From: Echinicola arenosa
GTDB lineage: Bacteria; Bacteroidota; Bacteroidia; Cytophagales; Cyclobacteriaceae
Length of the DNA: 64,000 bases
Reading direction: 5' to 3'
NCBI RefSeq assembly: GCF_014841125.1
Contig: NZ_JACYTQ010000002.1
Location: forward strand, 62,001 to 126,000
Shown piece by piece: positions 1-64,000 of the stretch; position 1 is the first letter of the stretch, and each line of letters begins with the position of its first letter. Below the pieces are notes generated by a model that saw only the letters and a program-made list of their open reading frames with translations, searched no databases and was not told where the DNA came from. A program made the position numbers and the translations under genes.

Positions 1-1
1 T

Positions 2-256
2 CCTGCTGTCCATGACAAGTGGCATTTCTTCTCCATAGGGTCTACCACTGCAGGTCTATTGATTACTTTGGGGTTCTACCTCTTCTCTTTTTATTTGAAT
101 AATTTCGCCAGCTACAATAAATTATATGGTTCCATCGGCACCTTGATTGCACTAATGCTCTGGTTGCTGATTACCTCCTTTATCATTTTGATCTGCTTCG
201 AGATCAATGTAAGCTTGGACAAAGCCGCCGAGGGAAAAAGATATTCAAAAATTTAG
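2..256 (+). CDS. YihY/BrkB-family membrane protein, C-terminal end (partial)
   Basis: The reading frame is open from the window edge (first full codon at base 2) to a TAG at 254-256, so only the last 84 codons are visible. They contain two hydrophobic segments separated by a short polar turn with N-K-L-Y-G-S-I-G-T, followed by a long hydrophobic stretch ending F-E-I-N. This is the typical last pair of helices of YihY/BrkB proteins (inner-membrane proteins formerly annotated as ribonuclease BN, true function unclear). The short charged tail K-A-A-E-G-K-R is the normal cytoplasmic end. The family call rests on the YGSIGT-hydrophobic-E-N pattern only, because the N-terminal part lies outside the window. 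Confidence 0.75.
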   Translation, partial: PAVHDKWHFFSIGSTTAGLLITLGFYLFSFYLNNFASYNKLYGSIGTLIALMLWLLITSFIILICFEINVSLDKAAEGKRYSKI

Positions 257-309
257 TCGCCCAAAACCAGTGAGTTAGGAAAAATAAAATATTTTTATCA
301 AGCCAAGTA

Positions 310-339
310 TTGCAAATATCAAACTAAGCCGTACCTTTG
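310..339 (+). promoter_or_regulatory. Bacteroidota-type promoter for tRNA-Ser
   Basis: TACCTTTG at 332-339 matches the Bacteroidota -7 consensus TAnnTTTG exactly, and a TTG lies 19 bases upstream of it at 310-312, where the -33 element is expected. Transcription would start about 45 bases before the mature tRNA. The match to the known consensus is direct; use of the promoter is inferred. Confidence 0.6.
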
Positions 340-388
340 CAAACCGTAAGACAAACATAAACGTCTTCAAAAAATACGCATCAGACCC

Positions 389-473
389 AGAGGAGTGGCA
401 GAGTGGTCGAATGCGGCGGTCTTGAAAACCGTTGTACCGCGAGGTACCGGGGGTTCGAATCCCTCCTCCTCTG
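389..473 (+). tRNA. tRNA-Ser (anticodon TGA)
   Basis: A complete class II tRNA can be folded by eye. The acceptor stem AGAGGAG (389-395) pairs perfectly with CTCCTCT (466-472), with discriminator G at 473. The anticodon loop is CTTGAAA with TGA at 423-425 (reads UCA and other UCN serine codons). There is a long variable arm (GTACC/GGTAC) as expected for serine, and a T loop TTCGAAT closed by a five-base-pair stem. The last CC of CCA is not encoded in full (GCA follows), so CCA is added after transcription, which is usual in this phylum. Confidence 0.97.
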
Positions 474-481
474 CACTAAAA

Positions 482-507
482 AGCTAGGCATAAAGCCTGG
501 CTTTTTT
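482..507 (+). terminator. Intrinsic terminator after tRNA-Ser
   Basis: An eight-base-pair stem (AGCTAGGC at 482-489 with GCCTGGCT at 495-502, one G-T pair) with a five-base loop is followed by a run of T. It starts eight bases after the tRNA and is the natural end of that transcript. Confidence 0.75.
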
Positions 508-1032
508 CGTTTGGAGTCGTCGGGGCTACCCTGCTTGCTGGCCCCTCGTTAAAACAGTCCACCGGACTGTTTCTTAACACTCGGTCCTCTCCTCCTCTGA
601 AAGACAAAACTTAATATTCTGAAATAGTGATATTTAGCGTTTTTTTTTATTTTTAGATCAGTAGCGAATTTAGTAGCGATTTTATCTGATTTTTGGATCA
701 TAGAGCGTCACATTAGCATTTCTTTCCTAAAGCAAGTTCAAACTCTAGTACAATTCGTACTGTACGAGGGATACAAGCTGTATGAAGTGTACGATTCGCA
801 AAAACTAAATTTTGGTGAAGGAAGATTATGGGAATAAAATAGTTGACTCATTTGTCGGAAAAGCATGAAATTCCTTTTGAATTTCTAGGTATTGAATTTT
901 CAAGGATACTTGATGTATTTTCAAAAAAACCTGAGGGTCGTCAAATTTATTGAGTCGCCCAGTTATGAAATATTGGAATACAGAATGAGTATAAGATCTA
1001 TTACTTTAAAACTTCATATATCATCCTACAAA
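508..1032. other. Gene-free stretch after tRNA-Ser with a repeat of the tRNA end
   Basis: No convincing gene is present. Three things are visible. The last 11 bases of the tRNA (CTCCTCCTCTG, 463-473) are repeated exactly at 589-599, as seen when an element has used a tRNA 3' end as an attachment site. A perfect eight-base-pair hairpin AACAGTCC/GGACTGTT lies at 553-571. A plus-strand frame without a usable start codon runs open from about 640 to a TAA at 835-837 and ends in a protein-like string (LYEGYKLYEVYDSQKLNF), possibly the tail of a dead gene. A short open frame at 892-1125 overlaps the GntR gene and looks spurious. Confidence 0.4.
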
Positions 1033-1779
1033 CTAAAACTCTCGCTTCAAGTCAATGTCATAGGAGAAAAAGTCCGTGGCATAATAGACCACATTATACT
1101 CCACAGGCCTATCCCCTTGATCTAAGACAATTCTTTCTCTTTTCAATACAGGATCTCCTTTTTTGATATCAAGTGCTTTCGCAATTTTGCTGGATGCGGC
1201 TACTGCTTTGAGTTTTTCCTTGGAGATGGCCACAATCACATGAAATTCCTTTTCCAACATCTCATAGAGAGGCTGGTAAAAATCTTCCTTCCCCGTCAAG
1301 CCTATCCTAGGATGGAAAAATGAAGTACTGTAGAGATACTTCGCGTCTTTCGCACCTCTCACCCTTTCCATACAGCACAATACTGTCTCTGTAGAAAGAT
1401 TTAAGGCTTTTAATATTCTTTCCTCCGGCAATTCGAATCCCACTTTCACAGAATACTCCACTACCTCAATCCCCTTATCCTTCATTTCTTTGGTAAAGGA
1501 GATCCACTGATCTAGCCTTGTGGAGATATTCTGACTAATGACTTTGGAACCTACTCCCCTCTTCCTTTCCACCAGCCCTTCCTGCACGAGCTTATCAATA
1601 GCCTGCCTGACGGTATTCCTAGATATACCAAACCGCTTAGCCAAACTTTCCTCTTTGGGCAAAAAGGACTCTCCCGATGCATATTCCTTTATTCGAATAA
1701 GTTCTCTTAGGTATTTTTCTACCTGTACATGGTAAGGAATAGAACTTTTGAGATCTACTCTAAAATCTTTAATCTGCAT
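1033..1779 (-). CDS. GntR-family transcriptional regulator with UTRA ligand domain
   Basis: The 248-residue protein has the two-domain plan of the HutC/FarR branch of GntR regulators. An N-terminal winged helix (about residues 10-80) carries Y-x-Q-V-E-K-Y-L-R, P-K-E-E-S-L-A-K-R-F-G-I-S-R-N-T-V-R-Q-A and the wing G-L-V-E-R-K-R-G-V-G. A UTRA sensor domain (about 95-245) typically binds a sugar phosphate. It sits at the end of the minus-strand block for sugar uptake and phosphorylation, 260 bp after the transporter gene, so it is probably the local repressor with a phosphosugar as inducer (inference). The 260-bp gap in front of it holds two GTATAC-centred near-palindromes (1808-1815, 1955-1962) that could be its own operators. 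Confidence 0.88.
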   Translation of the reverse strand: MQIKDFRVDLKSSIPYHVQVEKYLRELIRIKEYASGESFLPKEESLAKRFGISRNTVRQAIDKLVQEGLVERKRGVGSKVISQNISTRLDQWISFTKEMKDKGIEVVEYSVKVGFELPEERILKALNLSTETVLCCMERVRGAKDAKYLYSTSFFHPRIGLTGKEDFYQPLYEMLEKEFHVIVAISKEKLKAVAASSKIAKALDIKKGDPVLKRERIVLDQGDRPVEYNVVYYATDFFSYDIDLKREF

Positions 1780-2039
1780 GTTTCACTTTTAAAGTTATTC
1801 GAAGTAAAGTATACAGACATATCTCCGACATTACTTTACATTTCTCCTGAATCATACTATTTCTTTAAATTCGAGATGCATTTTTCCAGCACCTTTAATA
1901 ATGAGGCAGGCATTTTAAAACCCAACTTATGATTCTACAATATGATTTTTTTTCAGTATACTCGCAAAACCAGTAAGGATTTTAGATACATCATTTTGAT
2001 AAACATACCAATTCCCCTCTGTATCATTGGATCTACGAT

Positions 2040-3227
2040 TTATTTAAACTTTAAAGCACTTCCAGTTTCAGACCTTTTGAGCACCCGGTGAGAAATGGAA
2101 ATTATTACAGCAGAGACAATCAGTACAATAAACCCTTCATTCACGGTAAAGCTTTTCTGCACCAATCCCATAAGCAAAGGAACAATCGCCCCGCCAATAA
2201 TTGCCATGGTCATCAAACCGGAGATTTCATTACTTCTGGACGGTCTTTTATTGATTGTCAAAGCAAAGATCAAGGGAAACAGATTAGCTGATGCTAACCC
2301 TACTAGGACTATAAATGCCAGGGAGGTAAATAGGCTGGAAGAGAAAATCAACCCCAAGAAAAACAATACTGTAAGTAAACTAGACCATTTTAGAAATTTC
2401 AGATGGCTCATTTTATTGAGAATAATTGCACCTACAAACCGGCTCACCATCAAGGAGAAAAAATAAAGACTAATCCCTAGGGAGGAATCTTCCAGACTCA
2501 AACCATAGTTGGAGACGAGCAATCCTTGAATGTTGGTATTCATGCCTACATCTATTCCTACTATCAGGAAAATCGAAAGCACCATAAATGCAATCAAGGG
2601 ATCTCCAAGTAATGCAAAACATTTTCTGAAACTGGTCGCATCTGCCTTGAATTTCTCATTCACCACCGTCTTACTAAGCCACGCAGCTGTCAGGATAGAG
2701 ATCAAACCGTATGCAAGGAACACATTCTTCCAGTCCCCGGCAAACGTCACCATAAATGCTACAATAAGAGGCCCCAACAAGGAACTGATAGCCTTCACAA
2801 ATTGCGAGATACTCAACAGGCTTGGATACTTTCCTTCAGAAACCACCTCCCTCAGCAGCGGGTTGGAAGACACTTGGATGAAGGTGTTCCCTATTCCCAA
2901 CAATACAAATGAGAAGAGAAAAACAGGATAGGTATAGCTGACAAATGGCGTAAACATCCCTACTGCAGTTGCAGCAATTCCAATTAGCAGTGTATTCTTT
3001 TTCCCAATCTTATTCTGTAACAGGCTTACAGGAATGGAAAGAATAAAAAACCACACAAACACCATTGATGGAATCAGTTGTGCAAGTGTGGGAGTCAAAT
3101 TGAAATCTTTCTGGGCAAATCCTGTGGAGACGCCCACGATGTCCACAAACCCCATCACGATATAGCTCAGGAGAATTGGTGCGATTGATTTATAGTTTAT
3201 TTTCGCTTTATTGGTCTGATGCATCAC
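2040..3227 (-). CDS. MFS sugar transporter (FucP/glucose-galactose type)
   Basis: This 395-residue protein has about 12 hydrophobic helices. N-terminal features (F-V-D-I-V-G-V-S-T-G-F-A-Q-K-D-F) and a helix 2-3 loop N-K-I-G-K-K-N-T resemble the fucose/glucose/galactose proton symporter branch of the major facilitator superfamily. It acts in the inner membrane and would import the monosaccharide phosphorylated by the neighbouring ROK kinase. The start overlaps the end of the kinase gene by four bases (ATGA), showing translational coupling. By context the substrate is probably mannose, or a hexose released from mannosides; the sequence alone does not fix it. Confidence 0.82.
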   Translation of the reverse strand: MMHQTNKAKINYKSIAPILLSYIVMGFVDIVGVSTGFAQKDFNLTPTLAQLIPSMVFVWFFILSIPVSLLQNKIGKKNTLLIGIAATAVGMFTPFVSYTYPVFLFSFVLLGIGNTFIQVSSNPLLREVVSEGKYPSLLSISQFVKAISSLLGPLIVAFMVTFAGDWKNVFLAYGLISILTAAWLSKTVVNEKFKADATSFRKCFALLGDPLIAFMVLSIFLIVGIDVGMNTNIQGLLVSNYGLSLEDSSLGISLYFFSLMVSRFVGAIILNKMSHLKFLKWSSLLTVLFFLGLIFSSSLFTSLAFIVLVGLASANLFPLIFALTINKRPSRSNEISGLMTMAIIGGAIVPLLMGLVQKSFTVNEGFIVLIVSAVIISISHRVLKRSETGSALKFK

Positions 3228-4135
3228 ATTTCCTCGATTAGATCTGACAATTCCCCAAAATATTCATCACCCATTAATAATGCCCCGCTGATCAAATCCG
3301 CCTGATCCATCATTCCTGACAGGTGTATCTCAGCTATCGGCAACTCAGCTATCAACTGTTCTTTGAAGTTCTCAAAAGCATTGGAAATATTACCGCCCAA
3401 TACCAAAAACTCTGCCCCAAATTCCTCTATAAAAGGAGCCAAAAATCTCCCCAGATCCCGACTACACAACTGGAAGGTTTCTCTAACTTTGATATAGTCA
3501 GTAGCCAGTTGGTAGATTTCCAATGCATTGGCTGCAAATTCCCTACTTACTTGATAATAAAGATAAAGTAAACCTTTGGTCGGAAACAACTCACCAGCCT
3601 TCACTCCATCTATCGATTGATCGTATAAAAAGCCTCCTTTAGGAACCAAAGGATCGGAAAATACCGGCTTGCGGTTAACAATAAACGAAGCTATAAGACC
3701 GGTACCTAACGTAATTGCCAAGCATCTGTCAAATGATTTGACTTTGCCAATCATAGATACAGCAATGGCAAAAACTGATGCATCATTGATAAATCTCACC
3801 TGAGAAACATCCATTTCCAACCAGGTAGCCAATTCATTTTTAACATTCATGTCGTAGAGACATTCATATTTATTAACACCTTTGATTTGAATAATCTCTT
3901 CATAGTAATCAGAAGGTCCCGGAATGGCCATTCCAGCACCTAGTACATTACTCAGAACATATGATGAGATGGTTTTGCTGATCGCTTCGCTCCACACACC
4001 CAATATCCTCTCAGCCTCCCAGTTGGGATTTACAGAACAGGTACTTCTGGAATCCAAAATCAACTTCTGATCTCTGACTTTATAGTGGCATACCATAAAA
4101 TGACTCCCTCCTATATCCATACCGACCTGAATCAT
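3224..4135 (-). CDS. ROK-family sugar kinase (mannose/fructose-type)
   Basis: A 303-residue ROK protein. The N-terminal phosphate loop D-I-G-G-S is at residues 7-11, the catalytic motif F-I-N-D-A-S near residue 122 and a second phosphate motif L-G-T-G-L near residue 144. The cysteine-rich zinc motif of many ROK kinases (CxCGxxGC) is absent, as in some shorter Bacteroidota members. It would phosphorylate a hexose in the cytosol at the expense of ATP. Position between an MFS permease (4-bp overlap) and a mannose-6-phosphate-isomerase-like gene suggests mannose as substrate (inference). It has no winged-helix domain, so it is a kinase rather than a ROK repressor. Confidence 0.82.
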   Translation of the reverse strand: MIQVGMDIGGSHFMVCHYKVRDQKLILDSRSTCSVNPNWEAERILGVWSEAISKTISSYVLSNVLGAGMAIPGPSDYYEEIIQIKGVNKYECLYDMNVKNELATWLEMDVSQVRFINDASVFAIAVSMIGKVKSFDRCLAITLGTGLIASFIVNRKPVFSDPLVPKGGFLYDQSIDGVKAGELFPTKGLLYLYYQVSREFAANALEIYQLATDYIKVRETFQLCSRDLGRFLAPFIEEFGAEFLVLGGNISNAFENFKEQLIAELPIAEIHLSGMMDQADLISGALLMGDEYFGELSDLIEEM

Positions 4136-4220
4136 TTTAAATCCAGCTTTAAAACCATTGAGTATTCCTTCATATCCGATATAATTGTTACTTCAGATAA
4201 ATTTATAAGGGAAGTTGAGG

Positions 4221-5987
4221 TTAGCATTCTAAATCTTTGACATAAGATATCACGACTTTGGCTCGCTTAGAACCAAGGTTCTTAAGCCTATAACTCCCAG
4301 TGGCTGCAGGAATAGCGAATGTTTCGGCGAAATGGAATTTCGTGTTGCAGTCAATAGAAATGTCCAGTTCAAGACTTTCCCCTTCCACAAGCATCAATAA
4401 ATGACACTGTCCACCTGTAGGTATGATGACTTCAGAATCAAATTCATATCTGATCACTTCATAAAAATGATCCGGATGAGTCTGAAGGAGGATTTTTTCC
4501 CAATCCTCTCCGGCCTCAACCACTTCTGGCCTTGAGATCAACGTTTCTTGAACCACCTGGCCTTTTTTGGAAAAATCGAGATTTTCAAACGCTCGGCCCA
4601 CATTTAGTGGTCTGGGCTCTCCGTTCAAATCCAACCGTTGCCAGTCGTAGATTTTGAAAGTATAGATGTAAGGAGTAGCACTGATTTCCAGCACCAGATT
4701 ATCAGTACCACTACAATGGATAGTTCCATTTGGAATCAAATATAAACCATGTTTTTCTGAAGGAAGCTTTTGAACAAATCTCTCCACATCGATGGTGGAT
4801 TTGGTAGCAATAGAATTCTCCAGTTCCTCCCTAAATTCATGAGGATTAATATTTTCTTGAAATCCCAGATATACATGTGACTCCGGAGTGGTTTCCATAA
4901 TATAATACGTTTCATCTTGGGTGAAATTCTCTCCAAAATGCTCCTTAGCATAGGCAGTAGATGGGTGACACTGCACGGATAGATTATCCCCGTCAAAGGT
5001 GTCAAGAAAATCAAATCTAATTGGAAAATCATCCCCAAACCGTTCATATGCCTTGCCCAAAACTTTCTCCCCTGCCCTATACATTAGCCAATCAAATGAG
5101 ACTTCGAGTAATATTCCTGATGAAGAAAAAATCAGCCCGTTTTCCGGGACGATCATTTCAAAAGACCATGCATAATTGGGCTCGTTTTTTGGCAAATCCG
5201 GAATATTTTTTGCCAGCCATTGGCCTCCCCAAACACCAGGCTCAAACCAAGGCCTCACGCGAAAATAAGTTTCAGACATCGCATCCAGTCCAGTCCTTAA
5301 GACCACTCCGCTCATCCAAGCAGGGTTGTTGGATCTTTGCTGATCGACAATGAAATCCACTTGGGGCAACAACCTTTTTTTCTCTTTGTTGCAAACCACC
5401 CAATCCACGAAAAAAAAATGCTTATACGCTTGCTTCGGGTCTTTTATCTCATCCGTGGCTAAATTGGTGACAGAGCCTGCCCTCATCCTGTATTGAAGCT
5501 CATTTTTAGGAAGATCGAAATAAACAAGAATGCCGTCTAATCCGCTTAAAGATGCTCCGCAACCATACACAACTGTAGTGACTTCGCTTGCCTTATCAAT
5601 ATCTAAAGTAAAGGAGGAAGTAAAAAAATCGCTTAGATCAAGATCTGTTTTCTTACCAAAAACCGGATCATCACCTCCCAGATAAGGGGCGACCATTTGT
5701 AGGATTTCTGAAGATGGTTTATAATAATCGGCACAATTGATCAAATTAACCGCTTTGTTTTTTACGGAAAAATTGGTTTTGATTGCAGATGAAACTTCAT
5801 CCCAGTCCACGCCGATATACCCATCTAAGATTATATTTTTAGAAGACTCAAGCTTCTCGAAAAGACTTTCATAACCTGCATGTATTTTCTCCGAACCTAA
5901 TTCAAACGCAGGAAATATATCGTAAACGGCTGAATCCTGTTTTTTCTTTACTAATGGAACTTGGGGCTGATTGCTTAATCTTTTCAT
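4221..5987 (-). CDS. Long class I mannose-6-phosphate isomerase-like protein with N-terminal extra domain
   Basis: The 588-residue protein is nearly twice the length of a simple isomerase. Residues about 240-588 form a cupin-type isomerase: W-F-E-P-G-V-W-G-G-Q-W, then the metal-binding Q-C-H-P-S-T-A-Y near residue 341, then V-L-E-I-S-A-T-P and a C-terminal beta domain. It would interconvert mannose 6-phosphate and fructose 6-phosphate, feeding mannose from the transporter and ROK kinase into glycolysis. Residues about 1-220 (I-L-D-G-Y-I-G-V-D-W-D; V-V-Y-G-C-G-A-S-L; D-L-P-K-N-E-L-Q-Y-R) look like a nucleotide-kinase fold whose Walker A loop is lost; I recall similar long versions in other Bacteroidota. 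It heads the minus-strand operon, 85 bp before the kinase. Confidence 0.8.
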   Translation of the reverse strand: MKRLSNQPQVPLVKKKQDSAVYDIFPAFELGSEKIHAGYESLFEKLESSKNIILDGYIGVDWDEVSSAIKTNFSVKNKAVNLINCADYYKPSSEILQMVAPYLGGDDPVFGKKTDLDLSDFFTSSFTLDIDKASEVTTVVYGCGASLSGLDGILVYFDLPKNELQYRMRAGSVTNLATDEIKDPKQAYKHFFFVDWVVCNKEKKRLLPQVDFIVDQQRSNNPAWMSGVVLRTGLDAMSETYFRVRPWFEPGVWGGQWLAKNIPDLPKNEPNYAWSFEMIVPENGLIFSSSGILLEVSFDWLMYRAGEKVLGKAYERFGDDFPIRFDFLDTFDGDNLSVQCHPSTAYAKEHFGENFTQDETYYIMETTPESHVYLGFQENINPHEFREELENSIATKSTIDVERFVQKLPSEKHGLYLIPNGTIHCSGTDNLVLEISATPYIYTFKIYDWQRLDLNGEPRPLNVGRAFENLDFSKKGQVVQETLISRPEVVEAGEDWEKILLQTHPDHFYEVIRYEFDSEVIIPTGGQCHLLMLVEGESLELDISIDCNTKFHFAETFAIPAATGSYRLKNLGSKRAKVVISYVKDLEC

Positions 5988-6318
5988 AATTTCTAACTAA
6001 GGGGTGTGCACACGGTAATTTATGCGTATGTTTTAAATGGAATAATCAGAAAATAGAGACACTCTCCCTATTCCAACTTAGGTAATAATTAAATTGATTT
6101 TGAATTTAAAACCAATGTTCATATGTTTAAACATTTAAACTTATGTAATAAACTCTTCTTCACAAAAATCTTAGCACTTAAAATCATAAAACGGCAATGA
6201 ATACTCCACGTCTTAATTAAAAGCAAGCAGGCCTAGTTGGAAAAATCCGTAACGATTTGCCAACTACCAATTCAAATTCAGTGCTTAAACTAGCTTATCA
6301 ATTACCCCATACAAACCC
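5988..6318. promoter_or_regulatory. Divergent control region between isomerase operon and GH92
   Basis: This 331-bp gap separates two diverging transcription units. A perfect ten-base palindrome GTGTGCACAC lies at 6004-6013, just upstream of the isomerase start. TGTTTAAACA, also a perfect palindrome, lies at 6124-6133 and is followed directly by a second half-site TTTAAAC (6134-6140). Either is a plausible site for the GntR-type regulator at the far end of the operon, but sites for this branch of GntR in this phylum are not known to me, so assignment is a guess. Confidence 0.4.
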
Positions 6319-8655
6319 ATGAGAAAACTACTCGTATCAAGTTTTATACTTTTCATTTCTTTCTTGCCTGAGCTATTCGCCCAGGACCCAATCAAGTCAG
6401 TTGATCCGCTGATTGGAACTGCGCATGCAAGATATTTTCATTTTGCACCTGGCGCGATGCCTTTTGGTATGGCTAAACCTGGCCCCTCTACCAATGGAAG
6501 TCTAGGAAATAAAAGCGGATGGGAAGCCACTGGATATGATTTTAGGGATAGTTCTATCGAGAGTTTTCCAAATTTCCATGAGTTCCAAATTGGAGGAGTA
6601 TCTCTCATGGCTACCACAGGGGAATTGAAGACCGTTCCTGGAAAAATCGATGACCCAAGTTCAGGATATCGCTCCAGCTTTGATAGGAAAGATGAGGTTG
6701 CACAAGCAGGGTATTATAGCGTTCTGCTAAAGGATTACGGAGTAAAGGCAGAACTCACTTCAACTGAAAGAGTCTCATTTCACCGTTATACTTTTCCTAA
6801 AAGTGATCAGTCACATATCCTTTTTGACATAGGAAATATGATGGGTGAGAGTGGAAGAGTCAAGGATGCTGAAGTAAAAATCAACTCCGATGGGACTGTA
6901 GAGGGCTTCGTGATTACAGCTCCGGTTTATGTGGAAAAGTATCAGGCAGGTGCTGATATCAGAATGTACTTCTATGCTGTTCCAAGCAAACAACCTCAGA
7001 ACTTTGGGGTATTTCAGGGAGAAAAGATCATAAAAGATGCAGCGGAAATAAACGGCAAATCAAGCGGTGCATATTTTACTTATTCAACTAAAAAAAATGA
7101 AGCTGTAGAAATAAAAATTGGCTTATCCTACACTTCTGTGGATGCTGCCAAGGTAAACTATTTCGCTGAGGCAAAAGACCTGAATTTCGATACTGCAAAG
7201 GATAGGAATCAAAAAACCTGGAACTCTATGTTGGGAAGAATCAAGGTTGAGGGAGGAAAAGATGAAGACAGAACAAAGTTTTATACTGGACTTTATCATG
7301 CCTTACTGGGAAGAGGGTTGGCAAGTGATGTCATGGGAACCTATCCTAAAAACGATGGTTCTGTAGGACAGATAGCACTGGACAATAATGGCAAACCAAT
7401 CCATCCTCATTATAATACGGATGCGATATGGGGTGCATTTTGGAACTTGACTCAAGTTTGGACAATTGCCTATCCAGAATACCTATCCGAATTTGTCAAT
7501 TCCCAGTTACTGGTTTACAAGGATTCCGGTTGGTTGGCTGATGGTATTGCCAACAGCAAATATGTCTCCGGTGTAGGAACCAATTTCGTGAGTTTGGTCA
7601 TAGCAAGTGCCTACCTTCAGGGGATTAGGGATTTTGATGTGGATCTGGGATATGAAGCTGCTTTAAAAAATGAATTGGAGGGAAAAGACAGACCTCGTGG
7701 AGCCGGAAAACTGGATGTAGATCGCTTTGTTGAGAAAGGTTATGTCGCCCATATTGATGAGTCGGACAATGAAGTACAAGAATCATGGATGTTCTCAGCC
7801 TCACATACCATGGAATATTCCTTTAGTTCCTATGCCGTAGGACAATTTGCAGAAGCTCTGGGGAAGACTCAAGATTATGAAAAACTGGACAAGCTCTCTA
7901 CTGGCTGGAAACACCTGTTTGATCCCAACCTCAAATTAATCCGTCCAAAATTTGAAGATGGTTCTTTTATAGAAAACTTCAATCCCACCCAGGCTTGGCG
8001 TGGATTTCAGGAAGGCAATTCCTATCAATATACATTCTACGTACCGCATGATGCCGAAGGGTTAATCGAAGCCATCGGAAAAGATGAATTTAATGCAAGA
8101 TTGGACAGTATATTCCTGAAAGCTGAGCCTTTAGAATTTGGCGGAGGTAAGACAATAGATGCATTTAGTGGCTTGGAAGGTATGTACAATCAGGGAAATC
8201 AACCGAATCTACATGTGGCATGGATGTTCAATTATTCTGGGAAACCGTCTTTAACACAAAAATGGGTACAGGAAATAAGCAATAAATTTTATGGAACTGA
8301 AGGTGTTCATGGATATGGATATGGACAGGATGAAGATCAAGGGCAGTTAGGTGCTTGGTATGTTTTAGGAGCAATAGGATTGTTCGATGTAGCTGGACTT
8401 ACAGAACCTGATGCAAAAATGGGATTATCCTCTCCTCTATTTGATAAAGTGACTATCTCTCTGAGTCCCAAATACTATTCAGGTAAGGAGTTTGTAATCA
8501 AGAAAAAATCAGGTCACACTAAGGGAATCTATATTCAGAAGATTATGCTAAACAATAAAACAGTGAATGAGCCTTTTATTCCATTGAAAGCAATTACTTC
8601 TGGTGGTATATTAGAATTGGAAATGGGGAATACTCCAAGAGATTCTTACAAATAA
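6319..8655 (+). CDS. GH92 alpha-mannosidase, secreted
   Basis: The 778-residue protein starts with a cleavable signal peptide ending A-Q-D and then shows the GH92 landmarks in order: V-D-P-L-I-G-T with F-P-G/A-P-G-A-M-P-F-G-M near the N-terminus; T-D-A-I-W-G-A-F-W-N; S-H-T-M-E-Y-S-F-S-S-Y; E-G-N-S-Y-Q-Y-T-F-Y-V-P-H-D; G-N-Q-P-N-L-H-V-A-W; and G-Q-D-E-D-Q-G-Q-L-G-A-W-Y near the C-terminus. GH92 enzymes are calcium-dependent exo-alpha-mannosidases that trim N-glycans or yeast mannan, and usual length is 700-780. It would release mannose in the periplasm for the divergent transporter/kinase/isomerase operon. Linkage specificity cannot be read from the sequence. Confidence 0.92.
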   Translation: MRKLLVSSFILFISFLPELFAQDPIKSVDPLIGTAHARYFHFAPGAMPFGMAKPGPSTNGSLGNKSGWEATGYDFRDSSIESFPNFHEFQIGGVSLMATTGELKTVPGKIDDPSSGYRSSFDRKDEVAQAGYYSVLLKDYGVKAELTSTERVSFHRYTFPKSDQSHILFDIGNMMGESGRVKDAEVKINSDGTVEGFVITAPVYVEKYQAGADIRMYFYAVPSKQPQNFGVFQGEKIIKDAAEINGKSSGAYFTYSTKKNEAVEIKIGLSYTSVDAAKVNYFAEAKDLNFDTAKDRNQKTWNSMLGRIKVEGGKDEDRTKFYTGLYHALLGRGLASDVMGTYPKNDGSVGQIALDNNGKPIHPHYNTDAIWGAFWNLTQVWTIAYPEYLSEFVNSQLLVYKDSGWLADGIANSKYVSGVGTNFVSLVIASAYLQGIRDFDVDLGYEAALKNELEGKDRPRGAGKLDVDRFVEKGYVAHIDESDNEVQESWMFSASHTMEYSFSSYAVGQFAEALGKTQDYEKLDKLSTGWKHLFDPNLKLIRPKFEDGSFIENFNPTQAWRGFQEGNSYQYTFYVPHDAEGLIEAIGKDEFNARLDSIFLKAEPLEFGGGKTIDAFSGLEGMYNQGNQPNLHVAWMFNYSGKPSLTQKWVQEISNKFYGTEGVHGYGYGQDEDQGQLGAWYVLGAIGLFDVAGLTEPDAKMGLSSPLFDKVTISLSPKYYSGKEFVIKKKSGHTKGIYIQKIMLNNKTVNEPFIPLKAITSGGILELEMGNTPRDSYK

Positions 8656-8670
8656 TCTATGATGTTGATC

Positions 8671-8700
8671 TGGCTATCTTTTTAGCCAAGTTATTTATTT
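8671..8700. terminator. Weak hairpin between convergent genes
   Basis: TGGCTA (8671-8676) pairs with TAGCCA (8683-8688) around a six-base loop and is followed by a T-rich stretch. It could end the GH92 transcript. The stem is short, so support is weak. Confidence 0.35.
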
Positions 8701-8848
8701 TCCGAACTTTAAGTCCTGAAGTGACATCAGTTGTCTCGTTTAGTCGTGTGCAAGGTTTCGTAAAGTCAGAATAATTAACATGCATTATATTTCCCTAATT
8801 CAAGGCATTCACAAAATTGTCTCTCCCAAATATGCTTCTTGAAAAACA

Positions 8849-9685
8849 CTAATTTACATATTTAGCCACAAAGCTGTTTATCCGCTCTACATACCAACCT
8901 CCAAATCCTTTGCTATCAAACTGATGATGGAAACCTGTTAAATGTTCCCCTGGATATTGAACCACCTCACAATGATCACCAAGGATTCCTTGAAGAGCCA
9001 ATGCATCTTGATAGGTAGTGATGGTATCCTCAGAGGCAGCAAGCACCATTAGGGGGACATCTATTGAACGTATTGCTTTCTTATACTTCCTATACTTTTC
9101 TGGAAGTTTTAAAGCTTTATCCAGCGACTTGTAACGATCTATTATAGCCAAAGTATCTGTTACATAACCTTCCCCAATGATAAAATCTATTTTCTCCTTT
9201 ATATTGGGATATGCCCGAGAAGTAATGGTGGTTCCCATGGACATGGCCCAAACTCCTATTTTTTTACTCTTGAACTTTAATTCGACTGTGTTTATCACAG
9301 CTTCAAGATCCTTGGAAAACTCAGTATAGTAAAGGTAATCCGCCTTGATTTCGAAATCATCACTTTTCCCAAATCCTCTATAATCGAATGTAACTACAGT
9401 ATAACCTGCATTTGCCAGTATCCCTGCATAATAGACAAAATAGGACATGTTTCCTGCATCAGGATATGCTAAAATCAGTACCGTATCTTTATTATTCTCA
9501 GCCTTTGCTTCATAGATCCATGAATTTAGGCTGTAGCCATCTTCAGTAGTGATTTTAAGCTGCTCATAATCCCAATTAATAGAATCAGGGGTCATAAAAT
9601 ATTCTCGATCCGGCTTAATGGCAAAGGCATCATTCAAACAATAAAAGAGAAGGACAAAAATAAAGAGAGATGCTAAAGTTTTCAT
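8849..9685 (-). CDS. Secreted alpha/beta hydrolase
   Basis: A 278-residue protein with an N-terminal signal peptide (hydrophobic residues 3-20, A-F-A cleavage). The fold markers of alpha/beta hydrolases are present: G-Y-T-V-V-T-F-D-Y-R-G-F-G-K-S-D in the first half, a nucleophile elbow A-M-S-M-G-T with Ser at about residue 149 (Ala replaces the usual first Gly), a candidate acid in A-A-S-E-D, and a candidate His in G-E-H-L-T-G. The ATG at 9683-9685 is preferred to an upstream TTG because the signal peptide begins there. It resembles the BAAT/dienelactone-hydrolase-like group (FrsA/YqiA style). Substrate is unknown, and it shares no operon with its neighbours. Confidence 0.75.
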   Translation of the reverse strand: MKTLASLFIFVLLFYCLNDAFAIKPDREYFMTPDSINWDYEQLKITTEDGYSLNSWIYEAKAENNKDTVLILAYPDAGNMSYFVYYAGILANAGYTVVTFDYRGFGKSDDFEIKADYLYYTEFSKDLEAVINTVELKFKSKKIGVWAMSMGTTITSRAYPNIKEKIDFIIGEGYVTDTLAIIDRYKSLDKALKLPEKYRKYKKAIRSIDVPLMVLAASEDTITTYQDALALQGILGDHCEVVQYPGEHLTGFHHQFDSKGFGGWYVERINSFVAKYVN

Positions 9686-9793
9686 AATCAATTCTCAAGT
9701 ATTCCAACTATAAATAACTGGCTTTAAAAATTTGTTATTGATTCTATTAAAACAAAACTGCCCCTAATATAAAAATTTAATACTATTCCCTAT

Positions 9794-10099
9794 TTATTTC
9801 TTCATTGGTAATTCACCCAACCTCTCATAACACTCCTCCGCCAACTTACTTAACTCTTCGCCTAAACTGGAAATAGGATATTCTAGGCATCTATCCATAT
9901 AGCCCATATAAGTATCTAAAAAATCATTCTCCAAAGGTTCTGCAACTTCCATCAGTCGCTTGACCAAATCCCTAATACCCAGATGATGGCGATGGCCAGC
10001 ATCCAAGTCCAAATTATCCAAGCCTTTAATCAGCTGATTATGCTTAAGATCTCGAAGGATCAATTCTATGATAAGCTCGTCTTTTTGAATATTGATCAT
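9794..10099 (-). CDS. Hypothetical protein in XRE operon
   Basis: About 101 residues, predicted all-helical and acidic, with a C-rich acidic second half (L-A-E-E-C-Y-E-R-L-G-E-L). I do not recognise the family. The ATG at 10097-10099 lies 16 bases after the end of the XRE gene; a TTG at 10121-10123 would give 109 residues overlapping that gene by eight bases. The tight spacing shows the two form one operon, so it may be a partner of the regulator, but this is inference. Confidence 0.6.
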   Translation of the reverse strand: MINIQKDELIIELILRDLKHNQLIKGLDNLDLDAGHRHHLGIRDLVKRLMEVAEPLENDFLDTYMGYMDRCLEYPISSLGEELSKLAEECYERLGELPMKK

Positions 10100-10115
10100 A
10101 ATGCTCTTATTAAGT

Positions 10116-10502
10116 TTAAACAATAGCCTCCTTTATCAGGCTTTTTAAAGTATCATTACTGTCTTTGAGTTCGCGGAGTATTTCGAGTAAGGCATCAAAC
10201 TGCTTGCTATCCATTTGAACTTTTCTTTTTTCGAGTTCATAAAAATACTCAATCAGCTGTCCCGGCCTAATGGTCAATACATGAATGGGATCAACCTGTA
10301 CATAATCAGCATATCTTTTAATCAACTCCACGGTGATTTTGGTTTCCCCACGTTCATACTTGGTATAAGCGGCCTCGCTGATTCCTAAATGGAAAGCAAG
10401 CTCAATGGCCTTAACCCCCCTCAGTTTTCTATAGTTCATCATATTTTGTCCTATTGATTGATTATCAAGGAGCGCTTCTTTAAATTGGCTTAGATCATTC
10501 AT
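10116..10502 (-). CDS. XRE-family DNA-binding protein with C-terminal helical tail
   Basis: A 128-residue protein. The helix-turn-helix lies at about residues 20-75: N-Y-R-K-L-R-G-V-K-A-I-E-L-A-F-H-L-G-I-S, then E-A-A-Y-T-K-Y-E-R-G-E-T-K-I-T. The C-terminal 45 residues form a charged helix (E-L-E-K-R-K-V-Q-M-D) likely used for dimerisation or partner binding. It is the first gene of a two-gene operon. Targets are unknown; the 540-bp stretch upstream of it contains no recognisable target gene. Confidence 0.8.
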   Translation of the reverse strand: MNDLSQFKEALLDNQSIGQNMMNYRKLRGVKAIELAFHLGISEAAYTKYERGETKITVELIKRYADYVQVDPIHVLTIRPGQLIEYFYELEKRKVQMDSKQFDALLEILRELKDSNDTLKSLIKEAIV

Positions 10503-11044
10503 ACCTGTTATGTTTAAAAAGGATTATGACTACAAATACAATTTCTTCAACCTCCCATTTCTAAACTATTCCTACAGGAATATCTTATTCCTTCATTCCT
10601 TTTTGGCTCTAAATGAATTAGAAAATCACCTTGCTAAAATCTGAAGGGAATTACTCAAACATATAGATAGATGATCCGCCTTGCATATATTGAGCGTTAA
10701 GAAATTAAAGAAGAGGGTAAGCAAAAAGGCAGGCATGTTTGACGCAATGGAGATCAAAATGGCAGTAGGCTATATATCAGGAGGAGTTTGCCTGCATGTG
10801 GGCTGGCTTTAATTTTAGCTCAATAGATGCATAGCGGCGGGTTTTTTGGGTTACTTTTTTGACCTGCAGCAAAAAAGTAACAAAGTATGAGAAGCTTATT
10901 AGGGTAAAATTATACCAATAAATCAACTTCAGAAAATCCTATAAATCATAAGAAAACAGCTTTTCCAACCATTTATAAAAACACATTTCCCAAATTCCAC
11001 CAATTTCCTTAACTTGTCTTTTAGTTTTTTAATAGCCAAGACTT
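10503..11044. repeat. Gene-free stretch with a perfect 12-bp hairpin
   Basis: No gene could be supported. GTTACTTTTTTG (10850-10861) and CAAAAAAGTAAC (10870-10881) form a perfect 12-bp stem around an eight-base loop; its T and A runs would let it act as a terminator on either strand. Upstream, GCAGGCATG (10731-10739) is partly mirrored by GCCTGCATG (10789-10797). Read on the minus strand the stretch gives peptide-like but repeatedly interrupted frames, which suggests a decayed repeat element rather than a gene. Promoters for both flanking XRE genes must lie at its ends. Confidence 0.4.
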
Positions 11045-11470
11045 ATGACCAATTCAGCTGCACGAAATATCCATCAGGGACGCAATATCAAACGCTTTAG
11101 GGAAATGCTGGGCATCAAGCAGGATGCCTTGGCCCACGAACTGGGAGAAGAATGGTCCCAAAAGAAAATCAGCCTACTGGAACAAAAAGAAAGCATAGAA
11201 GAAAATATCCTAAAGCAGGTGGCAGAAATTCTCCATATTCCTGTTGAGGCCATCCAGAACTTTGATGAAGAACAGGCAGTGAATATTATTTCAAATACAT
11301 TTTCTAGTCACGACACTTCAACACTAAATGCCGTAAATCCTCACTGTACCTTTAACCCGATTGATAAAATTGTACAGTTATATGATGAAAAAATTGAATT
11401 GTATGAAAGAATACTAAAGGAAAAGGATGAAATGATGGCGAGGCTGGAGAAGTTGATTAACAATAAGTAA
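11045..11470 (+). CDS. XRE-family regulator with C-terminal coiled coil
   Basis: The 141-residue protein has an XRE helix-turn-helix at about residues 10-70 (I-K-R-F-R-E-M-L-G-I-K-Q-D-A-L-A-H-E-L-G, then K-K-I-S-L-L-E-Q-K-E), a middle linker rich in Ser/Asn, and a C-terminal charged helix (Y-D-E-K-I-E-L-Y-E-R-I-L-K-E-K-D) with heptad character. This layout is common for small XRE proteins in Bacteroidota whose function is unknown. The hydrolase gene downstream begins 37 bases after its stop, so the two may be co-transcribed. Confidence 0.8.
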   Translation: MTNSAARNIHQGRNIKRFREMLGIKQDALAHELGEEWSQKKISLLEQKESIEENILKQVAEILHIPVEAIQNFDEEQAVNIISNTFSSHDTSTLNAVNPHCTFNPIDKIVQLYDEKIELYERILKEKDEMMARLEKLINNK

Positions 11471-11507
11471 CTAATCCTTACAATTAACGAACTCCAAACT
11501 TTTAAGC

Positions 11508-12791
11508 ATGCATCTTTTTAAATCAAGGGCGGTATTTTTGACCGTCATATATTTTTCCCTTTTCTCATCCCTACATGCTCAAAACATTGAAACCTATGTT
11601 AAGAACAATCTAACCCCCATTAACTCCATTGATCCCAAAACCAATGATTACAGGGAATTAGAAAAACTTGGGGAGGCCATCGGTGATTCAAAAATAGTTA
11701 TGCTTGGAGAGCAGGACCACGGTGACGCACCTGCCTTTCTCGCTAAAACCAAAATCATAAAATATCTTCGTGAAAAGAAAGGATTTAATGTAATCGCATT
11801 TGAAAGTGACTTTTATGGATTAACCAAAGGATGGGAAGAAGTTCCAAAGAAACCTGATTCGATCTATCAATTTTTAAAAGCCAATATTTATCCTCTCTGG
11901 ACAAAAAGCGATGCTTTTGAATACCTACTTAAAGAATATATCCCGGAAAGCTACCAAACTCCTAAACCTTTGCAATTAGCGGGTTTTGATAACCAGCTTA
12001 TTCTAGATTACTCTTACTTTCATCTTGTAAAAAACTTAGATGGATACCTTAAGCAGCAAGGATGGCATAACACCTTATTTTCAGGTAAAGAGTATCAAGA
12101 TTTCCTAGAATCTGTTCGTGCATTGATAGCCAAAGCCAGAGAGAAAATTGATTTTAGTAAGGATATGCACAAAACTTTAAAAAATGGACTAGCCCGAATA
12201 TCCGATGAACAAAAAAAGATTGACGGCAAGTCCTATTGGGCTTTAGTCATTCAAAACCTTATCTCCTACAACCTAAATTCAAATGAGATTAGAGATAAAG
12301 CCATGGCTGATAATCTTAGGTTTTTAGTAACACAAAAATACAAAGATGAAAAGATCATTGTTTGGGCAGCCAATAGCCATATCATGAAATATACCGACCT
12401 TTTGAACAGCGATAAAAAGGACTTTGGTCAAGTTATATGGAAAAATATGGGAACTGACTTTACAAATGATCCTTCATTATCTCAAACCACTTATGTTTTA
12501 GGATTTACTTCCAAAGAAGGTACCGCGGGCAGATTGGGAACAAGTCCTTTTCCGATACAAAGCCCTCATAAAAAAGGGCTAGAAAATTGGATACCTGATA
12601 ACTTAAATTATTGTTTCATAGATTTTGAAGACTATAATGCAAAGTTCAACAACCCCAATTCACCATTTCTGATGAAAGGTCCAATGCATTTTACCGTCCC
12701 TAAAAAAGTGGTTAAAATTCCTTGGAACAAGGTGTATGACGGCATTTTTTACATTAAAACCATGTATCCTACCAAAAGAGTATCAGAATGA
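11508..12791 (+). CDS. Erythromycin-esterase-like hydrolase, exported
   Basis: A 427-residue protein with an N-terminal signal peptide (S-S-L-H-A-Q). It shows the erythromycin-esterase family signature: M-L-G-E-Q-D-H-G-D with the catalytic-type His at about residue 71, F-E-S-D-F-Y-G around residue 98, and later A-A-N-S-H-I-M-K for the second conserved His. EreA/EreB of this superfamily open macrolide lactones, but many members in environmental Bacteroidota act on other substrates or are uncharacterised, so resistance should not be assumed. Export to the periplasm and the lack of other resistance genes nearby argue for a different role. It follows the XRE gene closely. Confidence 0.8.
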   Translation: MHLFKSRAVFLTVIYFSLFSSLHAQNIETYVKNNLTPINSIDPKTNDYRELEKLGEAIGDSKIVMLGEQDHGDAPAFLAKTKIIKYLREKKGFNVIAFESDFYGLTKGWEEVPKKPDSIYQFLKANIYPLWTKSDAFEYLLKEYIPESYQTPKPLQLAGFDNQLILDYSYFHLVKNLDGYLKQQGWHNTLFSGKEYQDFLESVRALIAKAREKIDFSKDMHKTLKNGLARISDEQKKIDGKSYWALVIQNLISYNLNSNEIRDKAMADNLRFLVTQKYKDEKIIVWAANSHIMKYTDLLNSDKKDFGQVIWKNMGTDFTNDPSLSQTTYVLGFTSKEGTAGRLGTSPFPIQSPHKKGLENWIPDNLNYCFIDFEDYNAKFNNPNSPFLMKGPMHFTVPKKVVKIPWNKVYDGIFYIKTMYPTKRVSE

Positions 12792-12862
12792 TGCTATACC
12801 TCAGTATTTAGATCAAAAAAATCAGCAACTCTTGTTTCTACAGAATAAATTATCCACTTAGA

Positions 12863-12896
12863 GAATTTTCTAGCACCTAGTTAAAAATGAACTTCC
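12863..12896 (+). repeat. 34-bp leader repeat, copy 1
   Basis: This 34-bp segment recurs at 14005-14038 with only three mismatches. Both copies lie just upstream of a gene on the plus strand (40 and 29 bases before the start codon), so it is probably a shared promoter or 5' leader carried along in a local duplication. Confidence 0.65.
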
Positions 12897-12935
12897 TTCA
12901 GCGGGGAGAGTTTATGTCAATAAAATATTACAATC

Positions 12936-13403
12936 ATGAAATTAATACTAAATCTGCTAATACTGCTCACGACAATTGCAATTAATAACGTACATGCTCA
13001 ATCAAGTGTCCCTGATACATATCAATTGGTTAAAGGTGGTAAATCATATCCTAAAATAAATTTGTATTTATTTTATAATCCTGATCATGGATGGACAAAG
13101 GATACAATAAACAATAAAACCGTTTTTAAAAATGGGAAAGACCTTTTCAGTTTAGCCCCATCGAAAACACAAGGAATAGAAATCAGTGAAGATGAATACG
13201 ACGAGATTGAATTCACCAACGTTAAAAATTTATATGAAATAGAAAGTTTGGAAATAAACAAAAGGTCTGAACAGATAGAGAAAACCGAAAAAAGGAAATT
13301 AATCCCTCAACTGGATCATCGTGTATTGAAACTACATTTGATTAAAGAATACAATGGTTCTTATTATGTCTATATTGTAGATTGGACTTCCCTTACTTAT
13401 TAG
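12936..13403 (+). CDS. Exported hypothetical protein
   Basis: 155 residues, beginning with a clear signal peptide (L-I-L-N-L-L-I-L-L-T-T-I-A-I, cleavage near V-H-A-Q-S). The mature part is predicted beta-rich and acidic (E-I-S-E-D-E-Y-D-E-I-E). I do not recognise the family. It carries the same 34-bp upstream repeat as the hypothetical gene at 14067, so the two may be controlled alike. Confidence 0.65.
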   Translation: MKLILNLLILLTTIAINNVHAQSSVPDTYQLVKGGKSYPKINLYLFYNPDHGWTKDTINNKTVFKNGKDLFSLAPSKTQGIEISEDEYDEIEFTNVKNLYEIESLEINKRSEQIEKTEKRKLIPQLDHRVLKLHLIKEYNGSYYVYIVDWTSLTY

Positions 13404-13467
13404 ACCAGTTCAAACCTATTCTTCTAATCCTTTTTACGTTTCTTACTTTTCTTCTTTGGAATTCCCC

Positions 13468-13746
13468 CTACCTCCACAGTATCAGGAATAGGCCTAAGCA
13501 GCAAATTAAGAATATCAATGGTGCCACCAACAATTTGATGACTAAGGTCAATTTCTTTTCGATCTTTTGTTGCTGTTCGTGCTGGTGTTGAAGCTCCATT
13601 TTTATCACCTCCAGTTTAGAATTCATTTTGACCCCGCACTGATTATTGGTATCGATCTGATCGTTCTGCCTGTCCAGCTTTCTGCTGATGTGCAGGAGAC
13701 TGTCCTGTATCTTGGGAATGTACCCCAGGCTGGGTGTAATTTGCAA
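13468..13746 (-). CDS. Small coiled-coil protein with C-terminal membrane anchor
   Basis: Ninety-two codons. Residues about 13-70 are heptad-like and rich in Gln/Lys/Glu (I-S-R-K-L-D-R-Q-N-D-Q-I), followed by one strong hydrophobic helix (V-A-P-L-I-F-L-I-C-C-L-G-L-F-L-I-L) at the C-terminus, a tail-anchored plan. The start is uncertain: the first possible codon is a TTG inside a palindrome (13732-13754), and an ATG at 13624-13626 would give only 52 residues. No family recognised. It has no neighbour on its strand. Confidence 0.45.
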   Translation of the reverse strand: MQITPSLGYIPKIQDSLLHISRKLDRQNDQIDTNNQCGVKMNSKLEVIKMELQHQHEQQQKIEKKLTLVIKLLVAPLIFLICCLGLFLILWR

Positions 13747-13875
13747 TTACACCCTTCTATCTCTACCAATTTGTAATTGGCTTTTTCAAAACAAAGGTAC
13801 TACGAAAGCCATATCTTTAAATCACTGAATTGCAAATTCAAAGGGATATTAGGGTGTAGTCACAGACATACACCC
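13732..13875. repeat. REP-like palindrome cluster
   Basis: Two GGGTGTA...TACACCC palindromes lie at 13732-13754 and 13852-13875, the first perfect over 11-bp arms (GGGTGTAATTT). Between them is a near-palindrome GAATTGCAAATTC (13827-13839). The same two motif types occur together at 27807-27853. No transposase gene is nearby. Confidence 0.6.
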
Positions 13876-14004
13876 AGGCCAACGTCTATTCTACGGCTAG
13901 GGGGAGAACAATAACCTTAAATTGTATGGCTTTGTGCACCATTGCGGTTACGCATTCAAAAACGACCGCTATCCAAGTGGCATGTCATAAAATATTCTTC
14001 AGAC
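13876..14004. other. Remainder of the gene-free stretch before the 14067 gene
   Basis: Together with the palindrome cluster this completes a 320-bp gap. I see only a short inverted repeat around GCGGTTACGC / CGACCGC (near 13944-13972) and no coding frame. The 34-bp leader repeat follows directly. Confidence 0.35.
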
Positions 14005-14038
14005 GAATTTTCTAGTTCCTGGTTAAAAATGAACTTCC
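14005..14038 (+). repeat. 34-bp leader repeat, copy 2
   Basis: Matches 12863-12896 at 31 of 34 positions, ending in TTAAAAATGAACTTCC in both. It ends 28 bases before the next start codon. Confidence 0.65.
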
Positions 14039-14066
14039 CCCCATGTTTCATCTAAACTTTTAAGCT

Positions 14067-14714
14067 ATGCTAGTGATCAATAATTTCAATACAGGAAATA
14101 ATAGTCGGACCATTATTGCCGATCAGGTTTTTGCCACAGATGAGGAGATCTATATCCCCTCACTCCTTTCCCAATCCGAGAAAGAAGATTTACCCGCCTT
14201 TTTCACCCATTTTTTCACGCAACAATATGCCTTACCAGAAGCCAGGGCTGCTTTGGGTGCCTTATCCATAAAAATTATTCATGGGGGACTGGTTACTTAT
14301 TGGGAATCTGTAAGCCATGCATTTAATTTTAAGCAGGATTTCGCCAAGCTGATTGAAGCGGCATTTCTGATTTCACAAGAAAACCACCCACACTTGAAGG
14401 TAAAAACCATCTCAAAAACCAATCTTGTCCCCAAACACATTTTAAAAAAGAGCAGAAAGCTTTCCCATATCCTGCCCTATTTACCTTATTCCACCGACCC
14501 GAAAGATTCCTTAGATCCACTCCTTAACCTAAAGATGCTTTTTATCGACCCAAAACCTAAAAAACTACTCACTGTATTAAATGAATGGAGCCTTTGCACC
14601 TTAGGGGACTTAAAGCCTTCCTTTGAGTTAAAAAGCGACCATTATTTTTATGATATGGTATTTCATCTGGTTTTGGATGCTTGCCATTTGATTTATGTAA
14701 GAAGTGAGGATTAG
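14067..14714 (+). CDS. Hypothetical protein upstream of hipBST-type operon
   Basis: 215 residues, soluble, predicted mainly helical, no signal peptide, no motif I recognise. The N-terminal half contains S-Q-S-E-K-E-D-L-P-A-F-F-T-H-F-F-T and E-A-R-A-A-L-G-A-L; the C-terminal half a basic patch (K-K-S-R-K-L) and a His/Tyr-rich end. The last eight codons and the following 150 bases reappear, diverged, at 17180, so the 3' end of this gene took part in a local duplication with the hip control region. Function unknown. Confidence 0.6.
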   Translation: MLVINNFNTGNNSRTIIADQVFATDEEIYIPSLLSQSEKEDLPAFFTHFFTQQYALPEARAALGALSIKIIHGGLVTYWESVSHAFNFKQDFAKLIEAAFLISQENHPHLKVKTISKTNLVPKHILKKSRKLSHILPYLPYSTDPKDSLDPLLNLKMLFIDPKPKKLLTVLNEWSLCTLGDLKPSFELKSDHYFYDMVFHLVLDACHLIYVRSED

Positions 14715-14866
14715 TAGAAATATCCCCTTTCTTAATTGAATGTACCAATCAATAATTATCAAAACACACATTATTTTTCATATTATACTATGAAAAACAC
14801 TAACCTATCCCATAAAACTATTAGGAAACACATTTATTTTCACACTATAATGTGATTTATATTGAT
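14692..14866 (+). repeat. Gene-tail plus hip control region, copy A
   Basis: Aligns by eye over its whole length with 17180-17356 (copy B). The final 26 bases (14841-14866 and 17331-17356) are identical and include the CACACTATAATGTG palindrome. The upstream palindrome with arms TTTTTCA/TGAAAAA is present in both, and both begin with the end of a coding sequence reading TTATGT(A/G)AG. Confidence 0.75.
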
Positions 14867-14914
14867 TTACAATTGACTTTTTGCTATTTTTATCAAAAAT
14901 CACATTATAATGAC
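14774..14914 (+). promoter_or_regulatory. Three operator-like palindromes in front of hipB
   Basis: O1 is at 14774-14797 (arms TTTTTCA and TGAAAAA around TATTATACTA). O2 is CACACTATAATGTG at 14841-14854. O3 is CACATTATAATG at 14901-14912 and runs into the start codon. Their centres are about 62 and 60 bases apart, close to six helical turns. HipB proteins are known to bind several palindromes in their own promoter and loop or block it, so these are the obvious autoregulation sites (inference). O2 and O3 also contain TATAAT. Confidence 0.65.
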
Positions 14915-15125
14915 AATTAATGAGATAGGAAATAGCATTAGGGAGCGTCGCAAAATGTTGTCTATAACCCAACCAGACCTAGCGGAAATGGCCCAAATCA
15001 GCATCAACACCCTCTACAAAATCGAAAGAGGTGAGGCAAACCCTTCGGTAAGGGTCTTGAACAAAATTGCCAATATCCTGGGACTGGAAATTTCAATAGC
15101 TGTCAAAAAAGTAACTGATCGATGA
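14910..15125 (+). CDS. hipB: HipB-like XRE antitoxin/repressor of a HipBST-type module
   Basis: A 71-residue protein that is almost entirely an XRE helix-turn-helix (residues 5-65: S-I-R-E-R-R-K-M-L-S-I-T-Q-P-D-L-A, then S-I-N-T-L-Y-K-I-E-R-G-E-A-N-P-S-V-R-V-L). HipB proteins repress their operon and, with the other subunits, hold the toxin kinase. The start codon overlaps palindrome O3, leaving no room for a ribosome binding site, so the message may be leaderless or weakly translated. Its stop overlaps the next start by four bases (ATGA). Symbol assigned by gene order and domain, not by a database match. Confidence 0.85.
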   Translation: MTINEIGNSIRERRKMLSITQPDLAEMAQISINTLYKIERGEANPSVRVLNKIANILGLEISIAVKKVTDR

Positions 15126-15451
15126 AAAGGGCCAAGGTATTAAGAAACGGGGAATTGGTAGGCTGGCTGACCAAGGAAGGCCCCGAAAAGTACACCTTTT
15201 CATATGACCAGACCTGGTTTGATGATCCCCAAAAACCTGCGCTTAGCCTTACTTTGCCCAAAAGCCAAAAAGATTATCGATCAGAACACCTATTTCCTTT
15301 CTTTTTCAATATGCTTTCCGAAGGTGTAAACTTAAAGCTCCAAGCCCGTGAATACCAGATTGATGAATCCGATTACTTCGGACTTTTATTGTGCACCGCT
15401 GACAAAGAAACCATTGGTCCCATCACTGTCCACCCCATAAATGAACCATGA
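15122..15451 (+). CDS. hipS: HipS-like antitoxin (split HipA N-subdomain)
   Basis: 109 residues matching the N-terminal subdomain of HipA as a free protein: R-N-G-E-L-V-G-W-L, Y-T-F-S-Y, S-L-T-L-P, then L-F-P-F-F-F-N-M-L-S-E-G near residue 65. In canonical HipA this is the first ~110 residues of a 430-residue kinase. In HipBST systems it is separate and, as HipS, is the true antitoxin that inhibits the kinase. Four-base overlaps at both ends (15122-15125 with hipB, 15448-15451 with hipT) indicate tight translational coupling and equal dosing of the three subunits. Confidence 0.85.
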   Translation: MKRAKVLRNGELVGWLTKEGPEKYTFSYDQTWFDDPQKPALSLTLPKSQKDYRSEHLFPFFFNMLSEGVNLKLQAREYQIDESDYFGLLLCTADKETIGPITVHPINEP

Positions 15452-16467
15452 TTAAGATTACAAACTGCCCTGGCACACTAGCACCCGATCACAAGACTTA
15501 TAGTACCCGATGTATCAGGCATATGTTTGAAGGTAAAAAAACAAGCCATTTTTTACCTTACCAGAGCCATCTGTCCAATAATGATCAGGAAATGGCAGCC
15601 TTGATGGATAACCGGAAACGGATATCCATTTCCGGAGTCCAAGAAAAATTATCTGTGATTTTGGATAAAGGAGTAATCCGCTTGACCAAAGCAGGTGAAC
15701 AGGGCACTTATATCCTTAAACCAATCCCTAGAGATTTGGAAAGAGTGGACCAGGTTCCCGCAAATGAACACCTGACCATGCAGATCGCCAAGCAAGTGTA
15801 TGGATTGACAACCGCCGAAAATGCCTTGATATTCTTTCAAAATGGAGAACCCGCATATCTCACCAAAAGGTTTGATGTATTGAATAACGGAAGAAAATTA
15901 GGGATAGAGGATTTTGCCACACTAGCGGGTAAAACAAAGGAAACCGATGGTGATGAATTCAAATACAATTACAGTTATGAGGGTATTGGAGACCTCATTA
16001 AACAATATGCCGCTGCTGCTCCCATAGCTTTGGAAAACTTCTATAAATTGGTATTGTTCAATTTCCTGTTTTCCAATGGAGATGCCCACCTGAAAAACTT
16101 TAGCCTTTTAGAAACCCCTGCAGGAGATTACCAATTGAGTCCTGCCTATGACCTGACAAATTCCCGACTCCATGTAAAAGATCCAGAACTCGCCCTAAAG
16201 GATGGACTTTTCAAGAACGATTATGAGACCGAAAGCTACAAAGCCAATGGGTTTTATGCGTACGATGATTTCCTTGAATTTGGAATAAGGATAGGAGTTC
16301 TAAAAACAAGGGCACTGAAGATTTTAGGGGATTTTAAAACCGAACAAGAAGAGGTTGCAACCTTAATTTCCAGAAGTTTTCTGGGGGAAGATGCGAAACA
16401 AATCTATTTGCAAACCTATCAAAAACGATTAAGCTCCCTCAATTACTCATTTAGCAACAACATCTAA
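15448..16467 (+). CDS. hipT: HipT-like Ser/Thr kinase toxin (split HipA)
   Basis: A 339-residue HipA-fold kinase lacking the N-subdomain. The glycine-rich flexible loop reads I-S-I-S-G-V-Q-E-K with Ser60 and Ser62, the S-I-S pattern in which E. coli HipT is autophosphorylated at two serines. The catalytic loop N-G-D-A-H-L-K-N has Asp212 and the metal site Y-D-L has Asp235. E. coli HipT phosphorylates tryptophanyl-tRNA synthetase and stops growth; whether the target is the same here is unknown. All catalytic residues are present, so the toxin looks intact. A Zn-ribbon-like N-terminal C-P-G...C pattern at residues 7-22 is also typical of this branch. Confidence 0.88.
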   Translation: MIKITNCPGTLAPDHKTYSTRCIRHMFEGKKTSHFLPYQSHLSNNDQEMAALMDNRKRISISGVQEKLSVILDKGVIRLTKAGEQGTYILKPIPRDLERVDQVPANEHLTMQIAKQVYGLTTAENALIFFQNGEPAYLTKRFDVLNNGRKLGIEDFATLAGKTKETDGDEFKYNYSYEGIGDLIKQYAAAAPIALENFYKLVLFNFLFSNGDAHLKNFSLLETPAGDYQLSPAYDLTNSRLHVKDPELALKDGLFKNDYETESYKANGFYAYDDFLEFGIRIGVLKTRALKILGDFKTEQEEVATLISRSFLGEDAKQIYLQTYQKRLSSLNYSFSNNI

Positions 16468-16628
16468 CAATTCACCATTCTCTTCCACTTACTTACTTAA
16501 ACCCGCATCTTGGGAATGTAGCCTAAGAACTCGAGTTGTTTTTTTGATCATTGCTCCACCATAAAAGGCCCCATCCATTTTCCTTTAATCGAACACGATG
16601 GTCCGCTAAGATTTATTTAATTTTAAGC

Positions 16629-17174
16629 ATGGAAAACGTACATGACTTAAACCGATTAAAATTCCCTATTGGCAATTTTGAGAAAAAAGAGTTCTATTCA
16701 CATGATGAATTGAAGGAACTTATTAGGATCAATGAATCAGCACCTGCCAAGTACAGAAAAATAGTCGAAAAACTGAAACCTGAAGACTTGAACAAAACTT
16801 ACCGTGAGGGGAGTTGGACTATCCAACAATTAATCCATCATGTTGCGGACATCCAATTGCTTCATTTTTTGAGGCTAAAAAAAGCATTGACAGAGCCAAA
16901 TTACAAGGAAGTGACGCTTATTGACATGGATGGCTGGGCCGGAACAGCTGATGGAACCAAAGCGCCAGTTGAAGATTCATTGATGATGTTTGAAGGAGCA
17001 AATAAAAGATATGTATTTCTTCTCAGGTCATTGAACGATGAGGCCTTGAAAATCGAGTACTATCACCCGGTACGGAAATTCACCATCAACCAAGCACAGG
17101 CCATAGCGATGTCTGCATGGCATGTAGACCATCACCTTGCCCATATTAAAATAGCTTTGGGAGAATCACTTTAA
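16629..17174 (+). CDS. DinB/YfiT-family metal-dependent thiol transferase-like protein
   Basis: About 181 residues from the ATG at 16629; an upstream ATG at 16551 would add 26 residues without family resemblance. The sequence matches the YfiT branch of the DinB four-helix-bundle superfamily: L-K-F-P-I-G near the N-terminus, G-S-W-T-I-Q-Q-L-I-H-H-V-A-D with one metal His, and W-H-V-D-H-H-L-A-H-I with the other two near the C-terminus. YfiT (BstA) of Bacillus is a bacillithiol-dependent transferase, and Bacteroidota commonly use bacillithiol, so a detoxifying role is likely. Its presence between the two copies of the hip control region is probably accidental. Confidence 0.85.
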   Translation: MENVHDLNRLKFPIGNFEKKEFYSHDELKELIRINESAPAKYRKIVEKLKPEDLNKTYREGSWTIQQLIHHVADIQLLHFLRLKKALTEPNYKEVTLIDMDGWAGTADGTKAPVEDSLMMFEGANKRYVFLLRSLNDEALKIEYYHPVRKFTINQAQAIAMSAWHVDHHLAHIKIALGESL

Positions 17175-17179
17175 ATTTG

Positions 17180-17356
17180 GCTTATGTGAGCAGTGAGATA
17201 TAGTAGAAATAGTCTCTTACCTAATTGAATATCTCAAACAACAATCATTAAAACGCTTAGCTGTTTTTCACATTATATTATGAAAAACATAGAATGATTG
17301 ATGATATAAGCAATTTTCTAACCCTTTTTTCACACTATAATGTGATTTATATTGAT
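17180..17356 (+). repeat. Gene-tail plus hip control region, copy B
   Basis: Diverged second copy of 14692-14866. It keeps both palindromes: arms TTTTTCA / TGAAAAA around 17264-17287, and CACACTATAATGTG at 17331-17344. No hip gene follows; the copy ends in the stretch carrying the frameshifted small gene. It could still bind HipB as a decoy or secondary operator. Confidence 0.7.
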
Positions 17357-17409
17357 ATTAAATCTTAGGTTAACTAAACACTTCTAACCCGCGTTTGCAA
17401 TGGAGGTTG

Positions 17410-17663
17410 CTAAATAAAGCATTTGTAATGCGACCATTGATAAAAAATCTGAAAACCAAATTCCACGGGTACTTTTAAGGGCCGGAGAAAATGGGAGGCC
17501 ATGCCGAATTTGTTCCTGTAAAGTTGCTGGATGGGGGAAGGCTCACCGACCTTGGGTTCCTCTACATACTCCCTGACATAGGTCTCTCCGTCTACTACAT
17601 AAAAAACAACTCCCCCCCTACTTTCCCCCTGGTTTTCCTGAATATTCCATCTGCTTTTGCCAT
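17410..17663 (-). pseudogene. Frameshifted DUF6266-like small protein
   Basis: Starting at the ATG 17661-17663 on the minus strand the frame reads M-A-K-A-D-G-I-F-R-K-T-R-G-K-V-G-G, then is thrown out of frame at a run of seven G (minus strand, 17612-17618). One frame over it continues V-V-F-Y-V-V-D-G-E-T-Y-V-R-E-Y-V and runs, without a stop, through N-K-F-G-M-A-S-H-F to a TAG at 17410-17412. The opening K-x-x-G-K-V-G-x-V-V and the following hydrophobic beta hairpin resemble the small DUF6266-type proteins of Bacteroidota. A single-base change in the G run would restore about 84 residues. It may be a dead gene, a sequencing error or a slippage-controlled gene. Confidence 0.55.
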
Positions 17664-18071
17664 CGTCAAAAAAGGTTAAAGCTAAAACTGGCTAATAATA
17701 AGTCTCAATAAGTTAAGCAATTACCTTACATCAGTCAAGCATTTAAGTTACACTTCCTCTGGATTGATCAAGGAACAATTCCAAATTATCTTCGGATTTC
17801 ACTCGGGTATTTCCGAGCTTGATCCGAAGGTGATCCGAAGGAGATCCCTGAGTGATCCGAAGATTATTCTGTTTTCACCCAAATGGAAGTAAAGGATGTG
17901 TAAGGACTATAAGGGAGTTGGAGGTAATAAGACGGGACTATTATCAGATCCTCAGAGAGGAATTCCATACATAGAAATTATAACAATACAGAGAGGATTA
18001 CTGCCATCAATCCATGTGATACCAAAAAGTAGACATCTCGACTAAAAGCAGGGTTCACCGTCCTCGCATTC
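17664..18071. repeat. Gene-free stretch with phased GATCCGAAG repeats
   Basis: GATCCGAAG occurs at 17821-17829, 17832-17840 and 17854-17862, start-to-start distances of 11 and 22 bases, so all three face the same side of the helix. An inverted copy CTTCGGAT lies at 17790-17797. The outer copies form an inverted repeat of roughly 20 bases with one gap (17788-17808 against 17843-17864). No coding frame is supported here; the rest of the stretch shows nothing recognisable. Confidence 0.45.
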
Positions 18072-18173
18072 ATGACCTACATCTACTTCATCAACTACCT
18101 CAATGTGCGTAAATCCCCCCATAAAGAGTCGGAAAAGCCCCTTAGAATTTATGAAGGAATTATCGAAATTTGA
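18072..18173 (+). other. Possible gene remnant with one membrane segment
   Basis: A 33-codon frame (M-T-Y-I-Y-F-I-N-Y-L-N-V-R-K-S) whose frame is open for a few codons upstream (A-G-F-T-V-L-A-F) without a start. It reads like the last hydrophobic helix and basic tail of a membrane protein. A stop lies just ahead of it, so it is most likely a fragment; it could also be a very small membrane protein. Confidence 0.25.
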
Positions 18174-18215
18174 TATATTGATAATTTTCACGGATCATTA
18201 CAACAACTAAACACT

Positions 18216-18659
18216 ATGGCAGCAGTAAGTACATACCTGAATTTTGAAAGAGATACCGAAGCGGCTTTTCTCTTTTACCAATCTGTTTTTGGAGGAGATT
18301 TTTTTGGCGATGGTTTTATGCGTATGGGAGATATCCCTCATCAAGAAGGCATGCCTCCATTGGCAGAAGAAGACCGTAACCTGGTCATGCATGTTGAGCT
18401 GAAAATCCTTGGGGTGCACCATCTCATGGGAACTGATGCTCCGGAAAGTATGGGTTTCAAGCTCAACAAAGGAAACAATGTCAGCATCAACCTCCAACCC
18501 GATACCAGAAAAGAAACCAAGAGACTGTTTGATGCGCTATCAGAAGGCGGTCAGGTCACTATGGAACTCCAAGACATGTTTTGGGGCGATTATTTCGGAA
18601 GTTGCTTTGACAAATTCGGCGTTCAATGGATGTTCAACTGCGGTGAAAAGCCATCCTAA
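18216..18659 (+). CDS. VOC/PhnB-like glyoxalase-fold protein
   Basis: 147 residues of the PhnB/3-demethylubiquinone-9-methyltransferase-like branch of the vicinal oxygen chelate superfamily: Y-L-N-F-E-R-D-T-E-A-A-F-L-F-Y-Q-S-V-F-G-G-D at the start, H-H-L-M-G-T-D in the middle, and W-G-D-Y-F-G-S-C-F-D-K-F-G-V-Q-W-M-F-N at the end, which is the standard closing motif. These proteins are often encoded near DoxX and YciI proteins, exactly as here (next two genes), a trio seen in many Bacteroidota, but the biochemical role is not established. Confidence 0.87.
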   Translation: MAAVSTYLNFERDTEAAFLFYQSVFGGDFFGDGFMRMGDIPHQEGMPPLAEEDRNLVMHVELKILGVHHLMGTDAPESMGFKLNKGNNVSINLQPDTRKETKRLFDALSEGGQVTMELQDMFWGDYFGSCFDKFGVQWMFNCGEKPS

Positions 18660-18777
18660 ATAGGGCCCTTTGATAGTTCATCAGTATGGAACATGATAAC
18701 CGAAAATTTGTATCTTCCCCAATGATTAATTTATTTTCGTAAACGTACCAAGCTAAGCCCATTAAAATCTATCTGAT

Positions 18778-18936
18778 TATCCACTATGATGCCAGACCAT
18801 ACATCCTTTGCTCAAGTGGTCGGAAGTCTGCCTAACTGCCAGATAAAACTGAAGTCTGAAGACCGAAGCAGTTGATACTTTAATCAAAAGGGTAGTTTCT
18901 ACTCACTTTTAATCTTTACTGGTAAAATTACGGATA
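18778..18936 (+). repeat. MITE-like intergenic repeat, copy 1
   Basis: About 159 bp, matching 22095-22235 and 55847-56006 in the same orientation. Shared blocks include CATCCTTTGCT, CTGAAGACCGAAGCAGTTGA and TTTACTGGTA. The ends are inverted: the left end begins TATCC and the right end reads CGGATA. A hexamer ATCTAT lies on both sides. It fills the gap before the DoxX gene and contains no gene. Confidence 0.75.
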
Positions 18937-18973
18937 TCTATAAAAACCTATCAATAACCTAAAGCAAACCACT

Positions 18974-19351
18974 ATGAGTCGGAAAATTTTAAATGTCGTG
19001 GCCATAATATTTTCATTACTTATGGTCAATGCTGGCCTAAACAAATTCTTCAACTACATGCCCATGCCCGAAAATCTACCAAAAGAAATCCTACAGGTAA
19101 TGGAAGCATTTTTACAAATTGCCTGGCTATTTCCTTTAATAGCCATAGGGGAAATCCTAGGAGGAGTATTCTTTGCCATCCCAAAATACAGGGCATTAGG
19201 CGCCATCATGCTCTTTCCCATTATAGTCGGAATCAATTTGCATCACGCTTTTTATGCTCCAGAAGGAATGCTCATCGCACTTATCGTATTAGCGATAGAC
19301 CTTTGGGCCATTGCTGAAAACTGGCATAAATACATCCCAATGATTCGCTAA
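18974..19351 (+). CDS. DoxX-like small membrane protein
   Basis: 125 residues with four hydrophobic helices, beginning N-V-V-A-I-I-F-S-L-L-M-V-N-A-G-L-N-K-F-F-N-Y. The G-L-N-K-F motif in the first helix and G-E-I-L-G-G near residue 55 are typical for DoxX/DoxD-related inner-membrane proteins. Role unknown; it may take part in thiol or quinone redox chemistry. It forms a same-strand group with the VOC gene upstream and the YciI gene 70 bases downstream. Confidence 0.75.
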   Translation: MSRKILNVVAIIFSLLMVNAGLNKFFNYMPMPENLPKEILQVMEAFLQIAWLFPLIAIGEILGGVFFAIPKYRALGAIMLFPIIVGINLHHAFYAPEGMLIALIVLAIDLWAIAENWHKYIPMIR

Positions 19352-19420
19352 ATCTAGAAAACACTCAGATATCTTCGAGTATTACCCTAAAACAACAGAA
19401 ACAATTCTTCCCACTATAAC

Positions 19421-19699
19421 ATGCATTTTATCTTGACCTATCACACCGTTCCCAATTATACAGAATTAAGAAAACCTTATAGGAGTGAGCACCTTACTTA
19501 TATTCAGGACTTTTATGAGCGCGGATTGGTAACCATGGCTGGAGCTTTGGAGGACCCCGCAGACCAAGCGGTGATTATTTTCAAGTGCGATAACCCCTCA
19601 GAGATTGAAAATTTTGCTAAAAATGATCCTTATGTTAAAAATGGCCTAATTGCTTCTTGGAGTATTCGTCCCTGGAATGTAGTCATTGGTAAACAATAA
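19421..19699 (+). CDS. YciI-family protein
   Basis: 92 residues with the ferredoxin-like YciI layout: M-H-F-I-L-T-Y at the start, R-S-E-H-L-T-Y-I with the conserved His, G-A-L-E-D-P-A-D-Q-A with the conserved Asp, N-D-P-Y-V-K-N-G-L and closing S-I-R-P-W-N. The His/Asp pair is thought to form a small active site, but the physiological reaction is unknown. It is the third gene of the VOC-DoxX-YciI group. Confidence 0.88.
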   Translation: MHFILTYHTVPNYTELRKPYRSEHLTYIQDFYERGLVTMAGALEDPADQAVIIFKCDNPSEIENFAKNDPYVKNGLIASWSIRPWNVVIGKQ

Positions 19700-19895
19700 T
19701 TATTCACTGCTTTTATTCCAGAAAATAAGTTAAAATACCAGCGCATATCAAGCACTAAAAAATTCGATTTTTTATTCATTAGACCTCTTGGATTCCTTAA
19801 ATTATGCTGGAATCTGACCATTCAATTTACTTTAAACATTTAACTTCAAATTCACAAACCTATCATCTTTAAAAACCCACCTTAAAATACAAAGC

Positions 19896-20558
19896 ATGCA
19901 GTTGTTTATCATTGGCGACATTCACGGGTGCTACCATACTTTTCAAAAAATGCTCAATCATTGGAACCCAGCGGAAGAACGACTGATCCAAGTCGGAGAT
20001 TTAATCGATAGGGGAAACCATTCTGTCGAAGTATTACAACTGGCAAAGAATCTTTCTAGCGAGCATCTGGAAAAAAGTATTTTTCTAAAAGGCAATCACG
20101 AACATATGATGGTCGAACATATAGAAAACGGGTACATCGGCGGGAGCTGGCTTTTCAACGGGGGAAAAGGCACATTGACCCAATTCAAAGAAAGAAATGT
20201 AAACCCTGAGCAAATTCTCCCATGGATAAAGGCCCTGCCACTAAAATGGGAAAATAGCCATGTAATGGTCTCCCATGCAGGTATCTCAAAAAGCCTGCAT
20301 CCTCTGGACCCAAATAGCCGGGACGGTATACTCTGGAATAGAAAACCTTTGAAAAAACTTCCCAAAATCCAAGTGATCGGACACACTCCCCAGCAAAATG
20401 GCAAGGCCAACTTCACCACTTCTTCCCAATCTTGGAACATTGACACTGGAGCTTACCGGGGCATCTGCCTAACAGGCTTAAAGCTCAGAGAAAATGGTGA
20501 TTTTTTGGAAGAAATCAACATCCCTACAGATGAACGGGATCTGGAGCAGCAATTGTAA
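19896..20558 (+). CDS. PPP-family metallophosphatase (PrpA/ApaH-like)
   Basis: 220 residues with the full set of PPP phosphatase motifs: G-D-I-H-G (residues 7-11), G-D-L-I-D-R-G, G-N-H-E, S-H-A-G and G-H-T-P. These bind two metal ions and act as protein Ser/Thr phosphatase or diadenosine tetraphosphatase. The size is nearer PrpA/PrpB than ApaH. Its 3' end overlaps the 3' end of the convergent ppx gene by 35 bases, which leaves no room for a terminator between them. Confidence 0.87.
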   Translation: MQLFIIGDIHGCYHTFQKMLNHWNPAEERLIQVGDLIDRGNHSVEVLQLAKNLSSEHLEKSIFLKGNHEHMMVEHIENGYIGGSWLFNGGKGTLTQFKERNVNPEQILPWIKALPLKWENSHVMVSHAGISKSLHPLDPNSRDGILWNRKPLKKLPKIQVIGHTPQQNGKANFTTSSQSWNIDTGAYRGICLTGLKLRENGDFLEEINIPTDERDLEQQL

Positions 20559-22071
20559 TTTCCCTTTTCAGAGCCTTCTCCAATACAAAACGGTGACGCA
20601 TTGCATCCCAAATCTCCAAATCAGGATTCTCCTCACCTTTTACGGTAATGGCTATGTGTTCTGCTGTCCACTTGCATGATAAAGAGTCCACCCATTGGTT
20701 TTTGGTCTTGTCCAAACCTATGGCAATCCTCATAATTCCTGACAAGGTTCGCACGAGGTATTTTTGTGCCTTGGTCATTTTTTTAAATTTAGAATGCCTT
20801 TTCTTTGGTCCAGACTTCCTATGGTACCTTGCCAAATGCCCGAGCAAGGTGATCTCCTCATTGGTAAATCCTCTCAATCGGGAATTAGAAATAATATAAC
20901 GGGAATGTTTATGGTACTTCGGAAAACCGATAAAATGCCCCACTTCGAAAATCATACAGGCAAACTCCAACAATTCCTTTGCAGCATCATCCAATCCATG
21001 TAATTGCTGAAGTTGGTCATAAAGCTGAAGAGACAGATGGGCAACATGTTTCTTTTGCTCAATATCACTTTGGTACCGTAATGCCAAATGCAGCACACTT
21101 CTGTACCTGAGGTTTCCTTCAGGGCCTAGTATTGTTTGTTTCCTCCCCAAACTGTCTAAATAATCCAAAATCAATCCTTCTCTCAAAGAAGCATCACAAA
21201 GCGTGATTTCACTGGCTTGAGCCATTTCAAGTAAATTCACCAAAAGCATGCTCCCCAGGTGTATCGCATCCGCTCTATTGCTGCTGATCCCTGGCACTTT
21301 TTCCCGCTCTTCCAAAGTCATCTTCAGTAACTTCTTGGACAGTTTGGAGAGTTCTTTTGTACTGACCACTTCTGCATTGACGGTATCCAAAGAACTGCCC
21401 TTTCCGGCCAGATGAGCAGCTTCACCTAATGCCCTGATGGTCCCTGAAGTACCTATCACCTTGGTAAAGCCTTCGGTAAGTACTTCCTTCATCACCTCCT
21501 CAGCCGCCAACTTAATATGTCCCAATAGCTCCGTCGCATCTGTTTTTGTCAACGTTTCCTTTCCTCCTGCCATATCCAGTAGACGAAGTACACCCAGCTT
21601 GATACTTTTCTTAAAATAAATATTTTCTTGGTCCCCTACCGTAGCTTCGGTACTTCCTCCACCGATATCCAGCACCAATACCTTTTCATTTCCAAAAGCA
21701 ATCGCCCTGCGAACAGCTAAAAAAATCAGTCTCGCTTCTTCCTTTCCTGAAATCACATGAGGTGTCAAGCCAGTCTCTCTTGCTAAGGCATCCAAAAACT
21801 CGCCACCATTTTTGGCTTCTCTGGTTGCACTGGTTGCAGCCGTGATGATCTCATCAACCCCAAACTGATCTGCCAATTGAACATATCTTTGGATCACGGC
21901 AATCCCTCGTTCAAAGGCCTCTTGGGAAAGTTGGTTGGTCGCAAATACCCCTACCCCCAGCTTCACCATTTCCTTTTCATCAATCAGCACCTTGAGGTTT
22001 CCCCTTTGGGTCACCTCTGCAATTACCAGATGAATGGAGTTGGTACCGATATCTATCGCTGCTAAGTTCAT
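20524..22071 (-). CDS. ppx: Ppx/GppA exopolyphosphatase-type protein
   Basis: 515 residues. The N-terminal ASKHA phosphatase part carries D-I-G-T-N-S-I-H (residues 6-13), L-D-I-G-G-G-S-T-E near residue 143 and G-T-S-G-T-I-R-A near 210. The C-terminal ~200 residues form the HD-like helical domain (E-V-G-H-F-I-G, H-S-R-Y-I-I). It hydrolyses polyphosphate or pppGpp in the cytosol; the two activities cannot be told apart from sequence. It converges on the metallophosphatase gene. A MITE-like repeat copy begins 24 bases upstream of its start. Confidence 0.9.
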   Translation of the reverse strand: MNLAAIDIGTNSIHLVIAEVTQRGNLKVLIDEKEMVKLGVGVFATNQLSQEAFERGIAVIQRYVQLADQFGVDEIITAATSATREAKNGGEFLDALARETGLTPHVISGKEEARLIFLAVRRAIAFGNEKVLVLDIGGGSTEATVGDQENIYFKKSIKLGVLRLLDMAGGKETLTKTDATELLGHIKLAAEEVMKEVLTEGFTKVIGTSGTIRALGEAAHLAGKGSSLDTVNAEVVSTKELSKLSKKLLKMTLEEREKVPGISSNRADAIHLGSMLLVNLLEMAQASEITLCDASLREGLILDYLDSLGRKQTILGPEGNLRYRSVLHLALRYQSDIEQKKHVAHLSLQLYDQLQQLHGLDDAAKELLEFACMIFEVGHFIGFPKYHKHSRYIISNSRLRGFTNEEITLLGHLARYHRKSGPKKRHSKFKKMTKAQKYLVRTLSGIMRIAIGLDKTKNQWVDSLSCKWTAEHIAITVKGEENPDLEIWDAMRHRFVLEKALKREITIAAPDPVHL

Positions 22072-22094
22072 ATGGATTTATAATTTAATCTGAT

Positions 22095-22235
22095 TATCCG
22101 CAATGATGCCAGTAACCTTACATCCTTTGCTTAAAGTGGTCAGAAGTTTGAAGCCTGAAGACCGAAGCAGTTGATATTTTAATCAAAACGAACATTTCGA
22201 CTCGTTTTTAACCTTTACTGGTACAATTGCGGATA
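22095..22235 (+). repeat. MITE-like intergenic repeat, copy 2
   Basis: 141 bp, shorter than the other copies because about 20 internal bases are missing. The left end TATCCGCAATGATGCC... (22095-22115) matches the inverted right end (22215-22235) at 18 of 21 positions. The 14-base string TAATTTAATCTGAT occurs exactly on both sides (22081-22094 and 22242-22255), as a target-site duplication would. Confidence 0.75.
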
Positions 22236-22255
22236 TACATTTAATTTAATCTGAT

Positions 22256-22471
22256 CATTTTCACTGAAACCAATATCCCCATGCCATATTGCCTTCCTTA
22301 TTGGCCTTTCCCGCCTTTATTCTGGTCGTTCTTTTTATTTAAAGAACATCACAAGTATTCCACAAGGCCATCATAAAAGAAGGTAAATTCGAATCGCTTA
22401 GAAAATAGAGAATAGAACTTTCAATCTATTGACTTTACAAAAACGAAAACCTATTCCATAAATACCTTGCC
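22256..22471. other. Rest of the gap between ppx and the gnd fusion
   Basis: With the repeat copy this completes a 400-bp gap. I see no gene, hairpin or promoter motif that I could support. It must contain the 3' untranslated end of the gnd fusion message and the upstream end of the ppx promoter. Confidence 0.3.
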
Positions 22472-24370
22472 TTACTCCTTATTCCAATTGTTCTTATAAA
22501 CACTTCCGGAAGCATCATTTGCGAGACGATAACCATGTTCACCAAAATAATCCCTTTGTGCTTGTACCAAGTTGGCGCTGGACTCTCCGGTGCTCATACC
22601 ATAGAAATAATTGATGGCTGCAGACATGACCGGCATGGCCACCCCTGCTTTCAGCGCAGCACCTACCACCTCTGCCATAGCAGTTGCTTCCTTTTCAAAA
22701 TTTTGCTGAAGCACTGGAGACTCCATCAAGCTACTGGCTTTCTTGAAAACGCCTGAAATCTTCTCCATCAAACTGGATTGGATGATGGAACCACTGGTCC
22801 AGCAGCGAGCAATTTCACTCATGTCCAAGCCCCAATTTTCATCTTCCCCTACTTTTCTGATCAATGAAAACCCGATTTCATGGTTGATCAAGCGCCCCAT
22901 TTCATAGGCACCTTTTAATGAAGTTAGCATTTCTTTCTGATCTAACTCCACCGCTTTACGGTCATATTTTTTTGCCATTGCTACCCTTTGAGCTTTCTTA
23001 CTGGATATCAACCTTGCTGTCACCGCAGCAGTTAGCGGCGCATAAGGCACTCCGTATTTTGCGGCAGTGCTGACAGCCCATCCCCCTGTACCGGTTTGCT
23101 CGGCCACATCCAGTATCTTATCCAATAACAGGTCTCCGTCCTCCTCGTAATTCAGTATGGCCAAGACCGCATCCATTAAATAACTATCTGCACCCTCCTT
23201 GGACCACTTTTTAAATACTTTCACGATTTCTCCAGTCGACATTCCCAGGGACTTGCGCATCAATGCGTAGGTTTCTGCCAATAGCTCCATTTCACCATAT
23301 TCGATGCTATTATGTACCATTTTTATGAAATGCCCTGCTCCATCAGGCCCCACATAATGCATACAAGGCTTCCCATCCTTATCCTTTCCTGCTATTTTTT
23401 CTATAAAAGGTTTAATCAAGGCAAAGCCCTCAGAAGTCCCCCCTGGCATTAATGAAGGGCCTTTTCTTGCTCCTTTACGGCCACCGGAAATCCCCATGCC
23501 TACAAAATGAACCCCTGGCCCTTTGAGGTATTGCTGCCGCTTGGCACTGTCCTCAAAGTAAGAATTCCCCCCATCTATGATTACGTCCCCTTTGTCTATA
23601 AATGTCAACAATCTGGCAATCTGCTGGTCTATGATTTGGCCTGCAGGAATCATCATCAGGATTTTGCGGGGCTGTTCTAAGGATTCTACAAATTCATCCA
23701 ATTTGTCAAAAGGTAAAACTCCCTTCATATCCGGATTGGCATCCACAAACTTCTGTGCTACATCCTCCTCCACACCTTGAAGGGTTCGGTTGTACACACT
23801 GATCTTGATGCCTTTTTCAGCCATATTCAGGGCGAGGCTACTGCCCATCACGCCCATTCCAATAATTCCGAAGGAAGAAACTGCTTTTTTGTTTTTGAGG
23901 TTGCTCATAATGTCTTGAAGTATTTTTTCAGGTGTTTGATCAATATTGATGTGTTCGGCATGCTTGGGAACTTCCAGTGTGTCAAATTGTGAATTCAACA
24001 GCTCCTCAGGCATATAGTGCCCCTTTCTTTGTGCCATCCGACTGCTGATCAGCTGTGGATCTCCCTTTAGATAAAACCAACTGACCTGTACCGCCTTGCT
24101 TACCAAAATCCTTCTATAGTCTTCCTTTAATGCCGAACAGGCCAATATCGCCCCGCCTTGCTCTTCCCAGTTGACCATTTCCTTGGATAGACGCTCCAGC
24201 CAAGGTGCACGGTCATTGTCATTGAGCGCGACACCCGAAGTCATTTTGTCCACATTTTCTTTGGGATGAAAATCATCTGCATCATAAAAAGGGAGGCCCA
24301 TTTTTTTACTGAGCATCCCGCCGATGGTAGTTTTTCCGCTTCCGGACACACCCATTAACAAAATTATCAT
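22472..24370 (-). CDS. gnd: Fused gluconokinase / 6-phosphogluconate dehydrogenase
   Basis: 632 residues combining two consecutive enzymes of gluconate use. Residues 1-157 are a GntK-type gluconokinase: P-loop G-V-S-G-S-G-K-T-T at 7-15, D-D-F-H-P near 32, A-C-S-A-L-K near 77 and R-x-G-H-Y-M-P. Residues about 165-632 are a full decarboxylating 6-phosphogluconate dehydrogenase: Rossmann loop G-I-I-G-M-G-V-M-G at 168-176, then G-G-R-K-G-A-R-K-G-P-S-L-M-P-G-G, and the catalytic K-M-V-H-N-S-I-E-Y. The linker is only a few residues (N-L-K-N-K-K). Gluconate would be converted to ribulose 5-phosphate by one polypeptide. The two domains are in one frame with no stop, so this is a true fusion. Confidence 0.92.
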   Translation of the reverse strand: MIILLMGVSGSGKTTIGGMLSKKMGLPFYDADDFHPKENVDKMTSGVALNDNDRAPWLERLSKEMVNWEEQGGAILACSALKEDYRRILVSKAVQVSWFYLKGDPQLISSRMAQRKGHYMPEELLNSQFDTLEVPKHAEHINIDQTPEKILQDIMSNLKNKKAVSSFGIIGMGVMGSSLALNMAEKGIKISVYNRTLQGVEEDVAQKFVDANPDMKGVLPFDKLDEFVESLEQPRKILMMIPAGQIIDQQIARLLTFIDKGDVIIDGGNSYFEDSAKRQQYLKGPGVHFVGMGISGGRKGARKGPSLMPGGTSEGFALIKPFIEKIAGKDKDGKPCMHYVGPDGAGHFIKMVHNSIEYGEMELLAETYALMRKSLGMSTGEIVKVFKKWSKEGADSYLMDAVLAILNYEEDGDLLLDKILDVAEQTGTGGWAVSTAAKYGVPYAPLTAAVTARLISSKKAQRVAMAKKYDRKAVELDQKEMLTSLKGAYEMGRLINHEIGFSLIRKVGEDENWGLDMSEIARCWTSGSIIQSSLMEKISGVFKKASSLMESPVLQQNFEKEATAMAEVVGAALKAGVAMPVMSAAINYFYGMSTGESSANLVQAQRDYFGEHGYRLANDASGSVYKNNWNKE

Positions 24371-24678
24371 GCTTTAATTTATGGAATAATTTCAAAAATT
24401 TAGTACCACTGACACTTAAAAATTGAAGGTTTAGTTGTCTGTAAAATCCTCTCAGTAAAATTGTAAATAATGAAATTTAAGGCACCAAATATTATTGATC
24501 AGCTAGCTGTGCACATCATTCACTTTGGCCATATTTGAGAACAATGATTATATTTTTAGAATCCTTGGTCTTTGATTTCAATCGACCCGTTTCTCCAAAA
24601 CCTATTGGGATAAAGTTTTCATCCCGCCTGAAAAACTTTATCGTTTTAGTATATTTGAACAACCTTAAAAAAAGACTT
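24371..24678. other. Divergent promoter gap between gnd fusion and Gfo/Idh/MocA gene
   Basis: This 308-bp AT-rich gap separates two divergent genes and should hold both promoters. An ATG at 24535 is in frame with the oxidoreductase, but the 48 residues it would add are rich in Phe/Asn/Lys and unlike the family start, so the region is treated as non-coding. No palindrome of note was seen. Confidence 0.4.
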
Positions 24679-25755
24679 ATGACAAATTCCCCTCTTCGGA
24701 TTTTAGTAGTAGGATGTGGCAATATGGGAGCTTCCCATGCTTTAGCGTACCACCAAATGGATGGCTTTGAGATTTGTGGACTAGTTGCCAGAGGCGATAG
24801 CAAACAAGTACTTAATGAAAAACTAAAGGCCGATTATCCATTATTTTCAAGTTATGAAGAGGCCTTGGAAACCACCAAACCAGATGCTGTTTGTATTTCC
24901 ACCTATCCTGACACCCATGAGGAATATGCGTTGAAAGCCTTGGCAGCCGGCTGCCATATTTTTATAGAAAAACCCTTAGCAGATACCGTTGCCGGTTCTG
25001 AGAGGATAGTGGAAGCCGCAAAAGAAGCCAACAAAAAAGTGGTGGTAGGCTATATCCTTAGGCACCATCCATCCTGGATGAAGTTTACGGAGATCGCCCA
25101 AGGGCTGGGACAGCCACTGGTGATGCGCATGAACCTCAACCAGCAAAGCCACGGCAGGATGTGGGATGTCCATAGAAACCTAATGAAAAGCCTGAGCCCG
25201 ATCGTGGATTGTGGCGTACATTATATTGATGTGATGTGCCAAATGACCGGCTCCAAGCCAGTGAGGGTATCGGCCATCGGGGCAAGGCTGACCGATGATA
25301 TCCCTGAGGACAATTATAATTACGGACAATTACAGATCACCTTTGAAAACGGCTCGGTGGGCTGGTATGAAGCTGGCTGGGGACCAATGGTGAGTGAAAC
25401 GGCCTTTTTTGTCAAAGATGTATTTGGGCCAAAAGGTTCCGCTTCCATTGTGGCCAAGGAAGCCAGTGGAGCGGGAAAATCCGATTCTGTGGATGACCAT
25501 ACCAAAACCGAATCCATCCGCATCCACCATGCTGCCATTGATGCCAATAATGAATTTGTAAAAAATGATGAATGGGTAGAAATGAAGGATGAACCCGGCC
25601 ACCAGGAACTTTGCGATCGTGAACAAGCCTACTTCCTCAAAGCGATCCAAGAGGACATCGACCTGGCTTCCCATCTGGAGGATGCCGTCAATAGCTTAAA
25701 AGTAGCCTTTGCCTGTGATGAATCCGTAAAGACGGGCAAGATGGTAGAGTTGTAA
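24679..25755 (+). CDS. Gfo/Idh/MocA-family sugar oxidoreductase
   Basis: 358 residues from the ATG at 24679, which places the Rossmann motif V-V-G-C-G-N-M-G-A-S-H at residues 10-20, the normal spacing. The catalytic-type E-K-P-L-A follows near residue 98, and D-C-G-V-H-Y-I-D near 179 gives the conserved His/Asp of the C-terminal domain. These NAD(P)-dependent enzymes oxidise or reduce sugars and inositols. The substrate is not readable. It is a single gene, bounded downstream by a large hairpin. Confidence 0.87.
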   Translation: MTNSPLRILVVGCGNMGASHALAYHQMDGFEICGLVARGDSKQVLNEKLKADYPLFSSYEEALETTKPDAVCISTYPDTHEEYALKALAAGCHIFIEKPLADTVAGSERIVEAAKEANKKVVVGYILRHHPSWMKFTEIAQGLGQPLVMRMNLNQQSHGRMWDVHRNLMKSLSPIVDCGVHYIDVMCQMTGSKPVRVSAIGARLTDDIPEDNYNYGQLQITFENGSVGWYEAGWGPMVSETAFFVKDVFGPKGSASIVAKEASGAGKSDSVDDHTKTESIRIHHAAIDANNEFVKNDEWVEMKDEPGHQELCDREQAYFLKAIQEDIDLASHLEDAVNSLKVAFACDESVKTGKMVEL

Positions 25756-25829
25756 TTTGGAATACTTGAATCATCAATTAGGGGACTTATAAATCACCTT
25801 ATGATGACCTGTAATATAAAATAGCCAAA

Positions 25830-25868
25830 GGTGTACCAAGCCAATAGAATATGGTGGCTTGGTACACC
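25830..25868. repeat. Perfect 14-bp inverted repeat hairpin
   Basis: GGTGTACCAAGCCA (25830-25843) and TGGCTTGGTACACC (25855-25868) are perfect inverted copies around an 11-base loop, with weaker pairing continuing outwards (CCAAA / TTGG). No T run follows, so it is a poor intrinsic terminator for the gene before it; it looks more like a REP-type palindrome at the edge of the AT-rich island. Confidence 0.7.
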
Positions 25869-25933
25869 ATTGGTTTACGGATATACTACTTTGGGTGCAA
25901 TTACAACAGAGCACTGTGCTAAAATATTGAAAG

Positions 25934-27673
25934 ATGAGATTTGATATATTTATTGATAAGCATTGGGATATTTTTATTTCACACATTTGTGAGTTTCATC
26001 CCTTAAATACAGAATTTATTGATAAGTTTAATTATGAGCTTAGTTGGACTTCTATTAGCAAAAACCAAAATTTAAAGTGGAATGTTGATTCCCTTGAAAA
26101 GTATGAAAATCGATTTTTGTGGCATGAGTTAGCATGGAATTCTGGAATTAATTGGTCTACTGATTTAATAAAGAAATTTAACAAACGACTGGATTGGTAT
26201 TACTTGGGAAGAAATAATAAACTTCCAATTTCAGAGACTTTTATTAATGAACACAGAAAGAAGATTTTTATAATAGAGTCAAATGTATTTTTAACTGAGC
26301 AGTTAGAAAAAGTTTATGGTAAACCTCTTTTGCCAGCACTAAAAGGCAAAACTGAAAAAATACTAATTGACGACTTTAATGATGTTGATAAATTACTCAT
26401 TGACAAGAATAAGGAACTCAGACAAAATAGCAGATTGTTCTATGAAAACTATATTAAAAAAGAGATAGAAGGTAGAAATCTAAATGATATTTTTGAAAGC
26501 AAGTTTGATTATTCTCAGCGATTCTTTTTTATGCAACCTATTGAAAATGACGAATACGGATTAACTCCTGAATTTGAAGTTGACGGTAGAAATCCTTTTG
26601 ATATATTGCAAAATGACCGAAATATAATTGAACTTAAAAACAACCTTGTTTTAAAAAGTGGTTCTTTACAAGAAGGAAAATCAAGATTGTTGGAAATGCC
26701 ACGTTTTTCAACATTTTCCTACAATCCAATTTTGTTAGTAAGTGAGAATATTAAAACCATTTTAGAACAATTTAATCTTCCTGACTATACCCTCACATTG
26801 GTAAAATTAAAACCGAAAAAAATAAATACTAGAGATAAATTCTACTTACTCCAGATAAATCACGATACTTTAACAAAAGAGTTGGATTTCGAGAAAGTAC
26901 ATTTTTCCTATCGCCTTAAAAAAGGAATCATTGCTTCTCAAGCTTCATATAGTGAATGGAAAAACATAGAAACTCCAATTACTTCATATGCTGATTTGCA
27001 GGAGTTTTTAAACAATTTAAATAAAGAATTAAAAAATAAAGGAATGAGGGAAAGCATCGAATTCCGACCATCAGAATTTATTTTAAACACAAAATATGAT
27101 TTGTATTCTTATTCAGTTCATAACAAATTCATAGTTTCAGAATTTTTAAAAAATGAACTTGAAAAACATTTGCCAAGTCAAATTTCATTTCATTCTGCAC
27201 AACTTCTCTCCATAAAAATAGAACAAGAACAATACGACTTGATGTCAAAGAGAGAAATCGATTTGATTGACAAAGTTACACGAATTAAGTACACTAATGC
27301 TTCAGAAGACTTGTTCTATTATGACAAAATGCAAAGATTAGAGGAGGCTGATTCCGAATTACCTGAGAACAGTTTTAAAGGAGATGAGTTCACTAATAAA
27401 GAGAAAGAACTAAATGTTGTTCTTCCTGAAAAATTTAAAAGACTTTTTAGGAAAGGGAATATCGATGATGAGTATGAGCTACTATCAATTGATGATTTTT
27501 ATATACAAAACGAATTTGCAGATAGAATTCCCGAGACTTATAAATCACTGATATTTGCTGAGAACGGCTGTGGTGATTCATTGGGCTTAATTTTAAATAA
27601 GAAAAGTGATTATAAATTGAAGTCTCAGATTTATGAATTTTTACATGAAACAGGTGAGGTTGAAAAGAAGTAA
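25934..27673 (+). CDS. Large SUKH (SMI1/KNR4)-domain protein, immunity-like
   Basis: 579 residues, markedly AT-rich compared with neighbours. Residues about 20-105 contain three imperfect repeats of roughly 28 residues with the pattern K-F/Y-x-x-x-L-x-W-x-x-L/I-x-x-N-x-x-L/I-x-W (for example Y-E-N-R-F-L-W-H-E-L-A-W-N-S-G-I-N-W). A middle part (about 190-270) resembles immunity proteins with N-L-V-L-K-S-G. The last ~95 residues (about 485-579) have the SUKH layout: L-P-E-K-F-K-R-L-F, then F-A-E-N-G-C-G-D-S-L-G-L-I-L. SUKH domains are common immunity modules against polymorphic toxins. No toxin gene is adjacent, so it may be an orphan immunity gene. No signal peptide, so it acts in the cytosol. 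Confidence 0.7.
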   Translation: MRFDIFIDKHWDIFISHICEFHPLNTEFIDKFNYELSWTSISKNQNLKWNVDSLEKYENRFLWHELAWNSGINWSTDLIKKFNKRLDWYYLGRNNKLPISETFINEHRKKIFIIESNVFLTEQLEKVYGKPLLPALKGKTEKILIDDFNDVDKLLIDKNKELRQNSRLFYENYIKKEIEGRNLNDIFESKFDYSQRFFFMQPIENDEYGLTPEFEVDGRNPFDILQNDRNIIELKNNLVLKSGSLQEGKSRLLEMPRFSTFSYNPILLVSENIKTILEQFNLPDYTLTLVKLKPKKINTRDKFYLLQINHDTLTKELDFEKVHFSYRLKKGIIASQASYSEWKNIETPITSYADLQEFLNNLNKELKNKGMRESIEFRPSEFILNTKYDLYSYSVHNKFIVSEFLKNELEKHLPSQISFHSAQLLSIKIEQEQYDLMSKREIDLIDKVTRIKYTNASEDLFYYDKMQRLEEADSELPENSFKGDEFTNKEKELNVVLPEKFKRLFRKGNIDDEYELLSIDDFYIQNEFADRIPETYKSLIFAENGCGDSLGLILNKKSDYKLKSQIYEFLHETGEVEKK

Positions 27674-27806
27674 AAGCACCCAGTCGAGTAGGCAAAGGGG
27701 AATACCACCACTTTACCTTATGTCATCGCTGTTGACAATAGCTTTGGTTTCAATTAACTACTCGCCAATTTTTAGGACATCACTTAAAACTACATGACCC
27801 CCACTA
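27674..27806. other. Gene-free stretch after the SUKH gene
   Basis: Part of a 518-bp gap. I found no gene, hairpin or repeat in this portion; the structured part of the gap starts at 27807. Confidence 0.3.
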
Positions 27807-27853
27807 GGTGTAGTCTGAGACTACACCTTCCTATCCATGGAATTTGCAATTCC
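27807..27853. repeat. REP-like palindrome pair
   Basis: A palindrome with ten-base arms GGTGTAGTCT/AGACTACACC around a single G (27807-27827) is followed by GGAATTTGCAATTCC (27839-27853). The second motif and the ~30 bases after it recur at 28703-28750, and both motif types also occur near 13732-13875. Confidence 0.7.
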
Positions 27854-27888
27854 CAGTTTAGAAAGAGTCATGAATGGGTAAAGCTATT

Positions 27889-27999
27889 CCATTTGGACTG
27901 ACTCATACTACGATGGTGCGTATCTTCAGAAAAAATACTTACCCTCCGTTGACGCTAGTGAACATCAATTCCAATAAATATCTTAGGTAATTTTTCCAT
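27889..27999 (-). pseudogene. IS110-family transposase remnant (N-terminus)
   Basis: On the minus strand from the ATG at 27997-27999 the frame reads M-E-K-L-P-K-I-F-I-G-I-D-V-H, an in-frame TAG, then R-Q-R-R-V-S-I-F-S-E-D-T-H-H-R-S-M-S-Q-S. This is the opening of IS110/IS1111-type DEDD transposases, whose first catalytic Asp lies in G-I-D-V-H. The similarity stops at the edge of the repeat next to the REP-like palindrome. The rest of the ~330-residue protein is missing, so the element is dead. The bases upstream (28000-28191) show no further feature. Confidence 0.65.
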
Positions 28000-28191
28000 T
28001 TTAATGATTGATAAGCTTTGGTTCTGATTCTTAAATGAAACAGTTATATCATGACCATCTTTAATAAGTAGAGGTTTTAGTGCTTTATAAAAAGTTAATT
28101 TTAAAAATTTAGATCGGTTGTAAATCGAAAATAAGTTCGTAATATCCACTACTTTTCATCTAAAAGACCATTGTACTCAAATTGACCTAAA

Positions 28192-28677
28192 ATGAGAGAA
28201 TATCAATTAGAGATTTTTGCTGATTATTTCCAGTTTCATCTTTATGATGAAAAACTGAACCCAAATTTTGGAGAAGCATGGAATCAATTTTCAGTGGATA
28301 ACTTTCTTGCATTAAGAAGAGAGGGCATTGGAATTGGAACAATAAGAAATATGGACGTTCCAGTGAATATTAAAATATACGATTCTGAACCCAAAATAAA
28401 AGAAGACTTGAATCAAGTTTTCCAAATTAACGAAACCGATTTAACTATAATCTCTGGAAAATTAGTCGTGATTGGATGCACCGAATATTTTCCTGATGCA
28501 AAACGCATTGAATTGGATAGAGGGATATACAGAGTTAGAATTTATTATTCTGACTTAGACAAACTATCTGAGGACGGACTTGATGGCGAGGACAATTACC
28601 ATTTAGAGATTTGGAAAACAGATAATACTAAAGAACCGATATTTAATAAAATAAAACCTGCGCCCAAAAAAGTATAA
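28192..28677 (+). CDS. Hypothetical AT-rich protein, possibly immunity-related
   Basis: 161 residues, acidic, predicted beta-rich, no signal peptide. Motifs: Q-L-E-I-F-A-D-Y-F-Q-F-H-L-Y-D at the start, V-P-V-N-I-K-I-Y, R-I-E-L-D-R-G-I-Y-R-V-R-I-Y-Y-S-D-L-D, and E-D-N-Y-H-L-E-I-W near the end. Proteins with this beta-sandwich pattern and a closing Y-H-x-E-x-W occur as orphans and as immunity genes, but I cannot name the family. It lies between two REP-like motifs, downstream of the SUKH gene and the IS110 fragment, in sequence of similarly low GC, so it was probably acquired with the island. Confidence 0.6.
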   Translation: MREYQLEIFADYFQFHLYDEKLNPNFGEAWNQFSVDNFLALRREGIGIGTIRNMDVPVNIKIYDSEPKIKEDLNQVFQINETDLTIISGKLVVIGCTEYFPDAKRIELDRGIYRVRIYYSDLDKLSEDGLDGEDNYHLEIWKTDNTKEPIFNKIKPAPKKV

Positions 28678-28702
28678 GTAATTGCTTGCTCTCGCCTATT
28701 TT

Positions 28703-28717
28703 GGAATTTGCAATTCC
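28703..28717. repeat. REP-like palindrome, second copy
   Basis: GGAATTTGCAATTCC is identical to 27839-27853, and the next ~30 bases (CCAGTTTAG...ATGAATGG) are nearly the same in both places. With the first copy it brackets the IS110 fragment and the hypothetical gene. Confidence 0.65.
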
Positions 28718-28821
28718 CAGTTTAGGAAGGATCATGAATGGATAAATCGGAGCCATGCTCCACCACCTCCGTTTTGGTACAAACCTAATCGATAACATAG
28801 CCTGACGTATTTTATCCCCCT

Positions 28822-29751
28822 CTAAGCCCTTTTCCTTATCAATTCCCTTTCCTTCCATTCTGTTGGGGACATGCCTTCAAACTGTTTGAATACCCTGGAA
28901 AAATAATTCACACTGCTAAAGCCACTTTCAAAGCAGGCTTCGGTGATATTGCTGCCCTTCCAGAGGATTTGCTTCTTGGCCAATTCCAACCTTTCCCTGT
29001 TGACAAACCTTACGGGCGTTTCTCCTAGCTCCCTTTGGAAAGCCCTGAAAAACTGGGCGCGTGAAAGACAGGCTTGACTGGCTAAACCATCTACGTTCAT
29101 CACTTGATGCAAATTCTGGCGGATGTACCGCACCACATGGGCCAGCCTGTTTCGGGTGCTGAGCTTATCGACATTTTTCAATAAGTAATGTCTGGCTTGG
29201 GTTTGCATCAAGCTGGCAATCAGCTCCCGGGTGGTATTGGAGGCCTTCATTTGTTTCCCAAAGCCATTGTCCACCATCACCCTGATCAGGCTATTGAGGT
29301 TTTCCTGAACCAATTGGTTGTTCATCAGTAAAAAGTTATCCTTGCTCCAAGTCCATTTTTCCTCATCTATTTTGGGAAAGTGTTCATTGAGCCAAGCCAT
29401 AGTTTCCTGTACAAATCCCTCACTGATTTCCAATGCCAAACATTGTGTGGGGTCATCGAAAGTAGCTTCTGGAAAGTCGATGTACATCAATTCGGATGCC
29501 GGCATCACAATGGATTGTCCGGGTAAAAACTCAAATGCATCCTGTGACCTGAGGTGCATGATTTTCTTGCCCTGAATCATGCTTACAATAACCGGATTGT
29601 CAAACTGCAGGTCAAAATTATGGGCCAGCTTACTGGTTTCATAGACGTTCAAAACCGCATGGTCTGCCTGGTGTGCCGTCCTGTGCTCCACCTCTGATTT
29701 AGGAGAGCTAAAAATCTTATACTTCTCTTTGATATGGATGGTGTTCAGCAT
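28822..29751 (-). CDS. AraC-family transcriptional regulator
   Basis: 309 residues. The C-terminal ~100 residues hold both AraC helix-turn-helix motifs (N-V-D-G-L-A-S-Q-A-C-L-S-R-A-Q-F-F-R-A-F, then I-T-E-A-C-F-E-S-G-F-S-S-V-N-Y-F-S-R-V-F-K-Q) and the usual G-M-S-P-T-E-W ending. The N-terminal ~190 residues are a cupin-like sensor of the type found in regulators of alcohol and aldehyde dehydrogenase genes. It is divergent from the aldehyde dehydrogenase gene, with 167 bp between, and most likely controls it in response to an aldehyde or alcohol (inference). Confidence 0.88.
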   Translation of the reverse strand: MLNTIHIKEKYKIFSSPKSEVEHRTAHQADHAVLNVYETSKLAHNFDLQFDNPVIVSMIQGKKIMHLRSQDAFEFLPGQSIVMPASELMYIDFPEATFDDPTQCLALEISEGFVQETMAWLNEHFPKIDEEKWTWSKDNFLLMNNQLVQENLNSLIRVMVDNGFGKQMKASNTTRELIASLMQTQARHYLLKNVDKLSTRNRLAHVVRYIRQNLHQVMNVDGLASQACLSRAQFFRAFQRELGETPVRFVNRERLELAKKQILWKGSNITEACFESGFSSVNYFSRVFKQFEGMSPTEWKERELIRKRA

Positions 29752-29793
29752 CTTAGCTTTTGGGTTTATTCTTTTCTCTCGGATAAATTACTC

Positions 29794-29832
29794 AAAATGA
29801 GACGGTACTCCAAGGCTTTGATAAAAATGAGA
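29794..29832 (+). promoter_or_regulatory. Direct-repeat candidate AraC site
   Basis: AAAATGAGA occurs at 29794-29802 and again at 29824-29832, 30 bases apart (about three helical turns), inside the gap between the AraC gene and the aldehyde dehydrogenase gene. AraC proteins typically bind direct repeats on one face of the helix. Confidence 0.4.
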
Positions 29833-29918
29833 TTATTGTGCTAATGGATGAAACTATCCTGAAAGAGTAATTAATAGAAACTGGTCAACTTTATCCTAAA
29901 CCAAAATAATCAGTAATA

Positions 29919-31448
29919 ATGACAACTATTGCACAAGAGAAGCCAAGTACCCAGTTGGCACGCCCAGAATTTAAATCCCATTATGACAATTTCATTGGCG
30001 GTAAATTCGTCGCTCCCGTAGGTGGAGATTATTTCGATGTCATCAGTCCGGTAGACGGCAAAGTTTTTACAAAAGTAGCTCGTAGCAAAGCTGCAGATGT
30101 AGAATTAGCCTTGGATGCCGCTCATAAAGCTTTCCCAAAATGGAGCAATGCTTCTGCAACAGAAAGAAGCAATGTCATGCTTAAAATTGCAGATAGAATA
30201 GAAAATAAACTGGAATACCTAGCAGCCGTAGAAACCATTGACAATGGTAAACCAGTGAGAGAGACCATCAATGCTGACTTGGCGTTGGTGGTCGATCATT
30301 TCAGGTATTTTGCTTCGGTGATCAGAGCTGAAGAAGGCTCTGTCTCTGAACTCGATACCCACACGGTCTCCATGAACATCAAGGAGCCTCTTGGTGTGGT
30401 TGCTCAAATCATTCCATGGAATTTCCCCATCCTGATGGCCACCTGGAAAATTGCCCCAGCCATGGCGGCAGGTTGTTGCACAGTGGTCAAGCCTGCCGAA
30501 CAGACTCCTGCATCAATTATGGTATTGATGGAGCTGATCGGTGACCTGATCCCTGAAGGCGTGGTCAATATCGTCAATGGCTTTGGTCCGGAAGCGGGCA
30601 AACCTTTGGCCCAGTCACCCAGAGTGGCAAAGGTTGCCTTCACAGGCGAAACAACGACCGGAAGACTCATCATGCAATATGCCTCTGAAAACCTCAATCC
30701 TGTGACCATGGAGCTGGGAGGCAAGTCTCCTAATGTCTTCTTTCCTTCGGTCATGGATGCTGATGATGAGTTTTTGGATAAGTGCATTGAGGGGGCTGTA
30801 ATGTTTGCCCTCAATCAGGGAGAGGTTTGTACCTGCCCAAGCCGCATTTTGGTCCACGAAAAAATATATGATGCCTTTATGGAAAAAGTAGTGGCCCGAA
30901 CAGAAGCCATCAAAATGGGCCACCCCTTGGACAAAACCACCATGATGGGCGCCCAAGCTTCGCAGGATCAGTATGAAAAAATCCTCAACTATATTGATAT
31001 CGGAAAGCAAGAAGGTGCTGAAGTCCTTACCGGAGGAAAAGCGGCCGGCCTGAACAGCGGCCTTGAAAACGGCTACTATGTCCAACCAACATTGCTTAAG
31101 GGCAACAACAAAATGCGGGTCTTTCAAGAGGAAATTTTTGGCCCCGTCTGTTCTGTAACTACTTTCAAAGATGTGGAAGACGCCATTGACCTTTCCAATG
31201 ATACCTTGTATGGTTTAGGAGCTGGGGTGTGGACAAGAGATGCCCATGAAGCCTATCAGGTTCCAAGATCGATCAAAGCTGGCAGGGTATGGGTCAACTG
31301 CTACCACGCCTATCCAGCACATGCCCCATTTGGAGGTTATAAAAAATCAGGATTTGGGAGAGAAAACCATTTGATGATGCTAAACCATTATCGTCAAAAC
31401 AAAAATATGTTGATCTCTTATGATAAAAACAAACTAGGATTCTTTTAG
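29919..31448 (+). CDS. NAD-dependent aldehyde dehydrogenase (acetaldehyde-type)
   Basis: 509 residues, the standard length. Visible motifs: I-I-P-W-N-F-P near 164, K-P-A-E-Q-T-P near 191, the nucleotide loop F-T-G-E-T-T-T-G-R near 241, catalytic Glu265 in M-E-L-G-G-K-S-P, and catalytic Cys304 in Q-G-E-V-C-T. The Q-G-E-V-C-T form and the adjacent DUF779 gene are typical of the ExaC/AldB-like enzymes that oxidise acetaldehyde and chloroacetaldehyde. It is cytosolic and probably under the divergent AraC regulator. Confidence 0.93.
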
Positions 31449-31467
31449 GAATATTGTTTGGGTTAAG

Positions 31468-31500
31468 AAGGGAGCTGAGTGGATGCGGCTCCCTTTTCTT
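31468..31500 (+). terminator. Hairpin between aldehyde dehydrogenase and DUF779
   Basis: AAGGGAGC (31468-31475) pairs with GCTCCCTT (31488-31495) around a 12-base loop and is followed by TTCTTTTC. It has terminator shape and would lower DUF779 expression relative to the dehydrogenase. Confidence 0.5.
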
Positions 31501-31519
31501 TTCATAAAAATAACATATC

Positions 31520-31903
31520 ATGAGTTTTCAAAGAATAGACATTACCAACGCTGCAAAAGAACTAATTGACCAACTCAGGGCTGACCATGGCCCGCTGATG
31601 TTTCATCAAAGCGGAGGGTGTTGCGATGGTTCCAGTCCCATGTGCTACGCCAAGGGGGAATTTAAAACCGGCGCGTCCGATGTGTGGATGGGGAATATCC
31701 ATGATTGCGACTTTTACATGTCCAAAGATCAATTTGAATATTGGAAACACACCCATTTGACTTTGGACGTAACGGATGGCCGAGGAGCAAGCTTCTCTTT
31801 GGAAATCCCCTATGGAAAGCGCTTTTTGATCAAAAGCCGCATGCTGACAGAGGAAGAGTTGGGTGACCTTGAGCCTATCCAATCCGGAGATAACAGTTCT
31901 TAA
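31520..31903 (+). CDS. DUF779 family protein
   Basis: 127 residues with the diagnostic DUF779 core: L-M-F-H-Q-S-G-G-C-C-D-G-S-S-P-M-C followed by D-V-W-M-G and F-Y-M-S-K-D-Q-F-E-Y-W. The Cys-Cys and later Cys may bind a metal or a thiol. The family is nearly always encoded beside an acetaldehyde dehydrogenase, as here, and may help activate or protect it, but its activity is unproven. Confidence 0.9.
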   Translation: MSFQRIDITNAAKELIDQLRADHGPLMFHQSGGCCDGSSPMCYAKGEFKTGASDVWMGNIHDCDFYMSKDQFEYWKHTHLTLDVTDGRGASFSLEIPYGKRFLIKSRMLTEEELGDLEPIQSGDNSS

Positions 31904-31950
31904 CCGTTGCCTGTTTGGCGTTAGGAAAAAAGTAAAACAGTTTAAATGAC

Positions 31951-31991
31951 AAAGGGTGGTGACTTGCTAAAGTTGAAGTCACCACCCTTTT
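31951..31991. terminator. Strong bidirectional terminator
   Basis: AAGGGTGGTGACT (about 31952-31964) pairs perfectly with AGTCACCACCCTT (31977-31989) around a 12-base loop, flanked by A and T runs. It separates the plus-strand DUF779 gene from the minus-strand GH2 gene and suits both. Confidence 0.85.
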
Positions 31992-32011
31992 AGGTTTAAC
32001 CCAAAGATCTG

Positions 32012-35134
<3,123 letters not shown>

Positions 35135-35234
35135 TTATAATTTGTTTAATAGGTTTTATGAAGATACCAGCAAGAAATGCTGACTTTGGATTTAGTTGTT
35201 AATAGCTGTATAAAGTACAATGTAAGAGAATCAA

Positions 35235-37379
35235 CTATTGAATCCCTTTGACACCCTCCACCGAAGGTTCTACGGGTATAATATTTCCCTCTGCATCGAA
35301 GGTCAGCGGATCAATACACACTTCCCTATGGTATCCCGCAGCTCTTCCCATTGCAATGCCATGAGGACGCGTAAATCGGTGATAAATAATGTACCATTCA
35401 TCCTTTCCAGGCACTTGAATCACTGAATTATGACCTGTCCCATATATTCCCTGATCGGGCGCTTTAGCGATCACCAAGTTATTATCAGGAATGGTCAAAG
35501 GCCCCATTGGAGAATCCGCAAAAGCATATCTGACACGGTAGTCTTCATCACGGGTATCATTTTCTGACCAAAGGAAATAGTACTTACCATTCCTAAAGAA
35601 AACTTCTGTGCCTTCACGGAAGGTGTTATCTGGAGTCAGCACCTTCAGCTTACTTTTATCAAAGCTGACCATATCCTCATTCAATGGAACCGCTGCCAAG
35701 TAGCCATTGCCCCAATACAGATAATCCTTTCCTGTTCTTGGATCTGTAAAGACATCTGGATCGATTTCCTGACCACCTCTGACGCCTTCAGGTCTAAAAT
35801 CTACCAAGGGTTTTCCTAAATCTTCAAATGGGCCTGCAGGATCATTCGCCACTGCAACACCCACTTTTTGTCCAGCGGTGAAATAATAAAAGTACTTGTA
35901 TTCTCCGTCTATTTTCTTTTCAATGGCACAAGGAGCCCAAGCATTTCTGCTTGTCCATGCTACATCTTTGGTCAAATCCAGGATAACACCATCATCTTGC
36001 CAGTTGGTCAAATCCTTTGATGAGAAAGATTTAAAGTAAGTTCCTGACCATCCCGTAAAACCATCGCTGGTAGGATACAAATGAAACTTGCCCGTCTTAT
36101 CCGAATAAATGATTTCAGGATCGGCATAGTATCCCTTTAGAGCGGGGTTATTGTCTTTTCTGGCCACCACTTGAAATACTTTCTCAGTCTCATCAGGCAT
36201 GGTCAAGGTATAATCCACCGATCCATTGTTGAAATCCTGTGGACCTGAGGGGCTGATCTCAAACCCAGAAAACATTTCAAATTGAGGATCTAGTTGACCT
36301 AAATCTGCTCCTTCCTTCAAAGGAAGATAAATGGTACCCAGCTGCTGATCCAACATCACATTGTTTCCATAAATCTGTTCCGAATTAGTACTTAGGATCC
36401 AGTTTTGATCATCAATCCCATATGCTTCCACCAACCGATTGACCTCTTCCATAGTGATCGGCAATACGGTGCCATGACGAGGATGGAAGTTCATTTTTAC
36501 TTGATCGTCTATGATCCTGAAATTTTCCAAATCAGTACTTTCCGTAAACTGATAAGCCCCTTTCATGTAAACATCGTACATCAAAATATAATTATCAGTG
36601 CCATTTAGTTTGAAAATGCCAGACCCCTCTACGGCTTCTTCTGTTTGTTGTAAGTACCTATCTTCCATGACGTACCCTGTGGTCAATTGATCAGAAACAG
36701 CTTTTTTAATGCCATTTCCATGCCCTTCGGTTTTAAAGAACAGGTGATATTTGCCTTCATGAAAGATGATATCACCATCAATACATGATTTACCCTCTGG
36801 ATGAAAAAACAGTTGTTTTGGCGTCGTTTCCAAGCCAGTAAAATCTTCATTGGCATAGGCATAATAAATGATATCATGCCCACCTTCCTGTAACATGGAA
36901 AAATAAACCATGTATTTACCTGCATCCTGGTCATAAAAGGTTTGAGGAGCCCATACACGTTTGACATCACCAAACTCTGCAGGAAAAACCTCAGGGATTT
37001 GAATGGTACTGTGCGCCCAATGAATCAAATCATCAGACTTCAAAAACACCATCCCCTGATTGGTCCATCCATCTTCAGGAACATACAAATCTGTCAATAC
37101 CATATAAAAACTCCCATCTTCACCTCTCAAAATATGAGGGTCTCTTACCCCTCCTCTGGTACTTATAGTGTCTGCGCTGATCACGGGTTGGTTGTTGTTC
37201 AAAGCCCTAAAATCAAAGCCATCTTTACTGATGGCATAGTGAACAGACTCTTCTCCCGGCCCATTGCCAGTAAAATAGGTAAAAAGATACGCTTCGGTAT
37301 TTTGAGGAGGTGTGCTACAGCCTGTTCCTATCCATAATGCACAGGCTAGAAAACACGATAAGTTCAATAGGTTTTTCAT
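35235..37379 (-). CDS. Two-domain GH43 lipoprotein (GH43-GH43)
   Basis: About 714 residues from the ATG at 37377-37379, giving a lipoprotein signal ending W-I-G-T-G-C-S; an earlier ATG at 37418 would add 13 polar residues. Domain 1 (about residues 30-340) has the five-blade GH43 triad G-V-R-D-P-H-I, I-D-G-D-I-I and V-E-G-S-G-I. Domain 2 (about 400-700) has its own blades: Y-Y-A-D-P-E-I-I-Y, E-I-D-P-D-V-F-T-D and E-G-T-E-V-F-F. GH43 enzymes cleave arabinofuranosides, xylosides or beta-galactosides. Domain 1 closely resembles the proteins at 53661 and 54712, so the gene may have arisen by joining one of these to another family member. Confidence 0.85.
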   Translation of the reverse strand: MKNLLNLSCFLACALWIGTGCSTPPQNTEAYLFTYFTGNGPGEESVHYAISKDGFDFRALNNNQPVISADTISTRGGVRDPHILRGEDGSFYMVLTDLYVPEDGWTNQGMVFLKSDDLIHWAHSTIQIPEVFPAEFGDVKRVWAPQTFYDQDAGKYMVYFSMLQEGGHDIIYYAYANEDFTGLETTPKQLFFHPEGKSCIDGDIIFHEGKYHLFFKTEGHGNGIKKAVSDQLTTGYVMEDRYLQQTEEAVEGSGIFKLNGTDNYILMYDVYMKGAYQFTESTDLENFRIIDDQVKMNFHPRHGTVLPITMEEVNRLVEAYGIDDQNWILSTNSEQIYGNNVMLDQQLGTIYLPLKEGADLGQLDPQFEMFSGFEISPSGPQDFNNGSVDYTLTMPDETEKVFQVVARKDNNPALKGYYADPEIIYSDKTGKFHLYPTSDGFTGWSGTYFKSFSSKDLTNWQDDGVILDLTKDVAWTSRNAWAPCAIEKKIDGEYKYFYYFTAGQKVGVAVANDPAGPFEDLGKPLVDFRPEGVRGGQEIDPDVFTDPRTGKDYLYWGNGYLAAVPLNEDMVSFDKSKLKVLTPDNTFREGTEVFFRNGKYYFLWSENDTRDEDYRVRYAFADSPMGPLTIPDNNLVIAKAPDQGIYGTGHNSVIQVPGKDEWYIIYHRFTRPHGIAMGRAAGYHREVCIDPLTFDAEGNIIPVEPSVEGVKGIQ

Positions 37380-37520
37380 TTTGGTTTTTTCTGATGCTAA
37401 TTTGGTTTTAACCTCCAAATTATTAAATGTTTAATCTACACTTTTGTAAAATCTCTATTATTTTATAAAAGTATATTTTTTGTCTTTGAGGGGTAAAGCA
37501 ACGCCAAGATAAACTCTAGA

Positions 37521-39479
37521 TCATTTGGGGTAAATCACTGCCCCTCCTTCAGGTAGTAGTTTCAACTTTACTTTACCATTTTTATTTATGGTCATTTCTT
37601 TGAGTCCTGCTGTTCGATCTTCTTTGTCAAACAAAAAGTTTACTTCTTGATCGGCAAGCATAGGAAGTTCTACCATGATGTCCTTTTCTGTCTTCTCTCC
37701 ATTCACAGCAACAATGTACCAATTTTCTCCTTTTCTACGAGCCATCACCACATGCTGACCAATAGCTCCAGATATCAAAACAGTTTCATCCCAGGTGGTA
37801 GGAACCTCACGCATAAAATCAAGCACATAAGCGGGCTGTTCAAACAGATTGTTTGGGGTAATTCCAAAATGCTGAACTGGCGAAAAATACAACACTGAGG
37901 TGGCCACCTCGAAGGCATCCGTTGTTTTGCGGTGGTTTCCTTGGTTTTTAGGATCTTTGGCTAACCTTTTATTAAAAAAGACGGGTGCAAAATCCATCGC
38001 TCCAACTGCATTTCTGATAAAGGGTAAAACCGTTGCATTGTAAGCTTGCTTGTCGGTATGATACTGATTAAAAATCAGGTTTTCCGAGGCCAATACAGCT
38101 TCCGAAGTTACGAAATTGGGATACATCCTTTCCCAGCCTCTCGGTAACGTACAGCCATGAAATGTGATAACGAGGCCGTAATCATTGGCATCAGAAAGGA
38201 TATCTTCATAGAGCTTCATGGTCTCCTGCTTATCCCCTCCAAAAAAGTCAACTTTGAGCCCCTTTACACCTATGCTTTGTAACCATTCCATTTCATTTTT
38301 CCGGGCAGGGGCAGAATTCATACAATCCTGAGGCCCTTGTGGAGCATTGTTCCACCAACCATTGGAATTGTACCAAAGCAATACACCCACCCCTTTAGAG
38401 CTAGCATATTTAACCAAGTCTTCCATTCTCGCCCTGCCAATGTTATTATCCCAATAATTATCTATCAGCACAAACTCAAAGTCCATTGCTGCTGCCAAAT
38501 CAATGAACTTGATCTGATCATCATAGTTGATACTCTGATCTTGCCATACAATCCAGCTCCAGGTAGAACGGCCCATTTCATAGGACTGGGAAGCTTCATA
38601 TAATGGTTTGACGACATCGAAAGCGACGGTTGATTCCACAATGGGCTTGAGGTTTTTTCCGACAGTGATGGTTCTCCAAGGCGTTTGCGCAGGAAGTGCC
38701 ATTGCTGCAAAAGTACCCCCGATGGAATTGTTTTCGCCAGCTTGCGGGAACTCCAATGGATACAGGCCTGTTGGACTCCCTTCTCCCAGTCTGGCTCCAA
38801 CATACTTACTGTCCACGCCTGTTTCTGAAATCAGTGCCCAGCCCTTATCTCCAATTTTAAACAAGGCAGGAAAGGTATATCCGACGCCATATTTGGAAGC
38901 GGTCCCCAAAGGCTCATCAAAGGTATATTCCTCTTCATAGCTTGGTTTTGTATTCATCCATCCTGTCATGGGCAAAGCCTGAGGACTGAGATACGTCTTA
39001 GCATCATCCGGAAGATCAAAACCGGTAGCTTCTCCTGTCACCAACAAATTAGTGGCTTCTCCAGCCGTCATCACTTTATATGAAAAAGCCACATCATGAT
39101 TGCTCACTCTAAAAATTGTGTTCAGCGTATCACCCTTGGTATTGATAAACTGGCAGGTAAGTTCATTGGCTTGGTAATGAATGTGACTGACCTTGCCCCT
39201 ATCCATTTCATAATGCTCATCAATGGACCGGTTTGAATGCGCCACATAAGTCAAAGAATCAGAAAAGTTCCCTATGGAGGTTTTTAAACCCAAGGGTGAA
39301 GGCTCCAAAAAAACCGCTCCTTCATAGGCTATCCCATACCATACCTTTCCCCCATCCATTTTTATCTGTACCTCCAAGAGGCCATCAGGCCCTTTTACAC
39401 TCTGGGTCTGGGCTACCACACAAGCCCCTATCAAGTATAGAATTCCTCCAAGAATATATTTTTTCATCATGCGATTCAT
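37521..39479 (-). CDS. GH97 alpha-glycosidase, retaining type
   Basis: About 652 residues with a signal peptide (A-C-V-V-A-Q). GH97 markers: an N-terminal beta-sandwich, then a barrel with W-S-W-I-V-W-Q-D, L-I-D-N-Y-W-D, and G-L-K-V-D-F-F-G-G-D. The Asp in K-V-D-F (near residue 411) is where the retaining branch of GH97, such as the B. thetaiotaomicron alpha-galactosidase, has its nucleophile; inverting alpha-glucosidases lack it. An alpha-galactosidase-like activity is therefore more likely. The ATG at 39477-39479 is taken; two further ATGs follow within 12 bases. Confidence 0.87.
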   Translation of the reverse strand: MNRMMKKYILGGILYLIGACVVAQTQSVKGPDGLLEVQIKMDGGKVWYGIAYEGAVFLEPSPLGLKTSIGNFSDSLTYVAHSNRSIDEHYEMDRGKVSHIHYQANELTCQFINTKGDTLNTIFRVSNHDVAFSYKVMTAGEATNLLVTGEATGFDLPDDAKTYLSPQALPMTGWMNTKPSYEEEYTFDEPLGTASKYGVGYTFPALFKIGDKGWALISETGVDSKYVGARLGEGSPTGLYPLEFPQAGENNSIGGTFAAMALPAQTPWRTITVGKNLKPIVESTVAFDVVKPLYEASQSYEMGRSTWSWIVWQDQSINYDDQIKFIDLAAAMDFEFVLIDNYWDNNIGRARMEDLVKYASSKGVGVLLWYNSNGWWNNAPQGPQDCMNSAPARKNEMEWLQSIGVKGLKVDFFGGDKQETMKLYEDILSDANDYGLVITFHGCTLPRGWERMYPNFVTSEAVLASENLIFNQYHTDKQAYNATVLPFIRNAVGAMDFAPVFFNKRLAKDPKNQGNHRKTTDAFEVATSVLYFSPVQHFGITPNNLFEQPAYVLDFMREVPTTWDETVLISGAIGQHVVMARRKGENWYIVAVNGEKTEKDIMVELPMLADQEVNFLFDKEDRTAGLKEMTINKNGKVKLKLLPEGGAVIYPK

Positions 39480-39540
39480 TATTAATGAAACAATCATTTA
39501 ATCACCCACTTCCACCCTGTTCAACATGGGGCAAGAGCCA

Positions 39541-40755
39541 CTATTGAACGTAACGCAACATCGCTTCGACCAAATAATAGTCTCCATAGGTAAGCGGTAC
39601 ATCTATCTCGGAATTTTCAGGAATATGGCCAACACCATGTTTCAGTAAAAATCCTCCGTTGGTGCCTGCTGCTGCAATATATTCCGGGCCTGTCAAGGTA
39701 GTGATCATTTCCTTGGCATTTCCCCAATACTTCTCTGATTTATCAGCATCTACATAGCCCGAAAGCTCCAATAAAGCCGACGCCATGATGGCGCCCGCAG
39801 ATGAATCCCGAAGTTCATTGGGAATTTGGGGTGCATCAAAATCCCAGTAGGGAATTTTATCATCGGGCATATTTGGATGATTGAGTACAAATTCAGCAAT
39901 GGCAACTGCTTGATCCAAGTATTTTTGGTCTTTGGTCACCCTGTACATCACCGTGTAACCATATAAACCCCAAGCCTGACCTCTTGCCCAAGCTGATTCA
40001 TCAGCGTATCCCTGAGCAGTTCTTTTTTTGTTGACTTCTCCTGTTTCTGGATTATAATTCAACACATGATAAGAACTATGGTCCTCGCGAAAATGATTCT
40101 TCAAGGTGGTGTCAGCATGCTTGATAGCAATATCATAATAAGTAGAATCACCCGTAGCGGCTGTCGCCCAAAACAGCAACTCCAAATTCATCATATTGTC
40201 GATGATTACCAAAAAATCTCCTTCCCTTGAATCCCAGGATTTGATCGCTCCAACCTTCTCGCTAAAGCGGCTGGAAAGGGATTTGGCGCTTTGAATCAAC
40301 ACGTCTTTGTAGGCTGGATTGGGATCAAGGCGAAAAGCATTGCCAAAACTGCAATACATCATAAAGCCCAAATCATGGGTAGAAGTATTGTACTGCTCCT
40401 TTTCCAATAGATCCAGGGCACGTAACGCTTCATTTTTTATGGCTTCATCTTTATGGTATTCATCTAAATACAATAGGGTCCCAGGGTAGAATCCACTGCA
40501 CCACCACCCCGATCCACTTGCCTCGAATCGATCTGTTTTAGGATGATACGTTTTAGGAAATTTGTCTTCCGGCAACCGGGTCATCATGTACTTATACTGC
40601 TCATTAGCCCTGTCAAAGGTACTACTGATTTGTTTGCTGAGATTTACTTCCTCCACTTCCAAATCTTCCTTATGTTGGGATCCATTTGTGTTTTGCCCAC
40701 AACTGGCCAGCAAGCCCGATGCTACTACCAATCCAAACAAGTGCTTTTTCATCAA
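39541..40755 (-). CDS. GH88 unsaturated glucuronyl hydrolase
   Basis: 404 residues, lipoprotein signal G-L-L-A-S-C. The (alpha/alpha)6 family markers are present: S-G-W-W-C-S-G-F-Y-P-G-T-L-L-Y, then S-T-H-D-L-G-F-M-M-Y with the first catalytic Asp, D-N-M-M-N-L-E-L-L-F-W-A with the second, and A-R-G-Q-A-W-G-L-Y-G-Y. These enzymes remove the unsaturated uronic acid left by a polysaccharide lyase. That implies a lyase upstream in the pathway; the neighbouring BNR-4 propeller protein is the candidate. Confidence 0.9.
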   Translation of the reverse strand: MMKKHLFGLVVASGLLASCGQNTNGSQHKEDLEVEEVNLSKQISSTFDRANEQYKYMMTRLPEDKFPKTYHPKTDRFEASGSGWWCSGFYPGTLLYLDEYHKDEAIKNEALRALDLLEKEQYNTSTHDLGFMMYCSFGNAFRLDPNPAYKDVLIQSAKSLSSRFSEKVGAIKSWDSREGDFLVIIDNMMNLELLFWATAATGDSTYYDIAIKHADTTLKNHFREDHSSYHVLNYNPETGEVNKKRTAQGYADESAWARGQAWGLYGYTVMYRVTKDQKYLDQAVAIAEFVLNHPNMPDDKIPYWDFDAPQIPNELRDSSAGAIMASALLELSGYVDADKSEKYWGNAKEMITTLTGPEYIAAAGTNGGFLLKHGVGHIPENSEIDVPLTYGDYYLVEAMLRYVQ

Positions 40756-40783
40756 TTTATTTTCCGTTTAATAGGTTGTTCTT

Positions 40784-42097
40784 TTATTTTACTTCGATGA
40801 CTTTCACGGGCGTCACCAAACCCTCCAACAAGCCCTCGCCGTCGATTTGCTCTACCCTTTGGACAAATAACTGGAGCCGTTGGCGTTGTTTCCATAATTC
40901 AATATCATAAGACGGTTCCCACTGTCCTACCGTCTCCTTAGTCAAATCGATCAATTCCCATTGGTTTTCATGGAGATCTGGCGAATAGGCCATGGACACT
41001 TTATTGCCTCGCTCTTCATCTCTAAACAGTAAATAAAGCTGAGTTTGCTTTCCTTTTTGTTTTACCAAAACCTGAGGTCTTGAGATAGGGATTCTCTTGG
41101 TTCCACCGCCTCCAAGCTGAAAAGTCGTTGATCTAAATTCCGGGCTAGCCCTCTTCCATTCCTGATCATGTTTATAGACCACCTGATATTGGGTCTTTCC
41201 GTTTTGATTCCAATAAGTAGCAATGTAGGGGTTCCCCTTTTTATCAGCATAAATAGCTGTTTGGTTAATCAAACTACTATTCTGGGGAATTTCCCATGCA
41301 TATTCAGCTTTTTGTAAATTGATGGGCAAGTTATAAGCTGCTCCATTGGACTTCATCCAAGTCTTCCCACCATCTTCAGATTTGGCGTAAGCTAAATCGT
41401 GATTGGTGGAAACATCCCAGGTCTCCCGCCATACCCAAGACAGGTGAATGGTACCTTGCTGATCCACACAGGCCTGCCAGTAGGCATTACGTTCCCCTTC
41501 ACCATCTATCAAATTATCGTGGATTTGCCGCCATTGCTTGGTACTAACATCATATCTGTTCATGACCAAATTACCTCTTCCAGACTCACCTGATCGATAA
41601 AAGAAAAGGAGATCTCCATTGGGCAGGTTGTGAAATTCCGGATAGGTAACATCCTGCTCCAGCTTCCCTGTCATGGATTGCATTTCACCTAATTCCAAAC
41701 CCAAAGCTTCCTTGCTTTGGGCATAATGCAAAGGATTATTATGATGATCCCAACTGACGTGAAGAAACCCTTCACCATCAAGGGCAATACTGATGGTATT
41801 GTGCGCATCTGCCGTATTGCCAGTAAAGGTCGTTTGATTTACTTCCCACTCATCACTACCCAATTTCCGCTTTGCCAAAACCAAATGGCTACTTGAATCA
41901 TAATAAGCGGTAAACTGTGTGTCTTTGTAGGTTGTTATGGAATTCCTTCTAAAAATCACCGCATTGACAGAGTTGTTGGCCCAACCTTTTCCCACAACCG
42001 TTTCATTTACCGATGAACCAAAGGGCTTACTGCTGATGCAAGCAGACAATAGGCCTACTATCAAAATCAATATACTGCTTGCGACGATTCTACTCAT
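40784..42097 (-). CDS. BNR-4 seven-bladed propeller lipoprotein; candidate lyase (PL24/25/42) or GH145
   Basis: 437 residues from the ATG at 42095-42097, preferred to an upstream ATG at 42142 because a good ribosome binding site (AGAGGAT) precedes it and a lipoprotein signal (G-L-L-S-A-C) follows. It has BNR/Asp-box-like blades and the conserved strip A-H-N-T-I-S-I ... S-W-D-H-H-N-N-P-L-H-Y, with His99 and His119 twenty residues apart, the spacing I recall for the catalytic histidines of the PL25 ulvan lyase. Relatives include ulvan lyases (PL24/25), rhamnose-glucuronate lyases (PL42) and GH145 rhamnosidases. The following GH88 gene supports lyase activity on a glucuronate-containing glycan. 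Confidence 0.75.
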   Translation of the reverse strand: MSRIVASSILILIVGLLSACISSKPFGSSVNETVVGKGWANNSVNAVIFRRNSITTYKDTQFTAYYDSSSHLVLAKRKLGSDEWEVNQTTFTGNTADAHNTISIALDGEGFLHVSWDHHNNPLHYAQSKEALGLELGEMQSMTGKLEQDVTYPEFHNLPNGDLLFFYRSGESGRGNLVMNRYDVSTKQWRQIHDNLIDGEGERNAYWQACVDQQGTIHLSWVWRETWDVSTNHDLAYAKSEDGGKTWMKSNGAAYNLPINLQKAEYAWEIPQNSSLINQTAIYADKKGNPYIATYWNQNGKTQYQVVYKHDQEWKRASPEFRSTTFQLGGGGTKRIPISRPQVLVKQKGKQTQLYLLFRDEERGNKVSMAYSPDLHENQWELIDLTKETVGQWEPSYDIELWKQRQRLQLFVQRVEQIDGEGLLEGLVTPVKVIEVK

Positions 42098-42150
42098 TTT
42101 ATCCTCTTCAAATTTATTTTGGACTTGATACAGCTCTTGCATTGTTTTTT

Positions 42151-43404
42151 CTATCGTTCGGCATGATCACGGGTGGCATCACCACCTGACCATATTCTTT
42201 TTTGGGTCCAGTCCACTGCTGGATCAGCCCAAAAAGGAGCATTTGCAGGAAGCCCTAATACCAAAAAGACCTCTGCACAGAGATAAAGGCTTCCCGTAGA
42301 AATGTAAGGTTCCGCTACTTCCGGTTGATGGCCATAAAAGCCTAAAGTCAACCATCCTTGGTCATCAAACATATCTTCTGCCTCCATATGCCTCCGGATA
42401 ACAGATGCTAGGGCACCTCTCACTTGAGCAGGCTTTACTTTATCGGGCAATTCTTGCCATAAGGCTATTTGGGATAAACATTGAAAAGCGCCAAAACGAT
42501 AAGCCATTGACCTTCCAATGATTGGATAAGTCCCTTCTGGAGAGATCAGCCTTTCTTGAATGGCCGCGTACCTTTGGGCGCGCTCCAAGAAAAGATCAAA
42601 GTCTCTACCCATTCCTAGATCTTTTTCTTTCAGCACTTTGGTAATGTCCAATAACATGGGTTGAATGACAAAACTGTTGTAATAATCCCAATGAAATTCA
42701 GGACCATCACCATACATCCCATCGCCCAAATACCATTCTTTATGTTTGTTAATGGGATAGGCCAATCTTACCATATCCGCTTCTCCATCAAACTTCAGCA
42801 ACGCTGCTTCTACCATTCCGGTAAACAGCAACCAGTTGCTGTAAAAGGGAGAAATTACCCTTGAAGACTTCAATGCGGCAATGACATTGGCTTTAGTTTC
42901 CGGGGAAAGAGGCTCCCAAAGTTGGGTAGGCGCTCTTAAAAGTCCCTGTGCAAAAAATGCCGCATCCACCAAAGGTTGCCCGTTTTCGGTGAAGTTCATA
43001 AAGTCTGCTGATTCAGGATCCGTAGCATTGTGGATGGATTGTTGCGCCAAAAGGATGTATTTTTTCCTCAATTGTCCCTCAGGGGTATCGTCAGGACCAA
43101 GCTCTAGCCAAGGTCCTATCCCCGCTAAAAGTCGACCAAAAGCTTCTAAGTAAGTTACCTGCTCTCTACCTCCATAGGCATCTTTGGTTTTTTCTACCGG
43201 CATGGTCGCTTTAAGCTCCTGCTTGCTCAACGCCGATAGGACAGGGTCTGCAATTTTAGTCAACACTTCCACATAATACTCCCGAGATTGTGCTTCACCT
43301 TTATTTTCTCCAGTTCCCTGAGCAAAGGAAGCTTGGCACAGCAATAGCAATCCCAATAAAAGTCCTTTTTGAATCTTATTTTTTCTCATCTTGAATCTAT
43401 TCAT
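42151..43404 (-). CDS. DUF2264 (GH154, beta-glucuronidase-type) protein
   Basis: 417 residues with an N-terminal signal peptide (Q-A-S-F-A-Q). It matches DUF2264: F-G-R-L-L-A-G-I-G-P-W-L-E-L near residue 90, N-W-L-L-F-T-G-M-V-E near 195, and Y-G-D-G-P-E-F-H-W-D-Y-Y-N-S-F-V near 234, an acidic/aromatic cluster likely forming the active site of the (alpha/alpha)6 barrel, then G-R-S-M-A-Y-R. Members were classed as GH154 after beta-glucuronidase activity was found, which would fit a uronic-acid-bearing substrate. It lies directly before the BNR-4 gene. Confidence 0.82.
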   Translation of the reverse strand: MNRFKMRKNKIQKGLLLGLLLLCQASFAQGTGENKGEAQSREYYVEVLTKIADPVLSALSKQELKATMPVEKTKDAYGGREQVTYLEAFGRLLAGIGPWLELGPDDTPEGQLRKKYILLAQQSIHNATDPESADFMNFTENGQPLVDAAFFAQGLLRAPTQLWEPLSPETKANVIAALKSSRVISPFYSNWLLFTGMVEAALLKFDGEADMVRLAYPINKHKEWYLGDGMYGDGPEFHWDYYNSFVIQPMLLDITKVLKEKDLGMGRDFDLFLERAQRYAAIQERLISPEGTYPIIGRSMAYRFGAFQCLSQIALWQELPDKVKPAQVRGALASVIRRHMEAEDMFDDQGWLTLGFYGHQPEVAEPYISTGSLYLCAEVFLVLGLPANAPFWADPAVDWTQKRIWSGGDATRDHAER

Positions 43405-43473
43405 TTTATTACTTTGGACTATATTTCAACATCCATCAAATGCGGTTCACCCCACCCTTTTTTCACGGTTAGG

Positions 43474-44364
43474 TTATTTATCCTTCTGATAAACACGCAC
43501 ATAGTCCACTTGATAGGTCCTCGGAAAACGGGTGTTCGTCGGATCTCCACCATTGCCTCCAATGGCCAAATTGAGCAAAATATAATGGGGCTGATGAAAA
43601 GGATTAAAGCCATCAGGGTTGATAGTAGTCTTCAGGTCCACCTCGTTTAGCAGCTCATCATCAAGGTATAGTTTGATATAATCTTCGGTCCAGTCCATTT
43701 TCCATATGTGAAACTTACTGGGCCAGTCCGGGTCTTTTTCCAGGAATTTGCTGAAAAGGATTTTCTCTTCATCCCATTGAGAGGCGTACTGACCTCCCGC
43801 TTTTTTCCAGGCGGCATTGGCCAATATGGTGGCTTTCCCATCTACCCGATAATATTCCATGATATCCACTTCTCCATTAGCCGGCCATCCTTTTGAGACA
43901 CCCAATGTCCAAATGGCAGGCCACATGCCCAAGGCTGTATCGATTTTGGCTCTGACTTCAATCAGACCATATTTGAATTCTTTTTTCCCTCTTGTATTGA
44001 TACTGGAAGAACTGTAGTGTGCATACGCTTGATTCCTTCGCCAATCTTGGCTCTTGGCATCATAACGTGCATTCTTTACTTCTTCTCTTTTGCCTTCAAT
44101 CACCAATAAGCCATTGCTCACTTGGGCATTTTCGGCTTGATAATATTGTAATTCGTGATTTCTTACCAAACCGGTTTCATAGGACCAAAAGGCCTCATTC
44201 GGCTTACCCTCGTAGTCAAATTCATCCTGCCAAACCAATTCATATCCCACTTTTTGGGAAGCATGGTGGGGATTTTCTTTGCTCTTGCTTTTTACACTGG
44301 AGCAAGACCATGACATGAAAGCAGATAGCAAAAGGAATAATAAATGTATTGCTTGGGTTCTCAT
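43474..44364 (-). CDS. GH16 endo-beta-glycanase lipoprotein
   Basis: 296 residues with a lipoprotein signal (F-M-S-W-S-C). The GH16 active-site strand G-E-V-D-I-M-E-Y places the nucleophile at Glu165 and the acid/base at Glu170, without the beta-bulge Met insertion, so it uses the ExDxxE form. Other markers are W-Q-D-E-F-D, Y-G-L-I-E-V-R-A-K, M-W-P-A-I-W and the closing M-D-W-T-E-D-Y-I-K-L-Y-L-D-D. GH16 includes laminarinases, agarases, porphyranases and endo-beta-1,3-galactanases, and the subfamily cannot be fixed by eye. As the only clear endo-enzyme in the block it probably makes the first cut at the cell surface. Confidence 0.9.
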   Translation of the reverse strand: MRTQAIHLLFLLLSAFMSWSCSSVKSKSKENPHHASQKVGYELVWQDEFDYEGKPNEAFWSYETGLVRNHELQYYQAENAQVSNGLLVIEGKREEVKNARYDAKSQDWRRNQAYAHYSSSSINTRGKKEFKYGLIEVRAKIDTALGMWPAIWTLGVSKGWPANGEVDIMEYYRVDGKATILANAAWKKAGGQYASQWDEEKILFSKFLEKDPDWPSKFHIWKMDWTEDYIKLYLDDELLNEVDLKTTINPDGFNPFHQPHYILLNLAIGGNGGDPTNTRFPRTYQVDYVRVYQKDK

Positions 44365-44369
44365 GCCGT

Positions 44370-45182
44370 TTACTCCTCTACGGATAAGTCCTTAATTTTT
44401 ATCTCTTTGAACATTACTCCTTGTCCTTCAGATTGAAGCCCTATGTATCCTTCTTTTAAAAGCTGTCCATCGACCTTCAAATCTGGATTAAATCCATGAG
44501 CTACACCACCTCCAATTTGTGGGCGTGTGTATTGCAAAACAGTATCTCCATTGACCAAATGAATTACCAAAGAGTCACCATAAACAATGAGGTCCGCTTT
44601 AACCCATTCATCCCATTTGTAAGTTTCAGAAGTTGAATTGATACAATGTCTTGGATCCATTTCTCCTTCAAAATAGACTTCAGTCCCCGGCGAACACATA
44701 TTTCCTGTAGGTCTCGGTACTCCTTCTTCTGCTTCTGCCAGCATTTGCCATTCCACAGAAATCGGCCAATCCTGTTCTTTCAACTGACTTTCTGGAGATT
44801 GGGAATGGAACATCACACCACTATTTCTATAAGTATAACTTGGGGCATCTTCGAGCCATTCATCTGTAAATCGGTATTCCCATTTTAAATGAAAGGAAGA
44901 AAAAGGTTTTTTATAAAATAAATGGCCATAGCGTTCATCAAAGCCTTCATCATAACCATCGTACTTTACCAAGATTGCTCCGTCTTTAACGCGGAAAGTT
45001 TCTCGATAATTTTCTCCTGATTCGTGGTGATGAATTTTTGGAATCCACCCGTCCAAGTCTTTACCATTAAAAAGCGTTTTCCATTCTTCTTTGGACGCTT
45101 CTAAATCTTTTTCTTGTGAGGAGGTGCAAGCTGCGCCCGCAAGGAAACTTACCACGGCAAGTCCTAAAATCTTCATGTTCAT
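44370..45182 (-). CDS. DUF1080 (3-keto-disaccharide hydrolase-like) lipoprotein
   Basis: About 270 residues from the ATG at 45180-45182; the first 39 codons of the longer frame are not protein-like, and the lipoprotein signal (F-L-A-G-A-A-C) begins just after this start. The concanavalin-like DUF1080 domain shows W-K-T-L-F-N-G-K-D-L-D-G-W-I-P, W-E-Y-R-F, N-S-G-V-M-F-H and the late W-D-E-W-V-K-A-D. Relatives hydrolyse 3-keto-glycosides made by Gfo/Idh/MocA-type or other sugar 3-dehydrogenases. It ends six bases before the GH16 gene on the minus strand, so the two are co-transcribed. Confidence 0.85.
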   Translation of the reverse strand: MNMKILGLAVVSFLAGAACTSSQEKDLEASKEEWKTLFNGKDLDGWIPKIHHHESGENYRETFRVKDGAILVKYDGYDEGFDERYGHLFYKKPFSSFHLKWEYRFTDEWLEDAPSYTYRNSGVMFHSQSPESQLKEQDWPISVEWQMLAEAEEGVPRPTGNMCSPGTEVYFEGEMDPRHCINSTSETYKWDEWVKADLIVYGDSLVIHLVNGDTVLQYTRPQIGGGVAHGFNPDLKVDGQLLKEGYIGLQSEGQGVMFKEIKIKDLSVEE

Positions 45183-45295
45183 TTGCTGCTTTACATTTAG
45201 TAAATCACTAAAATAGCTTAAGACTTCCTTATAGAAAAATTGGCCGCCCAAAGATAAAGCATATATTCTCTTTGGACAGCCAATCATTAACCTTA

Positions 45296-46969
45296 TCAAT
45301 AACCTGTATTCTGACCTAGATCAGCATCTTTATTCAAATCAATTTCAGTTTGTGGAATTGGCATCAACATATTATAGTCCTCCAAGCCATTTGTAGTTTC
45401 AATAGCGCCACCTGCTAAAGGTGTGGTTCCTGTTAATCTGGTCGCCCTTTCGACTAATGTACCTGTTCTGACAAGGGTTTTTCTTCTGTTTTCTTCCGCC
45501 AACAACTCACGCACCCTTTCGTCCAAGATAAAATCCAAATCAATATCAGCACTACTCACCAAGCTGGCATTTGCACGGTCTCTCAAAACATTGATATCTG
45601 CTGCTGCACCATCCAAATTTCCTTGTTTAAACCTTGCTTCAGCTCTCAAAAGATAAGTCTCTCCTAACCTCATGAGGATAAAATCTTTCCACATACCATA
45701 ACCGAAATTATCTCTTTCATCATATTGACCCCACTTGAGGGTATATGGAACATACTTGTAAACGGTATCCGCGGCGAATATTTTCACAGATGAACCGTCG
45801 CTCAAAACAAATTCGGAATCGACACCGTAAGGTACTTCTTGCCCTCTGATGGCATCATATTTTGCCTCAGGATTATTGAAGTATAGGGTTCTTTTCAAAT
45901 TGTACTTCGAATTTCTCATGTCCATTTCTTCGTACAAGTCATACACTACCCAATTGTTCAGCCTGATTCTGGCAATTCCTCTTCCACCAGTAGTGTCAGA
46001 TGGATGCATTCCAGGAAGGTCATGATAAGAAGCTACCCATATCCTCCTTTGTTGAGGGGATCCAGAACTTCCGCCAGTCACATCTGCTGGATTTTCAGCT
46101 TCCAATACCCATATGCCTTCTGTATTACCCTGACTTCTTCTTTGGTTTCCAAAAAGGAACATATCCGAAAAGGCATCTCCGGGATCATTGGCTCGAACCC
46201 CGTACCTGTCTTGTACCAGGCTCAATCTACCGCCATTGATAATTTCTGTGCATTGTGCTTCCGCTTTGGCATCTTCTCCCATTCTTAGGTATACTTCTGC
46301 CAAAAGCTGTCTGGCCATTTCCTTATTAGCTCGGCCGCCTTCGGGTGCATCACCAATATTTGGCAAAAACTCCACTGCTTCAAGCAAATCTTCCTCGATG
46401 ACATTGTCCACCTCGGCGACTGCTGTTCGCACAAAATCTGTTTTGGGGGCAGATAAAGGCTCCGTCAACAGTGGAACATCACCAAAATGGGTCACCAAAT
46501 TGTGATAAGCTAAAGCTCTGAAGAACTTCCCTTCAGCTCTAAAAATAGCCATTTCATCTGCTGTAACACCAGCGACAGACTCTCCTGAAGTACTCTGGAT
46601 CAGGATGTTGGCATTATTGATCAGCCTATAATATGCCCCCCATATTTTTCGGGCAGCATTATCTGTCGAGTTAAGGACGTCATAGTCAAAGTGAGGCCTT
46701 GCATCACCATTGGACCGACCTGCTGGCGCCCAGGCAATATCAGTACCTAATTGCCATACTCCACGGATGGTTTGGTCATCGGTAGTGGTAAACATCGTGC
46801 CATATTGATAGTGCAAACCGATCACGGCAGCTTTAAAGCCGAGTGCGTCTTTTAACACTTCTGGCGCATAACTGTCCAGCACTTCTTCATCCAGAAAATC
46901 TTCACCGCATCCGGACAAAACGCCCATTAAACACAGGCCACTGAAGAATAGTTTTATATGTTTTTTCAT
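45296..46969 (-). CDS. SusD/RagB-family glycan-binding lipoprotein
   Basis: About 557 residues from the ATG at 46967-46969 (lipoprotein signal M-G-V-L-S-G-C-G-E-D-F-L-D). The helical TPR-like SusD fold is marked by A-K-F-F-R-A-L-A-Y-H-N-L-V-T-H-F-G-D-V-P-L, A-E-V-Y-L-R-M-G and the C-terminal Y-L-L-R-A-E-A-R-F and E-E-N-R-R motifs. It sits on the outer membrane and binds the glycan over the SusC pore encoded 26 bp upstream. Confidence 0.95.
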   Translation of the reverse strand: MKKHIKLFFSGLCLMGVLSGCGEDFLDEEVLDSYAPEVLKDALGFKAAVIGLHYQYGTMFTTTDDQTIRGVWQLGTDIAWAPAGRSNGDARPHFDYDVLNSTDNAARKIWGAYYRLINNANILIQSTSGESVAGVTADEMAIFRAEGKFFRALAYHNLVTHFGDVPLLTEPLSAPKTDFVRTAVAEVDNVIEEDLLEAVEFLPNIGDAPEGGRANKEMARQLLAEVYLRMGEDAKAEAQCTEIINGGRLSLVQDRYGVRANDPGDAFSDMFLFGNQRRSQGNTEGIWVLEAENPADVTGGSSGSPQQRRIWVASYHDLPGMHPSDTTGGRGIARIRLNNWVVYDLYEEMDMRNSKYNLKRTLYFNNPEAKYDAIRGQEVPYGVDSEFVLSDGSSVKIFAADTVYKYVPYTLKWGQYDERDNFGYGMWKDFILMRLGETYLLRAEARFKQGNLDGAAADINVLRDRANASLVSSADIDLDFILDERVRELLAEENRRKTLVRTGTLVERATRLTGTTPLAGGAIETTNGLEDYNMLMPIPQTEIDLNKDADLGQNTGY

Positions 46970-46995
46970 TGGAATTTTCATAATTCAATGGGTTA

Positions 46996-49965
46996 TTAAA
47001 GGGTTAAATTTAGACCAAAGGAGAATGTTCTGATCAATGGGTAGTTATTTTCCCAACCATTAGATCCTCGGGATACCTGGTTGTTTTCAGGATCCCAGCC
47101 AAACCAATTTGTAAAGGTATGTAGGTTTCTTCCCGCCGCATAAAGGGTCAAACTACCAATGTTATACCGATCCAAAAAGGTTTGCGGTACCATATAGCTC
47201 AATCTCACGTCTTTGATCCTTACATAGCTGTAGTCTTCGGCAAACTGGAAACCTCTGTAGCGATTGTATGCTGACAAGGAAGGCCAGTAGTCACTAGGGT
47301 TATCCGGAGTCCAATATTGGTAATCTGCCGGAAGGTTTCTTCTCCATGCCTCATCCGCATAGGTAAGGTCTCTGTTGCTTTTGAGTCCACCCTGAGAAGT
47401 TTGGATGAAAACACTTAAGTTCCAGTTTTTGTATCGGAAGGTATTGGTAAGGCCTCCGATCCACTTTGGATCTCTTTGTCCTACAATCACACGGTCTTCT
47501 GCAGTGATCTGCCCATCACCATTCTGATCCTTAAATTTAAGGTCTCCAGGTTGTGCCACAGGATCTACTGAAGAAGCATCTTCTCCTTCTTGCCATATGC
47601 CGGTTTTCTCATAATCGAAGATCACCCGCAAAGGCTGACCAATAAACCATTGGTTCCCAATATCATCTTTACCATCTCCATAAAGATCAACGATCTCGTT
47701 TTTATAGGTGGAGAAGTTCAGGGATGTTTCCCAAGAAAAGTCCGAATTTTCAATATTCACGGTATTAAGGGTCAGCTCAAAACCTTTGTTTTGCATTTCA
47801 CCAAGATTGGCCCACACATTATTATACCCTGTAATCGTTGGGAGATTTCTTCTTAGTAGAATATCCTCTGTATTGGTTTTATATACTTCCACCGTACCAC
47901 GGATTCTGTTTTGAAGAAAACCAAAGTCCAAGGCCAAGTTAGCAGAAGTGGTCGTTTCCCAAGTAAGATTGGCGTTACCAAGTGAGTTATACAATACGCC
48001 TACTTGAGCGGCTCCTCCAAATGGCTGCAATACCGTATTGGCAGTAGAAACAGTTTGGTTAGGATCGATGGCCTGATTACCAGACTGACCATAAGAGAAC
48101 CTCAGCTTCAACTCACCCAATCCTGAATGATTTTGCATAAAATCTTCATTGTGGATATTCCATCCCAAAGCCATAGACGGGAAAAGACCATACTTACTGG
48201 TATTGGCTCCAAAAGCAGAATAACCATCTCTCCTAGCGGTAACAGTCACCAAATACTTACTGTCATACGAATAATTCAACCTTCCCATTTGAGAAAGCAA
48301 AGTATAGTTGTTGGCATCAGACCAGGTTGCCTGTGTGGTACCTGCTTCCATGCCGTTGTACGAAAGGGCATCATTGATAAAGCCTCTGGACTGACCTGCA
48401 GACCTGAAGTATTCCACGCTTTGCGCACTGTACAATGCCGTAACATCAAAATGGTGCTTTTCAATGTCTCTGGCATAAGTCAGGATATTCTCTACCACCC
48501 AGTTGGCACGCTCTGTATTGGAAACATCAGCTGTCCCATTTTGATCATTAAACTGTCTTCCGGTATACCCTGCAAAACGATCAAAATTATATACGTAAGT
48601 GGCATTGAATCGATAGGTAAGCCCTTCTACAAATCCCGGTGTAATATCAGCATATCCTGAACCAGAAAGGGTTCTCCTTCTATCCAAACGGTCTGTAGTC
48701 AGCCCTAAAAGCGGGTTTTTGAATAATTGCTCAGGATTCATTGGGAAAATAACATATTCTCCATTTTCATCATAAGGAACCGAATATGGGCTCATAGCAG
48801 TTGCTTCCAACCAATTGACCCTACCACCATCGTAATTGTTGTCCGTAAAAAAGGAAGAAGTACCCACTTTCAGCCAATCTGTGATTTCTGCATCAATATT
48901 GGTTCTGAAATTTGTTCGCGCATATTGATATCCTTTGACCACCCCTTTTTGCTTGAGGTGACTTCCTGATACATAGTATTGAATTTTTTGGGTACCACCA
49001 GAAATGCTCAAGTTGTGCTCAGAAATTCGACCAGGCTGTGTGGCCTCATCCAACCAATCGGTTGTAATACCTGCTTCGTAATTCTCCACTTCAGAGGCAT
49101 TGGGAAGTACATTGGTTTGAGGCTGATTATTAGCGGTTAGATAATCTGCATATTTCTGCACATAAGCATCTGGGCTCATGGGGTCAAGTACGTGGGACAT
49201 TCCTTCAAACCCCACATAACCACTATAATTGATCTTTGGTGTTCCATCTGTTTGGTTTCCCCTTTTGGTAGTCACCAAGATTACCCCATTGGCACCCCGC
49301 GTACCATAAATAGCTACGGCCGAAGCGTCCTTTAAGATCTCTATGGATTCAATATCACTCGCATTCAAATCATTGATTGAACCAAAAAATGGTGATCCAT
49401 CAACCACCAAAAATGGACTGGTATTGGCGTTAATGGAGTTAACGCCCCGAATCTGAAGACCTCCAGTACTACCGGGTACAGACGAACCCTGACTGACTGT
49501 CAAACCTGCCGTGGTACCCTGAATCGCCTGGGTGAGGTTAGTTACAGGTAAATTGCTTAACCGGTCTTTAGGAACCGAAGCGACCGAACCTGTGATATCT
49601 GACCTTTTTTGAGTTCCATATCCTACAACGACCACTTCGTCTAGTTGGCCAACATCCTCGCTTAAGCCTATCGAAAGTTCAGATGCATTACCCACCGTTA
49701 CTACTTTGCTCTCATAACCAATAAATGAAATGTTGAGCACTGCATTTTCCGTCGTTAGTGATAAGGTGAATTTTCCATCTAAGTCTGTTGCAGTACCATT
49801 AGAGGTGCCCTGCTCTAAAATCGTCGCCCCTGGGATGGGCTCTTGTGTAGATTCGTCAATGACGACTCCGGTAATTGTCCTGTTCTCTGTTTGCGCTAGC
49901 AATGAGGAGCAGAAAAGGCAGGATATGATCAAAATCCCCACCATTTTTAATACATAGTGCTTCAT
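46996..49965 (-). CDS. SusC/RagA-family TonB-dependent glycan transporter
   Basis: About 989 residues from the ATG at 49963-49965; the 14 codons before it are not signal-like. A signal peptide (S-C-L-F-C-S-S-L-L-A-Q) is followed by a carboxypeptidase-regulatory-like domain (residues about 30-105, I-T-G-V-V-I-D-E...G-T-S-N-G-T-A-T-D-L-D-G-K-F), the TonB box region V-V-V-G-Y-G-T-Q, the plug (N-L-T-Q-A-I-Q-G, I-E-I-L-K-D-A-S-A-V-A-I-Y-G-T-R-G-A-N-G-V-I) and the beta-barrel ending in an aromatic-rich strand. It imports oligosaccharides made at the surface and is the first gene of the minus-strand block. Confidence 0.96.
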   Translation of the reverse strand: MKHYVLKMVGILIISCLFCSSLLAQTENRTITGVVIDESTQEPIPGATILEQGTSNGTATDLDGKFTLSLTTENAVLNISFIGYESKVVTVGNASELSIGLSEDVGQLDEVVVVGYGTQKRSDITGSVASVPKDRLSNLPVTNLTQAIQGTTAGLTVSQGSSVPGSTGGLQIRGVNSINANTSPFLVVDGSPFFGSINDLNASDIESIEILKDASAVAIYGTRGANGVILVTTKRGNQTDGTPKINYSGYVGFEGMSHVLDPMSPDAYVQKYADYLTANNQPQTNVLPNASEVENYEAGITTDWLDEATQPGRISEHNLSISGGTQKIQYYVSGSHLKQKGVVKGYQYARTNFRTNIDAEITDWLKVGTSSFFTDNNYDGGRVNWLEATAMSPYSVPYDENGEYVIFPMNPEQLFKNPLLGLTTDRLDRRRTLSGSGYADITPGFVEGLTYRFNATYVYNFDRFAGYTGRQFNDQNGTADVSNTERANWVVENILTYARDIEKHHFDVTALYSAQSVEYFRSAGQSRGFINDALSYNGMEAGTTQATWSDANNYTLLSQMGRLNYSYDSKYLVTVTARRDGYSAFGANTSKYGLFPSMALGWNIHNEDFMQNHSGLGELKLRFSYGQSGNQAIDPNQTVSTANTVLQPFGGAAQVGVLYNSLGNANLTWETTTSANLALDFGFLQNRIRGTVEVYKTNTEDILLRRNLPTITGYNNVWANLGEMQNKGFELTLNTVNIENSDFSWETSLNFSTYKNEIVDLYGDGKDDIGNQWFIGQPLRVIFDYEKTGIWQEGEDASSVDPVAQPGDLKFKDQNGDGQITAEDRVIVGQRDPKWIGGLTNTFRYKNWNLSVFIQTSQGGLKSNRDLTYADEAWRRNLPADYQYWTPDNPSDYWPSLSAYNRYRGFQFAEDYSYVRIKDVRLSYMVPQTFLDRYNIGSLTLYAAGRNLHTFTNWFGWDPENNQVSRGSNGWENNYPLIRTFSFGLNLTL

Positions 49966-50197
49966 AATTTTAAAGGTTATATTGTTAATTTTTCTTGGGT
50001 AAATCATCAGTACTTTTAAAATGCCCGTCTTCGAATTCTTTTTTAAAAAAACCTCGAAGGACTTTTTCTTTCCTTCAAATTCACAATTGAAATATGGCTA
50101 TTTAAAACAATTAATGTAAGTTTAACACTTATTTAACGGTAATCTTAACGGTTAAACAAATGCCTTTAGAAGCCCTACAGGCTTATTATGAAGATTA
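49966..50197. promoter_or_regulatory. Divergent promoter with helically phased direct repeats
   Basis: The 232-bp gap between SusC and the membrane-bound regulator contains TTAACACT (50122-50129), TTAACGGT (50133-50140) and TTAACGGT (50145-50152). Start-to-start distances are 11 and 12 bases, one helical turn each. Tandem direct repeats one turn apart are the usual binding sites of OmpR/PhoB-type winged helices, the fold predicted for the N-terminus of the divergent regulator. Confidence 0.55.
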
Positions 50198-51376
50198 ATG
50201 CCCGCAAAAATGAAACAAGCTAAATTGGACAATAAGGAAAAGCTCGAAATAATTGAAAATATTATAAAAAGTAAGACTTTCAATAGAGCTCCTTCTAGCT
50301 GCGTACTACTGAAGTTTCTTGCAGAAGCAACCCTTGCAGGAAGAGATTTAAAAGAGACCACGATTGGCATGGAGCTCTATGGGAAGTCCTATGAAGATGA
50401 AAAGAGTGCCGCACATATCCGTGTTAATGTTTATCATCTGCGAAAAAAACTGGACAAATATTATCAGGAAGAAGGGGCTGATGATGCCTGGAAAGTGCAA
50501 ATAAAAAAAGGGCAATACCAAGTCAACTACTTTAAAAACCAAGTGGGTAAAACAGCCTCAAGCCTAGCCATACTGGGTATAGGAGTTGCCGCTTTTGTGC
50601 TACTACTTGCCGTGGCCTTTTGGCTGCTCAGCAGAAAAGAAAATATCCCGCTTTGGCAAGTCTATTTTGACAATGGGAAAGAAACCAAGCTATTTATTGG
50701 TGATTTTTTTGGTATAATGGGAGAAACCGCCACTGGTGCAATTGGATGGAACAGGGATTACAATATCAATAACTTAGAAGACTATTATCGCTACCTGGAA
50801 GACAACCCTGAGAAAAAAGGCATGATCAATCCAGCCAACTATCCCTATGTTACGGGCATGGCCGCTACTGGCACCATGAACATCTCTCGACTTTTTCATC
50901 GAAAAGACAATGATTTCAATATTTTATTTAGCTCTCAGACATCCATCAAGGACATCACCGAATCAAACTCTATTTACATCGGCCCTATTAAAAACGGAAA
51001 TCCATTTATTGACTTTTTTAATGATGCCAACCCCCATATCTCCATCAACCGTGGAATGCTTGACTTTAGGGACCCTGACCGAAGCATCGACACCCTGATC
51101 AACTTAAGTGTGGACGATGGACAAGTTTACGAACATGCGGTGGTTTCAAGATATAATGGTCCAAATGACACCGAACAATTTGTTTTCTTCTCTGATCACG
51201 ATATTGGTGTAAAAGCCACTACTGAGAAATTCACAGACACCGAATGGCTCAATAACCAATTCAAAAATTTGATCAAAGACTCGGAGCATTTCACCGCCAT
51301 CTTCTTGGTCAAAGGTAAAGAAAGGACCAGCATGGAGCTGGAATTACTGCTTTGGGATGTTTTGGAGGAAGAATAG
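50198..51376 (+). CDS. Membrane-tethered winged-helix regulator (ToxR/CadC-like plan)
   Basis: 392 residues in three parts. Residues about 10-112 form a DNA-binding module: F-N-R-A-P-S-S-C-V-L-L-K-F-L, then T-I-G-M-E-L-Y-G, and the recognition-helix candidate A-A-H-I-R-V-N-V-Y-H-L-R-K-K-L, closing with the wing K-K-G-Q-Y-Q-V. Residues 119-144 are one hydrophobic helix followed by S-R-K. Residues about 150-392 would lie in the periplasm (P-L-W-Q-V-Y-F-D, F-I-G-D-F-F-G, N-I-N-N-L-E-D-Y-Y-R, I-Y-I-G-P-I-K-N). No kinase, receiver or sigma/anti-sigma part is present. Divergent placement next to SusC makes it the probable regulator of the block, sensing a ligand across the membrane (inference). Confidence 0.75.
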   Translation: MPAKMKQAKLDNKEKLEIIENIIKSKTFNRAPSSCVLLKFLAEATLAGRDLKETTIGMELYGKSYEDEKSAAHIRVNVYHLRKKLDKYYQEEGADDAWKVQIKKGQYQVNYFKNQVGKTASSLAILGIGVAAFVLLLAVAFWLLSRKENIPLWQVYFDNGKETKLFIGDFFGIMGETATGAIGWNRDYNINNLEDYYRYLEDNPEKKGMINPANYPYVTGMAATGTMNISRLFHRKDNDFNILFSSQTSIKDITESNSIYIGPIKNGNPFIDFFNDANPHISINRGMLDFRDPDRSIDTLINLSVDDGQVYEHAVVSRYNGPNDTEQFVFFSDHDIGVKATTEKFTDTEWLNNQFKNLIKDSEHFTAIFLVKGKERTSMELELLLWDVLEEE

Positions 51377-51386
51377 TTCTTCCTCA

Positions 51387-52385
51387 TTAGGGAACATAAG
51401 GCTGTACTATTACCAACTGATCTCCCGACAAATCCACTTCAAATAAGTGGGGAATTCGAATATACCTTCCATTCTCGTCCCGATGGCTATGTGCTGCCAT
51501 CAACCATTTTCCATCAAAAGTTTGAAAAAGCATCCCATGACCAAAATTAGGAGGAGTGATCGGTTTTTCTTCTTGGATCCAAGGACCATCTAGTGTTCCA
51601 CTTTTGGAATAGGCCACTCCTTGAGTATATTCATCAAAAACCCAACTCGTCCAGATCATACCCAGACGTTCGGTTTCAGTACTGAAAAGATAAGGACCAT
51701 CGGTCACTACATTGGGTACTACTTTTCCATCTTTACGTCCCCTACTCCACGGTGAATCACTAGCCAAAAACAAAAGCTTACTTTCTCCCACTGTTCCACT
51801 CAAATCATCCTTCAAAAGGATCTTTTCCATGGTCCCATCTCCAGTTTGCAGCCACTCATGACAAAAAACCATATACGGTTTCCCATCCTTATCCACCCAA
51901 AAAGTACCATCCAAAGTGGCCCAGTTTTCTGGCAAATAGTCCTCATTCCCAATAGGCTTATATGGTCCATCCGCTTGATCACTAACCAGCACATGGCTCG
52001 CCCGGCGAGGAACTTTGGTTTCAGCCACCGTATCAATGATGATATCATTATTGGTAAAAGTGGCAAAATTATAGTATTTCCCTTGATAATGATGGAGTTC
52101 CGCTGCCCAAATGGCAGGGCGCTCTCCCATCCATGAATCGGGATCTGTCTCTACCACCCGGTACGGGCCCGACCAGTTTTTCAAATCTTTGCTTTTCCAC
52201 AACCAGCCCCCTGTCCCGGTCATATAATACATTTCCGTTTTTTGATCGGCCAGTATACATGGATCGCTGAGTCTAATGGAATCCAAAGGAATATTGTCCC
52301 TAACCCTTCTTTGTCCCTGTACCTGAGATGGCAAAACATTAAGTGCCAAACAGAACAAAAACAGCAAACATTTATAATTACTCAT
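51387..52385 (-). CDS. GH43-type glycosidase, exported
   Basis: 332 residues with a signal peptide (C-L-A-L-N-V-L-P-S-Q-V-Q-G-Q). GH43 blades carry R-L-S-D-P-C-I-L-A-D with the catalytic base, A-T-L-D-G-T-F-W-V-D with the pKa-setting Asp and W-A-A-E-L-H-H or a later Glu as the acid. It belongs to the branch annotated as beta-xylosidase or arabinanase-like; specificity is not readable. It ends 10 bp from the stop of the convergent regulator gene and starts 37 bp after the next GH43 gene, so it is the last gene of the four-gene minus-strand GH43 group. Confidence 0.83.
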   Translation of the reverse strand: MSNYKCLLFLFCLALNVLPSQVQGQRRVRDNIPLDSIRLSDPCILADQKTEMYYMTGTGGWLWKSKDLKNWSGPYRVVETDPDSWMGERPAIWAAELHHYQGKYYNFATFTNNDIIIDTVAETKVPRRASHVLVSDQADGPYKPIGNEDYLPENWATLDGTFWVDKDGKPYMVFCHEWLQTGDGTMEKILLKDDLSGTVGESKLLFLASDSPWSRGRKDGKVVPNVVTDGPYLFSTETERLGMIWTSWVFDEYTQGVAYSKSGTLDGPWIQEEKPITPPNFGHGMLFQTFDGKWLMAAHSHRDENGRYIRIPHLFEVDLSGDQLVIVQPYVP

Positions 52386-52422
52386 CGTGATTGTTTTATG
52401 GTTATTTACATTCGTGATTTAC

Positions 52423-53403
52423 TTATTTTAATGGAGGAACACTTTCTGAAGTCATGACCACTCGCTTGATAGTGCCATCTGGATTATACACCAACTTATC
52501 GATACAAACTGATCTACTGTAACTATTCCCCTCTCGCTGCATTCCACCATTATGGTAAAGGAAATACCAATTGCCTTTAAATTCCACAATGGATTGATGA
52601 TTGGTATTACTATTCCCAGCAATTTCATTCAAAATCCCTTTGTATTCATAAGGCCCCTCTATTTGATCCGCCATAGCATAGGCGATTTTTTCCGGGAAGC
52701 CGGAAGCATAAGTTAGGTAATATTTCCCGTCCTTTTGATGGATCCAAGGAGCTTCCTCAAAGACAAAACCTTCAAATTTGACCTGTTTGATTTCTCCATC
52801 AATCTCAATCATATTATCCTTGAGCTTGGCATAATAACATTCGCCGTTGCCCCAAAATATCCAAGACTGACCATCGTCATCGGTAAAAATTGCAGGATCA
52901 ATACAGGCCCAAGAGTGATCTGAGGCAAAACAGTCCTCATTGGTCAAGAGAGGTTTGCCCAGCGCATCTTTGAAGGGCCCCTCAGGGTGATCACTAACTG
53001 CCACACCTATGCCCGTCCAGTTGGTACTGATATACCAATAATATTTACCATTTTTCTTGGCCACATGACCTGCAAAGGCATCTCCACTTTTCGCCCAACT
53101 GAAATCAGTAATTTTCAATGGAACGGGGTGCTCCGTCCAATTTTGCATATCTGTGGTGGAAAAAACGCACCAATCCTTCATTTTATAGCCTTTCTGCCTA
53201 CCTTCAAAATCGTGTCCTGTATACATCCACAAGGTACCATCCTCAACAATGGCCGCTGGATCAGCAGTAAATTTATGGGTAATAACGGGATTGCCTTTGG
53301 CCTTGAAACGGTATAGCGAATCTTGGCTATGTGCCTGTAACATACTTCCAAAGAGAAGCAAAAAGAACCAGATGGAAAATCGGTTAACAATAGAAAGTTT
53401 CAT
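52423..53403 (-). CDS. GH43 arabinofuranosidase/xylosidase-type, exported
   Basis: 326 residues, signal peptide ending M-L-Q-A-H-S-Q. A clear GH43 triad: F-T-A-D-P-A-A-I-V (base), A-C-I-D-P-A-I-F-T-D (pKa modulator) and F-E-E-A-P-W-I-H (acid), with Y-H-N-G-G near the end. This form is common in arabinoxylan/arabinan-active enzymes. It is followed on the same strand after 37 bp by the previous entry and preceded by a 257-bp gap in which I saw no gene. Confidence 0.88.
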   Translation of the reverse strand: MKLSIVNRFSIWFFLLLFGSMLQAHSQDSLYRFKAKGNPVITHKFTADPAAIVEDGTLWMYTGHDFEGRQKGYKMKDWCVFSTTDMQNWTEHPVPLKITDFSWAKSGDAFAGHVAKKNGKYYWYISTNWTGIGVAVSDHPEGPFKDALGKPLLTNEDCFASDHSWACIDPAIFTDDDGQSWIFWGNGECYYAKLKDNMIEIDGEIKQVKFEGFVFEEAPWIHQKDGKYYLTYASGFPEKIAYAMADQIEGPYEYKGILNEIAGNSNTNHQSIVEFKGNWYFLYHNGGMQREGNSYSRSVCIDKLVYNPDGTIKRVVMTSESVPPLK

Positions 53404-53660
53404 GTGTTTGGTTTTACAATAGCTATTTCTAAAATCTAATAAATTTCATTTTGCTCGTCATTTGACCTACCCTCGCACCTCTTTGATATTATGTGCTTTG
53501 ACAGAGATTTGATTGTTCATAGCAGGCTTTAATTTATGTACATCATCGCACTTGTTCCTCATTTAAGCTCCAAAATTAAGTCCTTAGACAAGCTCAGCGT
53601 CGAATTTAATGGCGTTTTCGCTATCGAAATCATTTCATACTACTTGCGACCTAATACGCT

Positions 53661-54698
53661 TTACTCTAGTAATGATCTAGGAACTCCTCCCCACTTTTCT
53701 TGCAGATTCCTAGCCTCGGCCTTAGTGATACTGATCACACTCCCATGCCTTGGGTTAAAGTCTTTGGTGAATGTTCCAGTAGTATCTGAAAAATTCACCA
53801 AATCGTTACTGATTTGATATTCATACCGCTGACTGGTGTAGAGGTCATACATCAAGAAATATTCCTCCTTGCCATTAAGTTTAAATACGGAAGAACCCTC
53901 CACCAAAGTGGGTTCGCCAGCATAGGCATCCAAGTATTTGAAATCCTCTTTCCATGGTCCTTGCAAAGATGTGCTGGTGGCTTGCTGAATTCCATTTTCA
54001 AACTCATAGCCCGTTTCATCTTTTGTATTGCCCTTAAAAAACAAGTGATATATTCCATCTTTCTCCACAATATCACCATCTATGGCACCGTATTTTGCAC
54101 TGAACATCAATTCAGGGGGTGATTCAAAGCCAGTAAAATCTTCATTGGCATAAGCACTGTAAAAATCCAGTTTGTCATTGGTATAAAATCGAACAGTAAA
54201 ATAAATCAGGTACTTTTTCACCTCAGGATCGTAAATGGTCTGAGGAGCCCAAACCCACTTAATCTCTTTAAACCGCTCCGGATAAGTCTTCTCCAAATCT
54301 ATCCATGAAGGTGTCCAGTCCAGTAAATTATCCGATTTCATCAAAACAATTCCAGGATTGCTGTCCCAACCATTTTTCTTGGTAAACATATCAGTCGCTA
54401 CCATGTAAAAATACTGGTCATTTGTTCCCCTTAAAATATGGGGATCGCGGATTCCGCCGGTCTGGGAAATCTTATCAGAAGCGATGATAGGCTCATTGTT
54501 ATTAAGTGCTTTCCAGTGAACCGCATCATCACTAACAGCAAACCGCAATTGCTCTTGCTTTTCAGCTTCACCTGATCCTTCAAAATAAGCAAAAAGATAG
54601 CCATCGTATTGCTCCTTAGGGTCTGAACATGAAAACAAGAAACAAAGCCAAAACACCATAAAGCCAATGCGACTCTTTTTTGAATACGTACTTTTCAT
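53661..54698 (-). CDS. GH43-like lipoprotein A
   Basis: About 345 residues from the ATG at 54696-54698; a TTG at 54717-54719 would overlap the upstream gene, but the lipoprotein signal (F-L-F-S-C-S-D) fits the ATG. The start of the mature part, Y-L-F-A-Y-F-E-G-S-G-E, and the triad G-I-R-D-P-H-I, A-I-D-G-D-I-V and V-E-G-S-S-V-F are almost the same as in domain 1 of the double GH43 protein at 35235 and in the next gene, so these form a local paralogue family. It sits 13 bp after its neighbour in one operon. Confidence 0.85.
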   Translation of the reverse strand: MKSTYSKKSRIGFMVFWLCFLFSCSDPKEQYDGYLFAYFEGSGEAEKQEQLRFAVSDDAVHWKALNNNEPIIASDKISQTGGIRDPHILRGTNDQYFYMVATDMFTKKNGWDSNPGIVLMKSDNLLDWTPSWIDLEKTYPERFKEIKWVWAPQTIYDPEVKKYLIYFTVRFYTNDKLDFYSAYANEDFTGFESPPELMFSAKYGAIDGDIVEKDGIYHLFFKGNTKDETGYEFENGIQQATSTSLQGPWKEDFKYLDAYAGEPTLVEGSSVFKLNGKEEYFLMYDLYTSQRYEYQISNDLVNFSDTTGTFTKDFNPRHGSVISITKAEARNLQEKWGGVPRSLLE

Positions 54699-54711
54699 TT
54701 TATGGTCATTT

Positions 54712-55806
54712 TTAGTCAAAGTTCATTTCCAATCCCCAGTGATCAGCAAGTTTTTTTGCTTCCTCTCCAGTCAAATGGATAACCGCACCATGCTTGGGTG
54801 AAGAGAAATTAGTAGCCTTCATCACACCTTCATTGAAATGCCCAAGATCTTCAAAATGCTTAAAATCGCTTGTTTCACGAAAGCCAAAATTATGGGGCTG
54901 AATGCCATATATATCATACATCAAAACCCACTTTTTCTCACCAATTCTTTTCCAAACATTGGGAGCCTCACTGGCTTTCGGTTCTGAATCATACCAAATA
55001 GAATCATACTCATAGCCTTCATGAACTTGATCAGAAACAGCTTGTTTGATTCCCGGAATCCCATCATGCGGAGTATAAAACATGTGATACAGATCGCCTA
55101 CCTTTGTGATGTCCGCATCGATATAACTTACTTCCTTTGGATACTGAAAAATCAGCCTTGGTTCGGTGATTAATTGATCAAAATCATCATTAACAAAACT
55201 GTAGTACATCTTATTAAGACCGTTTTTCCAGCGCATGGTATAGTACAGCATCAATTTCCCCTCTTCTTCATCATAGGTGGTTTCTGGGGCCCAGGCACAC
55301 CCTATTGAGTCATACCCTTCAAACGCATCCGATATAATCACATTGGCTTTTGACCAGTGAATCAGGTCACTGGATTTCATCAATACAAACCCTCTATTAT
55401 TGCCCCAGCCAAACTCTTCGCCCGGACGCTGCCATTCGCTATCCCGTAGTCCATCTCTTTGCGCAAAAATATGTAGATCTGTCATGGCCAGATAAAAATC
55501 ACCATCAGGGCCGCGATAAATATGTGGATCACGAATACCTTTTTGTTCTGCTATGGTGTCACCAGCAATAACAGCCTTTCCATTGTTGATATCCGTAAAG
55601 GAATAGCCGTCTGCACTCAAAGCCATATGAAGGCTGTGATCATCATCTTTAAAATAGACCATTAAATAGCTGCTGAGTGCTTGATCCCTTGAGATACCAG
55701 GCTTTGGTTGAGAAGATGCTTGTTGATTCCCTTCTTTAGAATTCTGGGATTGACATTGAAAAAATAACAAGAAGAATATGGATAGCCATAGCGACAATCT
55801 TTTCAT
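54712..55806 (-). CDS. GH43-like lipoprotein B
   Basis: 364 residues with a lipoprotein signal (F-L-L-F-F-Q-C). The triad reads G-I-R-D-P-H-I-Y, Y-I-D-A-D-I-T and S-E-A-P-N-V-W, and the mature start L-M-V-Y-F-K-D-D-D-H-S-L-H-M-A-L matches the paralogues. It is the first gene of the minus-strand GH43 group. Its upstream side faces a MITE-like repeat, and the divergent GH43 gene starts 367 bp away. Confidence 0.85.
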   Translation of the reverse strand: MKRLSLWLSIFFLLFFQCQSQNSKEGNQQASSQPKPGISRDQALSSYLMVYFKDDDHSLHMALSADGYSFTDINNGKAVIAGDTIAEQKGIRDPHIYRGPDGDFYLAMTDLHIFAQRDGLRDSEWQRPGEEFGWGNNRGFVLMKSSDLIHWSKANVIISDAFEGYDSIGCAWAPETTYDEEEGKLMLYYTMRWKNGLNKMYYSFVNDDFDQLITEPRLIFQYPKEVSYIDADITKVGDLYHMFYTPHDGIPGIKQAVSDQVHEGYEYDSIWYDSEPKASEAPNVWKRIGEKKWVLMYDIYGIQPHNFGFRETSDFKHFEDLGHFNEGVMKATNFSSPKHGAVIHLTGEEAKKLADHWGLEMNFD

Positions 55807-55846
55807 TATAGTTGTATTAAGGGTTTACAGTTTTAATTAATCTGAT

Positions 55847-56006
55847 TATCCGCTAAGATGCCCGTAACCATACATCCTTTGCTGAGTGGTCGGAAGCCTG
55901 TCTAACTGCCACGTAGAACTGAAGTCTGAAGACCGAAGCAGTTGATACTTTATTCAAAAGGGTAGTTTCTACGCGCTTTTAATCTTTACTGGTAGAATTA
56001 CGGATA
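55847..56006 (+). repeat. MITE-like intergenic repeat, copy 3
   Basis: About 160 bp, nearly collinear with copy 1 (18778-18936). Ends are inverted (TATCCGCTAAGATGCC at the left, AGAATTACGGATA at the right). TTAATTAAT occurs on both sides (55833-55841 and 56013-56021), compatible with a target-site duplication. It lies in the gap between two divergent GH43 genes and may affect their promoters. The remaining bases of this gap show no gene. Confidence 0.75.
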
Positions 56007-56173
56007 TTCATATTAATTAATTGTCAATTTAACACTTTATTGCAAAATTTCGACCAACCATCGATTAATTTATTCTAAAACTCCTTTTAAAACACCCTGC
56101 TGTACTGTACTGTTCTTTGCTTTATGACAGGGAAGGCACTATTTTGGTTACTTATTCATTAATTTATTTCCAT

Positions 56174-57115
56174 ATGAAAAAAATGAGTCTATTGTTTACC
56201 TTATACCTTATCAGTTTGTTACCGTCCTTCGCACAATTAGATGAGGTTTATCTATTTTCCTTTTTTATGGGCAATGGAGAAGACGGCCTACACTTGGCCT
56301 TTAGTGAGGATGGACTTCACTGGAAAGCACTCAATGACAATAAAAGTATCCTTCAGCCTAGAGCAGGAGGGGACAAACTCATGCGGGATCCATGTATCAT
56401 CCGAGGTGGAGACGGTAAATTTCACATGGTCTGGACGGTAAGCTGGAATGAAAAAGGCTTGGGCTATGCCTCTTCTGAAGATTTGGTGCATTGGTCTGAA
56501 CAACAATTTATCCCTGTGATGGAACACGAAAATGGTGCTCGAAATACATGGGCGCCAGAAATCATTTACGATGACAAAAAAGACCAATACATGATCTTTT
56601 GGTCCACCACCATCACTGGTCGCTATCCTGAGACCCAGGACAGTTTGGAAAGTGCCTACAACCATCGGATGTATTACACCACTACCAAGAATTTCAAAGA
56701 GTTCAGCAAAACCAAACTATTCTATGAGCCAGGTTTTAATGTGATTGACGGCACCATCATCAAGCATAAAGATGAGTATGTGATGTTTGTAAAAGATGAA
56801 ACCCGCACGCCCCCAGCCAAAAACATCAGGGTGACCAAAAGCGATAAACTGACGAAAGGATACCCGAAAGCAGGACCTCCCATCACTGGCAACTACTGGG
56901 CGGAGGGTCCTACTCCACTTATGGTAGGCGACCGCTGTATCGTCTATTTTGACAAGTACAGAGACCATAAAATGGGAGCCGTTTCAAGTACAGATTTTGA
57001 AAACTGGGAGGATATATCTGATCAAATACATTTTCCGAAAGGAACCCGACATGGAACGGCATTTAAGATCTCCAATGAAGAATTTGAGAATCTAAAATCT
57101 CTTTTAAAGAACTAA
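56174..57115 (+). CDS. GH43-like secreted protein C
   Basis: About 313 residues from the ATG at 56174, which is followed by a signal peptide (S-L-L-P-S-F-A-Q); the upstream ATG at 56117 would spoil it. The triad is L-M-R-D-P-C-I-I, V-I-D-G-T-I-I and W-A-E-G-P-T-P, and it opens V-Y-L-F-S-F-F-M-G-N-G-E-D-G-L-H-L-A-F like the other local paralogues. It has no lipobox, so it is probably periplasmic while A and B are lipid-anchored. It precedes the second SusC gene by about 400 bp. Confidence 0.84.
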   Translation: MKKMSLLFTLYLISLLPSFAQLDEVYLFSFFMGNGEDGLHLAFSEDGLHWKALNDNKSILQPRAGGDKLMRDPCIIRGGDGKFHMVWTVSWNEKGLGYASSEDLVHWSEQQFIPVMEHENGARNTWAPEIIYDDKKDQYMIFWSTTITGRYPETQDSLESAYNHRMYYTTTKNFKEFSKTKLFYEPGFNVIDGTIIKHKDEYVMFVKDETRTPPAKNIRVTKSDKLTKGYPKAGPPITGNYWAEGPTPLMVGDRCIVYFDKYRDHKMGAVSSTDFENWEDISDQIHFPKGTRHGTAFKISNEEFENLKSLLKN

Positions 57116-57511
57116 AACTTACCTAATAAAGCCTTCTATTAAAAACGGCTTAATTATACCCATCTAAAAAGTCACTTCTACCACTCATTTTCGCTTTTTG
57201 ATTTAAAAAAGTTTCATTCCCTTTCACAACCAAGAGTCTCCAGACCTTAACACCTATATTTTTAGTAAAAAACCTTCTCTTTTAGTTCATGCGTAAGTTA
57301 CGCAATCGATTCCGTAAGTTTTTCACACCATCCACTTGACACGTGTAATTATATTCCTGATTTTACGATTAAAGCAGAATCTAAATAACCAAAAACCAAT
57401 ACAAACAGCTTTTAATTCTGATATCTTATCATTAATTAAAACTATCAACCTTTCAGATTTTCGATTGCTTTTCTGCTTCATTAATAATATTTAACATTAA
57501 ACCCTACAATT
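57116..57511 (+). promoter_or_regulatory. Leader of the second SusC/SusD pair
   Basis: The 396-bp gap contains no gene. GCGTAAGTTACGC (57291-57303) is a perfect palindrome around a central G, and a half-site CCGTAAGTT follows at 57312-57320, so CGTAAGTT occurs twice 21 bases apart (two helical turns). A small hairpin AAGCC/GGCTT (57129-57151) after the GH43 gene might be a weak terminator. The palindrome is a candidate operator; no regulator gene for this pair is visible downstream in the window. Confidence 0.45.
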
Positions 57512-60500
57512 ATGACAACAAAACTACTGAAGACTATCAGTCTCTGTATGTTCCTGTTATGCCTACATTGGGCAGCTTGGGCTCAATCAGCTAAAGTGAC
57601 AGGAAAAATCACAGAAGAGAATGGAGACCCTATCCCAGGAGCCACCGTTCTCCTTAAAGGCGGCAATTCTGGTACCTCGGCAGATATCGATGGAAACTAT
57701 GAAATCGAAGTTCCAAAAGAGGGCACATTGATCTTCTCCTTTATCGGATATGAAAGCCAAGAAATTTCTATTTCCAATCAATCTATCATCAACGTAACCT
57801 TAGTTTCTAACGTTTCCGATTTGGAAGAGGTGGTAGTCATAGGCTACGGTACGGCCACTAAAAGAGATATTACGGGAGCAGTATCATCTGTAGTGGCAGA
57901 CAAATTGGAAAACGAAAACCCCAACTCGGTACAAGATATTCTCCGGGGTAACGTAGCAGGACTGAATGTAGGTCTCAGCACTACTGCCAAAGGGGGCGGA
58001 AGCTTACAAGTACGGGGAAGGACTTCCTTAAATGCCGGCACCAGCCCTCTTTTAGTATTGGACGGAGCCATTTATTACGGGGAACTAGCGGACATCAATC
58101 CAAATGACATCCAATCCATGGAAGTCCTAAAAGATGCCAGTTCAGCAGCAGTATATGGAGCCAAAGCCGCAAATGGTGTCATCATGATCACCACCAAAAA
58201 AGGAAAGAAAGGAAAACCCAGAATCAAAATAAACTCGAACGTCGGAGTGGCTTCAATCGCTGCTGAGGAAAAAGTATATGGTCCACAAGCTTTCCTTGAC
58301 TGGAGAACCGATGTATTTGAAAGTGCCAATGCTGGTGGCTTTGATCCTTATGAATTTTCTAATCCATCCACCCTTCCTCCTGATATTTCTGTGGAGGAAT
58401 GGATGGCATATGATGGCTCTACTGGTGATCCAGAGACCGTTTGGCTTCAGAGAATTGGGCTTCAACCTATTGAGATTGCCAATTATAAGGAAGGTAAATC
58501 CGTAGACTGGTACAACAAATTATTTCAAAAAGGGCTGCGACAGGATTATACTGTAAGCATGTCTGGCCAAGGGGATGACATCACCTATTACTGGTCATTA
58601 GGATACCTGAACAACGAAGGTGTCGTAATAGGCGATGAATTTGAAACGATCAGAAGCCGCTTGAACCTAGAAGCTACAATCACCAATTTTCTGACAGTAG
58701 GGATGAACACCCAATTTGCATATCAAGACCAAAGTAGTGCACCAGCTGGGACGGGCAGCTACAATGATAACGGAATACCTGACGGATTAGGTTACTACAC
58801 GGATTTATCACCATGGGGGAGTGAATACAATGAAGATGGGTCATTAAGATTCCGTCCAAACGAAGAACAAAGTGGAGGACGCCACCCCCTTTATGCAAGA
58901 GAATATATTGACAGGTTGGACAAAAATTTCACCCTCAACTCCACTCTTTATGCCTCCATAGAGTTACCATTTGGGTTTAATTTCAGAACCAATTTCACTC
59001 CTCGTTTCACCTACTATGAAAGGTATAATCACCAATCATCCGAACATGAAGATTGGGGCAGAGAAGGAGGTCTGGCATCTAGAAGACAAATGAAAACCCA
59101 TTACTGGCAGATCGATAATATCCTAACGTGGAAGAAAACTTTCAACGATATCCATGACTTCAACGCCACTTTCTTGGCCAATGCCGAAAAGTACCAAAGT
59201 TGGGACAATACCATGAACAATGAAGGTTTCCAGCCCCATGATCGTTTAGGCTATCATAAAATAGATTCAGGTATTTTGCCCACTATCTCCAGTAACGATG
59301 AATACTCTACTGGGGATGCGCTTATGGGAAGGCTCTTATATACTTATGATAATAAATACTCTACCACGCTTTCAGTGAGAAGAGATGGATACTCGGCTTT
59401 TGGCCAAAGTAACCCAAGAGCCACTTTCTATTCTGCTGCTGTAGCTTGGACTTTTTCTGATGAAAATTTCGTGAATCTTAACTGGTTAGATTATGGAAAG
59501 CTTAGATTATCATATGGTAGCAATGGAAATCGTGATATCGGTAGGTATGTGGCACTTTCTGACCTTAATACCGGCAAATACTTCTACCAGAACCAAAGTG
59601 GAGAACTATACTTGGTCAATCAACTCTATGTCAACCGAATGAGTAATCCTAACCTTAAATGGGAAAGGACCAATTCCATCAACTTAGGATTAGATTTCTC
59701 ACTTTTCAATGGTGTAATTGACGGAACGCTGGAAATGTACAAAATGTACACCCAAGATCTTCTCGTGGAGCGAAGTCTTCCAGACATTGTAGGATTCAAC
59801 TGGGTTTATTCCAATCTGGGTCAGGTGGATAACAAAGGCTTTGAGCTTTCTCTATCCAGTACCAATATACAAAGGGAAAATTTCTCATGGAGAACACACG
59901 CCAATTTTCAGCTAAACCGCAATGAAATAGTAAGTCTTTATGGTGACACAGATGAAGAAGGCAATGAACTTGATGATTATGAAAACGGCTGGTTTATTGG
60001 CCAAGCCATAGACCGAAACTGGAACTACAAAACCGATGGTATATGGCAATTGGGCGAAGAAGACCAAGCGGAGGAATATAACTTGCAGCCTGGTGACTAT
60101 AGACTTATAGATGTTAATCAAGATGGCCAATTTACGGAAATCGACGATAAACAATTTCTGGGTTATTCTGAGCCACGATTCCGATGGAGTTTAAGAAATG
60201 AATTTAAGTATAAAAACTTCGACCTATCTTTCATGTTTTATTCTTACTGGGGACATGATGGATCATTTAACAACCTAAAAAATAGGGCTAGCTTTTTGGA
60301 CAGAAGAAACTCCTATGTCACTCCTTATTGGACAGAAGAGAACCCAAACAATGAATGGGCTAGGTTAGCATCTGATGATGCGGGAGTACCCTTTGACGTG
60401 TACCGCAAAAGATCTTTTATCCGATTTGAAAACATCTCTTTTGCTTATACCATGCCAAAGGCTTTGGTTGAAAAAGCAAAAATCGAAAATGTAAGGTTCT

Positions 60501-60613
60501 ACTTCAACGTGAGAAACATAGGCTACTATGCACCACAATGGGATTGGTTTGATCCAGAAAACAGTGGTGTAACACCACGCTATATGACGCTGGGTGTAGA
60601 CCTGACGCTGTAA
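57512..60613 (+). CDS. SusC/RagA-family TonB-dependent glycan transporter (second)
   Basis: 1033 residues: signal peptide (H-W-A-A-W-A-Q), carboxypeptidase-regulatory-like domain ([19 protein letters not shown]), TonB box V-V-V-I-G-Y-G, plug ([33 protein letters not shown]) and barrel ending V-D-L-T-L. It is only distantly similar to the first SusC of the window, so it is not a recent copy and may import a different fragment. SusD follows after 31 bp. Confidence 0.96.
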
Positions 60614-60644
60614 TCCAACTCCTTTTCACTCAAATGAACTAACA

Positions 60645-62483
60645 ATGAATATTCAAAAATATAAATCATTTTATAAATCTTTGGCTATAATGGCTACTGG
60701 CGCCTTGGTATTCACTGGTTGCAGTGAAGAATGGCTGGATCCTAAGCCACTTTCATTTTACGCTCCAGAAAACACCTTCAATGAAGCCAGCGGACTTTGG
60801 GGGGCTATGGTGGCCTGTGAAAGAAACCTCAGGCATGAACTTACTGGGGATGGAGCACCTATATTGACAGAACATATCTTTTCAGAGGTGGCGGTAGAAG
60901 GAACCACTGACAAATCAGGACCTGCACAGGATATGAACAAACTTATCACTCCTGATGCCAACCTTAACAGTGTTAATACCAACCGCATCGGGTGGTATTG
61001 GTATGAAGGATTTAAAGGCATCAAGTATGCCAATGTGGTCGTATCACGTATAGACGAACCCAAAGATTATGAATCTGAAGATGAGAGAAATCATATACTT
61101 GGCACAGCCTATTTCCATCGGGCCATGAGGTATTATCGACTTACGCACCAATTTGGTGATGTCCCTTTGATACTGGAAGAAATCAACAGCCCAAAGTTGG
61201 ACTTCTATTCCACTGACAGAGATGTCATTTTACAGAAGCTCAAAGAAGACCTAGAGTTTGCGGAGCAATATGTTCCAGATTATATGGACAGGGGCAGGGT
61301 TCCCAAAGGCGCAGTACAGCATTTATTAATCAAAGTCAACCTTGCCCTTGGTGAGTTTGATGATGCCATTGCTGTGGCCAATAGGCTGATTGACGGAGGA
61401 ACCTATGAACTCATGACAGAGAGATTTGGTGCGGTAGACAATTATCCAGATCGAAATGTAATTTGGGATCTTCATAGACCCGAGAACAAGTCCATTTCAG
61501 CCAATAAGGAGGCAATCTTAATGGTAATGGATAGAATTAATGTGGATGGAAATTCTGATGGAATGAGCTCTATGAGACAGGCCGTTCCATTTTGGGGGTC
61601 TAATATCAACACCCCTACAGGAAATAAAGGTACTTCTGATGGTGCTAATATTGCCATAGATCAGGTGTCTACTTATGGCAGAGGTATCGGTAGACTCCGA
61701 GGAACATGGTACCATCAAAGCATGATCTGGGATGATGAAAATGACCTGAGACACGCTCCTGGCAACTGGATGACTATGGAAGACCTGGTATACAACAATC
61801 CTAATATCAAAGATAGTGATCCTTACTACGGAAAGCCGCTGCAAATGAGAAATGACCAAGGTATTGTTCTTCTGAATGACACCATTAGAAGTTGGTTCGA
61901 TTGGCCGCATTATAAAGTTTTTATCCCAGATCCGGAAAATCTGCAACCAAGAGGGGGAAATAGTGATTGGTATATTTTCAGATTGGCCGAATCCTACCTT
62001 TTACGTGCAGAAGCTTATTACTGGAAAGGAGACTTACAAAACGCCGCAGCCGATGTAAACGCGGTTAGAACCCGTGCTAAATGTGATCCTTATACAGCTT
62101 CAGACATCAACATTGGGACCATTTTGGATGAGAGAGCGCGAGAGTTATTTTATGAAGAACCCAGGAAAACGGAGCTGACAAGAATTTCCTACATCTTCGC
62201 CAAAACCGGAAAAGCGGCGTATAACGGAAAGTCTTACAGTGAAGACAACTTTGCTGATGATAACTTCTATTATGATCGCATGATGGAAAAAACAGATTAT
62301 TACAACAAGGGCGTATTCACTATCCATGGTGACACTTATACACTAAGTCCCTACCACGTGCTATGGCCAATTCCTGCTGATGCCATTAATTCAAACACCA
62401 GAGGAAGAATCAATCAAAACGAAGGATATGCTGGTTTTGAAAATAATATACCTCCTCTAACCACTATCGAGGAAACAGAATAA
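60645..62483 (+). CDS. SusD/RagB-family glycan-binding lipoprotein (second)
   Basis: 612 residues, lipoprotein signal [13 protein letters not shown]. SusD markers: [46 protein letters not shown] and [11 protein letters not shown]. It pairs with the SusC just upstream. A terminator follows 25 bp after the stop, so the propeller and cytochrome-type genes beyond are probably a separate or read-through unit. Confidence 0.95.
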
Positions 62484-62507
62484 ATCATCAAATCATAAAC
62501 TTGAAAC

Positions 62508-62547
62508 CTCCATTGGCTTAATTTTATTCAGGCCGATGGAGTGTTTT
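62508..62547 (+). terminator. Intrinsic terminator after second SusD
   Basis: CTCCATTGGC (62508-62517) pairs with GCCGATGGAG (62532-62541), one G-T pair, around a 14-base loop and is followed by TGTTTTCATTTT. Confidence 0.7.
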
Positions 62548-62667
62548 CATTTTAATAGTGGATCAGGTTTAATGCCGCTCACATAAAACATCTTAGTTAT
62601 ATTGTAATAAGCTATTAAAAAAATTAATTTGAAGGTCTAAAGACCTAATATACTATAGACCACTACC

Positions 62668-63723
62668 ATGTCAAAAGAAAATAACAACAATAGAAGACAG
62701 TTTCTTAAATCCAGCTCTCTGTTGATGGCCACAGGGATTCTCTTTCCCAATATCAATTTTGGAAAAGCCCTTGATCCTGCAAGAGAAATCATTGGGCATG
62801 GGGATTTTAAGTACCGTGTAAAAAAACAATGGGGTAATCAAGACCCTACAAAAATCCCTGTCAAAGATTGCCATGAGATGGTTCAGGATAAAAAAGGCAG
62901 ATTGATTCTCCTGACCAATGAAACAAAGAACAATATTATTTTCTATGACCGTTCAGGAAAAGTGCTTAAAACTTGGGGACATGATTTCCCTGGCGCCCAT
63001 GGCTTAACTTTACACAACGAGGGAGGTGAAGAGTTCCTATATATCACTGACCATGACCGACACCAAGTCTTTAAAACCACATTGGATGGTAAAATCCTAC
63101 TGACACTCAACTATCCTAAAGAAACTGGCGTCTATGAGAAGCCAGAACAATACCGCCCTACCGAAATTGCTATTGGTCCCACTGGAGACATCTATGTAGC
63201 AGATGGATATGGATTAAGTTACATCACCCAGTATTCTCCAAAAGGTGAATATATCCGCCATTTCGGAGGCAAAGGGGAAGATCAAAGCAACCTCAAACAA
63301 GCCCATGGTATCTGTCTAGATACCCGAAAAACTGACCAACCAGAATTGATCATCACTTCCAGATTGGCCCATGAATTCAAAAGGTTTACTTTGGATGGTA
63401 ATCATTTGGAAACTGTTCCTGTAACTGGTTGTTGGATCAACAGGCCAGTGATCAAAGGACAAAACTTATATTTCTCTGTACTACGTACCGTAAGCAGGCA
63501 AGATTATGATGGACTCACCGTCGTCCTCGATAAAAACAACAAAGTTGTCTCTGCACCTGGAGGCTCTGCTCCCGAGTACATTGATGGCAAACTGCAAACC
63601 ATAGTTTACGATGGCCACACATTTATGAACCCTCATGATGTATGTATCGACAATGATGGAAACATCTACGTCCCTCAATGGAACTCTGAGCACACCTACC
63701 CTGTACAACTTGAAAGAGTATAG
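62668..63723 (+). CDS. NHL-repeat beta-propeller protein with Tat signal
   Basis: 351 residues starting with a twin-arginine signal (N-N-R-R-Q-F-L-K-S-S followed by a hydrophobic stretch), so it is exported folded. The mature part is an NHL-type six-bladed propeller: repeated G-x-x-Y-V-A-D-G, H-G-I-C-L-D, N-P-H-D-V-C-I-D-N-D-G-N-I-Y-V-P-Q-W-N. The histidine-rich blade ends (H-D-R-H-Q-V-F, H-G-L-T-L-H) could hold a metal, as in peptidylglycine alpha-amidating lyase-like propellers. Possible roles are sugar dehydrogenation or lyase chemistry on the imported glycan. The following cytochrome-type gene starts 27 bp later. Confidence 0.78.
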   Translation: MSKENNNNRRQFLKSSSLLMATGILFPNINFGKALDPAREIIGHGDFKYRVKKQWGNQDPTKIPVKDCHEMVQDKKGRLILLTNETKNNIIFYDRSGKVLKTWGHDFPGAHGLTLHNEGGEEFLYITDHDRHQVFKTTLDGKILLTLNYPKETGVYEKPEQYRPTEIAIGPTGDIYVADGYGLSYITQYSPKGEYIRHFGGKGEDQSNLKQAHGICLDTRKTDQPELIITSRLAHEFKRFTLDGNHLETVPVTGCWINRPVIKGQNLYFSVLRTVSRQDYDGLTVVLDKNNKVVSAPGGSAPEYIDGKLQTIVYDGHTFMNPHDVCIDNDGNIYVPQWNSEHTYPVQLERV

Positions 63724-63750
63724 TATAGTTTATTTAAATAACCGATTCTA

Positions 63751-64000
63751 ACCGTGATCAACTTTAAGTCCTTCAAACGAATCATTCCCTTCGGCTTTAC
63801 AGGAGCCATGGCCATTTTGGTTTTGGGTCTTTCCTGTAATGATCAGGAAGATGAAAAAGTGGACTTTAATGCCGAAGTGAGGCCAATCATCAATAACAAG
63901 TGCATTTCCTGCCATGGAGGTGTAAAACAATCCGGAAAATTCAGTTTACTTTTTGAATCCGAGGCACTAGCCGCCACCAAATCAGGTGAGCCTGCCATCG
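63751..64000 (+). CDS. PSCyt1/DUF1549-type c-type cytochrome protein, N-terminal part (partial)
   Basis: Open from a GTG at 63751 to the window edge (83 codons); an in-frame stop at 63736-63738 and no ATG in between make GTG the likely start. A lipoprotein signal (M-A-I-L-V-L-G-L-S-C-N) is followed by D-F-N-A-E-V-R-P-I-I-N-N-K-C-I-S-C-H-G-G, the heme-binding CxxCH of the planctomycete-type cytochrome domain. Full proteins usually continue into DUF1549 and DUF1553 domains, which would lie beyond the window. Such genes often accompany exported propellers and oxidative sugar-modifying enzymes. Confidence 0.8.

Follow-up and report, generated by a model that had tools for sequence, protein, structure and literature searches.

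According to the portions of the papers cited, regulators of the ToxR/CadC type have a winged helix at the N-terminus in the cytoplasm, followed by a single membrane helix and a C-terminal domain outside, and the tox-box is made up of TNAAA-N5-TNAAA repeats at 10 bp (PMC5936718, PMC8517210). For Bacteroides, the cited part of PMC3878776 names three systems to which the control of SusC/SusD loci is usually ascribed: SusR, hybrid two-component systems and ECF sigma factors. SusR is described there as a single protein in the membrane that combines a sensor in the periplasm with a DNA-binding domain in the cytoplasm and activates the starch SusC/SusD genes, and the hybrid two-component systems exert local SusC/SusD control through direct-repeat DNA sites (PMC3878776, PMC10766802, in the parts cited). 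An earlier note on a 64,000-nucleotide stretch of the Echinicola arenosa genome (the window) had proposed that a ToxR/CadC-like protein is the apparent switch of a SusC/SusD block. Judged from sequence, this membrane-spanning DNA-binding protein of a marine bacterium very probably switches on the adjoining sugar-uptake operon via a matching candidate DNA site.

Results

Domain architecture of the regulator

The regulator gene and the domains of its product were located as follows:

50198..51376, + strand: regulator gene, 392 aa, with winged helix, membrane helix and C-terminal domain (ORF check, homologues)
50237..50533, + strand: winged-helix DNA-binding domain, residues ~14–112 (domain matches and structure model)
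50561..50632, + strand: single membrane helix, residues ~122–145 (hydropathy; helix 124–145 in the model)
50633..51373, + strand: C-terminal domain, presumably periplasmic, residues 146–392 (~247 residues), without known family

Thus, the ToxR/CadC-like architecture claimed for 50198–51376 is present. The earlier note had made its reading depend on a winged-helix fold of the N-terminus, and this domain gave domain and fold matches to OmpR/PhoB-type winged helices, which places it in the OmpR/PhoB/ToxR type; its helix carries SAAHIRVNVYHLRKKL and its hairpin WKVQIKKGQYQVNYF. One weak NCBIfam row (QseB) spans the DNA-binding part only, and Pfam searches of the regulator detected no receiver, kinase, AraC, propeller, sigma-factor or anti-sigma domain. 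The hydropathy of the membrane segment exceeded 1.6 in 72 of 73 members (1.23 in L040), and a second segment was seen only in L153. Three residues of the C-terminal domain (D169, G262 and G373) are invariant across 48 members, and no credible match to this domain emerged among Pfam, NCBIfam or PDB sequences. Fifteen rows from these searches, factor VIII, CheA and ICT1 among them, were dismissed as chance (E ≥0.25), and its AlphaFold2 model built from two sequences (pLDDT 37) was too poor for use. From the topology, the C-terminal domain lies presumably in the periplasm, and we read the protein as a membrane-bound one-component regulator with the topology of ToxR/CadC.

The divergent SusC/SusD block

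As the earlier note had described, the regulator and susC genes are divergent; they stand head-to-head, 190 bp apart. The presumed target operon and the genes behind it are the following:

46996..50007, − strand: SusC-like TonB-dependent receptor without STN match, whose gene opens the presumed target operon (Pfam)
45296..46981, − strand: SusD-like protein (Pfam)
44370..45299, − strand: 3-keto-disaccharide hydrolase family protein, PF06439 (Pfam)
43474..44364, − strand: GH16 enzyme (Pfam and further comparison)
42151..43404, − strand: DUF2264 protein (Pfam)
40784..42142, − strand: GH145-like enzyme (match to 5mum, E 1.6e-146)
39541..40755, − strand: unsaturated glucuronyl hydrolase-like enzyme, GH88/GH105 type (sequence match)
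32012..39497, − strand: GH97, GH43 and GH2 genes, same strand as the susC block, putative operon members (domain match)

The GH145 and unsaturated glucuronyl hydrolase-like genes stand beside SusC/SusD, as in an arabinogalactan utilisation locus, and in another species of Bacteroidota GH145 and GH105 are described as taking the Rha-GlcA caps off arabinogalactan proteins (PMC8406133, in the part cited). One GH43 protein compared with PDB was closest to arabinofuranosidase/xylosidase. The assignment of a full arabinogalactan set to the block was dropped, because the cited part of PMC8406133 names GH145, GH105 and GH43_24 for arabinogalactan utilisation, and GH16 is absent from that paper. The regulator may sense a product of an arabinogalactan-like glycan.

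The earlier note had also stated that none of the usual regulator types occurs near this block. This was true inside the window, where the 19 scanned ORFs of 32012–63723 gave no sigma or anti-sigma match, but a Reg_prop/Y_Y_Y/AraC regulator without kinase or receiver match is located just right of it (L157:4869-7811, window-equivalent 67868–70810), between two PSD1/DUF1501 pairs. These pairs (PSD1, DUF1549/DUF1553, cytochrome-like, with DUF1501; L157:755-4591 and 8095-11906) belong to the same enzyme cluster, and in other genera members of this regulator family have such a pair as their divergent neighbour. Among the window ORFs scanned (from 19896 rightward), only one further transcription regulator was present, of AraC type (28822–29751) and beside an aldehyde dehydrogenase gene. 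The Reg_prop/Y_Y_Y/AraC protein could mainly control the susC block, leaving the membrane protein as an accessory, and its position in this enzyme cluster, at a distance of about 17 kb, would suit such a role. However, its gene lies past the second SusC/SusD pair (57512–62483), and phmmer with that one protein, which a more distant type could escape, found no relative in the ORFs of ~19-kb stretches around 15 orthologous regulators, so that we regard this explanation as quite unlikely.

Homologues and their divergent neighbours

A search of its own genome with the regulator gave one match, and the nearest named relative, the one found in a genome-contig scan, was that of Echinicola salinicaeni (80% identity in the best segment). 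Within the genus, 10 of 11 genomes had a close copy, namely the window's own and nine more (69–81% identity), and the eleventh genome (G003) had only relatives at 37 and 30% identity. The distribution in the family is patchy: full-length homologues occupied 48 places in 41 of 295 genomes, window included, and 10 further genomes had a match to the N-terminal domain only. At the phylum level, where at most four candidates were scored per genome, 15 of 395 genomes, window included, gave a match, three of them to the N-terminal domain only. No member was found in the viral contigs searched.

The upstream neighbour was divergent in all 72 homologues outside the window, that is, in 47/47 from the family and 25/25 from other families or classes (24 phylum-survey places and one more in L134), compared with 107 of 475 other genes at 56 family loci. 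When the divergent runs were typed by profiles from 22 Pfam-checked sequences, 28 contained a SusC/TonB receptor, 20 PSD1, 12 GH2 and 12 none of these. The linkage to SusC/TonB-receptor operons expected by the earlier note was conserved, as the receptor was directly adjacent in 23 of 72 cases, 14 in the window's family, one in another family of the class (L133) and eight in other classes (L139, L140, L142, L143, L146, L149, L150 and L152). A role as a local switch is supported, but at least three types of neighbour recur, SusC being one of them and PSD1/DUF1501 and GH2 further ones. On a quick tree of 72 rows, window included, the target type switched at least 13 times; L136_5 was left out of this tree because its ORF start was called too late and its intergenic region includes coding sequence.

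The 72 do not include long winged-helix/TPR relatives, whose upstream neighbour was divergent in 5/9 cases in family f1 and in 3/3 further ones (L154–L156). The latter three share the winged helix, and their intergenic regions contain half-sites similar to the candidate operator of the regulator. In L154, TPR repeats follow the winged helix and a DcaP-type porin gene is divergent, in place of which L155 and L156 have a gene of the same size.

A candidate operator accompanies the regulator

Two features were assigned to the region between the divergent genes:

50121..50155, + strand: candidate operator TTTAAC-N5-TTTAACGGT-N4-TTAACGGTTAA (conserved intergenic island)
50089..50097, − strand: conserved block CCATATTTC toward susC, candidate −7 region of the susC promoter, not an exact TAnnTTTG

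The candidate operator has three half-sites at spacings of 11 and 12 bp, and the third of them is palindromic. In the alignment of the window with 15 orthologues, it was the lone island of near-identity, TTTAAC-N5-TTTAACGGTA-N3-TTAAC(C/G)GTTAA, amid diverged intergenic sequence: at least 14 of the 16 rows were identical in 25/35 operator columns versus 22/155 other columns. The consensus was initially derived by eye from f1 loci, then the core, AACnGT-N6-AACnGTTAA with half-sites 12 bp apart and the end TTAACnGTTAA, was spotted by eye in clades with GH2 or PSD1 as the divergent gene, and finally it was scored out of 12 on both strands, including a 60-bp flank. Scores of at least 11 were reached by 48 of 73 regulator intergenic regions versus 1 of 569 others, and scores of at least 10 by 50/73 versus 11/569. 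The latter 50 comprised 40 of 48 regions in f1 (window included), from which the motif was written, 9/9 in further families of the class, which were retrieved once the score had been set and include the near-copies L134 and L136, and 1/16 in other classes. The site accompanies the regulator across SusC, GH2 and PSD1 neighbours, and it is missing (score <10) at 8/48 f1 and 15/16 other-class regulators. In L149–L152, which belong to other classes and lack the candidate operator, the helix reads RSYIS(N/T)LRKKL instead of RVNVYHLRKKL, a pattern that would fit a co-change of protein and site. L138, which kept the PSD1-like helix VRVYIYNLRKKL (RVYIYNLRKKL) yet has no such operator, counts against this.

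An exact pattern search of 295 genomes gave 37 sites in 35 genomes. Twenty-eight of them were directly upstream of the regulator gene on the same strand, 23–79 bp before the matched start; of the remaining nine, two preceded susC genes of G001, two PSD1 genes (G200 and G080), and five had other positions, four within ORFs and one between genes in the same orientation. Sites occurred in 28 of 41 genomes with a full-length regulator versus 7 of 254 others (Fisher p ~7e-23, a value that treats kin genomes as independent and includes 28 sites at the loci from which the motif was written). As the reversed control pattern gave 51 matches by tally, 10 of them in one genome, and thus outnumbered the operator pattern, the argument rests on the position of the sites and not on their number. 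The window's genome has one exact copy; with up to three mismatches four matches were obtained, two at the window site (one per strand) and two elsewhere that each had three mismatches, compared with six for the reversed control. The loose pattern TTTAAC-N5-TTTAAC-N7-TTAAC was dropped (57 matches in this genome versus 112 in the reversed control). The same genome contains a dispersed repeat close to TTTAACCCGTATTTAACCCCTAGTTAAGC in at least 13 near-identical copies (e.g. L091, L092, L094–L097).

In G001, one locus (L040/L188) holds three operator copies, two of them before separate susC genes 6 and 17 kb away. There the regulator and a susC gene are separated by a 1471-aa glycosidase-like gene and a 236-aa ORF, and this susC has its own operator copy in the same orientation ~290 bp before its probable start; the region before it is the lone one among the 569 non-regulator regions that scored at least 11. 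The third copy lies 158 bp ahead of the susC gene most closely related to that of the window (989 aa, L188:5469-8435). One of these two susC genes looks frameshifted near its start. In G080 and G200 PSD1 promoters retain the operator (L189:4792-5330 and L190 near 4819) with no intact regulator alongside: in G080 it is missing, and the next ORF in G200 gave no profile match and agrees with intact regulators in its first seven residues only (MEKAVFL), so it is perhaps a regulator remnant.

These two promoters, together with the regulators that lack the site, are what one would expect if the operator belonged to another, global regulator and the membrane protein were merely nearby. Against this, only seven sites were found in the 254 genomes without a full-length regulator, five of them unrelated to such operons and the other two being those before PSD1, and the site tracks the regulator from one type of neighbour to another, which makes a global regulator very improbable. 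We regard the site as a candidate operator of the membrane protein.

Promoter geometry

The −7 box of Bacteroidota, TAnnTTTG, sits at −12 to −5 (PMC9723704, in the part cited). In 12 of the 18 PSD1 loci with the operator, which form three kin groups of 7, 3 and 2 on the tree, this box was found 30–31 nt beyond the operator toward the divergent gene, and the same spacing occurred in L061 with a different neighbour. The half-sites of the 12 loci are thus at about −44 to −64 relative to the divergent gene, upstream of the core promoter, a place for an OmpR/PhoB-type activator. The membrane protein could instead be a repressor of the divergent operon that is released when a ligand appears, for which the DNA site and the placement are equally expected. 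A further point in its favour is that in three of the 12 PSD1 loci (L070, L072 and L074) an exact TAnnTTTG belonging to the promoter of the regulator itself lies 10 nt past the end of the operator; a bound protein would cover the −33 region there. The position in the 12 PSD1 loci suits an activator, however, and the operators kept in G200 and G080 are compatible with either sign; repression of the divergent operon seems unlikely to us. No exact TAnnTTTG toward susC was present in the window or in its 15 orthologues, and a block similar to that of the window, CCATATTC, stands beside the extra operator of L040. By analogy with the PSD1 loci, we infer activation of susC, and likewise self-repression of the regulator gene; activation is rated lower than recognition of the site.

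Discussion

Three findings came directly from the computations: the order of the domains, the head-to-head arrangement of the two genes, and a conserved site that accompanies both the regulator and susC promoters. We consider it highly probable, on these comparative grounds, that the protein is a membrane one-component regulator of ToxR/CadC topology, which would bind a dedicated operator and control the susC operon and its own gene. Winged helices in the cytoplasm would bind side by side on the tandem AACnGT half-sites between the divergent genes, and this binding would act on both transcription units, probably activating the divergent gene and repressing the regulator's own. The C-terminal domain may sense a breakdown product of an arabinogalactan-like glycan in the periplasm.

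In a wider sense, the results lean somewhat toward a class of catabolic switches in Bacteroidota, in which a regulator of ToxR topology with a new sensor-domain family and a portable operator has been repeatedly matched to new operons (SusC/SusD, GH2 and cytochrome-like PSD1 with DUF1501). If this is true, SusC/SusD operons would have a fourth main type of regulator in addition to the three listed in the cited part of PMC3878776, and it would be the first regulator assigned to PSD1/DUF1501 operons within the open-licence literature searched. Such a type, which combines a compact sensor with a predicted operator, would account for loci that lack the three regulators, make their inducers testable and provide a small membrane-spanning sensor usable in Bacteroidota, and the functionally obscure PSD1/DUF1501 operons would gain a link to a regulator.

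Compared with the known systems as far as the cited portions describe them, the regulator resembles ToxR/CadC in its N-terminal winged helix, single membrane helix and presumably outer C-terminal domain as well as in a candidate tandem DNA site, spaced 10 bp in the tox-box and 11–12 bp in the candidate operator. It differs from them in a C-terminal domain without credible Pfam, NCBIfam or PDB-sequence match, in its occurrence in Bacteroidota with ties to SusC/TonB-receptor, GH2 and PSD1/DUF1501 operons, and in the candidate operator sequence of its own family. Like SusR, it is a membrane protein with a presumed sensor outside and the DNA-binding domain inside, but the latter is an OmpR-type winged helix at the N-terminus (SusR was compared by description only). 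It shares probable local control of SusC/SusD operons and a direct-repeat candidate site with the hybrid two-component systems, whose propeller, kinase, receiver and AraC domains it lacks. Local control of SusC operons is also a property of ECF sigma/anti-sigma pairs (PMC3878776), unlike which this locus has neither an STN match in SusC (46996–50007) nor a sigma or anti-sigma match among its 19 scanned ORFs. Since SusR and ToxR/CadC share the topology, the principle is already known. Titles and abstract openings in the open-licence PMC literature searched mentioned no ToxR/CadC-like or winged-helix membrane regulator tied to SusC/SusD or DUF1501. As far as this literature shows, the link of the regulator family to SusC and PSD1 operons and its candidate operator are new.
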